The notes beneath the pieces were generated by a model. It did not search any database. It saw only the letters and a list, made by a program, of their open reading frames with translations, and had not been told where the DNA came from. Made by a program: the position numbers and the translations under genes. Below, one piece after another: positions 1-64,000 of a DNA stretch of 64,000 nt. Each line of letters opens with the position of its first letter. Position 1 is the stretch's first letter. Source of the stretch: Amphibalanus amphitrite (Eukaryota > Arthropoda > Thecostraca > Balanomorpha > Balanidae); assembly GCF_019059575.1 (NCBI RefSeq), contig NW_024882320.1, forward strand, positions 124,001-188,000. The letters are read 5' to 3'.

Positions 1-1384
1 ACCTGCATCTTTCCAAAGTGGTATATAAAACCTTAGTAACAGGAATTAAAGTAAATCGCGATTCACACATATCTAAAATAAGTTGTAAGTGGATTCGAGA
101 TGTTGGTTCTATGCATAATGGAACTTTTTGCGATGTGCGATCGTCTACAAACAACACATATCTTCAAGCACTTCATTATCGAATTATTAACCGCATTGTT
201 GCGACTAAAACTTTTCTCTGCCGAATCGGAAAAACAGAAACTGCTGCGTGCGACCTTTGTGGTAACGACGATACATTGTTTCACGCTCTGTATACATGCA
301 ACATAATTCAAAACTTTATACATAATTTAAAATCACATGTTCAAAGTCATTATAATATCAACTTAATAACAACACCTGAAAGCTGGATATTTCCTTGTCG
401 TGACAAGGAAACAAACATTGAAATACTCATCAAATTGGTAGCAAAACACACAATAATGCGCTCCAAAAATAAGAACCGTCCCCCTAGTATCCCTTTGTTT
501 ACGTCCCTGCTCTGGGCAGAAGCCATGAAAGAAAAAAAGGCGGCTAAAAACTCTAGGCAATTTGAAAAATTCGAAAACAAATGGGGGAATGTTATAAATA
601 TTCTACAAAACATAGGCACCGATTGAAATGTGATGGCCGCCGCCGTCACCGCCGCCGTCGTCGCCATCCCGGTCGCTGCTGTCGGGGGGACCTGGGCTGC
701 CCGCCCTCGCCGCCTCCGGAGAATGGCTGCCGCTGCCTGGCTGCTCGGCCTGCGCTGCCGTCGGCCGCGTTTCGGCTTCCTGCGTCGCCGCGGTGGCCGT
801 GTTGGTGGCCGTTCCCTGGTGGAGCTGATCCGGCTGCTGTGCGCTGATGTGCGTTCTGACATTTGTAACAGGGACGGACGCCGGCACCGATACCCGAGTG
901 GTGTCATACCTGTCAGCTGACGCGCCGCGCGTCCGTCTCGCGGTGGGTGGGTGGGGCCCCCACCGTGGGGGAGGGGGCTGTCGACGAGATGAGCTGAACT
1001 CCGCTCTTAATGCGATGTTGCAATGCGTCGTGCGTCAACTCCGTGCTCCGTGCCCGCGCCCCGTGAGAGCCGGGCTGTGGAGGCCGCCGGCGGGCGGGCC
1101 GCGCTTTGGGCGCTGCCGACGACGGGCCATATGTACGTAAATGTCTCCGCGGCCTCTGTATTCGGTTGGTGGTGGGTGACGACCGCTGGCATGCCGGAAG
1201 GGCTTGTGGTTCAGAATGGTGATAATGATCTAGTTGATATGCTATTTATGCAGTTTCATGTGCTCTTTACTGCATCTTTTGTGGGCGGATCGCGGAAGAG
1301 TGGAAGTGTGATGGATGACTGGACTGTGGCAGTAATGCTGTTTATTTGACAATAAATGCACTTAAAAAAAAAAAAAAAAAAAAA
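1..1384 (+). mobile_element. 3' end of a non-LTR (L1/Tx1-like) retrotransposon
   Basis: This is the 3' part of a LINE. It contains the end of ORF2, a GC-rich 3' untranslated region (627-1364), an AATAAA signal at about 1351 and a pure A tail of about 20 nt ending at 1384. The 5' end lies outside the window. The base after the tail is where sequence identical to 8125 onward begins, so the element inserted into one LTR of the larger element described below. A target-site duplication cannot be checked because the left junction is missing. Confidence 0.85.
3..626 (+). CDS. Reverse transcriptase ORF2, C-terminal part (partial)
   Basis: The frame is open from position 3 and stops at 624-626. No start codon is expected because this is the tail of a long ORF2. 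Residues near the middle give the pattern C-x2-C-x7-H-x4-C (CDLCGNDDTLFHALYTC), preceded by a segment with LHYRIINRI and FLCRIGK. This is the zinc-knuckle-like region that follows reverse transcriptase in L1/Tx1-type LINEs. The product would act in target-primed reverse transcription; only its last ~205 residues are visible. The reading frame is intact here, so the copy may be young. Clade assignment rests on pattern similarity only. Confidence 0.75.
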   Translation: MHLSKVVYKTLVTGIKVNRDSHISKISCKWIRDVGSMHNGTFCDVRSSTNNTYLQALHYRIINRIVATKTFLCRIGKTETAACDLCGNDDTLFHALYTCNIIQNFIHNLKSHVQSHYNINLITTPESWIFPCRDKETNIEILIKLVAKHTIMRSKNKNRPPSIPLFTSLLWAEAMKEKKAAKNSRQFEKFENKWGNVINILQNIGTD

Positions 1385-4364
1385 TCGACTAACAGCGGGG
1401 TGGCCAGTACCGACTTACCGCGATCACCCGACTCGCATGCTTTGGTATTTAATGTTCACCCCCGTCCTGCAGCATCACACGTTTCTTCGCGGGACATTAC
1501 TTAACCGGCGGCATACGTCTCCTCGCTGGGACGCCTGGGGTCCTAACCATCTCCGAAACTACCTACGTCGCTTATCGAATGTCATCCTGCGCTGATCACT
1601 CAATGGACCGATAGCGGACCTAACCTATCTTTTAAAACCGGGCGGGGTCACTAGGTCCCTCCGGGCTGCCTGCATCGTCTCCGTATAGCCACGGCTTTAT
1701 GGGGCCCGCGCCGGCAACCGAACGGATTAGCCTTTGTCGGCTATGCACTCATCCTCAATAATCGATCCTCAACTCGCTCTCACCCTTTCTCTTCACTTCG
1801 CGACTTATTGCACGTATCCAGGGCTTACCCAAGCGAGGCCTACTATTTAAGTGGGGTCTATCCGAGCTGAGCTTCATTCAGGAAATCCGATTCCTCTACG
1901 TGTACAGTCTTCAATTCCATTTCACTCGCTTCTTATCTCCCTCCTAACCCATGGCCGCGTCGGTGGACTTTCCACGCACAGGGGCGTGTGACGTGCATCA
2001 TCTATCTCCCCGGTTCCGTCCCTTGCAGTGTCCCCAGTGTCCATGTGGGGTAAAGTTACAAATATTTCGTGTGCGGCAAGGTCTATGTGTGCTCCTTATA
2101 TTCGGACCGCTGGATAGGGTAGAGCGCCAGGAAATCCGCTGGCGAGGGCACTTGGGAGTCAACCGGAGAAGCTCCAGTATCGGTTGGGCTAGGGAGGTCC
2201 CGTATGTGTTGTGTATAATCGCTATCATTTGGACCGTGGGATAATTTGGGGAGGATGGAGTGCCAGGAAATCCACTGGCAAGGGCACTTAGGAGTCAACC
2301 GGAGAAGCTCCAGTATCGGTTAGGCTAGGGAGGTCCTGTATGTGTTGTGTGTAATCGCTATTGTTTGGACCGTGGGATAATTTGGGGAGGATGGAGTGCC
2401 AGGAAATCCACTGGCAAGGGCACTTAGGGAGTCAACCGGAGAAGCTCCAGTATCGGTTAGGCTAGGGAGGTCCTGTGTGTATTGTGTGTAATCGCTATTG
2501 TTTGGACCGTGGGATAATTTGGGGAGGATGGAGTGCCAGGAAATCCACTGGCAAGGGCACTTAGGAGTCAACCGGAGAAGCTCCAGTATCGGCTAGGCTA
2601 GGGAGGTCCTGTGTGTGTTGTGTATAATCGCTATTGTTGGACCGTGGGATAATTTGGGGAGGATGGAGTGCCAGGAAATCCACTGGCAAGGGCACTTAGG
2701 AGTCAACCGGAGAAGCTCCAGTATCGGTTAGGCTAGGGAGGCCCTGCATGTGTTGTGTATAATCGCTTTGTGCACTGTGTAAACTCAACAGATAAAGAGA
2801 ACTGATCGTTGTAAATTACTCTGGCCGGACACCTTGGAAACGACCTCTTTCCTGACTGTGGGTTAGCATATGGCCTTTTATGCTCCATCCTCCGATTCCT
2901 GCCCCTTCAGCACTACTCACACTCGTATTTCGATATTTACAAGTCCCATTTATTTACATACTCCGACGCAACACCTTAAATTCCCTTTCACGTCAAATTT
3001 AAAGAAAACATTCTGGGCCCAGGCCGCCCATCAACTGAGCCCCACAAGCCGCGCGGTGCGGTACACAGTCGCCCGTCCCTTTCCCGACTCCCCACGGTGC
3101 ATGTATTCCCCTCCGTCCGCTTAAATCACAACGGGGCGCCAGACGACTGAAGAGGGCCCACGTCGGCACGCGTGTCGCACTACGCGCACAGTTACATAAT
3201 TGATCGAAATCGAATTGTGAAATTAAGCTACCTAGACTGAAAGTCCCAAGAATAAATTTAAATACCTAAGCTGAATGGCCTAAAATATTGCGGACGACAC
3301 CTAAAAGGGGAATATAATGTGGCTCACATAGCAGTAACGAAAGGGGGGGGGGGTTACTTGGAGGATTTAGGGACTAGGTGCGCACCCGTGTTCACCGCGT
3401 GACCTTACTTGAGATGGAGTCGCTGACATGATGGTCGTGACCGTCCAGCGCCCGGCCAGGCGGCCGGAGCCGCCGCCGGCGCCGTGATGCCTGCCGCTGG
3501 TCTCTCGTGGGCTGTCCACGGTGTCAGATGTGAGCCGAGAGCGAAGAGCGGCGTGGGATCCGTCGTCCGAGAGAGAGCCAGAGAGCGCGGAATGCGTCGT
3601 CCGAGAGAGCTTTTCAGTTCCGTTTCATCAACTTATACTTCTGATGACGTCATACTTCAGAGGGCCGGGCAGCATCACCTTGTCCAATCTCCGTCCTCCA
3701 TTCTCAGAAGCTGCACTCGGCTCCGCCCTCGAAAGTTCGTGATTTGCTGACAAAGTTCGGTTCCCCTCCGGCCATGGCAGTCGCACCCTTTCACGCAGCG
3801 ACCGGGTGGAATTCGCCGCCGGCGCTCACGGCGCCTGAGGCGCCAGGTGGCGGGCCTGGCCCTCTGCTCCCCTTGTTTTGAAGTCAGGTCCGGCCAGATG
3901 TCCTATATTTTGTCGTTGGCGACCGAGTTCCATTTCATCCTGTTTTCGTACAACCCGGGTCGGTCTCCGCTCCCCTTTCTTGTTTTGGTTCAAATCAGGG
4001 CCGGTCTGCACTCCCCTCTCCTTGTTCTCTGGCGGGGTGCCGAGCGTGGGACAGAGTCTTGTTTTCCAAAGGCTAAACTGATTAATGGCTCGAGGCTGGC
4101 AGAATGGCGCGTTTCGGTATGCTATTTGTTGGCTTCAGATCCGGGTTCTCATGAAGTGGGGTGGTCATCTATAGAGGACCCCTGTTTGTCAGAGCCGACT
4201 GCGCCGTCTGTGTGGACGCCAGCTGGGACGGAGAGAGGGTATTACAGCCGATTTAGCCGGCTGACCGTGTCTGTGCGGCGCTCGCAGATGGCCGTGTTTC
4301 AGCTTGTGGCACAGCTTGCAGTTCAGCATGAAAGATGAAAAAAATGTAACGCATCTGCGTTACA
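1385..4364 (-). repeat. 3' LTR (interrupted by the LINE)
   Basis: On the minus strand the LTR begins at 4364 with TGTAACGCA followed by its inverted partner TGCGTTACA, a terminal hairpin with a 2-nt loop. It is collinear with 8125-11102 at an offset of 6738-6740. The LTR contains a 136-bp minisatellite. Several ORFs of 60-163 codons exist in it on both strands but resemble no known protein and are identical in both copies, so I do not call them genes. Confidence 0.75.
2101..2768. repeat. ~136-bp minisatellite, about 5 units, in the 3' LTR
   Basis: The unit starting GGACCGTGGGATAATTTGG recurs at 2231, 2367, 2504 and 2639, spacings of 136, 137 and 135 bp. A more divergent first unit starts near 2105. 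Each unit includes GTGCCAGGAAATCCACTGG and CAACCGGAGAAGCTCC. Confidence 0.9.
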
Positions 4365-4385
4365 TTTTCAGACCTCTTTTTATAG
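4365..4385 (-). other. Candidate polypurine tract
   Basis: Directly inside the 3' LTR start, the minus strand reads AAAAAGAGGTCTGAAAA. It is purine-rich with one CT interruption, in the position where plus-strand synthesis would be primed. Confidence 0.4.
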
Positions 4386-6870
4386 TCGCGCCCCGCGACT
4401 AAACGTTTGAGAGCCCGCTTCTGCCGTGCTATTTGGTGCCGTTTCGTCGTGTTTCTTGGTGACTTCTTTGACGAGAGCGGGTGGCCGTCTTCTAATGGAT
4501 TGGTAGCTATTTCAACAGGAGTGTTCGGTTGGGGAGGATGGTGTAATACGAGCTTGGATGATTGGGACATAAGGAGTGCGGGTTTTTGTGTCATTGCACA
4601 GTATTTCAGGCCATCCTTACATTTCCAGAATTAAAAACATTCACGTACTATCCCGTAAAACACCACCAACTACACATCAAATAATTTGCGCGCAAAACAA
4701 TGGAAATTGAATGAAACCATTGAAATAATTAACACATGACAATACAAAATAACATTGGTACATTTGGTTACTATAATTCAGATCAAATTAGCGATAACAT
4801 ACCGGTGCAGATTGTGGTATGCCAAAGAAGTGAGCCCGGCACCTGATGGTGGCTCCATGAGCCACGACAGCTCCGGTCCGGGATGGCCGCGATGACGGAC
4901 TGACGGTCGCCCGCAATTCGATCTCGAACCGGCCGGCTGCTGTTGTAGTCTGGTCCCAGTCCCGGACTCGCCCAGGACTCCCCCAGTCTCGCAGTTGCAG
5001 TCGTAGTTCGTCATTGCTGCCGATTGCGGCCGCCCTGGTGAACTGTCCGGCTTTGCTGCGATCGGGTCCAGAACTGGTCGCCTGTGGCTGGAACGTGGCT
5101 CCATCGTGTTTTTAGTTGTCACCACTGATCTGGCGGCCGCCGAGGTTGCGTTCTGGTGCGGACTGCCGGTGATGGAACGGCTGTCACATCCAGTGGCAGA
5201 CTCGGCTACTGGCTACACTGTAGCCTTTCCGACGATTTTGCGGCTGTTGCTGTAGATGGGCCACAGCTCTGGTCGCCGCCGGCATCCCAGTTGGTCTGGT
5301 AGTCACGGGAGAGGTAGCCCAACTTGACTGCCGATGCTGGAACGGATGCAGTCGGTGTTGTTGTCCAGGCCTGTTGTCCTTGCTGTCTGCTCTACGGTTA
5401 TTTGGCTGTGATGATGAGCCCTTCGTTCTGACTTGCAGCACATCTCATGAGTCGGTCTCCAAGACTGGGAAGTGGGAAGTGGGAGCCGCCTGCATTTGAT
5501 GGAAGGGCAGATTACCACCTTCCAGTGCAGCGGGCGGCCAGAAATCGGCTCTCAGGCTGGTCCGGTCCATTACGGCTGTTCATTGTGGTCCGTGGTCGAA
5601 TCTGGCGACATTCAGATCTGCCCGAACGGCTGTGCCAATGGTGTTCCATGGTTGTAGTTGTCGTCACCATTACTCCGGTTGCCGTCTGATTTTGTCGTCA
5701 TACACGTGCGATGGTAGCTGCTAACAACATTGTAGTTTTGGTTCTATTCGTGTCTCCTTCTCCTTCTTCCGGTCTTCTGTTGTTATTTATTTCAGGCGTT
5801 GTCTTCATTTTGAGTCTCCTTTGGTACTGGTTGTCAGCATCAGCCAGTCTGCTGTTGATGACTAGCATTTTGTGCCGGCGTCTCTCGTCACTCCTTGTTG
5901 CGCGCTTGCTCTCCCCACTTTCGCATTTTGGGAAGAGAATGCGCGAGATGTCATTATTTTCAAAGCATTTCATCTTTTTCTTCTCAGTTGTTGTTTCCCT
6001 TCTGTGGTTTCAGGTCTGCATTGTAATTCAGTATTAGTGGCATCGTTTTCATCGGTCTCCTTCATTTTGTTTTCTTCCGCCGTCAATCTCCGCTGTGTGC
6101 CTTCCTTCTTTTCACTTTACTGTTCTTCATATTACTTCAATAACAACCTCGATCATCTTCAATCTCTGCCGTCACCTTTTTTCAATATGATGCGTCTTTT
6201 CTTGCCTTCTTCAGCCCTGATTCCAGTCGACAACATTCGATACCTTCATAGCGTCACGCTCAGTCGTATCTTCATTATATACATCGGATTCGGCAACACA
6301 CATGACTGCCTGCTTTGTAACGGGGTTTTCCGTCGTGGAAAACGGCTCGTGGACGGTTGCCGGTCTCCTGTCAGTTCTCTCCAGAGGCGGGTCAGTCCAC
6401 GGGTCACACATAGGTCACTGCACCTTTTTGGTATAGGATGGGTGCAATCTCTTAAAATTGGGTTAAAATGGCATCGTCGGTGTGATTACTCTAACTTTGG
6501 ATCACGGGATTTCATTCAAGGTTAGGGTTCGCTAGATGTGAGCCACATAAATTTATTTAACGATAACTGAGGCAAAAAAAAAATATATACTAAGCCCGCT
6601 CGCCCGTCACTGAAAATTGATTCTCAAGTTACCCTTATCATTTCATTCAGCTATTTACACACTTCAGCAATCCACGCTTTCTAATTTCAGTCAAAAATGA
6701 ATTTCAACCTGAGCAACACCACTTGAGTGACCTAATGCACGTGCACCTAGCTAAGACATATGTACACTAAAGTTTCTTTACTCACGCTCCCATTTCCTCT
6801 GAAATTTTAGCTTTGGGTTCGGCAATGCACGTTCGTCCACCGACTTCATGTTTCCTTTGATTGATCCTGC

Positions 6871-6888
6871 CCCACGTTGGGTGCGCCA
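6871..6888 (-). other. Primer-binding site (PBS) of the LTR element
   Basis: Minus-strand TGGCGCACCCAACGTGGG lies 4 nt from the LTR end at 6893. It starts with TGG, as expected for a site pairing with a tRNA 3'-CCA end, and resembles PBS sequences common in invertebrate LTR elements. The tRNA was not identified. Confidence 0.65.
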
Positions 6889-7680
6889 AATCTGTAGCGG
6901 GGTTTCGCGGCGTTGGGGAGCTAACTGGGCAGTGTCTTTCGATAGTGAGAGCTCCGTCGGCGCGCTCCATAGAAGCCCTTCTCTGGTAGAGATAGAGAGC
7001 AAGAAAGCTCCGTCGGCGCGCTCCTAAAAGCCCTTCTCTGTATCCAGCCCCTCGCGAACCCGTTCCGACTCTGACTCTATCTTTCCGGGGCGATCAATCA
7101 TCGGAAACACATAGGCCAGGGTTAAGGAATGGGAGGAGAGATAAATAATAACCCATTATCCTTGATCACGTTGAAATAGGAACTCAACTCTACATAACCC
7201 AAGGTCCCACTCTCAGACAACAGCGCCCTTCCTAGCTTGAGGGTCATCTCCCACCAGATATATGTATCAATCATTCGTCCATTTATCCATCCCCTTACAA
7301 CCCTGTCATTCGTCCACTTATACCTCGTAATTTACCAGAGTTGACCATCTCCGGTCCCTCCCCTTTTTCCTAACTTCCCCCGGTGGTGCTAGGGCGCGCA
7401 AAGTCGTTATCGAGTCATTGGCCTTAAATTTCATTTAACCGTTATCCCTTCATAACCACAATGCTCCGTACATCAGACAAACGCTTCATAATGCTCACGC
7501 TACACAATTAGAGATACGACCCACCACAGATTTCGGCACTCGACCTTCGCCTTACGTGACTTATTGCGGTCCGTCCCATCACCATGTCGAACTACCTACA
7601 CAAAAACATAAATGTCTTCGGCCAGCGGTTCCGAGACTACGGCTCGCAGGACACTGTGTAGTCCGGTTTCCGCGGGGGAC

Positions 7681-8495
7681 TTATTTGAAATTTGAGACCG
7701 GGGCTGGGTAACTAAGGTCCGTCCGGGCTGCCTGCGTCGTCTCCGTATAGCCGCGGTTTTCGGGCCAGCCCCCGGTGACCGAAAAGGGTTAGTCGTTCGT
7801 CGGCTTTACACGAATCCATGACTACCAGTTTATGCCAAATTGCCTATAATAAAACGAAAACTAAGCGTATCACGGCCCGCGGTGGGCTTATCTAAAATTT
7901 GAAACCGGGCTGGGTAACTAGGTCCGTCCGGGCTGCCTGCATCGTCTCCGTATAGCCACGGCTTTTGGAACAGCACCGGCGACCGAACGGGTTAGCCTCC
8001 GTTGGCTTCACACTTATCCACGACTACCAGCGTTATAGGTGCCCGAAGCCCTATCTATCCGTTGCTGGTAGTTAAGCTGTCGTCACAGACCTATCCGAAA
8101 TGACCGCTGCACGGCCGGAGTAAATCGACTAACAGCGGGGTGGCCAGTACCGACTTACCGCGATCACCCGACTCGCATGCTTTGGTATTTAATGTTCACC
8201 CCCGTCCTGCAGCATCACACGTTTCTTCGCGGGACATTACTTAACCGGCGGCATACGTCTCCTCGCTGGGACGCCTGGGGTCCTAACCATCTCCGAAACT
8301 ACCTACGTCGCTTATCGAATGTCATCCTGCGCTGATCACTCAATGGACCGATAGCGGACCTAACCTATCTTTTAAAACCGGGCGGGGTCACTAGGTCCCT
8401 CCGGGCTGCCTGCATCGTCTCCGTATAGCCACGGCTTTATGGGGCCCGCGCCGGCAACCGAACGGATTAGCCTTTGTCGGCTATGCACTCATCCT
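7681..8495. repeat. Three diverged ~140-bp copies inside the 5' LTR
   Basis: A module containing CCGTCCGGGCTGCCTGC, CGTCTCCGTATAGCC and GGGTTAG occurs at about 7681-7829, 7888-8033 and 8360-8495. The third copy is also present in the other LTR at about 1621-1757. Spacing is uneven (~207 and ~470 bp), so this is not a simple tandem array. Confidence 0.7.
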
Positions 8496-8838
8496 CAATA
8501 ATCGATCCTCAACTCGCTCTCACCCTTTCTCTTCACTTCGCGACTTATTGCACGTATCCAGGGCTTACCCAAGCGAGGCCTACTATTTAAGTGGGGTCTA
8601 TCCGAGCTGAGCTTCATTCAGGAAATCCGATTCCTCTACGTGTACAGTCTTCAATTCCATTTCACTCGCTTCTTATCTCCCTCCTAACCCATGGCCGCGT
8701 CGGTGGACTTTCCACGCACAGGGGCGTGACGTGCATCATCTATCTCCCCGGTTCCGTCCCTTGCAGTGTCCCCAGTGTCCATGTGGGGTAAAGTTACAAA
8801 TATTTCGTGTGCGGCAAGGTCTATGTGTGCTCCTTATA

Positions 8839-9506
8839 TTCGGACCGCTGGATAGGGTAGAGCGCCAGGAAATCCGCTGGCGAGGGCACTTGGGAGTCAA
8901 CCGGAGAAGCTCCAGTATCGGTTGGGCTAGGGAGGTCCCGTATGTGTTGTGTATAATCGCTATCATTTGGACCGTGGGATAATTTGGGGAGGATGGAGTG
9001 CCAGGAAATCCACTGGCAAGGGCACTTAGGAGTCAACCGGAGAAGCTCCAGTATCGGTTAGGCTAGGGAGGTCCTGTATGTGTTGTGTGTAATCGCTATT
9101 GTTTGGACCGTGGGATAATTTGGGGAGGATGGAGTGCCAGGAAATCCACTGGCAAGGGCACTTAGGGAGTCAACCGGAGAAGCTCCAGTATCGGTTAGGC
9201 TAGGGAGGTCCTGTGTGTATTGTGTGTAATCGCTATTGTTTGGACCGTGGGATAATTTGGGGAGGATGGAGTGCCAGGAAATCCACTGGCAAGGGCACTT
9301 AGGAGTCAACCGGAGAAGCTCCAGTATCGGCTAGGCTAGGGAGGTCCTGTGTGTGTTGTGTATAATCGCTATTGTTGGACCGTGGGATAATTTGGGGAGG
9401 ATGGAGTGCCAGGAAATCCACTGGCAAGGGCACTTAGGAGTCAACCGGAGAAGCTCCAGTATCGGTTAGGCTAGGGAGGCCCTGCATGTGTTGTGTATAA
9501 TCGCTT
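8839..9506. repeat. ~136-bp minisatellite, copy in the 5' LTR
   Basis: Same array as 2101-2768 at an offset of 6738, with the same unit order and the same unit-to-unit differences. The array therefore predates reverse transcription of this insertion and has not changed since. Confidence 0.9.
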
Positions 9507-11102
9507 TGTGCACTGTGTAAACTCAACAGATAAAGAGAACTGATCGTTGTAAATTACTCTGGCCGGACACCTTGGAAACGACCTCTTTCCTGACTGTGGG
9601 TTAGCATATGGCCTTTTATGCTCCATCCTCCGATTCCTGCCCCTTCAGCACTACTCACACTCGTATTTCGATATTTACAAGTCCCATTTATTTACATACT
9701 CCGACGCAACACCTTAAATTCCCTTTCACGTCAAATTTAAAGAAAACATTCTGGGCCCAGGCCGCCCATCAACTGAGCCCCACAAGCCGCGCGGTGCGGT
9801 ACACAGTCGCCCGTCCCTTTCCCGACTCCCCACGGTGCATGTATTCCCCTCCGTCCGCTTAAATCACAACGGGGCGCCAGACGACTGAAGAGGGCCCACG
9901 TCGGCACGCGTGTCGCACTACGCGCACAGTTACATAATTGATCGAAATCGAATTGTGAAATTAAGCTACCTAGACTGAAAGTCCCAAGAATAAATTTAAA
10001 TACCTAAGCTGAATGGCCTAAAATATTGCGGACGACACCTAAAAGGGGAATATAATGTGGCTCACATAGCAGTAACGAAAGGGGGGGGGGGTTACTTGGA
10101 GGATTTAGGGACTAGGTGCGCACCCGTGTTCACCGCGTGACCTTACTTGAGATGGAGTCGCTGACATGATGGTCGTGACCGTCCAGCGCCCGGCCAGGCG
10201 GCCGGAGCCGCCGCCGGCGCCGTGATGCCTGCCGCTGGTCTCTCGTGGGCTGTCCACGGTGTCAGATGTGAGCCGAGAGCGAAGAGCGGCGTGGGATCCG
10301 TCGTCCGAGAGAGAGCCAGAGAGCGCGGAATGCGTCGTCCGAGAGAGCTTTTCAGTTCCGTTTCATCAACTTATACTTCTGATGACGTCATACTTCAGAG
10401 GGCCGGGCAGCATCACCTTGTCCAATCTCCGTCCTCCATTCTCAGAAGCTGCACTCGGCTCCGCCCTCGAAAGTTCGTGATTTGCTGACAAAGTTCGGTT
10501 CCCCTCCGGCCATGGCAGTCGCACCCTTTCACGCAGCGACCGGGTGGAATTCGCCGCCGGCGCTCACGGCGCCTGAGGCGCCAGGTGGCGGGCCTGGCCC
10601 TCTGCTCCCCTTGTTTTGAAGTCAGGTCCGGCCAGATGTCCTATATTTTGTCGTTGGCGACCGAGTTCCATTTCATCCTGTTTTCGTACAACCCGGGTCG
10701 GTCTCCGCTCCCCTTTCTTGTTTTGGTTCAAATCAGGGCCGGTCTGCACTCCCCTCTCCTTGTTCTCTGGCGGGGTGCCGAGCGTGGGACAGAGTCTTGT
10801 TTTCCAAAGGCTAAACTGATTAATGGCTCGAGGCTGGCAGAATGGCGCGTTTCGGTATGCTATTTGTTGGCTTCAGATCCGGGTTCTCATGAAGTGGGGT
10901 GGTCATCTATAGAGGACCCCTGTTTGTCAGAGCCGACTGCGCCGTCTGTGTGGACGCCAGCTGGGACGGAGAGAGGGTATTACAGCCGATTTAGCCGGCT
11001 GACCGTGTCTGTGCGGCGCTCGCAGATGGCCGTGTTTCAGCTTGTGGCACAGCTTGCAGTTCAGCATGAAAGATGAAAAAAATGTAACGCATCTGCGTTA
11101 CA

Positions 11103-13593
11103 GAACACAATTACAGAGGCGATGTTTGTCAGACCCGAAATGCATTATACTGGGGAAGGAGCACTTATTGGTGTGCAGCTTTATTTAGGGTTAGATGATC
11201 CTCATTCACTGATAGTAAAGTGGACTCTTCAGCGCTCTTCAATCTTGGTTGTGTCACGTGTGTCCCTATCTCGTCATACGGAAGAGCATAGGTCGGTGCC
11301 CAAACAATGGTGACCCGTCTCGGAGCGCTGGCCTCCGCCGCAGCTATACCTCTGAGCTCAGACAGTCGGCACTGCATAAACGTAGCCGGTGGCCTTGAGT
11401 GGCCGACTCTGCCGACTCGGTCCCTCTGTGACGTCATTGGTAGAGGGAAGTCAGCTGACCGCCGGCTGAAGTGCGTCATAACAGCCCTCCATGTAATGGA
11501 CCGGTTAGAACGACTCGGGAGGGAACAGTCGAGATGAGGATAGGCGCTTCGAGATGTAGGAACTCTGCTACATTTTTTTCCGACGTACAAAGTCTCTTGA
11601 AAGTTGAAGGCTTGATCTGAGCTAGACTAGCACACCTCTGGATCAGGTTAAGAGATGCATTGCCCTTTGGCATGTCGCTAGCTAGCTGGTTCTATGTCAG
11701 GCGCAGCTGCCTGGCCTACAGCCAGCATGCATTCGGGTATGGCCTTCACACTTGTCTCTGTTTTGCCTTTGGAGCCGGTCTTATCGTGACTGGCATTCCG
11801 CCCACTTTTCAAGCCGCTGTGGTGCACGTTTGTTACTTTATTACAATTGTCTAATCCTTACAGTATGTACGTGCAGTGTGATCTAAAATGAACTGTAATC
11901 ACAACACGAAGTAGCAGTCACACGCAGCCTGCCAGTTGCCACATTGTAGGAAAAACGGTAATGTCCTTCAATATGTTATCTCCAACATGTTTTGAACGGT
12001 TTCAGACAATGCAGCAGCAAGGATATTATCGCCTTTAGAGAAGCCTCTTTGCATATTTGCCGCATAGTTATCTGTCACTGTGCTGCGCCTGCAGGGTGGC
12101 AGAGCTGATAACCCGCGTACCGAGACGCGGTCGCTGGTGTTAGTGACCTACGCTGAACTGCAGTCTCCCTGCGCCAGCCCGCCTCCCGGCCAGGATCTCG
12201 GCTCGGTCCTCAGTTTCTCTTGGTCCGCTGCACGAAACAGACGAGATGGAGCTGTTTTATGAGAATAAATGGCATGCTCCGTGTGAACTTGAGATAGCGA
12301 GTATGATAGCGATCTCATTATAACAAAGGCTGGACAGTCGTGTGGGTGTGCGGCGCGGTTGAGAAACTCGCCTTATTCTGTTTTCTGTGACCGTTGTTGG
12401 TCCGTCCGGCGCCGTGGAGTTGTTCGTTTGTTTCTGCTCTGGTTGGCTGCGTTGCGGCACGGCTTCTCTAACTAACCGGCACCGCCCCTCCTCGCTGTGT
12501 TTGTGTGTCTGTGTGTGCACGGAGCGCGTCGGTGCTGCCCCGTCACCGTCGGCCTGTGCCGCTTGGGAGCCGGTTATTGCAGTGGCGACGGAGGAGCAGA
12601 TATCTCGTGAGAGGCACGCAATGGGCGGTGTTAATACTGGCTATTTGGGTCTTTTAATCGGGATCTTGGGTGGGCAGCACCGGTCTCGTCAGAGTGTTTA
12701 AAGTTCAAGGTAACCTTTGCTGGTTTAGCAAACCACGGTGACTATAAATATAGCAAACCAGCTGCAGTATTGTAGATAGCTAGGATTTTGAGAATTAAAA
12801 GAACTGGAGCAGTTGTCGATTTTCCTTTTAGCTCCCAAGTGAATGAAATTCGTTGTTATTCTGCATGAGATACGGGTCGGGGTTTCCTTGCTACATTCGT
12901 TGCATGATGATTTCATTGAGGAAACACAGGCTTATGGGTCGTTTCTGAACTCTGGCTTATCGATCCTGCTTTCTTCCCGCCACCTTACGGTCACAGCGTA
13001 ACTACTAACTACATCGTTCTTCTTTAGCCTTGCAAAGTGTTGCTAGTGCTGCAGTTCATCATCTGCCCTGCCTGAATGGTCAAAGGTACAATCACAGCAG
13101 AGCGCCGCCAGCTTCTCCATTCGGATACCTATGTGGCAACTGTGCTCTGTGACCTCCCCCGTCTGCAGAGCTCGTAAAAGCTGACCCAACCCAGGCGGCT
13201 CGCTGCTTTCAATTGCCTCTCTCCTGTAGTTCTCACCCGCTACACTTTCCTCTCGGTGCAAGCCCTCTCATACTCGTTTGCCAATACGGTCGCTTCTATT
13301 TTGAGCTCGCCGCTCGTTCCCCCACTCTCCGGCTCACCTTTACCCTGAATCCATGTCTCGTATCCTCCTTCATTGTTGACCCTTTTCCTTTTCTTCATTC
13401 CCTGACCGCTTGACACCTCTGGATAAGCCCTAGTCTTTTCCCTCCCCCCCCCCCATCCGTACACACACATTCTGTCCCCACGGTACCGCTCTTTTACATC
13501 GCCTTTTTCTCTCGTTTCTGGAACCCTATCTCTTCTTAGCATCTCGCCTCTCTCCTTTCCACTCTTCTGACCATCTTCGCTCTCTGCCCTCAG
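11103..13593. other. No gene recognised
   Basis: This stretch lies between the LTR element and the first bark exon I can recognise. I looked for an exon encoding the start of the first SRCR domain and for a signal peptide and found neither. A CT-rich stretch precedes the splice acceptor at 13593. The rest is mixed-composition sequence with short ORFs of no recognised family. Confidence 0.5.
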
Positions 13594-16500
13594 CTGGACA
13601 GCGCCGGACGCGCGCGTGGCATGTCGTCAGATGGGTCTGACGGGCGGCGAGTACTCGGAGTGGTACCCGTGGCTGAACGGTACCCGCCGCCTGCTCTACG
13701 AGCGGCCCCAGTGTACCGGTACAGAGGCGCGTGTACAGGACTGCCACTGGGATACCCGAGCCATGGGAGCCGGCATATGCGGTACGTGGTACAGAGGAGT
13801 GGGTGGTTGGAAGTGGACTCTTCCGCTGATGGGGTACTCAGATTTCAAATATTGAGACGAGCTTAACATTTGTGCGATGTTGGAAAGTTGGCATTTAATC
13901 GATTTTTAACTGACCTATGCTATGAGATGGTGAGATAAATGGCGGTCTGTGGGAATTTATATTACTTTTGGATCAGTGCTCAGATTTAGGTCTATGACCT
14001 AACCAAAACCAGCCTGACCTGAGCTGACCTCTGATATGACCCTTCTGCAGATGAGCATGCTGACCTGGCGTTGCGCTGCCTGCCCGTATTCGACCTGACC
14101 CGACCGGCCGCCCACTGGCGCGGCCTAAGGTTCGAGCGGGCCGACCACACCAAACTGCTGACCGCCGACGACACGCTCTACCAGAAGTTCTCCGAGTCCA
14201 AACTGTACCACGTGGATGTGCTGGGAGCCGGCATGGGGCTGGGCAGACAGGTGAGGCTGAGACGGAAACGGAACTCTGAACAGTTCAACAGTGTAATATC
14301 AACGGCCGGGACAGAATGCGATTGCATGCTACTCCTCAGAGCGTTGTTAATATGATAATAATAACAGAGATGCCTTCGGGTTATCCTTCCAACAGCATGG
14401 GATGTGGATGCTGTTCGTGGGCCTCTTTTTACGTGTTTGCGCCGTGGTAGACATCTTTTTCTATTTCGTGTGTCACTTAAGTATGCAGCCCTACCGGTCA
14501 GCGGGCGAAGAGTCTCGTGAGCAGCCGTGGTTCGGCCACCGGCATGACAGTGTTATACCGAACCGTGAAATAAGCTCTGACGGCTCGCTTGAGTCGGACA
14601 GCACCGCGTTCCGTTCCGTCTGAAGTAGCCCTGAGTGTCGGTCAAACTAGGAGGTCGTGAGGGGTCGCCGAGGAGGGTCACTGGCCACGGGCAACGGCCG
14701 GGTAACGGGGAACCCGGGAGCGAGCGGGCCAGCCACGTGGAAGGGAACCGGTCAGGTTTCCTGTAGGAGTGCGGCTTTAGAAATTAGTGAGTGTGAGGGC
14801 ACGTGTGAATACTGTGAGGTGGTTGAGTCACGCATATCTGACGTTTGAAGGTGTGCGTGCTTTAAGCATACAAGAAGCTTAGTGCATATTTAGTCTTTTG
14901 TTCTAGGTTGTCCATTTTCTTTCCTTTTGTCTTGCATAGAACTGTTACTTTATTGTTCCTATTCTCAATTGGCGACTGCATTCTACCTATTCCGTCTGTG
15001 TAAGGTGTGCAACGTTTGATCTATTAGGCCCCTCGTATGGTCGTGACCTGTCCTGACCTGACCTTCCCGATCCCGTCATTTGCAGGCACACGCGGCCATT
15101 GAGAGTATCGGCGTGCCTCCGCGTCTGTACGGTGTAACGGTGCGCCGATCGGCCTACGGAGGCATTAACATTACTTCGCCCGACTCGCTGGTTATCGTCA
15201 ACAACTGCACAGTGGAGGAGAACGCGGGTAAGTCGGACGGTCCAAGGGCGGTCTGGCTTCTGAATTGTACTTTGGCGTTTATTTGGAACGACCGGGCCAT
15301 AGATAGCCGGCGTCAATGGAACGTTAAAAGATAAAAGAAAACGAGAAATGGTAGCGGTAGCGGTTTAAATACAGAACTGCTGGAGAATTACATCAGAATC
15401 TCGGGAAATAATGGTTAGCAGTGGCAGCATATCCAATATTGTTTGGTGTGTACTGTGTTATTCTACTGTATAGGTCGCAATAGTACGATGTCTCACAGCT
15501 CTGCGCCACCTGAGCCATCGATGACCAATGGGCGCTTCTCTCCAGGTATCGGCGTCTACATGAACACCTCCACGGGCCTAGCGCGCGTCCACGACTGCCG
15601 GATCCGCGATAACGGGGCCGACGGTATCAAATTTGTCCAGCACGACATTCAGATCCCGCGCCGGGAGGTGGACGGCACGCCGGTCACCGACTTCTGCAGC
15701 TCCGGTACCATCGCACAGCAGATCTTCCCCATCTACACGGTGGCACAGCAGTTCAAGACCAGTTACCGGCCCATTCAGTGTCAAAAGGTATAGAAAGTCC
15801 GAGGAAACTGCTAGTACCGGAAAGGTCTTGAGATGAGATGAAATGAGAGGGCGCGTGTGTTATTCATTTTATATGCCAGTAGGCTAGCTATTGCTGGTGA
15901 TTTACCAAGAAAGTGTTACAATATAAAGTATTATTCTGGCTTGCTACCCCAAAAGCTAAAGCTCTGCAGTAGTTTTATCCACATCATTCCTTTGGAAGCT
16001 AGATACCTAGCAGTTACATCTCGCTTTAGGAAAGCTTTGTTAGCTTTCCGGGAAAAGTGACAACTGACAATTCTAACCGTGTTTTTCTTCTGCAGCGTTT
16101 CCGCGCGCGGCCCGGCCTCGTGCTCACTGTCAACTTCCTCTACCTGATGAACGAACGGGACGACGACGCCCAGCTGAGCTTCTACGATGGCACGTCAACA
16201 TCCTCCCCACTGCTCGGGACGTTCAAGGTAAGCCAAGGAGACACGTTCCCCATCCGCTGTTATAAGTCGCCGCGAGCATAGTCTTCAGAGATCCTGTACT
16301 CCCAAGATCAGCCCGCGTCAAGGTGCGGCCTGTCACAGGGCTAGTCTGTGTCAGGATTGCTGCCTGTAGCAGATCTGCGGTCTAGCGTCACTCTAGCGTG
16401 GACCGGACGGTGGTCGGGCAGCTAACGTGAGCGGCTCGGACGCACGACCTCGCTATGTTTGTGATCACTCCGGAAATGAGCCGTTTCGGCCGCGCACGCA

Positions 16501-19500
16501 ACAATGAGCCGGGCCAGGGGGCTGACCTGTTGGGCGCGGTACGTTGTTCATCTGCGTGTTGTATTGATGGAATGCCAGTCATATAATTTATCGTTGGTAT
16601 GACGTCATTTTAGCGTTGAATATTAAAATTTGTTCGTCATTGAAAGACTACGTTTGCTATTCAATGCCTTTAATTTGGCGAGCGGTTGCAATTAGTAATG
16701 TCGATACAATACAACAGTGGTCGGCAGGTCATTCGGGGTCGTGCCCTCTTTTTGGGCGCCAGGCAGGGCCATTACCCCCACCTACCAGACCCCATTGCTG
16801 AGACAACCAAGTTTACTGAAATTCCATACCGTCCTGGAACTCTTTGGGTATTTGTGCATTTCTAATGCATCAAGTTTAAAACATGACACTTCCTCCACAA
16901 AACATTTAATGCCTATATCCCAGTAGCGGCGGAACACCTTCAATTAAGGGGAGGGGAGGGGGGGCACTGCTGACTTTTGGTCCCATTCTTTCCATGCAAC
17001 GCCCATAGGGCTAATGTTAAAATGCAAAAATCAAAGGGTGCACGGTGCCCCGGTGCCCTCCCCGTTCCGCCGCCTATGCTATATCCCATTTAACCCTTGT
17101 ACGTTTAGGGGCGGCGGGTGGTTTTTTGTTAAAAGCTCACGTAAAAGGCATTGGATCACGACCAAATTGTACCCTCGAGCCCATCATATTTTTTTTACCA
17201 GCCCGGAAAATATCATGACCTGAGACCAGTTTTACCAAGTACAGAAAAATAACCGCCTGCCGGAATTTTTGCCTCAAGACCGCTTCACATACGGAGCGTA
17301 AACGCGATGGGCTCGTAAGCGGATAGGGCTGTACCGTTTACGCTCCATATGTGAAACGATCTTTAGGCAAAAATTCCGGCAGGCGGCTATTTTTCTGTTG
17401 GTAAAACTGGCCTCTGGACCCATAATGACCGTTGGCTTATAAGCTTTTTCTGGAGATCATCTTGAGCCATAAACTCTCACTTCAAGGAGTTATAGCGGGT
17501 CCCGATTTTCTCGACACTTGTCATTGCCCTCTTGAATGAGACGGAATGACCAAGGACCTTAAAAATGGGCAGCAGCGGCTTCCTATTGTCATGGGTAGCA
17601 CGCTCGTCTTTTTTATGCACAGCTCCATATCAGAGTCCGAGAGGCCGCGGGGGTCCGATCGACTCCTCCCCCTTACGTTAGCGGCTGTTGAAACGCCAAC
17701 AGACGGGCGACGGTCAAAAGTTGCAGCTGCTTTTGTATATACGACTGTACGGAGGGGTGAGATGGTGAGGGGAGCAGGTAAATACGTGAAAATTGGTATC
17801 TAATCAATGTGTGCTGACTGCTGTGCCTTTGGCCTGGGCTAATCTTTGAACCCTGGGATGCAACAGTCACGATGGCTCCATCACTGGAGCTACAAACTCT
17901 AAAAAGATAGGCTTTCTCAGAATCCCTCATTACCCCCACCGAAAGGGCTCCATTACCCCCAAAGGGGGCATGCCCCACCATTTGCCGACCCCTGCAATAC
18001 AATATGTCGGCTCTAGTAATTGCCCATCCTCGCTATTTTACTAACCACCTGTGACCTGAGCATAGTGACCGCTGACATACCTGAGCATCGCCCTCTCCTT
18101 CCTCGCTGACCTTCGCCCTTTTTCTGGTCAGGTCCGTAACGCCACCCGGCCCCAGAGTCTGGTGACCACCCGTCACCAGCTTCTGGTGACGTTCTCGGCG
18201 CTGAACCGTACCCAGACAGAGGTCATCATGGCCATCACGGCCGGAGATGGTGAGTGTCGAGTGACGGGGTTAGAACGGGATGGGACGGGAGGGTAGGGAA
18301 ATGACAGGACTTTGCGATGGGTCGATGGAGTTGGCAAGGGACAGGACAGTTGAGGCGACGGTAGAATGAAGGGGAATTAAAGATCGGGAGGTTCGGGCAT
18401 AGCGCCGCAGGCAGCGCAATAAATCGTTTATAGATTAGTCATCTCTCAAACAGTGCGCTCTTGGCAAATAATACGGTCGTCCATAACAAAGCCCTTGACC
18501 AACGACTTTATTACCACTGACAGCAATATGTCGAAAAGTGTCGCTGTAGCTTGTATGTGTGCAACGTCAGTCATGCCACCCTGACCGTTATATTTCTGTC
18601 TCTCCAGGGAAGACCCACGACCTGAACGTCTCCAGCTGTGACGTATCCAACAACAACGGACGTGGCATCGCCGTCGAGAACCTGCGCTCGCTCGTCCACG
18701 TGCACCGCACGCTCGTGGCCAACAACTCACACGTGGCCGGCGTGCACGTGCTGGGTGGTGCCGGTGATGTCAACATCACGTGGTCCCAGATCACGAACAA
18801 CATCGGTGACGGCATCAATATCACCTACGCGGGCGGCAACAAGAACATTTCTTGGTGTGAGATCGCTGGCAACTCGGGTCGTGGCGTGTCCCTCTGGTAC
18901 AATGAGACAGATCATAAGGTGACATTCAGCCAGGAGTTTGTCCTCGCCTACTCGAAACTCTCCGAGAACGAACTACAAGGCGTGTTTGTCGGCAACTTCT
19001 GCCGAGATTCGTTTGTGAATATTAGTGGTAATGTGTTCCAGCGGTCATTCTGGGACGCGTTGGATATTTGGACGTGTCAGGAGGCTACAAAAGGGAAGCT
19101 TCTGCTGCAGATCGGTAACAACCGCTTCCTCAGGAATGAGCGACTCGGCATCAACATCGAACCAGTGGCCAACATCTTCGGTAACATCGAGTACAACTAC
19201 TTCGCTGAGCAGCGTGTGGCCTCAATGCGAGTGTACAGCGGGGACACGCCTGAAGTGGAGCTTCTACCTCTTGAGCTCAACATAACCAACAACTACTTCG
19301 AGAGGAACAACGGCATTTACGTGGTGAACATCGGTGCGTCACAGTATGCACACTCGTCAGCGCAGCAGATCCTCTTCAGCCGCAACTTTTTGGTGAAGAA
19401 CGCCGTCGAGGAGCCATTTCCCAGTCTGAATCCTCGTAACCGTGTGGCCGCAGTAGTCACTGTTTCTTCCGCTTCTGTCATTGTCTACCGCAACATCATG

Positions 19501-22500
19501 GAGAATCCCGAGTCGGAATACGAACTGGGCGTGCATTTTGAGGATCAGAGCGCTAATGCCAACGCCTCCCACAACTGGTTCGGCTTCAAGCGAGCCAACC
19601 AGGTATACAGCCGTATATTCGACCGTAAAGACCGCTATAACCTGGCCAAGGTGGACTTCGAGCCTTTCCTGCTGAGTGAGAACGACCCCAACTCAATCCT
19701 GCTCTCGCTGAACGAGCAGTTTGTGCCGAATTTCGGACCGGACGCGCAGAACGAGATCGGTGGAGAGATAGCGGGCCAGGTGATCCTGCCGGAGGGCACG
19801 TTCCGAGTGACTCGGGATATCTATGTCCGGCCGGGCGCCCGCCTGACAGTAGCCTTCGGAGTGCGACTCGAGTTCCAGCACAGCGTTGGTGAGTACACAA
19901 TGAGAAAACTACGCTGAGATGGTTTGAAGATGTATGCGTATCAATTGATTTACCTATCAGCTTTTTATCATTTTCTCAGACATTTTTGGCAACTTTTCAA
20001 TGCATTATTCGATATTGAGTTCACTGCATACATTCTAAGCAACTGTAAACGTAACGAACATTTTTAACGTATTTCTGCCTCTCCAGATTAGCCCTACGAC
20101 CGTTCAGTTTCTTTGGTAGCAATTTGATCACTGCTGCGTCCCGTCCAGGTATGATGGTGGCCGGCCACATTCACGCCGAGGGCTCGTCAATGAGTGAGGA
20201 GAAGCGAGTGACATTCAGTCTGGAGGAGCGCGATCAGCGGGACAACGTCAGCCTGGCGCCCGTCAGACTGGTCGGAGGGCGCACCGAGCGAGAGGGACGG
20301 CTGCAGGTCAGTCTGGTCAGCGGCCGACGAGAAGGGTGGCAGTATTATGCTTTGATGGGAGGCGACGTGCTTTAGATGGAAGGAACGGCTGTCTTTGCTC
20401 AACTTCAAGTGGATTTCTTTGGGAATGTTTTGTAAGAAAGTGTTGATGCATGTAGTTATCTTCGTATAATACAGCTAAAGTCTGCTCTATCATTTTACTT
20501 TTACTCTTTTACGGTGCCATGTTTCCGTACCCATTATGCTCAGAGATGAGTACGGTCATAATTATGCGTCTAATAACCTCCAACACTAACCCCGGCCCTC
20601 CCTCTGCCCTACCAATAGGTGCTGATTGACAACGAGTGGGGCACGGTGTGCTCGCGCGGCTGGAGCATCCTGAATGCGGCGCTGGTGTGCCGCCAGATGG
20701 GATGGGTGCTCAACCCGCTCGACTGGCAGATGACGCGCACAGAGATGCCCCTAGAGGGACTCGACTCGCGCGTGATGATGAGGTAAGTGATACCACGGAG
20801 CACTGGTAAACTGCTAGGTCCGCCCATTGGCGAAACCATCCGGCTTCCTGCCTTGATGAAATGGAAATTGGGTTTAGTGTAGTTTAATAACTTGTTGCTA
20901 GGGCTGCTACGAGCGAAACTCAACCGGAGGGGGGCGTAGGCTGCTTTCATTTGTTATCATAACGTAATTTTATATTGCTCGAGGTCGTCGTGTAAACACG
21001 TCGTCTACCTCTGTGTGCCCACACCTAGCCTTCCTTAACGCCTCAGTGTGTTTCTACCCTCAGGTCTGTGTCGTGCTCGCCCACCGACCGTCCGTTGACC
21101 CTGTCGTTTACACCCTCCCCTCTCCCCCCCCCCCCCCAGCTCTGTGTCATGCGCGCCCACCGACCCTCCACTGACTCCACCTTGCCTCCTCCCTTCTCCC
21201 CCTCAGCTCTGTGTCGTGCGCGCCGACCGACCTGGACGTGACCCGGTGTCGCCACGAGTCGGCGGCCGAGCTGGAGCACACGTGTCCGCACGAGATGGAC
21301 GTGGCACTGCGCTGTTACGACGTCAGTTGGGCGGGCGTTCGGTTCGGTCTGCCCGCCGAGAAAAATATACTGAAGAATGTCTGGATTGAGAGCGCGGGAC
21401 TTATCGATCATGCGACGTACACGTTTGGACCAGGTGAGAAGGAAGGCATTGGCAGGCTGATGGTGGTGTTTCGCTTTTAATTTAATATTTCGTGAACAAC
21501 ATTGGCTTAGTTACAGAAGGTCTTTTGTGTCTTTGCCCAGTAGTTAATATCGTCCTGCTTTTCTTCAGATCTTTTGCCTGTATTTCTTTTTATACTTGCT
21601 TTATTATTATTATTTTTTATATTATTATTATTTCTGTACCTATTTTGATGTGCATGTGTTCCGTTTCACAGCGCTGCGGATGGACTTTAACCACCACGTG
21701 CTGGAGTCGGTGGTGCTAACCGATAACGACGGTGACGGCCTGGGCATCATGTACTCGGACACGTTCAAGATCGACTCTGTCAACCACCTGAAGCGGGTGG
21801 AGGCGCGCGGCAACCGCGGCCACGGAATATCACTGCGCTCACTGTGGCTCGATATGACAAGTGAGGAAACGCTGGAGCCCGGCTCCGGTGGTGTGCACCG
21901 CAGCTCTGAAAGAAGTGGGGGTGATTGGCGTGGTTATTGTGCTGAATTTTTGCTGAATTCTGAGGGAGGCTTCTTGTTTGAGTGCCCTGCAAACCAATTG
22001 GTAAATTATTGGTATTCTAAGTATTTGTGCATATATCAGTTTCCGTAAAGAAGATTATTTTGCGAAATCCTGAACTGTGTTTCGCCCAAACTACTTTAAT
22101 TCACCGTTCTCTAAGAGTTTTATATAAATCTCGCAACCCTTACGATCGAAAATGAGTCTTGCTAAAATAATCTACATCAACACCCGTCACTGAACGTCCT
22201 CTCCCACCCTCAGACTGTCTGGTGGAGGAAAACGGCGAGTCGGGCATCCACTACAACCCGTCCCTGAGCCGACACGAGCAGCGGGAGCTGATCGGCTGGG
22301 CCGGCCTGGTGCGAGAGAGACGCGTGCTGCTACCGTCAACATCGGTACGGATCGAGCTGGACCTGTACCAGCCCACCTACCTGATCACAGAGGGGTCGGA
22401 CGAGGCCATGGAGAGAATCTTCCATGTCACGGTGAGGGGCTTAGTCATGAGGTGTGAAGGTTTGGATGCGGATGCCCTGGGTAGTGGATAGAGCTCTTAT

Positions 22501-25500
22501 TTTTTTGTTAGGCTATGTACCGTCTGGGGTTTCAGTTATCTTGCCAACCAGTGAAAGGTCTTGGTGAAAATGTCATCCTTGAGGTGGCTGGTTGAAGTAA
22601 AAGTCGAGGAATATGTAATTGATGAATTTGATTGGCTCACTGGGTGAGTATTTACGTGCAGCCTACATGCTTATATTTTTTTTAGTGAAAGTGGTCGTTT
22701 TGAAAGCAGGTCTCGGCTACATATGGCAGGTTGCTGCGTTGCACCGGCTGCCTATAATAGAATATGCAGTGCGTCACAGTCAGAGTGCTAGAGCTTCTAT
22801 TTACCTCTATCCGATCTGACGTTCTCATCACGTGTGACCCCTCTCCATTGGCAGACATCCCGTGAGAACCTGATCGGCATTCAGGTGCTGAACCCGAGCC
22901 CGCCGGACTCGTCCGAGGACATCCACATCTACGACTTCTACCAGATCGAGCCATCGGCCGTGGTACGTCGTGAGGGTCGAGTCGGGACCGAGGGAGGTCA
23001 TTTTCATTGGAAGCTTTTCTTGTTTTATACCTAAGCTGTGTTGTGATGATAGTTCGATGTTTATCTAACTCCATTATTAATCACGGGCTGAATAACTATT
23101 CGATTCACTGAACCGTTTATCTTACTATTTTTAACCACCACCGCGTAACCCTAGTCTCGCAAATAATCCATTATGCTGCGATCATAGAGATCTTATAATA
23201 AGATCTCTATGGCTGCGATGCCCAGAGTGTGATGCCTCGTTAACCAAATGTGATCGTGTTTTCTCCAGATCTGGCAGCTGCGCCGCGACTTTCTGGCGTT
23301 CCCGGTGAGCTCTGCCAGTTACCAGATCACGCTGCGGTACATGACCCGAGGCCCGGCCCGCGGCGGAGCTGTGCTGCTGTTCACCGCCATCAGACGTGAG
23401 TACTTACATAGAGCTACACGCAGTGGTCTGGGACAGGATGGCGTTCATGCGATTCACCATCGGGCTTACAGTTGAATCTGCTTTTGGGGAGGAGGGATTG
23501 GGGCTTAGGAATATGCTGTTGTACATACGCTTGTAGTCTAGCTTTTTGTAGTGTGTGTTTGCTTATCTGTACTTTTTTTCTTGCTTCCTGATGATCTGCT
23601 TGTATCATGCTGCTTGAATGTCTCCTATGCCGTTATACCTAACGCTCCACGCCGAACAAGTTTTGTTTCGCTCAATTCTGACACCTATTCCATCGCTCGT
23701 CTGTGCTCTTAGGTTCTGATGTGCGGGAGCTGCGTCTCACCTCGCTGCTACGGTATGAGGAGGAGCGGGGACGGGTGCCTCGGCTGCGGCTGCACAACAC
23801 GCTCGTCAGGAAAAACCGATACGGCGTGTCAGCTCTGTTCTACAGCAGGTGCGTAGTCGATGGGTAGAGGGGGTAGTTGAGAGGCACTGGTTATATCACG
23901 GGAGGCTAGAGAATATACTGTTGGCGTGTTTGTGATGCTCATACTGCATGCGTTGGGAGTTGCAGGAGGCGTCATAAGTGAGCTTAACGACTTAATTCGA
24001 TCAGCACTCGCTACTGATGCTTAGGCAACCGAACGAAGCATTTAAGATCAGTCCAATGCCACTTAGAATAGCAGCATCAGAGCAGTTAGTAGGTCTCTGT
24101 CTGCCCTCTGGCTAAGCTTCGCATCCACCCAATATGTCAAATATGCGATGCTCATGTATCGTCACCTTATTCACTATGCCTGCAGATACCGTGGCGACCT
24201 ACACGAGCTCTTCCTCCGAAAATCGAACGTCTCTATCGAGATGTACGACTCTGAGCTCTCGGGTAACCGCGAGGAGGCGGTGTTCTACCTGTCTCCGTTC
24301 CGAGAGGACGTGTCTCACAACATCTCTGAGGTGACCACCGTGATCAACAGGACGCGGATCGACAACAACGGAGCCGGCATCAGGCAGTTCTCCAGGTGGG
24401 TGGCGGTGCTTTACTGCGGATTGGATGTGCTTGATGAATTTGACACCCGATTGCGAAAGCCCAAAAGTTCAGCTAGCATGAAAAGTGCTTAGCCTCCGGC
24501 AGAGTAAGCAGTTTTTGTTAATGTTTTTTTTTGCGGTTACTTTCATCGTAAAAGCTTGTTGCTGGCTTAGTTGATGTCCACTTAGGTATACTTATTTGTT
24601 CAGTCAGCTTTTAATTCATTTTGTGTAGGCATCGCATGATTTCGTTTCACGAAAAAAGGTGACGATTAAGTTTTATCTGACACGCGCTTCTACCATCAGG
24701 GACCTATGGTTGTCCAACAACCTCTTCCACTGGGTGTTGGACAACACGACCGTCACGTCCAACCGGCGCGGCGGCCTGGACGTCTCTCTTCCCTACGTGT
24801 GGCGCTACAACGAGAACTTCACCCACTCCTTCTACGTGGCCGACTGCACCTTCTCCGGCAATCGCGACTTCCAGGCAGTGGTCGGAGGCCACTTCGCGAG
24901 ACTCCAGATCCTGCGAAACACTTTCCAGGATAACATCTGTAACGGTGGCCTGCTAGCGGTGCGTGGCATGGAAAAGGAGCTGCTGATTTCTAGGAACGTG
25001 ATCCGTCGGAACACGGGAACTTTCATGGTGGAAGTGGCGGTGGACAGTCAGTCAGAGATTCTCGGTCACGTAACTGCCGAGATCACCCGTAATGAGGTGC
25101 GATTCAACGAGCAGCCGCTGTCCGGCAGGGCGGTGCACGCAGCGCCGAGTCACGTGCTGGCGGTGCGCGGCGTACAGCGTGTCAATGTCACAGAGAATCT
25201 ACTGGGACGCAATCAGATGGACTACGAGTTCCTGGCTGGGACTCACTCGTCCAGTCTGGCCACAGAACTGATGGCTAGCCGAAACTGGTGGGGGACGAGA
25301 AACCCACACGAGATCCGGGAACGCATCTTCGACTTTGATGACTGGAACAGCTATGCGATCGCGCGATTCAGTCCGTTCCTGTCGAGGGATTCGCTGGATG
25401 CGCCGGAAGAGTACGAGTACGAGCAGGAGCACCAGCCCGATCTGGACAACCTTGGCGGCAGGATCAGGGGCAACTTCACACTCCGGTGAGTTGAATCAGT

Positions 25501-28500
25501 GGCAGCCGAGGCAGGGGACGACCGTTAAAGATGCTGGAAAGTTGGCTCGTGTGATCGACTGCGCTAATGATGCATTGATATATCTGCAGCACTCTCCCTG
25601 ATGGACTTCAATTTGTTAGCGTCATGCTTCTCGAAACAGGAAATCGAAACCTGCTTGTTGTCCAAATGCATGCTCGTAAATTTGGGAGCCTGAAATAGCA
25701 TACAACGATCATCCAACTATGATAGATATGATATTTAAGATATTGTTACGATCCTATATCCAGTTACAGTTGAACCATCTTCACCCTCAGTGCCGTCAGT
25801 AACTGACTCACCCCTCCCTCACCGCCAGGTACCGTCCGCAGCCCTACATTGTTCGCTCGGACATCACCGTCATGCCAGAGGCCACGCTGCGCCTGGAGCC
25901 GGGCGTCACACTCGAGTTTTACTCGTCCGTCGGTCTGCTGGTCCTGGGCACCCTTCTGGCTGAGGGTAACCCTCGCCAACGCATCACCCTCCGTCCCCTC
26001 ACCCGCGAGCTGCAACACTTCCGCGTGGGCCGCGCTGTGGCCCAGCGGCAGCTGTGGGGCCACGACGAGAGGCCGGCCAGGCTGAGGCTGTGTACCGCTG
26101 GGAAATGTGGAGGCTCGGAGGGATTTCTGGAGCTGTTTAATGCCACCACGGTGCAGTGGGTGCCGGTGTGTGACCGGCGCTTCTCCGATCGGAACGCGGA
26201 GGTTGTGTGCCGCCAGCAGGGCCTTCCGTCGGTGAACGTGCATCTCCGCCGCGGAAAGCGCACAGAGTTTCACGCTGGATCTGTCAGTCTGGTCACCACC
26301 TGGCCTGAGCTTCTCGAGTGTTCGGGACAGGAGGAGAACCTCGGTCAGTGTCGACTCCGTATGACTGGCCGACCGGGCGAGCCCGCTCCCCGCTGCCACT
26401 GGGAAGACGAGTATGTGTTCATCGCGTGTGGAGCGGCCGACGCCAACGCCACGGCGCGCGCGTGGGGAGGCGTGAGGTTCTCCACGCCAACCTTCGAAGT
26501 TCAGTCGTTCTTCGAGCGGCTTCACGACGTCCACACCCACGGCCGCGGTCGGTCACGTCAGTCGCGTCTGAGGTTTGTGGATGTTCTCGGCGCCGGCTGG
26601 CTGCATGGGGAGAAGTCTCCAGCGCTGCTCAGCGTGGCCATATCGCCCGACGTTCGTGCGGTGAATGTGACTGGCAGTCTGAGCGATGGCGTGACCGTGG
26701 TTAACCCCACGCGGACACTCGACTTCATGCACCTGTGGTGAGTAGCGCTACCACGTGGAATAATGCCCAAAGTTTATTTTAGACTCCTGGCAATTTGTTA
26801 GTGTCATTCGTGGACTCCTGCCTATCGTCTCCAATTAGTTTCAAAGTTGTATCTTTATGGATGTCGATGATAAAAATATTTTATTTTCATGCATTCTAGC
26901 GCTGCTCATTTGTAACTTATCGGTGATATCTATTTCACGAAGGAATCACTTGTCACCATGAACATTTAACAGAAACCGTCGCGTCTATGCCCATTTCCCG
27001 GTTCTCGACCTGTCTCTAACCCAACTGTCCCGTCTGTGTGTCGCAGGGTGCACAATAACCTCGGTATTGGCCTGAATACCATCATGCTGACCGGCGAGGC
27101 GCGCAGCTCCGGACGAAGCTCGTTCGTTCCACTGCAGGAGGTGCCCGTACCGTACAACCTGTTCGGTAAGTACAGACAAGCCCTGACAAAGGACTAGGTG
27201 TCCCCATGGACGGAACGATAGACATGTGGAACGTAATCCTTATCTGAAAGTTGGCGCTACTGTTTATCGTTTGAATTGTTTTCTTTCGTATTTCGATAGA
27301 TGCAATATGCACGTATAGTTAGCATGGAGTCGACGTGTCCCGTTCCCTTCAAGCCAAGGTCCAGTAGAGTCGCTTTCATATTCGTCATCCTAGATCACTG
27401 CATTGCTCCTTCAATCGTTCTGCTCTGCTTTGCCGCAGGCATGGTGGATATGTGCGACGCCCACAAGGAGATAGTTGTCCAAGAAAGGATACTGCTTTAC
27501 TACAAGTACGACAACCGGCCGGTGGACTGTGTCAAAATCTTCACCTCGTCGGCTCGCATCAAAACGTTCGGATTCAGGTATGTTCGCGTCGCTCGATACA
27601 ACGCAAATTCGCCTGTCTCGAATGGGTTCCAATTCAATCGCTGGTTTTTGTAGTGTTCTGTACTAGAGCATCAGTTTTTTTTCGGTAGATGCGTTTCAAG
27701 CTTTTTCCCGACTGTATGTCGCTTATTAAATTGCCGGTGTTTAACCATTCTCGGTTTCACTTTTTCACAGATTGCTGCAGTTCAACCTGGTCAATTCAAC
27801 CGATGAGCCACTTCTGACACCGGACTACATCCGGCTGTACGATGGCGATATCTATAACGTGACGTCTCGACAGATGGCGCAGCTGTCGGTGGGCTCGTCT
27901 GATGGCGCGGTGTTCCATGTGACCAATGAGACCTCGATGAGCGTTCAGCTCCATGCGAGCGGCGCCGGCAGTCGGCACGGATTTATCGCTGAAGTGGTGA
28001 CGCTGCCAGTCTCCAGCATCGGATTCAGTGAGTTGGAGTCGGGGTGTAGGACCACTGTCGGTACTACGTCGAGTGATAAGTAACGGGTTTCCGATAGGGG
28101 AATTGGTACGTTGGAGCATTTGGCCCAAATCCGAGGGCTTGGAAACATTTATGGGCATTTTATGAACTTTCGTTAGCTGTCATATCACTTATGTACTAGG
28201 GTTGACTATTAAATAATGGAAGTGCCTTAAGCAATTAAACGTTTTTGCACGTGCACACATTTTTTTGGTGTCATTTCATGCGCCGATGTTTTTTCTATCC
28301 AATGGTGAAGACCACATGTCCTTAGCTACTTCTTGCTCCAAGCTATCGTCGTTTTCCCAAGAGACCACCTGAACCTGCGGCGCACCATGAAAAAGGAGTC
28401 TGGCAATGGCCAAAATCGCGCGCCAAGCGCCAGCGCGAGGTCATCAGAGCTTACTGGCTTATTGTTATGGCTACACAATGGACAATTGCTATATTTTCAT

Positions 28501-31500
28501 TAAAAAAATACACATAAGGCACGATAGATGACAGCATACACTACTCCACATAATCGCCTTCAAGCATCACACACCGTTCCAGCCTCCTCTTGACCCGCTC
28601 CGGAACGCCGCCAGAAGACTGATCGGCGCTTTCTTTCTCAAACCGATGAAAACACTGACATATCGTCTGTGGGGAGGCTGCGTCGCTCCATACACTTAAA
28701 AAAGAAATTTTCTGATCTTGGTAGGCCTTTTCCCTACGACAAACTGAGCTCTAATGACCTTGCACTCGGCGCTGGCGCACGGTTTTGGCCATTGCCAGGT
28801 GGTGCGCCACAGGTTCGGGAGGTCTCTTGGGAAAACGACGATAGCTTATAGCAAAAAGTAGCTAAGGACATGTGGTCTTCACCATTGGATAGAAAAAACA
28901 TGGGCGCATGAAATGACACCAAAAAAATGTGTGCACGTGCAAAAACGTTTAATTGCTTCGGGCACTTCCATTACTTAATAGTCAACCCTAGTATGTATAA
29001 CTTAGCTGCATCTGAATCATGATCTCTCGGCCTGTTTTACCCCTCACTATTCTCTCGCCTTTCTCAGGCCGATATGTGCGCCACAACGTCTCCTACTCTG
29101 ACATATCGTCCAACGAGGGCGGCGGCATCTCCTACATGAACGCCGGCGAGATCAACCCGACGCTGACACTGGAGTGGAACCGGCTGATGGACAATGGTCG
29201 GAGGCTGTACGGCAACTTCACGTCGAGTCGCGCCGCCGTGCTACTGGACGTGCAAAACACCCAGCACCTCTACTTCACGGTGAGGGAGAGAAGAGGGAGA
29301 GAGGTCGCTGAAGGGTATGGGAGGGGATGTTGTGTTTGAGGGGGCCTTTGAGGGACGGGAAAGTAGGGTTGTCGCTGGAGGCAGTTATGGGAGGGGACTG
29401 TGTGCTGGCGAAAGGTTCAAGGCTTGAGAAGTTATGGGTCCTGCGTTTTAGTTGAGCTACGAATTGAATGCGTTTGTAGAAGACGGAATGTGAATGGAAT
29501 GCCTGTAGGGTTGTGTGGGCTGGCATAAATTTGATGGTGTGGCTGGGTAAAACGCCTAGTTTTCGAAGTGCTTCAATAGAGTGTGATAGTGATGTGTTTT
29601 CCGAATACCAATGCTTAATGATTCTCGCTCCCGCCGGCAGAACAATATAATCCAACGTAACCAGGGCGGCCTGCACATCCGGGCGGACTCTAACGGGCTG
29701 GCCACGGCGCTGAAGGCCTACATCTACCTGAACCTGTTCGCCGACAACCTGAGCTGGTCCACCCTGTACGTGGAGGGTCGCAAGACGTCCCCATACCAGG
29801 AGGCCATCCTGTACTACAACTACTTCACCCGGGCCAACTGCACCTTCCAGAACGTGCTGGAGTTCAACCAGGTAAGCAAAACGACGAACATTGGCTCACT
29901 TTATGCTTGGATTGGATATGTCGGACGTCGGTAAGATTTTAAAGACCTTGTTTGTGTGACAGTCAGTCGTCGAAATACGAAGCTGCTTTTATTCATTGTT
30001 TTTATTTTTGCGGTAGCTGTTTCGATGTATCAAGACCAAGAATTACCGCTATGCTAATGAGGCAGTAGCCACACAGTCATAGGCTGACAGATCCTGCAGA
30101 ACGTAAAACTTCCACTGACCCGGTCGTTCTCTGTCCGCTTCAGGTGGTTGCTAACTTCAGCTACAACCTGGTGCACAACAACCGCGGCTTCCACATCATG
30201 AAGGTGTCTGGGTTTGAGCGGGTCCACCTGCCCATCTACCAGAACTTTGCGCACAACGGCTTCATCATGTAAGGGAGCAGAACGCGACTTAAAACGCATT
30301 CGTCAGCTGACATCATGCGACATCAAAAGCTGAGGCCCTTGAATTGTTTTAAAAAGCACGATATCACCGATTATTTATTTTCCACTCTGGTATTTATTTT
30401 CCATCATTTTTTGCATAACGATTACAATATAAGTGATTGTGTTTAAACTGGCAGTGTGCTCCGGATATCTAACTTCATCACAACTTATGTTATATCAACT
30501 ACACTGTACCAGCACTGCCGAATCCCTGTCGTCCCTCCTACTCACCCATCACCTTCCCTCAGGAACTACGCTACTGACCGCGAGGAGCGTACCACCGTGC
30601 TGGCGGGCAGCGCCGGCCAGCAGTACGCCGATAACGTTCTGGTGAACATTGACAACGACTACGAGCTGGTTACCATCAACCGAACAGAGTTAGTGACTAG
30701 AACATGGAGGGTCACGGGCGCACCGCTGGGCTGGTGTTTTTGGGTGACTGGTGGTGGGTAGAAGGAGGATTGGTCTAGATGGAAGGAGAGGCGTGGCCAG
30801 TGTTTTGCTTTTAGGTTTAGTGAAAACCGTTGGGATTATTCGGCAATGGTGCCTGTGTACATATATATTTAGGTAAAATGTGTCCTAAATTTCTCGGGAT
30901 GTTGATTGATCTTCTTAATTCTTCTTCATTGTTTGTTATTGTATTTCCTGATCTTTATTTCATGCACTGTGTTTTATGAAATAGCGTGCGTGTGACGACA
31001 CATGAATGCTGCACTGGCTTTTGTTACCCCTGGGTGGCTCGTTAGTCCCTCTTGTTCTGGTAAATGTGGGAACTCAACGGGCACTGCACTTCTGCACAAT
31101 GACAATGACGTTTTGTGGAGTGTATGTCACCACCGGTTCGGGTTTTGGTGGCACTTCCGGTGTATTTTGTACGCACCAGTCTGTTTACAGAATCCCTCGC
31201 CCGCTGTGCCCACAGGGAAGATCTAAAGATTTCAAACTACAGGTGAGGCCTCCCTGCATCTATCATGCATCGCTAATTAGCATTTGTGATAACTTTGGGG
31301 CCAATTCAACAGTCAGTTGAATGTGTGCATTGTGCTCAATTAGTATGCTACTGTGGCTCCAAGCAACGTCAAAAACATTTTTTCATGCGCGCTTGCTGAT
31401 TTTTGGGACCATTCCGTTATCACATTGATGTTCGTGCTCGGTGCGTCTTGCTGCAACTGTGACAAATGAGAGCTACGTGAAGCTACCGTCTGTTATCGTC

Positions 31501-34500
31501 TGGTGTGACGACTCTATGATGTGCCTTCTTTCTGGCGCCGATGTTATTTCTTGTCATTTGTATATCGTATTTACTAAATGTCGGTTCCTCCTGTGTCTAC
31601 CAACCGCTAACCATCTGCTCTCGTCTCTGTGCTGCCAGGTACGAGGTATGGCGCACTCCACTGGATGCTCGTCACAACTGGTGGGGCTATAACGAGACTC
31701 TGGCCATCCAGGGACGGATCAAGGATAAACTGGACGGACAGGGACTGCTCAGAGTCGACTTCAGGTAACCGCCAGACACGCCGTCTCTTGAACGTTAGCC
31801 TCCCTGTGGCGCAGGCTGCTGCGGCTCTATTTATTCGAATGCCCAGCATTTCATACATGTATAGCATTTCATATTGCATCTTGTCTTAGCTTAGCCGTAA
31901 GACAGCTCGAAAGGATTCAAAATGAATATGTTCAAACGTTACCATTTGTGCCTTTTTCTCAGAATGTCATCACAATTGCGGTGAGCTTACTGTCTTTAAC
32001 ACAGTTGAATTTCCACTGTCCGTAACCTTTGGACCGTTTCTTTTGACAGCAACTTCCACATGAACAACCGCTCGCTACTGAGCGGCAAGTGTCCGCCGGG
32101 ATGGACGCTGGTCGACACCACCTGCTTCATGTACATGCCGGCGCCCATGAACTTCACTGAGGCCAAACAGTTCTGTCTGGTGAGTGTGGGAGGGGTTAAC
32201 AGTGGAGTGGAAGGGAATGGTGAAGGATTCTACGAGTACAAAGCTCTGGTTTGAGCTTATTTAGCTTGGTAATAACGATAAACTCTAGCAATAGATATCG
32301 TGAAAACCTTGTCTATACTCTGTGCTCCCGCTCTGAGTTCTGGAACGGTTCTCTTGTCCCTGGATTGACCCACTGTAAACGTGCCTCCACCCTCTTCCAC
32401 TCTGTGCTTCCACTCTGACTTCTGTGCTCGTTCCTCTATCTCAACTGTTGACCGTATCGCTGCTCCGTTTTTACCTCCAAAGTTCCGCTGCGACTTCTAA
32501 CCGCACCTCTGTCTCCCCACAGGACGATAACGCGTCGATGCCGTACCTGAACACCGACTACAGCGGGCTGGTACGGTACATCCGCGGCCGCCAGGAGCGC
32601 TACAACTGGCGCCTGGACCGGGTCTGGGTGCAGCACCTGGACATTGTGGAGGGCTGCAGCTACTTCGTACAGCAGCGCGTCGTCACCGGACCCTGCGAGC
32701 TGCAGCTGCCCTTCCTCTGCGAAATGGGTGTGTATATGGGGAGAGGGGGAGGGCGGTGGTTCGATAAGTAAGGTCGGGTTGGGATGGGGATAGCCATCAG
32801 ACGACGGTAATGACAGCTGCGATAATCCATTCAACGGGTTGTATTGCCAGAGAAAGTTTATGCTAAAGAAGCTAAAGTCTTATGAAGACAAGGAAGATAC
32901 AGAAAGTACGTTTTTTAAATAAGAAGGTAAAATGTGTGACTATCGAATGCGTGTTTTCTTATATCTATGAAAAATATATTTTTAGTTAATGGTGTCAGCA
33001 TTACAGGTATCGTGACGCTATCCATTCGACATTCACCGTATACTACCAGCACGGAATATATAGTCTACGACATGGAATGGACAAGATCGAGATTTCCTGT
33101 AACTGCCGAGTTTTTGGCGACCTGATGATTTAGTCGTGCGGATTCGCTGTGGTTACTTCCTTTACGAGGATGAAAGTATAGTTGCCAGACCTATAACTAA
33201 TAGGGGAAGGTGGGGCATAACGGGGTACCGGGGCAATATGAGAAGGCGCATTTTATTCTAATCCAGGTGTTGCTGTCTGGAATCACTTCTGACAATTTAA
33301 ACTTCGCTCGTTTGCCGCCCTTTTCCGGTGGACGCCGGCGGGAGGCGGCGTTGCTGAGGATGGTGGGTAAGGTTTTTTTCATGGTGCTGATGTATTTTTC
33401 AACATTCGTTTGGTAACTTCCTAGGTGAAAATCCGTTCGAGTAGGTTTGTCATAGTCAGTGAAAGCAATGACTCTCGTCCTAGCCAACCTTTCCCTGCGA
33501 TAGAAAGTTGCCGGCTGTTTTGATAAACATGAACGATCCTGCTCTATTGCCAATGTCCTTCGGGGGTTAAAACGGGTTTCCGGTAGAGGCGATATGGGTT
33601 GGTGAATTTTACCACATTTTACCACATTCACCCCATTTACGTGCCCAGAAGTGCTTTTTGTTACAGTTATAACTAGTTGCCTTTATTGGCCCACTCACGT
33701 TTCATAAATGCATTTAGGAGGGGTTGTGTTAAACGTTTTCAAACGTTGTCATAATGTTTCTTCATTTTAAGTAGGTACACAGGCACCGTGTATGTGCCTA
33801 ATATATATTTTTGCCGAGATACACTCTTTCATTTTCAGTAGCTTGGATCTTGGTTTAAGCGGCGAGTGCACAGGAACGTGCACCCAGCAGCCTGACACAA
33901 GTCCCGGATTTTCACCACGCCCTTTATCGTTTGTCGCAGTCCTCGAATGGAGTCGATGCTGGCGCCGCCACCGACCGTCCGCGTATTTGGAAATTCCGAC
34001 CTCGACGAGCATCTGTGGTAGAAAACCACCACTTTGGTAGGGGAAACTACTGCTGTCTGCTACCATTTGCACTACATGTGTCGCTATAGCTGCGACATCT
34101 ATGCATATTAAATCGCGACGTGTGTGTGCGGTGACCGGTGATTCTTGGGTGATTCTAGTTAGCGATTAGCTAGGGCAGCAGGGTGGATCCAGACTTTCAG
34201 TTTGAGGGTGGGCGGACTCTTGGCCGGCCCGATCCCCGGCAGTCAAAGTTGCTGAGCGGGGGGGGGGGGAGGAAAGTCCAATATAATGACCCAAAAGACA
34301 TGCCTATTGCCCATAGGTATATACGTATGTATTGAATGGTATCAGCACTCAGCAGTGTGCCTCCTGAGATGTTAGTGATTTTTATCGATTCATCAAGTTG
34401 ACTATTTGTTTTTTTGCGGATATCTTAAAAACGGTGGCGCTCCGCGTCGGTGTTTTTTAACTTATTTAATAACCTTTAGCTTTAACTTTACCAATACCAA

Positions 34501-37500
34501 TACAAACCAATACATACTATATATGCCTATAGGCAATAGGTGTGGCATCATATTGGACCTTTCTCCCCCCCCCCCCCCCGCTCAGCAACCGGACTGCCAG
34601 GGATCGGGCCGGCCATGAGTTACCCCACGCCCACCCTTAACCAGGGATGCGGAGTCGTGGACATTTCAGACGGTTCCGACTCCGGCTCCGGCTCCGGGTG
34701 AAATGCCATGGCGGCTCGACGGCTCCGGCTCCGAGTAAAATGGTCCGGCGGCTCCGGCTCCAATAATCAGTACATTTTAAATACCTACGGGTGGCAGAAA
34801 AAAGAAGATGGGATTGGTGCACGTTGCTTCTGCATTTGCATAACTTAAGGCTATTTTCATATTTTGAATACCGTATTTCTTATAACTGCCTGGAACTGCA
34901 AGTTCAAGGCAGTTCGGTTTGACAAACCGAACTGGGTCAATATTTGTTTCTTCTTCAAAAAAAGGATCCGGAGTCGCCCCCTTTTTTGACAGCTCCGGCT
35001 CTGGCTCCGGCTCCGAACTATATTGTTTCACGGCTTTGGCTCCGGCTCCGGGCAAAATATGCCGGCTCCGGCGGCTCCGGCTCCGGCTCCGCACCCCGGC
35101 CCTGCCTCAAACCGAAAGTCTGGATCCACCCTGGTGCCCTAGCTAATCGCTATACTAGAATCAGCGCACACAGATGTCGTGGTTTACATGTATATGCATA
35201 GATGTCGCAGCGATAGCGACACATGCAGTGCAAATGGTAGCAGACAGCAGTAGTTTCCCCTACCAAAGTGGTGGTTTTCTACCACAGACGCTCGTCAAGG
35301 TCGGAAATTCCAAATACGCCGACCGTCCACCGCTGCAGCCAGGCGTCGCTCTCCTGAAGAAACTGCATGTGTTCTCCCGCCGTTGCTGGATGGAGGCTGG
35401 ATATCACGCGTCGCTTTGAGCAGGGGTCGAACCGGGCGGAAGCGTTTAGCACATCGAGCAGGTCGTTGAGGCGCAGCAGGAGAGTTGCAGTCGGGAGTGC
35501 AGTGCGCGGGAGCTTACCGTGGGTCGCATGCAATGTGATTGCTGCTGCTACTGTCCGGCTCATCACCTGTAGGGCATAGCTGACTTTCATTTTTCAAAGC
35601 TATTTGGCCTGATGTGTTTCTGGCTTAGTTTTTGAGCAGCCCGTGGGGAAGAAGCGCATTCCAGTGCGTAGTGTTTCTAAATGACTCCAAGAGGCTACTT
35701 CACCGTCTACTTCAATATCGTATTTCATTAATGCATTTCGTATGCATTTGAAGATGTGAGGCACGTCATACAGAGCAGCAACCTCGTGCCCGTCCACGGT
35801 GAACAAGCCGGTTTCCGCAGCTCCGAGCAGTCTGTAGGTCGCCTGGTTGTTCTTTGACATGTCACAAGTTGTAGCTAGCACAGTGAATCCCGCTGTTGTT
35901 ACACGTTGGACACACTGTGTTAACAGCTGCTGCTGCACAACGGCCTTGGTCGTTCCGGAACTCAGAAAGAATGGGCTGTTTCCAGCGTTTGGTGACACTG
36001 ACGCCCCGCACCATCATGACCAAGGCGTGGTCGGCGCAGGCATTGGCGCGGCAGAGAGAGCCATGATCAGTGAAGCCCTCGATGACGTCATCACCCCGCT
36101 GGTAGGCCAACCTTGGTTTCAGCTGCATTTTGTCGAACGAAATGATGCACAGCTTGTCCTTGGCACTTGCTCCGGCGAACTTCTCTTTTATGAGAGCCAA
36201 GATAGCGTCATGAAAGCCAGGTCGCATCTGTATTTTTTCCATCTTCCTCCGCAGAGTTCGAGGATGGGGAAGGACGTACCGTTTTTGTAGGATAGGAACC
36301 GATACGCCCTGGGACCAAGGCCATATATAGTTCTGGGACCCTGAAGTAGAGCGCGAGTGCTCGCACTTCCTCATCTTCATCAAATTTTGGACGAATTTCA
36401 TCGAATTTCATTTATTTTAGACCAATGTTAAAACTGTAATGCAATGAATATGTATAAATGCTCCCGTAGCAATGTGTGCTAAAAGTTTCCAATAAAATAT
36501 CCGGTAACCATTTCAAAGTCACAGTCACAACTTGGCCCTTGAAGACGAATCATTCGACGATTGTTAAGAAAAAATGTATGAAATGTTAAGAAAATATATG
36601 AAAATGTAAACCCACGTGGAAAGAAATTCATCCGCATCCTCCGGATCTCCGGATATTCATCCGATTCATCCGGCAAAGTCCTTGATTTTTGGTTACACAC
36701 GTGGCAATGCTAATCGAAGCTCCTGTCCATTCCATGTCGTAGACTATATATTCCGTGCTACCAGTATAGCGCCTTTTGGGGCGACTAACGGAGCGAGCGA
36801 GGGGGTGAGTCTTGCACGTGCGAAATTTCGAGGGGGTACCTGCAACTGACTTGTGCACGGCACCCTACTGACCGGTTTCTAGCAATGTGCCAAATTTGAA
36901 CACAATCGGCCCAGCCGTTCTCGAGATCTGGGAGCGGCACCCTGCACGTGCGCACGTGCAAAATGGGTCCCAACTGACTTGTGCACGGCACCCTACTAAC
37001 TGGTCCCTAACTGTGTACCAAATTTGAGCGCCATCGGTCCAGCCGTTCTCGAGATCTGGAAACGACCCCTGCACGTGCGCACGTGCAGCAGCACCCCAAC
37101 TCTGGCACATGGATATGCAGTGCCTAGTGGGTGCCTACCTACATGCCAACTTTCAGCGCAATCGGCCAAGTAGTTACCGAGATATTGCAACAATTACAAA
37201 AGTGACACCTCTTCGTTTTGCACGTGGCACGTGCATAAGGGGTCACCCACATGCATCGGGAATAGTCCAATACTTGGTAGAAGGAATGAAGCTACCCTAC
37301 AAAAATTACCGCATGTAAATCGGTCAAGTGGTTGCTGAGATATAAGCCTCGCAAAAGCGTCCGCACGGCCGGCCGGCCGGCCGGCCGCTCATACTCAGAA
37401 ATTTCCGTTATTCTACGTAAGACTCCGCTCGCTTCGCTCGCTCCGTAACTACATCCTGCCTATCAGTCATCATTGACATGCTTCTCCTCCAACAGACCCG

Positions 37501-38647
37501 CGTGTGACGGCCGACCCGCTGTCGTGGACCCGCGATGACGTGGTGATTGGCGTCCTGGGCGCCGGAGCGGCCGCCCTGCTCTTCCTACTGGTCATCTGCG
37601 GCCTGTGGGTGGCCAAGTCGCGTCACAGACACAGGGAGAAGCTGCACCGGCGTAATAGCATCCGCAGCAGTGTGCGCAGTACGCGCTCCCTGGCCAGCAG
37701 CTTCTCGGATGTTTCCGGAGGGACCGGAGGGTACCGACGCCGGCCCAATGTGAGTTATAGAGCGGGATGTGCTGAGCTGTGTGGTTGGGGGCGGTGTGGT
37801 GGGGGATGATGGTGCTGGATGTGTTATTGTTGCTCGATGGACGAGGTATTCGTGAAGCTTGTGTTTTTTACTCGTTTTGGGTGTTTTTAACTGATAGTCG
37901 AATTGCGTCATAGATTCATCAGTTGTCATCTGTTGCGAGGGCATGCTATGTCTTATGCTTACTAGCTAGATTTTTGTGTTTCTCAACCATCGCATGTGGT
38001 TAAACGTAAGTGTCCCGTGTTTTCCCATAATCACTCTTTCTTAGTCCCTCAGTCACGCCTCTGGCTCTAGCTAATGCGTTGTTACGTCTTTCCCACAGCC
38101 GAACCCGATGCCGGACGGCGCCACGGGCGGCAGCGTCGACTCGATCGCCAAACCGTCGTTTGACGAGACCCACTCGACGACCACCTTCGACGAGCGGTTC
38201 GCGCACGACCCGCGCCTCGAGAACGCCAACGCCGACGCGCTGGCCCGGCCCACGTTCGACCTCGGTTACGAGAACCGCGGCTACCTAGACCGCTCGACAT
38301 TCACGTCTCGCGTGCCCTCTCCCTGGGAGCCAGCGGGAGCGGGTGCCGCCGTCGACAGTTACGACCAGAAAATGGCCGTGGAGCTGGACGACTGTAAGCC
38401 CAGCTCTGTGGCGGACGACTCAGGCGCCAGTGACTCGACTCTGGAGCTGAAGAGGCCGTTTGGGGACGAGGATGCAGCCTCCGACACAGTACCCGTGTAT
38501 GAGGGTGTGCCGGCACGCGGTCCAACCCCGCCAGCAGCGACGGTAGCGCGATCGGCGGACCCGTTCCCTCGCTCAGCCAGCCTGGCGTCGGATGACTACT
38601 TCCAGCAGGGAAGGACTCGATCGCAGCCGCTAGAGACGGCCATGTGA
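13594..38647 (+). CDS. bark: Bark beetle / Anakonda, tricellular-junction protein (5' partial, 30 exons)
   Basis: In Drosophila this large single-pass protein sits at tricellular junctions and is needed to assemble septate junctions. Exons: 13594-13781, 14051-14250, 15086-15227, 15546-15787, 16096-16227, 18132-18249, 18608-19888, 20149-20306, 20619-20782, 21207-21433, 21672-21860, 22214-22431, 22855-22962, 23269-23395, 23713-23848, 24186-24395, 24700-25485, 25829-26737, 27047-27165, 27439-27577, 27771-28027, 29068-29279, 29641-29871, 30144-30268, 30563-30688, 31639-31764, 32050-32179, 32523-32727, 37496-37749, 38099-38647. They total 8,008 nt, about 2,668 residues. Every join is GT-AG and keeps phase. 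The ectodomain is three SRCR/beta-helix/CUB-like modules, then a C-type lectin domain, one membrane span and a ~240-residue tail. The fly protein is about 3,100 residues, so roughly 400 N-terminal residues, including the signal peptide, are missing. Confidence 0.88.
16921..17078. mobile_element. 158-bp hAT-type MITE nested in the hAT element
   Basis: The ends CAGTAGCGGCGGAAC and GTTCCGCCGCCTATG are imperfect inverted repeats. The flanks carry a perfect 8-bp duplication CTATATCC (16913-16920 and 17079-17086). A sister copy is at 53158-53296. Confidence 0.85.
17223..17415. repeat. Foldback repeat with ~80-bp arms
   Basis: The left arm (about 17223-17302) and right arm (about 17335-17415) are near-perfect inverted copies containing CCGCCTGCCGGAATTTTTGC. 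The loop is about 32 nt. It lies in the hAT element. I could not define a target duplication. Confidence 0.8.
21059..21232 (+). repeat. Tandem triplication of a splice acceptor plus exon start
   Basis: Three ~70-bp tandem copies of the acceptor AG followed by TCTGTGTCGTGCGCGCC begin at 21063, 21139 and 21206. Only the third acceptor (exon from 21207) keeps the bark frame; using the first or second would add 143 or 67 nt and shift it. The first two are therefore decoys or remnants. Confidence 0.85.
23183..23211. repeat. 29-bp perfect palindrome flanked by 8-bp direct repeats
   Basis: CATAGAGATCTTAT, one A, then ATAAGATCTCTATG is a perfect hairpin with a 1-nt centre. The immediate flanks are identical 8-mers GCTGCGAT (23175-23182 and 23212-23219). 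It looks like a minimal transposon-like insertion in bark intron 13, or the product of aberrant repair after excision of a larger hAT-like element. Confidence 0.8.
28196..28991 (-). mobile_element. Mariner-like element with ~250-bp inverted repeats
   Basis: In bark intron 21, CTAGGGTTGACTATTAA at the left is mirrored at the right end. The arms run about 28196-28460 and 28745-28991 with scattered mismatches. The flanks share TATGTA (28190-28195 and 28992-28997), which includes the TA expected for mariner. The centre holds a transposase remnant on the minus strand. Confidence 0.75.
28541..28672 (-). pseudogene. Mariner-like transposase C-terminal remnant
   Basis: A minus-strand frame of 43 codons ends LERCVMLEGDYVE and a stop. 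The final R-x2-RC-x5-GDYVE pattern is typical of mariner/IS630-type transposase ends. The catalytic DDE region is absent, so this is a deletion derivative. Confidence 0.5.
32050..32727 (+). other. bark: bark C-type lectin-like domain (exons 27-28)
   Basis: The two exons encode GKCPPGWTLVDTTCFMY, then FTEAKQFC, then a variable middle, then RVWVQHLD and GPCELQLPFLCEMG. Cysteine placement fits a C-type lectin fold. I see no clear EPN or QPD sugar-specificity triplet and no obvious WND calcium site, so sugar binding is doubtful. Confidence 0.8.
33981..35319. mobile_element. Mutator-like foldback element inside the P transposase
   Basis: Arms of about 230 bp (33981-34213 and about 35099-35319) are inverted copies that begin GCGTATTTGGAA at both ends. 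A perfect 9-bp target duplication CGACCGTCC lies at 33972-33980 and 35320-35328. Long terminal inverted repeats plus a 9-bp duplication fit Mutator-like elements. Excising the element with one duplication copy restores the P transposase reading frame exactly. It has no transposase and carries a nested inverted repeat. Confidence 0.85.
34206..34640. repeat. Inner inverted repeat with poly-G/poly-C tracts
   Basis: Within the foldback, GGGTGGGCG and GGCCGGCCCGATCCC at about 34206-34245 are mirrored at about 34595-34640. A GCGGGGGG run near 34257 is mirrored by a C run near 34567. Beyond it, 34670-35095 is rich in GGCTCCGGCTCC hexamers on both sides of a spacer. Confidence 0.6.
36781..37448. repeat. 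Repeat block with GGAGCGAGCGA ends and CACGTG clusters
   Basis: The ends ACGGAGCGAGCGA (36788) and TCGCTTCGCTCGCTCCGT (near 37431) are inverted. Inside are diverged ~110-130-bp units each carrying CACGTG or GTGCGCACGTGC, a GTGCACGGCACCCTACT stretch, and an AATCGG...GTTCTCGAGATCTGG stretch. A (CCGG)n run is at about 37368-37386. It is probably a non-autonomous DNA element; the family is not recognised. Confidence 0.55.
37496..38647 (+). other. bark: bark membrane span and cytoplasmic tail (exons 29-30)
   Basis: A hydrophobic stretch of ~23 residues (VVIGVLGAGAAALLFLLVIC) is followed by a basic stop-transfer segment (KSRHRHREKLHRR). The tail is rich in S, D and P and contains NADALARPTFDLGYENRGYL. 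It ends in ETAM, which fits the S/T-x-hydrophobic pattern of PDZ-binding termini only loosely because M is unusual at the last position. A 4.8-kb intron full of transposons separates this from the lectin exons. Confidence 0.8.
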
Positions 38648-39931
38648 GGTCTGACGTGATAGGTCTGAGTGTGACGTCATACTAAGAAGACTCAAGTGTG
38701 ATGTCAGGGTTAGTGGTGGTGAGACGGCCAGTGAACATGGCGCGACATCTGTGATACGAGTAGTTCCGGCGTCCGCCGCTCGTGGCGCTGTAGAAGCGTA
38801 GTAAACGTGACTATCGGCCCAGCATGGCTCACAGACATTCCAACCATGGCTGGGTGGGACAATCATGAAGAGACGCTACTAGATATATTGAGTGTTTTTT
38901 TATATACCATCATTCATCACTGCCTGTTAGAAAGCAGATAGTGTCGCTGATCTGCTCAAATGATCTTGCTGTGTGCGTGAACGATATGGTTGGATCTCAT
39001 GTCAGCTGGCGTGCTTGGTGGGAGGCGAGGTAACATCGGCTCCATGTTGTTCCAAACTCATTGTTTAGAATTGTTGGCGAGAGTGCTCACATAAGTGGAA
39101 ATGCGTGTCTTTTGTAGCTGATCCAAACCTGTGATCACAGATCCTTCCGCCCATCACGACTCGCGGAGTCACGAATCACGACTCTCAGAGTCACGAATTC
39201 CCAGTCCGTCCTCCATTGATAGTCATGTGTGATATGTGAGCCGATAATGTTTTGCAGCAACTGATCGTAAGTAATGTAATGAATCATTCAATCTGGATGG
39301 CTTACGGTAGCATGAGTTGTGGGTAGATCTTCCTTCAAAACGACCTCAGAGTTGAATGTCTTCTCGCTCAAACCAATCTGTTGGTTTCAAACTGTATATA
39401 TGTATCATACTCTCATCGCAATATGTCGATTTATACACCACAATTTATATTGTTTTATATATCTTGTACCTTCTGTTCTTTCTTGCATGCTCATCATTGT
39501 GTACTGTATTGAGAGTCTCTGCCGATACTGTTAATCGTCACGTTATACATTGCGCCTCTGCTGCTTACTCGATCCTTATAACCAGTGCTAAGACATGAGT
39601 GGCTCTTCAGTCGATCTGACTACCGTCATGTACCGGTGATTACCTACTGGCTGAGATCAGTTTGCCGGCCGAACGAATATTTTCCCGTCGGGCCGGTCCG
39701 GTCAATGGCACATCAGCCTAGGACCGATCTACGAGGCAAGTTTGAGAGACTGGCCAACTTACTGTGAATTGCACATTTCGTATGAATATACATCTACGAT
39801 GCTAGTTATTGCATTGCCTTTCCGTGTATAATACATCTACGAGTTACGACAAACGAACCATCAAGCAACGTAATTTACTCTAATGACGATGAACGTTTAC
39901 GAACAGTTTGCGATTACAATATCTAAATAAA
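38648..39931 (+). other. bark: bark 3' untranslated region (probable)
   Basis: No coding frame of interest follows the stop at 38645-38647. The first AATAAA I see downstream is at 39926-39931. Short repeats of CACGACTC and GAGTCACGAAT occur at 39159-39200. Confidence 0.45.
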
Positions 39932-40384
39932 GCAGCGGAATATAATGAACGCTTTAATGCCGGCTGACAGATGACGAGTACTTCTTTCCTGGCTATCTAG
40001 CGGTAAAAAACTGAATTCATCCTGTAGCCGTGTTATCTCATATTCTACATTGATGAGACTGGGCGAGCCTATGCGTCGATGATGTGCCGGTGCAACGGTC
40101 ATCACTCATCAAGTCATCAAGGCCGTATAGTGAGAGTGGATCATCAGCGTCCACAATTTTGAAAGACTGAAGAAAATACCTTTATGTCCAGGTGCCCGAG
40201 CAATTATTTGTTGCCATGACGACGACATCAGCAGTGTTTGTTTGCTATTTGTTGAATATTTGGCTGAAAACAATATTTTTCTGGTTAAGCGAGGTTATTA
40301 TTTCACATTTCTTTTCAGTTTAACTTGAATAATCAAAACAAGGAATATTAAGTTTGGATTATCCGTGGTCAACTCTACAAAACA

Positions 40385-42842
40385 ATGAAGGACAAGTTGA
40401 AAATCCATGTCATCTACTGGTAAGATGCCTTGTGAAATGTGAATTATATCATAATGGCAGGAGTCCGTTATTCATTTGACCTCCCTCAAGAGTGAGCCAT
40501 TGTTCCCGTAGGCCGTAAGATGACCCTCCCCTCTCAGTTACGTCCCAGATAAGTTCCAAAAGCTTTGTTCTGGGGCCTACCTATGCCACCTGTTGGGTCG
40601 ACCTTTCTTATATTCGATCTAGCTTCGATCGATTGTGGCCGTTGACAACGTATGCCGGAGTCTTTTTTTTTAACGGCTTCGTTCTGATGCTAAAATTATG
40701 CATAGGTAATTTTACTAGCAGGCATATGTTCACCTGTATTTATGTCATTTATGATTATTATGCATCACGTCGATGCTTTGAAGACAATCGCAGAGAGCCG
40801 CTGAGATTCGTATTGGATTCACTTCGAAGTGATTTACTTACACATCCGTCCCTAGATGGCACTAGTAGTTGACGCCTGAAAGGTATGCTGTGCCGGAGCG
40901 CCCGGCGCCACAGATTTTCCGTGTATTACAGGGTGACACAAAAAAAGCGGTCATCACCAAAATTCGAATAACTTCGGAAGTTTTATTCAGATCATCACCA
41001 AACTTCGGCCACTTTAGGTCACACCTATGTAGCAGACATCCACCAAGTTTCAAGTCTTCACTACGAATACTTTTAGTACAGTGTGTGTTTTACGGACGCT
41101 CCACAATGTGCTCCAGGTGAGCGCCCCGGCGCTGCAGGGCGTAGGCACACCTGCATCCGGCGGGCAAAGTTGCCGATAACCCGATAAGAATAACGTTTCA
41201 GGGGTAGCACACCCCCTGAGCACTGTCTCCAGAGGCCATTGCACTCTGTAAAGTGCACAGCCATTGGGTTATCGACAACTTTGCCCGCCGGATGCAAGTG
41301 TGCCTACGCCCTGCAGCGCCGTGGCGCTCACCTGGAGCACATTGTGGAGCGTCAGTAAAACACACACTGTACTAAAAGTTTTCGTAGTGAAGACTTGAAA
41401 CTTGGTGGATGTATGCTACATAGGTGTGACCTTAAGTGGCCGAAGTTTGGTGATGATCTGAATAAAACTTCTGAAGTTATTCGAAATTTGGTGATGACCG
41501 TTTTTTTGTGTCACCCTGTACCTTACCTACGTACGGAGCTGCCAAATGCCATCTGGCTTGCGAAGTGCGTCAATTATTCAGTCTACAAATTACGATGATG
41601 AAAGCCGTGTTATGTTAATGGCCACTTCAATGTCCCGTTCCGATGCCCGACCTCCTAACCCTTCTTCAGTTGACAGCAAAAAAGGTTATCTTTTGTCGAT
41701 CCTTCACCATGTACTTTGCTGTGTGATCGGACAGAGTCGGACTACTAGGCTCTGAAAATGAATATGCATACGACAGCGGACCATATTTCTTACATCACAT
41801 TTTATTTTGTTCCATAAACGGCCATGTTTTATTTTTTTATCAGCCGTTTGACGTCGTACTTTCACGCATTTAATGTGTCTGTAGCTGTAATGCTGTACTT
41901 CGTGACTTCGTCCTAATCCATCATCATCAGTCAATTGAAAATATCCTTTCGTTTTTGCTTTCAAATGTATCCTACTGACATTTTCTTGCCACAATGCGTG
42001 TTATTTGACGATGTTTACCCCATTCCAGCGGCGCCTGAGGATACGCCCCAAAGTTCCGCCGTATCAAGGCGGAACTGGATGGGGCCTTTCCGAGGGAGCT
42101 GGACATCGTAAGTAAACGACTCATGTGTGGTGCGTTCACTTATATTTATCGCTCCCGGAATAAAATGATTTGACATTGCGCATTTTCCATGTTTATTTTG
42201 TATGCATTGATGTTTCAATAACTGGTTTGTATGCTTTACATTTGCCCGAAGTAAATATTCGTTCATCGGAATTAGGTCTCAGGCTTCCCGATGCTGCCTC
42301 GACAACTAAGACGCGTTGTTTGCCTTTCCAGACTGGTGAGGGAACCGCCAGCGTCACTGGCTACTTCGAGGTCCAGATCGTCGGCGGCAAACTTCTTCAT
42401 TCCAAAAAGGTAGACGACTGTCTTATTGCTGAACATTTATAGGTAGTCCACGTTATTTGCTCTAATCTGGTTATCCAAGTGTGAGACATGAGAGGCAGGT
42501 GTGACCCGGTGAGTATCAGTCCTGTTTAGTATTAGTTATGTTTATTTTTTATGTTATGTGGATAACATGAATAATAATTTTAGTTTTGCACATATCCCTA
42601 AAGCTCCAATAAACAAACAAACAAACTTTTGAACATACATAGTTCAAATGGGCATGATCAACGATGTTTCACCGCCGTGTCTAAAAAAAAACAGCATTGT
42701 CAGCATTCGAATGTGCTTTCCATTCGACCCTGTCCTTCCCTCCCCCCCCCCCCCTTAGAACGGCAATGGCTACGTGGACACTCCAGAGAAGATGAACCGC
42801 ATTGTGCAGGGGATCAAGGACGCGCTAGCAGCTGCCTGCTGA
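40385..42842 (+). CDS. SelW: Selenoprotein W (UGA-Sec, four exons)
   Basis: SelW is a small thioredoxin-like redox selenoprotein. Exons are 40385-40419, 42029-42107, 42332-42409 and 42759-42842, all GT-AG and in phase, giving 91 residues (vertebrate SelW is 87). The start encodes MKDKLKIHVIYC; the join to exon 2 gives the CxxU redox motif YCGAUGY with U encoded by TGA at 42036-42038. Next come FPRELDI, EGTASVTGYFEV, GGKLLHSKK, GNGYVDTPEKM and a stop at 42840. This follows SelW along its full length. Because of the UGA, ordinary ORF callers miss it. A SECIS candidate lies about 390 nt past the stop, supporting a functional selenoprotein. Intron 1 carries a MITE. Confidence 0.93.
40929..41518. 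mobile_element. 590-bp Tc1/mariner-type foldback MITE in SelW intron 1
   Basis: The ends CAGGGTGACACAAAAAAA and its mirror TTTTTTTGTGTCACCCTG bound arms of about 280 bp that meet in the middle, with TA on both sides (40927-40928 and 41519-41520). There is no transposase. Confidence 0.85.
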
Positions 42843-43232
42843 GTGCTGATCAGTGCCGGAAACTGATGTGAAACGGTCAGTCATGCCGTATCTGTCGATG
42901 TTTTCAATAAGCCATCACTCGATTTAAACGTTGCATTACTTCGTGCGTATGAGACATGCAACATTGGTTACTATAAGTGTCATACACACTATACGTATAA
43001 CCATGCATATGCGTTTCTTGCATCGACTATTAATTAATTTTATTGATCGGTGTGTCAACGAATTCGTTAATTCGTTATCACTGAATGTAATTGTAGTTAA
43101 AATAGACAAAAATGTTTTAGTATGTCTAAATCGTACGAACATTTACATCATTATACGAATAAGCGAAATATCCTGCCCCTCCGGCTGAACAAATGCCCGC
43201 TTGCAGGTGTGTCACGGTGAACAGTGACGTCA

Positions 43233-43290
43233 CAGCCACAATGACGTCAGCCGCAGAAAGCCCGGCTGGCGGCGGACCGATGATGGGCTG
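43233..43290 (+). ncRNA. SECIS element of SelW
   Basis: The 3' UTR folds as helix 1 CAGCC/GGCTG, then the quartet ATGAC with CGAT, then helix 2 GTCAGCCGC/GCGGCGGAC (8 of 9 pairs), then an apical loop starting AGAAAGCC with the conserved unpaired A run. The distance from TGA to the A run is about 12 nt, as in eukaryotic SECIS elements. It recruits the selenocysteine insertion machinery so that UGA at 42036 is decoded. Confidence 0.85.
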
Positions 43291-43556
43291 AGGCGGCACT
43301 GGCTACCGGTGAAGCGCCGCTGCTTCAGCCATTTCCAGCTGATTTTCTGCATCCGAACATCCGTGTTTCTAAAGATGTAATCACAGATCTCAGCAAGATT
43401 CATTGATTCAGAGTAATTTGGTCCGTCTTTCACCCGTCTTGAACGTAACAAACCGTTATTTGCAATCGAACCATTAATGTGCCTGTGTTGTTCGTGATGA
43501 TAGCAAGTCTATCCGCATTTACGTAGTGAATGTTTTACACATCGATTACTTTCCGC

Positions 43557-43562
43557 AATAAA
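43557..43562 (+). terminator. Polyadenylation signal of SelW
   Basis: AATAAA lies about 270 nt after the SECIS and is followed within 30 nt by TGTGTGGTGTGT, a GU-rich downstream element. Confidence 0.7.
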
Positions 43563-44432
43563 TTGAAAGTTTGATGTAAGTCTATATGTGTGGTGTGTAT
43601 GCTGGAACCACTCAATGTGTTAAATCGCTGCAGGCATCACCAGTGCTTACTGCTTATATCACCAACGTGCGTGCCATGTTACGCCTCTTACTGCAGTCCT
43701 TCGTTCAGAAAGAGTCCATGACACTGCTACCATATCGGGACAACATCCAGTTCCCGACGAATACCGATGGCCGCCGCCAACTCGCGCTTTGCCCGTAAAA
43801 TAAGCACGCATTCTAAGCTTCTTGCAACTGAGGCCCCTCCCGACCCCCAGCATATTTTCTTCATTAGGTATGTCTGTGTCTCCCAATGGAAACCAAGGCG
43901 GCCAAGCTTTGTCATGAATATCTATTAACCAGAAATCCCCAAAACATTTTCCGAAGACAAACACGTAGAAAACAGACGCCCTATAATATGCTCAGGGTTT
44001 TTATTACCTAGATAACTATATAGCTCTCCTTCATCTTTCCCAAGATGTTATAAGGAGAGTGTGGTCAGCAGGCTTATCCAAATACACTAACATAATTCAA
44101 TATAAGATATATTTCGCGGCTGCAATAACAAAGGACAGAAACTTATCCAGATATGTTTTATGGATTGACGTGAAAGAGAGAAAAGCCTCCTTTTGCGTGG
44201 ATCTTTTTCTAATAAACTGAATATGAATGCATATTGATGTTGAATGAGAATGTGCTTCAATATAATCATCGATGGCCAAAAATCATGGCTAGATATTGAG
44301 CAATATAGATGAATACAACTATTTTCCAGAAGAAGCAACATTTTCCCAACAATATGGGAGCATGAATCCGTATTGATCAACACTGAGTGACGTCGGACAA
44401 AACGCACACTCTTCCCGGCTGGGCATTACCTA
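43563..44432. other. No gene recognised
   Basis: The stretch between the SelW poly(A) signal and the stop of the minus-strand repeat-protein gene has only short ORFs. Part of it should be the 3' UTR of that minus-strand gene. Confidence 0.5.
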
Positions 44433-44508
44433 TCAGTTATAGCCAGACGACAGCTTGGGCGGGCCATATTTAGAGCTGGGAGCCTTGTATCCAGAGCTCG
44501 GGACACTG

Positions 44509-44641
44509 GGTCCACGTCAAAACAGCTAGTGACTATTGAGCTAGTGACTTTTGAGCTAGTACAAAAGAGCTAGTGCTTCAAAACAGCTAGTGACAAAACA
44601 GCTAGCGCCAAAATAGCTAGTAATGCAAAACAGCTAGTATT
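44509..44641 (+). repeat. MULE left terminal repeat, outer part (AGCTAG array)
   Basis: Units such as AGCTAGTGACAAAACAGCTAGC recur every ~17-20 nt. Their order matches the reverse complement of the outer half of 47190-47442. Confidence 0.8.
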
Positions 44642-45860
44642 ATTGCTTCCAAATTAAGCTTGATCCTCACTTCGCTCCAGTACTGTAGTGAATACCCTAC
44701 CGGAGACCGAGTTTTACCGAGATACCCGGCTCGGCGAGCCGTGCACGGTAGGCCAGAGGTTTAACATCCGGGGCTTTGTGACATCCGGGAGTTTCAAACG
44801 CGCGGGTAGGGGTGCGGACGTGACCTGTGGTCGGTCAGCGATCAGCGATTTTGGCCTCGGGCGCCTCTGGCGTCAGAAGCATGACACGGCGCTCGGGCGC
44901 AGCGCCGGGCGAGAGACGGGCCGCGCGGCCGTGGTGCAGCTGGACGCGCGATCGGAACGGAATTCAGCCAGGACCCGCATCGTAGGTCAAAGGTCAAGGG
45001 CACATATGGCCGGCGGGCGAGACCAGCGGCCGAAACAGAAGTCGCTGTGAGGCGAGGGCAGTGATCTGACGCCGGCCCGGGCCTGCACGATGTCTGATAA
45101 TGTTTTCTGCTCTACTGCGGGGTGCTTTGACTGAGCTAGTTTTAATATTGCGTGTAATAATCATAAGCACAGTATGATTTAAAACAATAATGTCAATATA
45201 ATCTGAACATATATTATATATATTTTCAGATAATTATTAACCCGCGCCAAGCAGGTGCTCGGCGCCAACCACCTCCCTCCCCCCCCCACACTAACTCGGC
45301 TCCTGCAGGCCACGCCCACGTATGCGACATGTGGTAAGCGGCATTCGAAAAAGCTCGAAAATCTTAAAAAAACGATTGTTTGCTTGCTTCGTGCAATTGG
45401 AAAAAATAATGTCTGAGAAGGCACTCTCCTCGGCCAGCGACGTCTAGGACTTAAATTGATTCCCTGCTTCAGAAAATGTGAAAAGGTTTAGCGTATAAGT
45501 CCGTGTAGCACTCGAATTGCCAAGCGTGCCAAATATTTTCTCACCCGTAGGCCGTAACACGCCCATCCAGCGCTCCCCCACCCGATCATCGGCCTGACCA
45601 CTGCACTGTGGCGCTTTCATCATCCCTGATTGGATAGAATGTGACCCAGCTATGCGTCACGCTCACGTGCCCGCCATTATCACAGGTCATTCCCGTGTCC
45701 CTGCCCCAGGCGCGGACTGACAGTCACAAGGTCCACGCACTGCTTCAGTCTGACACGCACCTCACCGGGACAGCTACCCTGGCGGTACGGGAGGGGTTCG
45801 GGAGGGTATTCAATGCAGTACTAGAGCCAGGCGCGAATCAAGCTTAATTTGGAAGCAATA
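44642..45860. mobile_element. Element nested in the MULE left terminal repeat
   Basis: The ends TATTGCTTCCAAATTAAGC and its mirror near 45842-45860 form inverted repeats that continue about 70 bp with mismatches (GAATACCCT, AGTACTG). The interior has an ORF of 120 codons (44688-45050) with no recognised family. The target duplication is unclear. Confidence 0.65.
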
Positions 45861-45985
45861 GTACCTCAAATCAGCTAGAGACAAAACAGCTAGCGTCAAT
45901 ATAGCTAGTAGAGCAAAATAGCTAGTGCTTCATTAAAGCTAGTGACAAAATCGCTAGCGTCGAAATAACTAATGAAGCTGTAGCG
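45861..45985 (+). repeat. MULE left terminal repeat, inner part
   Basis: The AGCTAG array resumes (GCTAGCGTCAATATAGCTAG) and matches the inner half of the right terminal repeat inverted, which shows that 44642-45860 is an insertion into a once continuous repeat. Confidence 0.8.
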
Positions 45986-46014
45986 TATTCGCACCGAAAC
46001 GAAAGAACATTACA

Positions 46015-47115
46015 TTGAGGCTGCAAAGAAAAAGAAGAAGGCTGGAAGGATATGCCCCGGAGCCGTCGACGAGGGCAGAAATTCAAATTCCCGAAAAATT
46101 TAAATTTGTTAAGCAAGGGGAAGAAGACGTACGCTTTTTATTATACGACAACGCCGAAAACGAAGACGATTACAACGAACGACCGAACGACCGAATCATA
46201 GTTTTTGCGACCGACCAAATGCTTGACGAACTGGCGGCGAACGATACATGGATGCTCGACGGAACTTTCAAAATTTCACCAGTACTTTTTAGTCAGGTAT
46301 ACACCATTCATGTGGTTGTAGGTGACTCAGGCCATGTTTTCCCTTGCGTTTATGCACTTCTTCCAGACAAAACTTTCGCAACATACCGAAAATTCTTCGT
46401 AATTTTAAAGTCATTTAGAGATCTACAACCGCGTACGTGTGTTATTGATTTCGAATTGTCGGCCGAAAGGGCCCTCCGAGATGCCTTCCCTGACGTCTCA
46501 GTAGAGGGATGTTTTTTTTTTTTCATTTGACTCAGGTATTTGGCGTAAGGTTCAGGCCTGCGGTCTTGTCCCGCAGTATATCGGGACAAGGCTGCAGTCC
46601 GAGAAGCCAGCAAATCACTGTGTGCGCTAGCATTCTTCGAACCGTCGCAAATTGTTGAAACTTTTGAGGAATTACAAGAGGAAGTGGAACAGCTGGGGGA
46701 AGAAGGATTACATCAATTATACGATTACATTGAAGATACATATATAAGAAGGCTGGGTAGAAGGAGCAGAAGAGCACCGTTGTTTGACAAAATTATTTGG
46801 AATGATAGGAGGACAGAGGAAGGGATCCCTAGGACAAACAACAAATTAGAAGCGTGGCACCGGGGAATACAAGGCATGTTTGACTCATCACACCCATCAT
46901 TAATGAGATTTTTCACCGCCATCCAAAAAGAACAAAATCTTCAAGCATCTGATCTTGTGAAATTCAAAAGCGGCCAGGATGTTCAAAAACAAAAGAAAAC
47001 ATACAGAGACATGAATGCCAGATTGGTCACTCTACTGAGACGCTACAGGGAAGGCATTATTAGCAAAAAAGAATTCATTCGGGGAGTAGGCTTCAACATC
47101 ACTTTGAATGTTTGA
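46015..47115 (+). pseudogene. MULE transposase, two frameshifts
   Basis: The first frame (to 46530) has WMLDGTFKISPVLFSQVYTI with the first catalytic Asp, HVFPCVYALLPDKT, and VIDFELSAERAL with the second Asp. A T run at 46511-46523 shifts the frame; IWRKVQACGLVPQYIGT then follows in another frame, which shifts again near 46585 into REASKSLCALAFFEPSQIVE. The last 143 codons (46684-47115) are open and contain GIPRTNNKLEAWHRGIQGMF, typical of MULE C-terminal regions. The DDE-type transposase is therefore inactive as written. The T-run shift could be a sequencing error. Confidence 0.85.
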
Positions 47116-47189
47116 GATGGCATGACGCGGGAAATACATGTGTCATAGATATCTTGCATTTTCGAAGCGAAGTGATTGGGAAGGGAACA

Positions 47190-47442
47190 GAGGTCCAACG
47201 AAATAGCTATTTTGACGCTAGCTGTTTTGTCACTAGCTGTTTTTAAGCACTAGCTATTTTGCTTCACTAGCTATTTTGACGCTAGCGATTTTGTCACTAG
47301 CTATAATGAAGCACTAGCTATTTTGCTCTACTAGCTATATTGACGCTAGCTGTTTTGTCACTAGCTGTTTTGAGGCACTAGCTGTTTTGTACTAGCTCAA
47401 AAGTCACTAGCTCAAATGTCACTAGCTATTCTGACGTGCACC
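47190..47442 (-). repeat. MULE right terminal repeat, uninterrupted
   Basis: About 250 bp of GCTATTTTGACGCTAGC and GTTTTGTCACTAGC units in the opposite orientation to the left array. This copy gives the original unit order. Confidence 0.85.
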
Positions 47443-48320
47443 CGGGACACTGTATCCAGAGCCAATGTCGCTGTAGCTGGAGCTAGGAGCACTGTATCCA
47501 TAGCCAATATCGTTGTATCCAGAGCCAATGTTGCTGTAGCTGGAGCTAGGGCCGCTGTAGCTGGAGCTAGGGCCACTGTATCCAGAGCTAGGAGCGCTGT
47601 ATCCAGAGCTAGGAGCGCTGTATCCAGAGCTAGGAGCGCTGTATCCAAAGCTAGGAGCGCTGTATCCAGAGCTAGGGCCGCTGTAACTGGAGCTGGGGGC
47701 GCTGTAACTGGAAGTAGGAATGCCGTACCCAGTGCTAGGGGCGTGGTAGCCAGTGCTAGGAGCTTTGTATCCAGAGCTGAGAGCGTTGAACTTTTTTCCT
47801 CGTCCACCAAGCTTCAGTTTTCCGAAGTCACGACCTCGGGTCACAGCTCCGTGACCTGAGGTCACCCGTCCGTGGCCGTGACTGAAGCGACCACCTCCAT
47901 CAGCCAGGCACAGCCCGACCAGCAGGGAAGCGGCGAAAATCTGAAAAGAAATTTAAAAAGTGTTGATTTTTTTCCTATGGAAGTATATAAGTTGTAAAAA
48001 ATGACATAAAAACACTGAAACCAGCATCTAGCATTTTAATATTAAATGGACATATTGTCAGGATAATATTTATGAACGTTAGGTACATGGGTGTAGGAGC
48101 GCCAAAAATATTGGTGAAGGATGCCGCCTGAACCTTATGAAAAGGGACAGGACCGTGCCAACCAACACGCACAGTGCAAGCGGGGGGGGGGGGGGGGCGA
48201 ATTTCGCCAACCCCTTGTTTTTCGCAGATATCTTAAGCCCTTATCATCCCATTAACGTCAAATTTTCAATGCCTGCCTAAAACTGAATTTTGCATCTTGC
48301 CATGACAGCAAGATGTAAAT

Positions 48321-49555
48321 CAGGGCCTCGGCTAAGGAATTTTGACTACTGGGGCAAATGGTCAAAGTGTGTTAACCCGCGCCCTGCTGGGAGGGGGGGA
48401 GGTTTTTGAACACACCCCCCCCCCCTGCGGTTTTTCGCGGATAACTGAAAAACGGCGGCACCTTATCATCTATCAATTTTATACATTTTGTGAAAATTTC
48501 AGACCAGGGTCCTTCAAGGTCAGGTCACCAGGTCGCTACAAGTGACCTCACCTCATAAACACATCATAAAATGTTTCAATGTATGCCATAGCTACACCAA
48601 GTGACGGATCGCTTTGAAGCTTTCAGCAATTGATAAGTGCAACAGTATGTACAAAATTCGGAATTTTCATATCGCTGACCTAAGGTCGGGTCAATTTTGC
48701 GACCTCTCTAGGTATTATAAGTCAATGGGAGAAAATTCAAAACCGTCTTTTTCGGACGAAAGTCATTCTAAACACTCTCAAACACTAAATTACATGTAAC
48801 TTTGACACACTGAACATGAAAACGGCACCCGTGACCCCTGTTTATGCCCCTAAGGTCATCTCAGGTCACGAATGGTATCTAACAGTTTTTTGCGACTAAC
48901 TTTTGAAAGAGGTTTGCTAGAGCGATGAAAACGCCTTATATATGTTCAGCTCGACGATACAGAACCACTAATATGCAACTGTCCGGTCAGGTCATGACCT
49001 TGACCTGAGGTCAGATTTTCAAGTTGACCTTTCAAGGTCAAGTTATAGTTCATTCGATGCGTCTTGACGAGAGGAACTCGATGCCGGTAAAAGTAAGGTC
49101 GTACAAGGCTTGGGTCAAAAGTTATTGCAGAAAAACTGTTTCCGAAAAAATCGGCTATTTTTGCAGTTTTTGCCCCCTGCAGGCAAAACCGTTGACGTTA
49201 GGTCAAATCTGAGAGAATTACTCAGAAAGGGCGTTAATAGGGCTATCGAATGCGCTTTTCCGTGGCGCTGTAGCTCTATTGGTTCCCGAGCTATGCGTTG
49301 GCTTCTTGGAAATTGTCGACATTCGACCTGGAAATCGGCGAAATTTTGCCTTCAATGACCTCTGGTGACCTGACCTTTGACCTGACCAAAAAAGTGACCG
49401 AAGTGATTTCGTCATTATTTTTGGCGCTCTTTCGAACGCCGCCTTCTGCGTATCGCTATGTGGCCCAGGAGCCGAGTTAGAAGGGGGGGGGGTGTTCAAA
49501 CACCCGCCCCAGCAGGGCGTGGAAATCCAGGACCCCCAGCCGGGCGCGGGTTAAA
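48321..49555 (+). mobile_element. AGGTCA-rich hAT-like element, copy A, in the GYSAPSS gene intron
   Basis: It starts CAGGGCCTCGGCTAAGG, the same terminus as copy B. The interior is homologous to copy B in the opposite orientation and is dense in AGGTCA/TGACCT. The right end lacks the matching terminus and instead shows an inverted version of its 48374 region (GGGCGCGGGTTAA), so this copy is rearranged. It ends before the intron donor at 49845. Confidence 0.7.
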
Positions 49556-49914
49556 AAACAGACATTTGATCAACCGTCGAATCCAGTAGTTCTAAGCATA
49601 GGTAGGTGAAGACCCTCCCTTGCATTGTCCAAGATTGGTGAAGGATCCTTCACCAATCTGAAACTTTGGTGAAAGGTATCCTTCACCAAAGAGATACGTT
49701 GCTACACCTATGGTTAGGTATGCCGATGAATGCGCTATTCATAAACGGGACATACTGCCAAATAAATACAATACACGTCCAAACCTATGATAAAGTCCTT
49801 AGGGCTTAGGAAACGGACGTTTCTCTGTAGGTATAGACATCTCACCTTAGTGCAGAACATGTTGCTGTCTGGGTCACTGCCGCCAGTGTGTGTCGCTGCT
49901 GAGACAGCACGGTC

Positions 49915-49922
49915 CTTTTATA
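49915..49922 (-). promoter_or_regulatory. TATA box of the GYSAPSS-repeat gene
   Basis: TATAAAAG on the minus strand lies about 55 nt upstream of the ATG at 49860. A start site near 49885-49892 would give a leader of about 30 nt. A TATA-driven short leader is common for highly expressed arthropod structural genes. Confidence 0.65.
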
Positions 49923-51511
49923 CCGTCATCTCTCGATAAACTCAGAGGCAGAGGCGGCGACCGTGTTGGGTTGGGTGTGGGGTGGCCTTCAGCCTGGACG
50001 GTGTCACGCGTGTTTGACGGTGAACAGTGCAAACCAGCAGAGTGTGCAAACCATAGGTGCAAACGCACTGCAACATTCATGCTAATCAAACTATCTCTAG
50101 GTCACCCACGGACACTCAGAATGTGGTCAGCATTGTTTAGTGGACGCTTGGGTGGGATGGGATTTATCCCACGGCCCCGTAACCCCCGACGCCGAACAAA
50201 CAAAGACTGAGGAAGTCGTGCAATCCATCCGACACCCATCCGACGCAATGCGTGTTTCCATTTTCACCCTCAGTGATTCTCTGTCTCCTTTTAACTTTTT
50301 GCCTTTTTACTTCTAATGTTTCGACTTTTTATCATTTTCACTTTTAGCCCATGGACTTTTTGAGTATTTGACTTCTGGGAAGCTCAGGACGTGTTTGGTT
50401 ATTATGCTGTCAATGTCTTACCCGTTGCCGTGTTTTCGGGTCTGCTGTCTCTGCAGCCTGTGTTTTCTGCAAAATAAATATTTGTTTGACTAAACGGTTC
50501 CGGTCTAACGACTTTTTAGAATCGAAATGATACAAGGAATTGAATGGGAAAGGACAATGGTCTAGGGCCTTGACGACCACCAAAGTGCAGCGCCGAGACC
50601 GAATCCGATAGTTAGACGCGGATCACCCACTGCCTCGCAAACGGTCGATAGCGACTTCGCCGCCTAAAAGACAATTTATGGATTTCGGGCTCTACGAGAG
50701 GGCATTTGCCCTAAAAGCCCTCCCCCTTATAATTTGTATCCACCAGTGCAATTTCACCAAGATTACCCGGCCGAAATCATCATTTTTGAAACGGCTTATG
50801 AAAGCCGGCATACGGTGAATCGATTTTTAGCCTCGATCGGTCTGGTAGCATTGAGCAAGATTCCTTTACGCATTGAGTACCTACTGCCTAGTGCCAATGT
50901 GATGGCTACAATTGCCGAAATGCTGACTTGACCACTCAAGGCCATCAATATTGCCTGCGTACCTGCATCAAGATTATGTGCATCAGTAATTAGGATTTTT
51001 ACCAAATGCCGTTCACAAGATTTTTATAACAAAATTGACGTGCATTTGACTACGCATCATTGACTTAATAAAGGAATTCATTTCCGTAAATTTGGCAGCA
51101 AATACTACCAAATTATTCATACGCGGCGCAAGAGGTTCAATTTATTTCCAACACAACAGCCCAAAAACTCCCCGTGGATTTTTGATATTTCAATTTGTTG
51201 TTGTATTAGGTAATTTTTAAGCTATTTTGTTTACATTTTTTGCATTACTGCAGTATTTACTTAATTGCCATTGTTAAGGATGAAGCTGAACGCCTAAACC
51301 TTGATAATAACCTGGCCCATCCTTGGGCTTGGGCTGCCTTAGGTATTTGTTTATTTTTGACGGTTTTTCCGGTTTCTTCTTGTGGGTAATGGGTAATTGA
51401 TATAATAATCTTCGAAAAATACGGATCGAACTGAACCATAATGATTCACGATGAGATATGGGTGAAATCCTCCTTTTGCATCCAAGGCTCAAAATTAAAT
51501 GAACACCACAC
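49923..51511. other. Promoter side of the repeat-protein gene and unannotated sequence
   Basis: The first few hundred bases should be upstream control sequence of the minus-strand gene. Beyond it I see only short ORFs and no recognised element. An AATAAATATTTG near 50473 may mark an old transposon or transcript end. Confidence 0.4.
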
Positions 51512-52860
51512 CAGGGCCTCGGCTAACATGTTAACTACTGGGGCAAATGCCCCAGTAGAGTCGAGGAATGCCCCAGTAGTGGTCAGGCTTTGCCCAACCT
51601 CCACAAAATGAGAATACATCAATATTAACGCACATTCTTTCATTCGGGAGCGGTTGAAGACGTTTATGGCAAGAAATCAGGGGCGGCGGAAGAGGGAGTG
51701 CACGGCGTGCAGCTGCACCCTCAATGTCTATAAAAAAACATAGCCGTGCATTGGCAAACATATCTTTTTGCACCGCATAATCCATCTTCATTCGAAAGAG
51801 CGTCAAAAATAATGACGAAATTACTTCGGCCACTTTTTTGGTCACGTCAAAGGTCAGGTCATGGTGAAGGCCAAATTTCGCCGATTTTCAGGTCGAATAT
51901 CGACAGTTTACAAGATGCCGGCGCATAACTCGGGAACCAATTAGAGCTACAGCACCGCGGAAAAGCGCATTTGATAGCCATATCAGCATGCTTTCTGGTT
52001 ATTTCTCTTAGATTTGACCTAACGTCAACTGTTTTGCCTGCAAGGGGCAAAAACTACCAAAATAGAAGATTTCATGCCTTGCACGAGTTTTCTTTTACCG
52101 ACATCGTGTTCCTCTCGTCGAGACGCATCAAATTAACTACAATTTCACCTTGAAGGTCAACGTGAAAATTCGACCTCAGGTAAGGTCATGATCTGACCGG
52201 AAATTGTCATGTTGCATATCAATCGATCTGCACCGTCGAGCCAAACACAACTAAGGCATTTTCATCGCTCTAGCATGCCTCTTTCAAAAGTTATTCGCGA
52301 AAAACTGTTAGATGCCATTCGTGAACTGAGATGACCTCAGGTGCATATAAACAAGGGTCACGGGTGCTATTTTCATGTTCAGTGTGTCAAAGTCACGTAC
52401 AGTGTTTTATAGTGTTTAGAACGACTTTCGTCCAAAAGAGGTGGTTTTGAATTTTTTCCCATTGACTTATAATAGCGGTCGCAAAATTGAGCTGACCTTA
52501 GGTCCCCGATATGAAAATTCCGAGATATAAATTTTGTACATGCTGTTGCCCTTATCAATCGCTGGAAGTTTCAAAGCGATCGGTCACTCGGTGTAGCTAC
52601 GACATTCATTGAAACATTTTATGAGGTGAGGTCACTTGAAGTGACCTGGTGACCTGACCTTGAATGACCTTGGTCTGAAATTTTACAACACGTGTAAAAT
52701 TGATGGATGCTGGAGCGCCGCCGTTTTTTGAGATATCTGCGAAAAACCGCAGGAAAAACTGCAGGTGTTCAACCTCCCCCCCCCCCCCCCCCCCCCAGCA
52801 GGGCGCCAACACACTTTGACGATTTGCCCCAGTAGTCAAATTTCCTTAGCCGAGGCCCTG
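51512..52860 (-). mobile_element. AGGTCA-rich hAT-like element, copy B, complete
   Basis: Both ends carry CAGGGCCTCGGCTAA inverted, followed by CTACTGGGGCAAAT. The flanks are a perfect 8-bp duplication CACCACAC (51504-51511 and 52861-52868), diagnostic of hAT-type insertion. There is no transposase. The interior has many AGGTCA half sites and a C run of ~22 at about 52775-52797. Confidence 0.85.
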
Positions 52861-53157
52861 CACCACACTTCATCAAGATTAACATTGTCACAAACCAAAC
52901 CAAAACCATACATTTAATGCTATAAAACCAGGTACATTACAAGCAGAAATAACAGCATTAGTAGAGGAGTAGGCGAGTAAACATCACACAAAGACCTTCC
53001 ATCCAAGGAGAGGCGCATACCTGCAGGAGATGTTTCTTTCGAACCAAATCAAAATAAACCTAACCTTGACCCCTAACCTGACTGGGCGCCTTGGACTGGG
53101 CTAGCATTGTTAAGAGGGGTAACAATTAGGGAGGTATTAGTTGAGGCTGCTGGATAT

Positions 53158-53296
53158 CAGTAGCAGCGGAACACCTTCAAATAAGGGGGGCACTGCCGAC
53201 TTTTGGTCCCATTCTTTCCATGCAATGCCCATAGGCCTAATTTTAAAATGGCAAAATCAAAGGGGGCATGTTGCCCCCCACATTCCGCCGCATATG
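53158..53296. mobile_element. 139-bp hAT-type MITE, second copy
   Basis: CAGTAGCAGCGGAAC and ATTCCGCCGCATATG form the ends, flanked by the 8-bp duplication CTGGATAT (53150-53157 and 53297-53304). It is homologous to 16921-17078 and lies upstream of the GPHR gene. Confidence 0.85.
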
Positions 53297-53580
53297 CTGG
53301 ATATGGTGATGCAATTGGACCAGAACATAAGGTCATTCATATAACATGCAAATCAGCACCTCAACCTAAGCCCAGTGGCTGTGCTGTTCTCTCCCAGACT
53401 TACAGCTGTGATGTCAAGCAAATGTATTTATGTCATTACAGGAAAGCACCTTTTGAATCCTGCTCCATCTTGTCTGCTGTATCTTTGGATCTCTAAACTC
53501 ATGTTTATACTGCTGTTGCAGGTGAAGATCAACAAGTTCAAGATTGATAGCTTTTGGGCTTTGTGCCCTAGTTTGCAAGA

Positions 53581-56500
53581 ATGTCATTTTTGGAAGATTC
53601 ATTCATCATGTTCTTCTCACAGGTACAAACTCCAACAAATAGGTGGTACATGTATTATTGACAAATTAGATTGGGGGTAGGTACTCAATAATTTTACTGG
53701 TGGTGCCTACTCTAAACCACTGAAAAGGCATGGCTGAATCTGCACACATTTTAGCTTCAACATCAATATTTTAAGATGTCTCACTTGTTAGTTGTTATAT
53801 AGTGACTTTCAATGGGCTCATGCTGATTATAAGAAACATGCATAGTGATGTTATAAGTATGAATAAACTTCTAGTTGTGTGGTGAAACTGTTTTTGACAA
53901 ATGTTCTTTCCAGGCCATTTTCTTCTCTGGTGGCTGGGTGTTCTTCATCAAGATGCTGTTCAAGGATTATGAGATTCACCATGTTCTAGTGCAGCTCATA
54001 TTTGCCATCACGTTTGCTCTCTCATGTACCATGTTTGAGCTCATCATCTTTGAAATTCTAGGGTTTCTTGACTCCAGGCAAGTATTGTTATGTTGGAATC
54101 TGGGGCTGGTAGTGTAAGTTTGATATGATTGTTTAGTTCTGTGAAGTTGCAGTTTATGGCCATTGAATTGATAGCTGGCTTATTGCCCATTAGCAAAACT
54201 ATTAGAAAAGCATATCATTTTTCAGTGGTAGTTATTCTGTTTTGCTGGCTTTCAGTCTGACACTCTGTAACACAGCTGCATTATTCCTTTTTTACAGGTC
54301 TCGCTACTTTCATTGGCATCTGGATTTGTACTTGATGCTGTTTATGGTAGTTGGAGTCATCCCTTTCTACATTGCCTACTTTGTCATCTGCAACATTGGC
54401 AGAGGTGAGTATGAATGGCTATAATAATGACAGTGAGATCGTCTTTGGACAGGGTCAGTATTACTTTGACAGGATATCAGACAGCATCAAAAGAGATATT
54501 TGATGAGCAAGTACGAAACACTTTAACTTTTAAATATCAAGCAGTCTTCATTCACTGCTAAATAGTAAATACGGCTCATGAATTTAATCAGTTTTGTTTT
54601 GTCAGAGGCACTACTCAAATTATCTAAAATGTGATGAGTGTCTTACAATACCTAGTTACCCTATCTTCCCCACCGTGCGTCCCCGCCCCAATAACTGACC
54701 CTGCTCCCCCCGTCTCTCCGTCAGTTCCGCACCACCTGCAGCGGCCGCTGACAGTGCTCACCTGGCTGCTCTTCCTGTACGCCTTCTGGAAGGTCGGAGA
54801 CCCGTTCCCGCTACTCAGTCCACAGCACGGACTCTTCAGCATTGAGCACCTCATCAGCAGGGTCGGCGTGATCGGCGTCACCGTCATGTCCATGCTGTCA
54901 GGGTTCGGCGCCGTCAACTACCCCTACCAGTCCATGGCCATGTTCATGAGGTGAGTAGTGAACGGGCGATGAACAACGTCAGAGCACAGCGACGATGGTA
55001 CAGTGTTCGTGTCTGATCCGCTGTTTGGCTTTCATTTGCCATTTCCCATAAAATACCTATTGCTACCGGTTTCGGTCGATATCATTGCAAACATATCGGA
55101 ACTCTTGTAAATGATTGTCATGTAGGGATCCAGCGGTGTCGTTCACCATCTAGCGTTCCACCATAAATATGTCGTGCGCCGCTTTCTTACCTCTGGCCGT
55201 GTCTGACCATGTTGTATTTCGTACTCCGCCGTTACAGACAAGTAACTCCCGCCGACGTCCAATCACTCGAGCGTGAGCTCCTCAAACGCATGGACATAAT
55301 CGTAGCCAAGAAGCGGAAGCTGGCGCTGCTGCGGCGTGGCGGCGCGCAGCAGTCGTCTGCCGGGACGGGCCGACTGTGGGGCGTGCTGACCGGAGCCGCC
55401 TCGTCCGTGTGGAGCGGCGGACAGAGTCAGAGTCAGCTCAAACAGGAGATCGCCGCCATGGAGGTACGACGTCGGGCTCGGGATCGAGGAGGAAGGGTGG
55501 CGAGGGAGACTCGAGGGTTTTTCACCATAGGATAGTTGTGGAAAACGGTCTCGGTACACAGGAAGAGGAATAGGGATCCTGCAGGGAAAGTTCGGCACAG
55601 TCGATGTTGAATCCGGTATATTCACAGATTGTGTATGGTATTTGTATTTGACATGACAGTAGGTGCTAGAAGTAAATAAATGGGGAGCGGTTAAAAAATA
55701 ATGTCCTGTTCAGGAGTCCGATATTTCATGAAGTAGCTTTTACCGGTGGATTGTTCATTAGATGCAAGCTTCCCTGGCTAATCCCCGTCTGTGCTGCCAT
55801 AGGAGGTGGTTCGCCAGCTATTTCTGGAGGACGTGGACCAGCACTACATGCTGGAGAGGATCGAGTGGTCGAAAACGTGGAAAGGACGCTACTTCAACCT
55901 GCTCGGCTACTTCTTTTCAATGTACTGCTCCTGGAAAATATTCATCGTGAGTACTCTCTGGGGCGGATATTGCTACTCAATTTCTCATGTTTCCGAATTA
56001 ATGGATTTATGTGGTATCCATCTGTCGGTTAGCGTCTTCATTCAGACTTCTCTATTTGCACTCTGTGCTAGATTCTGTGACTGTCAATCGAATGAATTGT
56101 TTTTACATCACTGGGATCGACGCCTCTAAGCATACATAATCGTCATAACTGGGAATATGGTAGAAACTATAGAAACATGATGACATCATACCGTTTCTCC
56201 ATTCTCGGCAGTGTACGGTGAACATTGTTTTCGATCGAGTGGGTAAGATCGACCCAGTGACCAAGACGATGCACATAGTGGTCAACTGGCTGGGGTTCAA
56301 CATCGACGTCACCTTCTGGTCGCAGCAGATCTCGTTCTACGTGGTTGGCTGTATCGTGGTCACGTCCATCCGCGGTCTGCTGCTCACACTGACGAAGGTG
56401 GGTTCGGCCACGGGGGTAATGATCAAATTAAAAGACGATTACGTGTCTTGCTTATATTTACAAATAATCATCCGAATAAAAAAAATCCGAATGACCTCTG

Positions 56501-57150
56501 ATTTTTGTTGGTAAAGTGCTGATTTTTGTACCAAGTCTAACGGAGACACAACGCTGCGTCGTCATAGCCCGTATGGTCAATTGGGCTTTACGATTCGTGG
56601 TGTAGCGAGCTTACTGGATCGTAATGGTGTTTGTTCGCAGTTCTTCTATGCTGTGTCCAGTAGCAAGTCTTCAAATGTAATCGTGCTCGTCTTCTCTCAA
56701 ATAATGGTGAGTTAGGTGTATTCATCACCTCTTGGCATGGGGCACGCTGAAATTGATATGTTTATTATGAAATTAATATATTTATTTAAAGTAGCACGCT
56801 GAAATTAATATGTTCAGTTTCTGCGAGTCTGAGTATGCATATTTAATGAGCTGAACATTGAAGTTACATATTAGAGGGTAAACAGCAATGTCTCAAGTGT
56901 CTCAATTGCTCACGACCGCTCCCCTCCCCGCCAGGGCATGTACTTCATGTCGTCGGTGGTGCTGATGCGCATGAACATGCCGCTCGACTACCGGCGCATC
57001 ATCACTGACGTGCTGGGAGACCTGCAGTTCAGCTTCTACCACCGCTGGTGCGACGTCATATTCCTGGTGAGCGCGCTGACCAGCATCATGTTCATCTACT
57101 TGGCGCACAAACAGTCGGCAGAGCGAGACGCCGGGGAGCGCAGCCTGTAG
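53581..57150 (+). CDS. GPHR: Golgi pH regulator (GPHR/GPR89), complete, nine exons
   Basis: GPHR is a multi-pass Golgi membrane protein that acts as an anion channel for Golgi acidification. Exons: 53581-53622, 53914-54077, 54298-54404, 54725-54950, 55238-55463, 55803-55946, 56212-56397, 56641-56706, 56935-57150; 458 codons against about 455 in human. The start MSFLEDSFIMFFSQ aligns with the human N-terminus. Later blocks are LFKDYEIHHVLVQLIFAITF, SCTMFELIIFEILG, KVGDPFPLLSPQHGLFSIE, ISRVGVIGVTVMSMLSGFGA, NIVFDRVGKIDPVTK, VTSIRGLLLTLTKFFYAVSS, HRWCDVIFLVSAL and YLAHKQ. Intron 2 uses a GC donor (GCAAGT at 54078); the other introns are GT-AG. A leader exon ending near 53580 may follow an acceptor at 53520. 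Confidence 0.95.
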
Positions 57151-58234
57151 TGACGCGCCGCCGCAGTGGCGCCGTCTGCGGCCGGTCGGTAAATGAATAG
57201 TTGTATTTGCGGCCGCAGGATGACGTTACGGTCGGCGGTGACGGGCCACGGGCCGTGAATCTCTCGGTGAATGACTCGAGTGGCTGTGGAGCCGACGTTT
57301 CACGAAAGGGGAGGTGTCAACCAAAGTGTCTTGTTAGAAAACATGCTGTTAGGAAGAGCACCTAACGGCAGGACCGTATGATCGCAGAACAGTAACAAGT
57401 CGCTCAACGGCCTAATTATCCTTTTCCCGAGCTAATACTTTGCAGCAGTGCCATTCGATCTTGCCTGGATAATGCATAGTTGACCTATATTACACCCAAC
57501 TCTGCTACAACCTCTACCTAAATCCTGGTCGGCGTGGTTATTGTGTTTATCTCCTGGTTGTTTCGCAAACATTCCGACCGCAATCGATGTCGATGTTGCG
57601 TTATTTTGTCGTTCATTTTACGCTTGCTTTATTGCCTGGCGCACTTGTCACTGTCTTAGAACTCCTTTGCTTTGTATTAAGGGTACTACCACTTCTCTGT
57701 CCCAATTAGTTCTTTCAATGGTCATGAAATGTGTCATGTTGCTATCTCGGCACGCTTTATTATCAAATTCGATGTTCAAAACAATCTGGTCCATGGTGAG
57801 CCTCTATGTCTGTCTTGAACCCCTTGAAAATCATCATTTCCATTGAGTTGAATGCTCTCTGGGTAGGGTCAGTGCCCTTAGGTGCCTCGTGGTGGTATTA
57901 CGGTCATGCAGAATGCATGTTGTTGGTGACATGACTGGGTTATTTATTTTTATAGCCGCTCAATGGGGTTTTACATGATGTACAACGTTCCAGTGTATCC
58001 TGGTGCGAATATATGTGATATTTGCGGCTGCAGGTGCTGTTTTATTCGACTGGTGACGGATAGTTGGAAATCTGACTGCGGGAGGTTGGCGGGCCCGGGC
58101 GGGACGGTGTGGATTAGGGAGGGTCCTAGCTGAGCTAGTCCATGGAGGTTATGTCCTGCTGTCGAGCAAATGTGACAAGAGCCTCTGGAGTGGACCGTGA
58201 TGGCATTTAGAAATGTTTGAACTACTGTCATTGA
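57151..58234. other. GPHR 3' flank, no further gene
   Basis: This should include the GPHR 3' UTR. I did not find a convincing AATAAA close to the stop and see no other gene. Confidence 0.45.
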
Positions 58235-58769
58235 CTATAGTTCGTTTTTTTTTTTCAAAAGGACGCTGGCTCCAAGTTCCTTATCGAAGCTCTCACGTGA
58301 GTTTTGGCAGCTTCAGCGTCTGGCCAAGAATTTCTTACCGAAAAAATATTCGATTTCAAATTCTGCACGGTAAGTACCTGGAAATTGTGTCTTGAAAAAT
58401 TAGCATACTATGATGACGTCACTGGCGGCAGCAGGTACTCAATGTCCGTACGATGGGACAAAGTTTCGACGAATTTGGGGGAAACTTCGTTTTTCACTGT
58501 TGCCGAGGTTATAATCGAGTAAGCGGTTTCGTCCATGATAGTTATACGCTACATTGCAAAACAAGTTCGACAGCATTACGTCACCACTGTTCTCAAATCT
58601 GGTTCCAAAACGCACATATGGAAATTATCGGGAATAATTCACATGTTAAAATAAGGCGACGCTCGAGTTTCTGAAGTTCAGTTTTTGCTCGTTTTGCTCG
58701 CTAAAACGCGTGCTTTTTCGAAAAACATACTTGGAGCCAGAGTCCTTTTGAAAAAAAAACGAACTATAG
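58235..58769. mobile_element. 535-bp foldback MITE
   Basis: CTATAGTTCGTTTTTT with CAAAAGGACGCTGGCTCC at the left is mirrored by GGAGCCAGAGTCCTTTTG and AACGAACTATAG at the right. The arms are about 42 bp with one or two mismatches. The termini include TA, consistent with a Tc1/mariner-type insertion. Confidence 0.75.
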
Positions 58770-61700
58770 GTGGCAAACCTCATCAAGCACTATATGAAAA
58801 GTACAAACTGGTTTGCTTCAAAGTTAACACTTCTAAGCACGCCGTATTTAAAGTTACGAAAAATGTGCCGAGTGCTGGAAGCTATTTATCAATAACGAGA
58901 TGTCACAACTATGTTAAAAAAAAAAACAGTTAATCAACAGCTGGCTAGTATGAGTTGGGAGCAGGGTAAGCGCCCGTTTTTTGTTTCGCCGTTCAAGAAT
59001 GATGGCTACGGTTGCTCCTATCCGGGGTCGTTGCCCGAGTTTTACAGTGATCGTGTCCGTGGTCTTCCCTGCTGGATGATCCGGTAGTGCACAACCGCGC
59101 AGATCTGTGTTTAGTGCCGACCGCTGGCAGTTGCATGCACGCCTCACAGCTAAGTTAGTGGCCTTTTCGTCATCGAGAACACGTGCTGAATCGGAGTAGA
59201 CGGTGACCGTTGACGATAGTTGAAGCAATGCTGCTTTATTACTGAGTGAAGATCCTCTGAGACGGCTAGACTGGGTTCAAATTTAGGAATTTAGTCTGGT
59301 TTTACCTAAATGCTGGCTAAGTAATCAGTTTCCAACATATTTCACACACACGCAATGATCACGATTTTCGTACAAAGAGAATCCAGCACCGGGTGGTCAA
59401 ATCCTCTCATCCCCCCCCCCCCTGCGCTATTCCCGTCCGGTTTAATTGCCGGTCTCCCCTCCCGTCACCCCGGCGCCTTATCTCGGGCGGCCGTGCAGTC
59501 GGCTCGTCTCTGACGCCGCGGCCCTGGCTGCCCGTGATCCGCCTCTCCCCTGTGCCGTTATCAGAGGGACAGGCCGGTTGGATCCCACTCCGAGCCCTCT
59601 CGGTCGGCCGCTGAGACGGCAGAGGCAGCACGCCGACCGCCCCGGCGTCCGGCGAACTCCGACAGAGCGGATGGCGGCGGAGGTTTTGTGGACGTTTTTA
59701 GAGTTGTTTGGTGATTGGGTGTGTCGTGTGGACGGACACTGGACACTGGGATTGGTGGCGCTACGTGTGTGTGCGTAGAGTTTCCACTGTCTACGGACCG
59801 CGCGGCCTTGATTTGCTACTACAGATGTTGGTTGATTTGCATATCATATGCCCTTTAGCCACTTTGCCTCTCCGCTTAACCTATTCACGACCGTCCCCTC
59901 CTCTGTTCTGTGTTCTCCCCCTGCGGCCGGGTCCGTGCCGGCTGTCCGGGCGCGCTGTCTGACGCCGTGCTGTCTGCTCTGCTGTCTGGACGGGCTTTCC
60001 AAGGCGCGCTATGTAAAGCCGCCCTCATCAGCCGGCCGAATTGGGGAATTTCTTATCAAGAGTGAGAAAGAATGCCAGATAGGAATGCAAATGGAAATCC
60101 GATGCGCGGATGGGTCTGCCTGCAGAGCAATGTGTGCGACGGAGGCTGCAGGGCGGCGGCAAGCAGGCCTATTCGTAGTCCCTCCCAGCCCCGCCCCGCA
60201 CTCTCCACACCCCTCCCCTTCTCCTCCGCGCCCCGCTGACCCGAGAAAAATAGACGAGAACTTGTTATACGATAGCAGAAGTTTTTAAATGGCGCTGTAA
60301 AAAAAAACGACACAGTATCTTGTGAGAGATTTCCTTATCTCCGTAAGTTTGTAGTGGCACCCAAAGCTCAACGACTGCTCACGCCTCTTTTGACTCCGTG
60401 AATATGAACTCGGCATACAGTGCTGTTGAAAATTAGTTGGTTTGCTTATTATCTCCATGCATGTTGTTAGATCACCATTCTGGGCTGCGGAGTCGAGTGT
60501 GTTGAGCCGGCAACAGCACAGTTTTCTCAAGGAAAAGGCGGGTCCCTCCCCAAATCGAAATGTCCTCGCATACACCAGTCCCCTTCTCGAGTGGTATTGA
60601 TTTCAATGTCGGTACGCTCTGGAGCTGAAGACTCCCTGGGTTGAAATAATCGCGGAGGCGTATCAAACGAGATGGCGTCCATTCCGCGACAGGCGACTGG
60701 CACTAAAGCGGACGTCCCGTGCCCCGGGCCCCGGTCCGGCCGTCTGGACGAGGTCAGATGAGGCGCTCCACGCCCTGGAAGGAGTGAGGGACTTGATATG
60801 TGGTGAAAGGTGAAGGTCTTCTGTCGTAGATGATATAAGTGTGTGGGGATGACTGCGAGTTGTATAGATCGAAGGAATTGATGAGTGGAAAGGTTATGAT
60901 TAAATATTACCGTGTTAATTGATTCAATTGGCTTGAATTGGTTAAAGCTGCATTTTCCATGTGCCCTGAAGCACCTACGAATGGTTGGTTTTAATGTCCA
61001 CATAAGCGGTCACCGATCGAGTGTTCTTCCCCGCCATCGTGGTGTGACCCTGAGGGAGGAACAAGCCGACATTGAGCTTCGGTCAGCCGTTCGGTCAGAG
61101 TACCACCCCCTCTGCCCTCTCCAGCCGCCGGGGCAGCTAATATGTGCCCGCGCGGCGCGCCGACGCTCAATTAGTGTCATAGGCGCTCGCGCGGCGGAAG
61201 GGTGCCATCCGCCGGCTCCAATAACACATGGAGATGAACCCTGGGGCAGAGTGCCAGCTGCCTGGCTCCCGCGGACGACCGACCGACCGGCCACGGTGCC
61301 TGCGGGCGATGACGTCAGGTCTGCCAGGAAATGACGGTCAGGTCCACTCGAATATTCGATGACCGTGGTCGGGTTTGGTTGCATGATGTCAGGTCTGACG
61401 AGTGACGGTGATCAGGTCAGTGATGTCAGGCTCATTCGGTGACGTCAGGTCTCGTCTGCGACATCGGTTCCTGTTGGTAAGATTGGTCAGGCCTGAAAGC
61501 AATGTCAGGCTTGTTCGGTCAGGTCCACGTTGTTGAAAAGGCAAAAAGCGGCCGCAAGGTAACTACATAGCCGTTAGCTACATAGCACGTTAGCTACATA
61601 GCCGGAGTTTCTTCCTTTCTAGTTTTCAGTCTTGCGGTATGGACTGGCTGGACGACAGATCCTGTACGTGATGTCAGTGTGGTAGCGTGGGGTCAGTGCG

Positions 61701-64000
61701 GAGTGCAGTGACGTCTCGTGGTCCTCTCAGCGTCACAGGGTTCATAGTGCGATGGCTAAACTGTGTCAGTTGACTCCGACAGAGATACATGATGGTGGTA
61801 GGACTCCTTGTCCCGAAGGAGGCTCTTCATCAAATAGTGGAGACGTATGGGGTTTTGGTAGGCCTTGTAAGTGATAATGAGAAAGTGAGCTCATTCAATA
61901 AGGTCTCTACCTTTTTGCCGGTGGTATTACCTACACGTATCTGATCATTAGTTGGGATGGAACTTACCTAAACCGTCTCGTAGATATTAGAGGAAATCCG
62001 TATTGCATTCGGTCATGATGAGCAGCGTTCTTTCAATTCTTTGACTGGGCTTGACGATGAGCGCTCAGCAGTCAGCATCTTATCAACCTGCCGAGTTTCA
62101 CCGTAAGAGGTTTCACCAACGGAGAAAGTATGTCACCTCAACGCCGCTAGATGGCAGCAGCTGTAAGCGCCTGACCCGGTAGACTGTGCCGCAAGACACG
62201 CCTATCAAATTAAGCGACTCCGGTGTCGTAGAACTGCTAAAAGCTCGTCATCGACGCTCCACAATTCTAACAACGACATTGTATTGTGAACGCGTTCTGG
62301 AGAAATAAGAGGGCGATGAGTCTCCTCCGATCATTGACTCCACTCCAATGGCTCCCGGTTTCATTGAGCGCACCCTCGGTAAACTCCGAGGCGTCAGACC
62401 CTGACAGCGATGCCTCATCAGTTCAGTTTGATTCCCGACCGCCGGGCAGCTGAACATCCATTGCGTCCGCTGTCGGCCGGCGGGCAGCATGAATTCGTCA
62501 GCGGACGGGCGCGTCGAGCGGTGCCGACGGGCCGTCGACCGGCGCCCATTAATCCGGTGACGTGGTCTGTCGGGCCCGCCGCCGCCGCGGGGAGACTGCG
62601 ACGGAGCAGCGGCCGCCGCCCCCGCCCCCGCCGCGCGCCGCCGCCCAGAAGTGCCGATATATGACCGGCTAATGGTGTAATCTGCGGTAATCACTGTCTC
62701 CTTAAGGATGGCCGTCGACGCGCTCCCCGACGGCGCATCTTGGGTCGATCGTGTGCCGCTGGGAGGGCCGCTGGGCCACCGGCGTTCCTCTCCCGGCGTC
62801 TGGGGACACCAGAAGCCAGTTGAGGAGATGAGCATTAAGCGGGATTGGTAGATATGTATTTACAAGTAAACTTTATGGCCATGAATAATTACTCCTTTCT
62901 TCTAGCCGCTCCCTCATGGACAAACTAAAAGACTACTTTTTACTATTGCTACATTACACTCACCTTCATTAACCAATGCTCCAACGTCCGCGACTCCGCT
63001 GCTCCCACAATCACCTCCAGCCAGTCCTATTCACCATCCCGCCACCCTTTCCACGGCGGCGCCTCTCCGCCGCTGACCGGTGCGCCGTGCCGACGTACCG
63101 CCTCTCACGGCGCCTTTGTGTCGGCGACATTCAGGGCGGCTGATCCGGCAGCGCAGCCCTGCTGAGGCAGCTTCCTCCCACACCCCTCCTCTCCCCCTCT
63201 CCCCCACAGCCCGCCGGGAGGGCACCGTTCCTGACAAATAGCCGCCGGCGCTATTGCGGCTCGGTCGCGGCGCGCCAGGCGAGACGCGCAGTAATGGACT
63301 TGTGGCGTGCCGCCACTGAAATGCCTCCCATGAGCGCGCCCGCGGCCGGTGCCGCGAGTGGAATCAGTGAGCCAGCCTGGTTGGTCGGCAACAGGTAGCG
63401 TCCTTTGAGCCGAGAGAGCCGCGGGGCAAACTTATTCACAGTCACAGGACAGAGGCTGCAGTTCTATACTGACCAGTGTTTGTCCCTGCGCGGTAACATT
63501 TGGGTTGTCATGAACGCCGATGTTTTTTCTTCTGATTTTTGCAAGAGTACATCATTTTTTAAGGGTAACTCTATAAGAATGCATAAGAACCCCCTAAATT
63601 CATATTGTCAAAAACATTTCTTCAATGTTTTGAATTATATACAGTTTCAAAATTCAGTCACTCCAGGTTTATCCCCGACGCTGGTGTTTTGCGTGGTCTA
63701 TATTTTGTAGATACGTTCGAACTGAATCGGAGATGCGATGTCGTTTACGGATCAAAGCCATGATCAAAGACGTAACCAAGTCGTGTTCTATGCATCAAGA
63801 TCGGGGACATGTCTGCTATGTTTGGCAACGCCCGTCCAAACGTACCACTTGTTGACTTCACATGTCATATGCCAGTATACGGAGCATAACATGCACATCA
63901 CTTCTCCAAACCCATTTCAATCTATTCTCTGAACGCTTTCACTCTCTCGGTTTCGTTTCCGTCTGCCGTTGCCATTTCGTTTGATGGCGTCGGCAGCGTG
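58770..64000. other. No gene recognised
   Basis: This 5.2-kb stretch alternates GC-rich blocks (59400-60250, 61000-61330, 62400-62830, 63000-63420) with AT-richer parts. Long GC-driven ORFs exist on both strands but have low-complexity P/R/A/G composition and no recognised domain. Repeated TGACGTCA and GATGTCAGG motifs occur at 61305-61520, and GCTACATAGC repeats at 61563-61605. The strongly GC-rich islands could be promoter-like sequence of a gene beyond the window. Confidence 0.45.

Follow-up and report, generated by a model that had tools for sequence, protein, structure and literature searches.

In the barnacle Amphibalanus amphitrite, a Mutator-like transposon (MULE) has very probably inserted by cut and paste into the final exon of a predicted gene whose product would be a secreted Ser/Tyr/Pro repeat protein, duplicating 10 bp of its target. 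The window, i.e. the whole stretch of DNA that was analysed, comprises 64,000 nucleotides. Within it, the 2,934-bp insertion occupies positions 44509–47442 (plus strand) and lies inside a predicted two-exon gene on the minus strand that runs from 49860 to 44433. This reading is carried by the boundaries of the element, its target duplication, its inverted repeats, a transposase domain and an in-frame reading of the empty site, all of which are directly observed.

The earlier note had described a precise insertion with a 10-bp duplication on both sides, and this holds exactly. The two copies of CGGGACACTG, at 44499–44508 (left) and 47443–47452 (right) on the plus strand, are alike in 10/10 bases and adjoin the element ends GGTCCACGTCA... 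and ...TGACGTGCACC. With both strands searched, the 10-mer occurs exactly twice in the window; its mean count in 100 shuffles was 0.17, and 2 of these 100 shuffles reached two occurrences. Mere homology within the repeat array was rejected as the source of the duplication, since the 15 remaining 21-bp repeat units, compared in the same register, match CGGGACACTG at 3 to 8 of 10 bases and the best thus reaches only 8/10. When the flanks are joined over one copy of CGGGACACTG, an open frame of 192 residues results, in which ...GSGYSVP is followed by SSGYKAPSSKYGPPKLSSGYN and a stop. The original C-terminus and its stop are therefore intact beyond the element, as had been proposed. This stranded end (44433–44498, minus strand; original stop at 44433–44435) encodes 21 residues: two units (SSGYKAP and SSKYGPP) and then KLSSGYN. 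An origin of the flanks from different genes was rejected because they join in frame and carry the same type of repeat. The exact duplication at both ends, together with the in-frame join of the empty site, points to one simple transposition event, and we regard an origin by transposition as almost certain. The site had also been called a clean before/after pair; the after state is indeed in hand, whereas the before state is a reconstruction.

The coding part of the predicted first exon (49846–49860, minus strand) starts with an ATG at 49858–49860, encodes MFCTK and ends at the donor AAG/GTGAGA, which agrees with the consensus at 8/9 positions. The ends of the predicted intron (47941–49845, minus strand) are set by their sequence, GTGAGA...TTTTCAG, and the intron is in phase 0. 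The part of predicted exon 2 that precedes the insertion (47443–47940, minus strand) begins with the residues IFAASLLVGLCLADGGG directly after TTTTCAG. It would encode the remainder of a signal-like N-terminus, a Gly/His-rich linker and 16 seven-residue units of the SSGYSAP type. A TATAAAA motif lies at 49916–49922, upstream of the ATG. Together, the two predicted exon parts give 513 nt or 171 codons with no stop, in agreement with the earlier statement that the host frame is otherwise unbroken. The composition of the protein, judged by eye, would fit a low-complexity cuticular protein with a secretion signal and Tyr/Pro/Ser-rich repeats, and the gene product is probably a secreted, cuticle-like repeat protein. 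That it resembles resilin-type Tyr/Pro repeats is no more than a lead: resilin carries an RR chitin-binding domain according to a review (PMC12426002), and a Pfam scan of exon 2 with the read-in residues did not find this domain of resilin and CPR cuticular proteins. Among the strings of the repeat protein that were sought in the literature, only SSYGAPS matched, in one paper, in the text covered by the search.

If the gene is transcribed, translation of its mRNA would end six codons into the element. The new C-terminus (47422–47442, minus strand) reads GARQNS before a stop, so that the interrupted frame ends in ...GSGYSVP-GARQNS and has 177 residues. It keeps 16/18 seven-residue units and loses the last 21 of 192 native residues (171 + 21). 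The gene had been described as broken. It is interrupted, but the word is strong for a loss of this size, and the truncated protein would probably retain much of the bulk repeat property without the native C-terminal tail; it may still work, as the earlier note had allowed. All three frames meet stops within 10 codons of entry into the element, hence there is no simple read-through product. The transcript may terminate within the element, or it may run through the arms, which could fold into a strong hairpin and lower expression. The predicted pairing energy of the right arm is −215.2 kcal/mol with the outer left arm and −207.5 kcal/mol with the inner left arm; 30 plain shuffles, run for the outer left arm only, averaged −49.5 kcal/mol and reached −70.8 kcal/mol at the lowest. 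Such paired arms in a transcript could be a source of small RNAs. Polyadenylation-like hexamers occur on the minus strand, namely an AATAAA at 44000 on the host side and two within the element, at 46137 and 45141; as short motifs they prove nothing. Overall, we lean slightly towards a mild rather than a null effect on the protein.

The terminal inverted repeats of the element are composed of AGCTAGT-type motifs of 15 to 17 bp and of 64-bp units. The right repeat (47204–47442) consists of a short outer end and three such units with AGCTAGT-type motifs. The outer part of the left repeat (44509–44638) is identical to the right arm 47313–47442 at 118/130 positions, and its inner part (45859–45978) to 47261–47380 at 113/120. 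Since the left inner part matches the right-arm segment 47313–47380 again, which the left outer part already matches, the arms differ in the order or number of their units. The left repeat is interrupted by a nested element of 1,222 bp (44640–45861) with inverted ends of about 66 nt that are 85% alike; we read the TA that flanks it as its duplication. A 16-base motif of the inverted repeats had exact matches in five viral contigs, which were treated as chance as a longer motif matched in 0/5.

Two remnants of a transposase lie on the plus strand. The first half (45976–46530) carries a MULE domain at residues 92–183 of 184 (Pfam PF10551, E 7e-11, 42.9 bits, cut-off 27.6). The second half (46549–47115; 188 aa) follows in the same frame after two in-frame stops and matches no Pfam family at or above its cut-off. 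Between the halves, the transposase-like strings HLTQVF and WRKVQACGLVPQYI occur in the two other frames only; by likeness to related proteins, we take this to reflect local indels around a T-run. The motifs DGTFK, DFE and NNKLE are present across the two halves and may correspond to the DDE catalytic triad. Neither a FLYWCH nor a SWIM domain turned up in the seven frames scanned, which were the two transposase fragments and the five other open frames of at least 80 aa contained entirely in the element; these five gave no match to Pfam with an E value of 0.05 or less. Among pattern-matched stretches, tblastn confirmed no relatives of the first half (0/8 in viral_contigs, 0/32 in genome_contigs) or of the second (0/20 in viral_contigs).

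With a transposase domain, long terminal inverted repeats and a duplication within the 8–11 bp known for MULE targets (PMC6446971), the element fits the MULE superfamily. The assignment made in the earlier note is thus supported by the PF10551 domain, the long inverted repeats and the 10-bp duplication. Autonomous MULEs have been defined by a single intact transposase frame of more than 300 aa (PMC13359780); here the frame is instead split by stops into two fragments, of 184 and 188 aa. With its split transposase and nested insertion, the element is decayed rather than pristine. As its own transposase is incomplete, we favour as the probable course that an already defective copy was mobilised in trans by a transposase from elsewhere, although the transposase may also have been functional at the time of insertion and have decayed afterwards.

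When the insertion took place can be approached by a simple neutral simulation at per-copy divergences of 1, 3, 7 and 10%. The simulated probability of an exact duplication is 0.82, 0.54, 0.23 and 0.12, respectively, and that of an open tail with its stop, if only substitutions occur, is 0.94, 0.82, 0.64 and 0.54. Duplication and tail are jointly preserved with a probability of 0.084 at 7% and 0.029 at 10%, if the tail is assumed to acquire one indel for every eight substitutions. These values make an ancient insertion unlikely but allow for a divergence of several per cent. The earlier description as recent or polymorphic therefore went too far: the duplication and the open tail rule out only an old event, and the element is decayed, with arms that are 9% apart. 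The insertion could still be a loss-of-function allele, either rare and polymorphic or confined to a single individual, that was caught in the assembly while an intact allele exists elsewhere, which is a real possibility but on the whole doubtful. The exact duplication, the open tail and an otherwise undamaged predicted gene are in line with it, and so is the comparable case of the aphid Myzus persicae, which according to its report was heterozygous and present in 8/148 field clones (PMC8201860). On the other hand, the element is no fresh, intact copy.

Conversely, the insertion could be old and fixed, with the truncated 177-residue protein as the normal functional product that selection holds open; we consider this a tentative and rather unlikely reading. 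The decay of the element and the nested insertion pull in this direction, as they speak against recency unless the decay preceded the move. The outer arms differ at 12/130 bases (9%), which amounts to about 4.7% per arm provided that both started out identical when the element inserted. At 4.7%, a neutral frame of 513 nt would remain open with a probability of 0.41 if substitutions alone are considered and of 0.02 with one indel per eight substitutions, a ratio that we assumed. If such a divergence had accumulated since the insertion, the low chance of openness would favour a functional truncated protein, whereas for a young insertion the open frame is uninformative. However, arms may differ from the start: the two repeats of one Tm1 element are reported to average 93.15% identity (PMC3169594), and the arm difference is therefore no clock. 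Moreover, neither the duplication nor the lost tail shows any damage, as expected of a younger event.

It appears unlikely that the end of the MULE now serves the gene as its regular 3' terminus, providing the last six codons, the stop and the 3' UTR of a fixed functional short protein whose expression is tuned by a read-through hairpin. More doubtful still, indeed very improbable, is that there is no gene and that the repeat frame, as part of a 21-bp satellite, is open by chance. The array is also free of stops in one further minus frame and one plus frame, so that its openness is little proof of coding, and no Pfam family was found in exon 2 and the read-in residues at E 1 or below. Across the repeats, the host frame has the lowest pN/pS of all six (0.54, compared with 0.72–1.27 in the other five frames), and third positions account for 27/61 of the changes, which is not significant (0.135, column resampling); the repeats thus give a weak signal that the host frame codes, and this synonymous bias would hardly contradict a chance frame. 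More weight than the openness of the array is carried by the signal-like N-terminus, the splice-like sites and the upstream TATAAAA as evidence for a gene. A short phase-0 first exon, a non-repeat linker that is in frame and a tail that closes in frame with a stop likewise speak against chance. That the element is spliced out as an intron and the native C-terminus is kept is the least probable of these alternatives: 5/140 GT-AG pairs near the junctions (14 GT between 60 bp ahead of the entry and 150 bp beyond it, AG no more than 60 bp from the exit) restore the native ending in frame, but by simple consensus scores the restoring donors reach 3 or 5 of 9 compared with 8 for the gene's own donor, two donors scoring 6 restore nothing and four scoring 7 lie further in, all within the nested element.

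An insertion of a cut-and-paste MULE into the predicted last exon, with 10 bp of the target doubled, hence remains our preferred reading, and it can be compared with known systems. MULEs were reported from 222 species in a 2026 survey that covered 4,268 arthropod genomes (PMC13359780), and Mutator elements of Daphnia have been described as resembling Phantom (PMC2884549). The ranges given for Phantom, 8–10 bp for the duplication and 18–613 bp for the inverted repeat, cover our element; an N-terminal FLYWCH zinc finger is described there as common, though not universal (PMC6446971), and none was found in the frames scanned here. Long inverted repeats combined with short subterminal tandem repeats are shared with Muta of Aedes aegypti, in which tandem repeats of 9–15 bp are described for 10/12 long-repeat families and non-autonomous derivatives for all 14 families except Muta6 (PMC5225508). 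In contrast, Muta duplicates 8–9 bp rather than the 10 bp seen here, and Muta1 is active whereas the transposase of the present element is broken (PMC5225508). The Mutator/Foldback element Tm1 of root-knot nematodes has duplications of 8–10 bp in 45/53 complete elements, shares the composite build of the inverted repeats (its internal motifs have about 14 bp) and in one copy contains a nested second inverted-repeat element, as observed here (PMC3169594). Tm1 differs in host and sequence, and the likeness is one of description (PMC3169594).

The closest precedent is the MULE in the coding sequence of the voltage-gated sodium channel of Myzus persicae, which has one truncated end and imperfect inverted repeats of 109 bp and, like the barnacle insertion, leads to premature stops within an arthropod coding sequence (PMC8201860). 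The aphid study determined heterozygosity, the lower expression of the allele that carries the insertion and its frequency in the field, whereas one sequence is considered here; the truncation of the barnacle gene is C-terminal and small, unlike that in the aphid (PMC8201860). As an arthropod coding-sequence MULE with premature termination has thus been published together with population data (PMC8201860), our insertion is a new example but no new kind, and alone it answers no open question. Among the matches listed, as far as titles and the beginnings of abstracts go, none concerned a MULE in a gene for a cuticle protein, by which we do not mean that no such case has been published. The best feature of the example is its well-preserved stranded C-terminus. 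It offers a readable coding-sequence insertion, probably by an animal MULE, with precise junctions that permit PCR for presence or absence. Such an insertion could be reversible in principle, because about 90% of Muta1 excision revertants in yeast were reported to be precise when target duplications were present (PMC5225508).

The surroundings were also inspected. Across the whole window, Rfam (gathering threshold) and ARAGORN gave no matches. The intron contains repeat DNA (48321–49559) that is similar, in inverted orientation, to 51791–52860, with identities of 82.6% in an alignment of 706 columns and 85.5% in one of 290. It has an 82-nt arm (83%), and the sequence TTAACCCGCGCC forms short inverted ends close to 48373 and 49553. 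Its interpretation as a TTAA-bounded element was weakened, as the similarity to 51791–52860 extends about 50 bp past the left TTAA. In line with an arthropod host, neighbouring frames on the plus strand carry beta-helix and SRCR domains, which are known from the arthropod protein bark beetle.

Repeat DNA occupies 48321-49436 inside the predicted intron (47941-49845, minus strand) of the host gene, the predicted secreted repeat-protein gene that carries the MULE, and has an inverted relative at 51791-52860, upstream of the gene; the two are 82.6-85.5% identical across two main blocks. Short inverted ends, TTAACCCGCGCC, are present near 48373 and 49553, and a piece of similar appearance is located near 45238 in the nested element, the 1,222-bp insertion within the left inverted repeat of the MULE.

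A direct repeat pair at 1382-4364 and 8122-11102 is 99.93% identical over 2,983 aligned columns, with a spacing of about 6,740 bp and a 136-bp tandem array in each copy, and may represent a recent duplication, a long-terminal-repeat element or an assembly artefact. Two long inverted repeats, 40941-41185/41263-41507 (arms of 245 nt, 96%) and 28194-28387/28800-28993 (194 nt, 95%), are possibly small transposons. Copies of a dispersed 93-nt repeat, whose ends appear inverted, are found at 16959-17051 and 53185-53277 with 90% identity.

On the minus strand, 35862-36407 holds a transposase-like fragment that matches PF21787 (TNP-like RNase H domain) at E 8.1e-19. Plus-strand reading frames at 18550-26741 encode beta-helix (PF13229) and SRCR (PF00530) domains and resemble the protein bark beetle.
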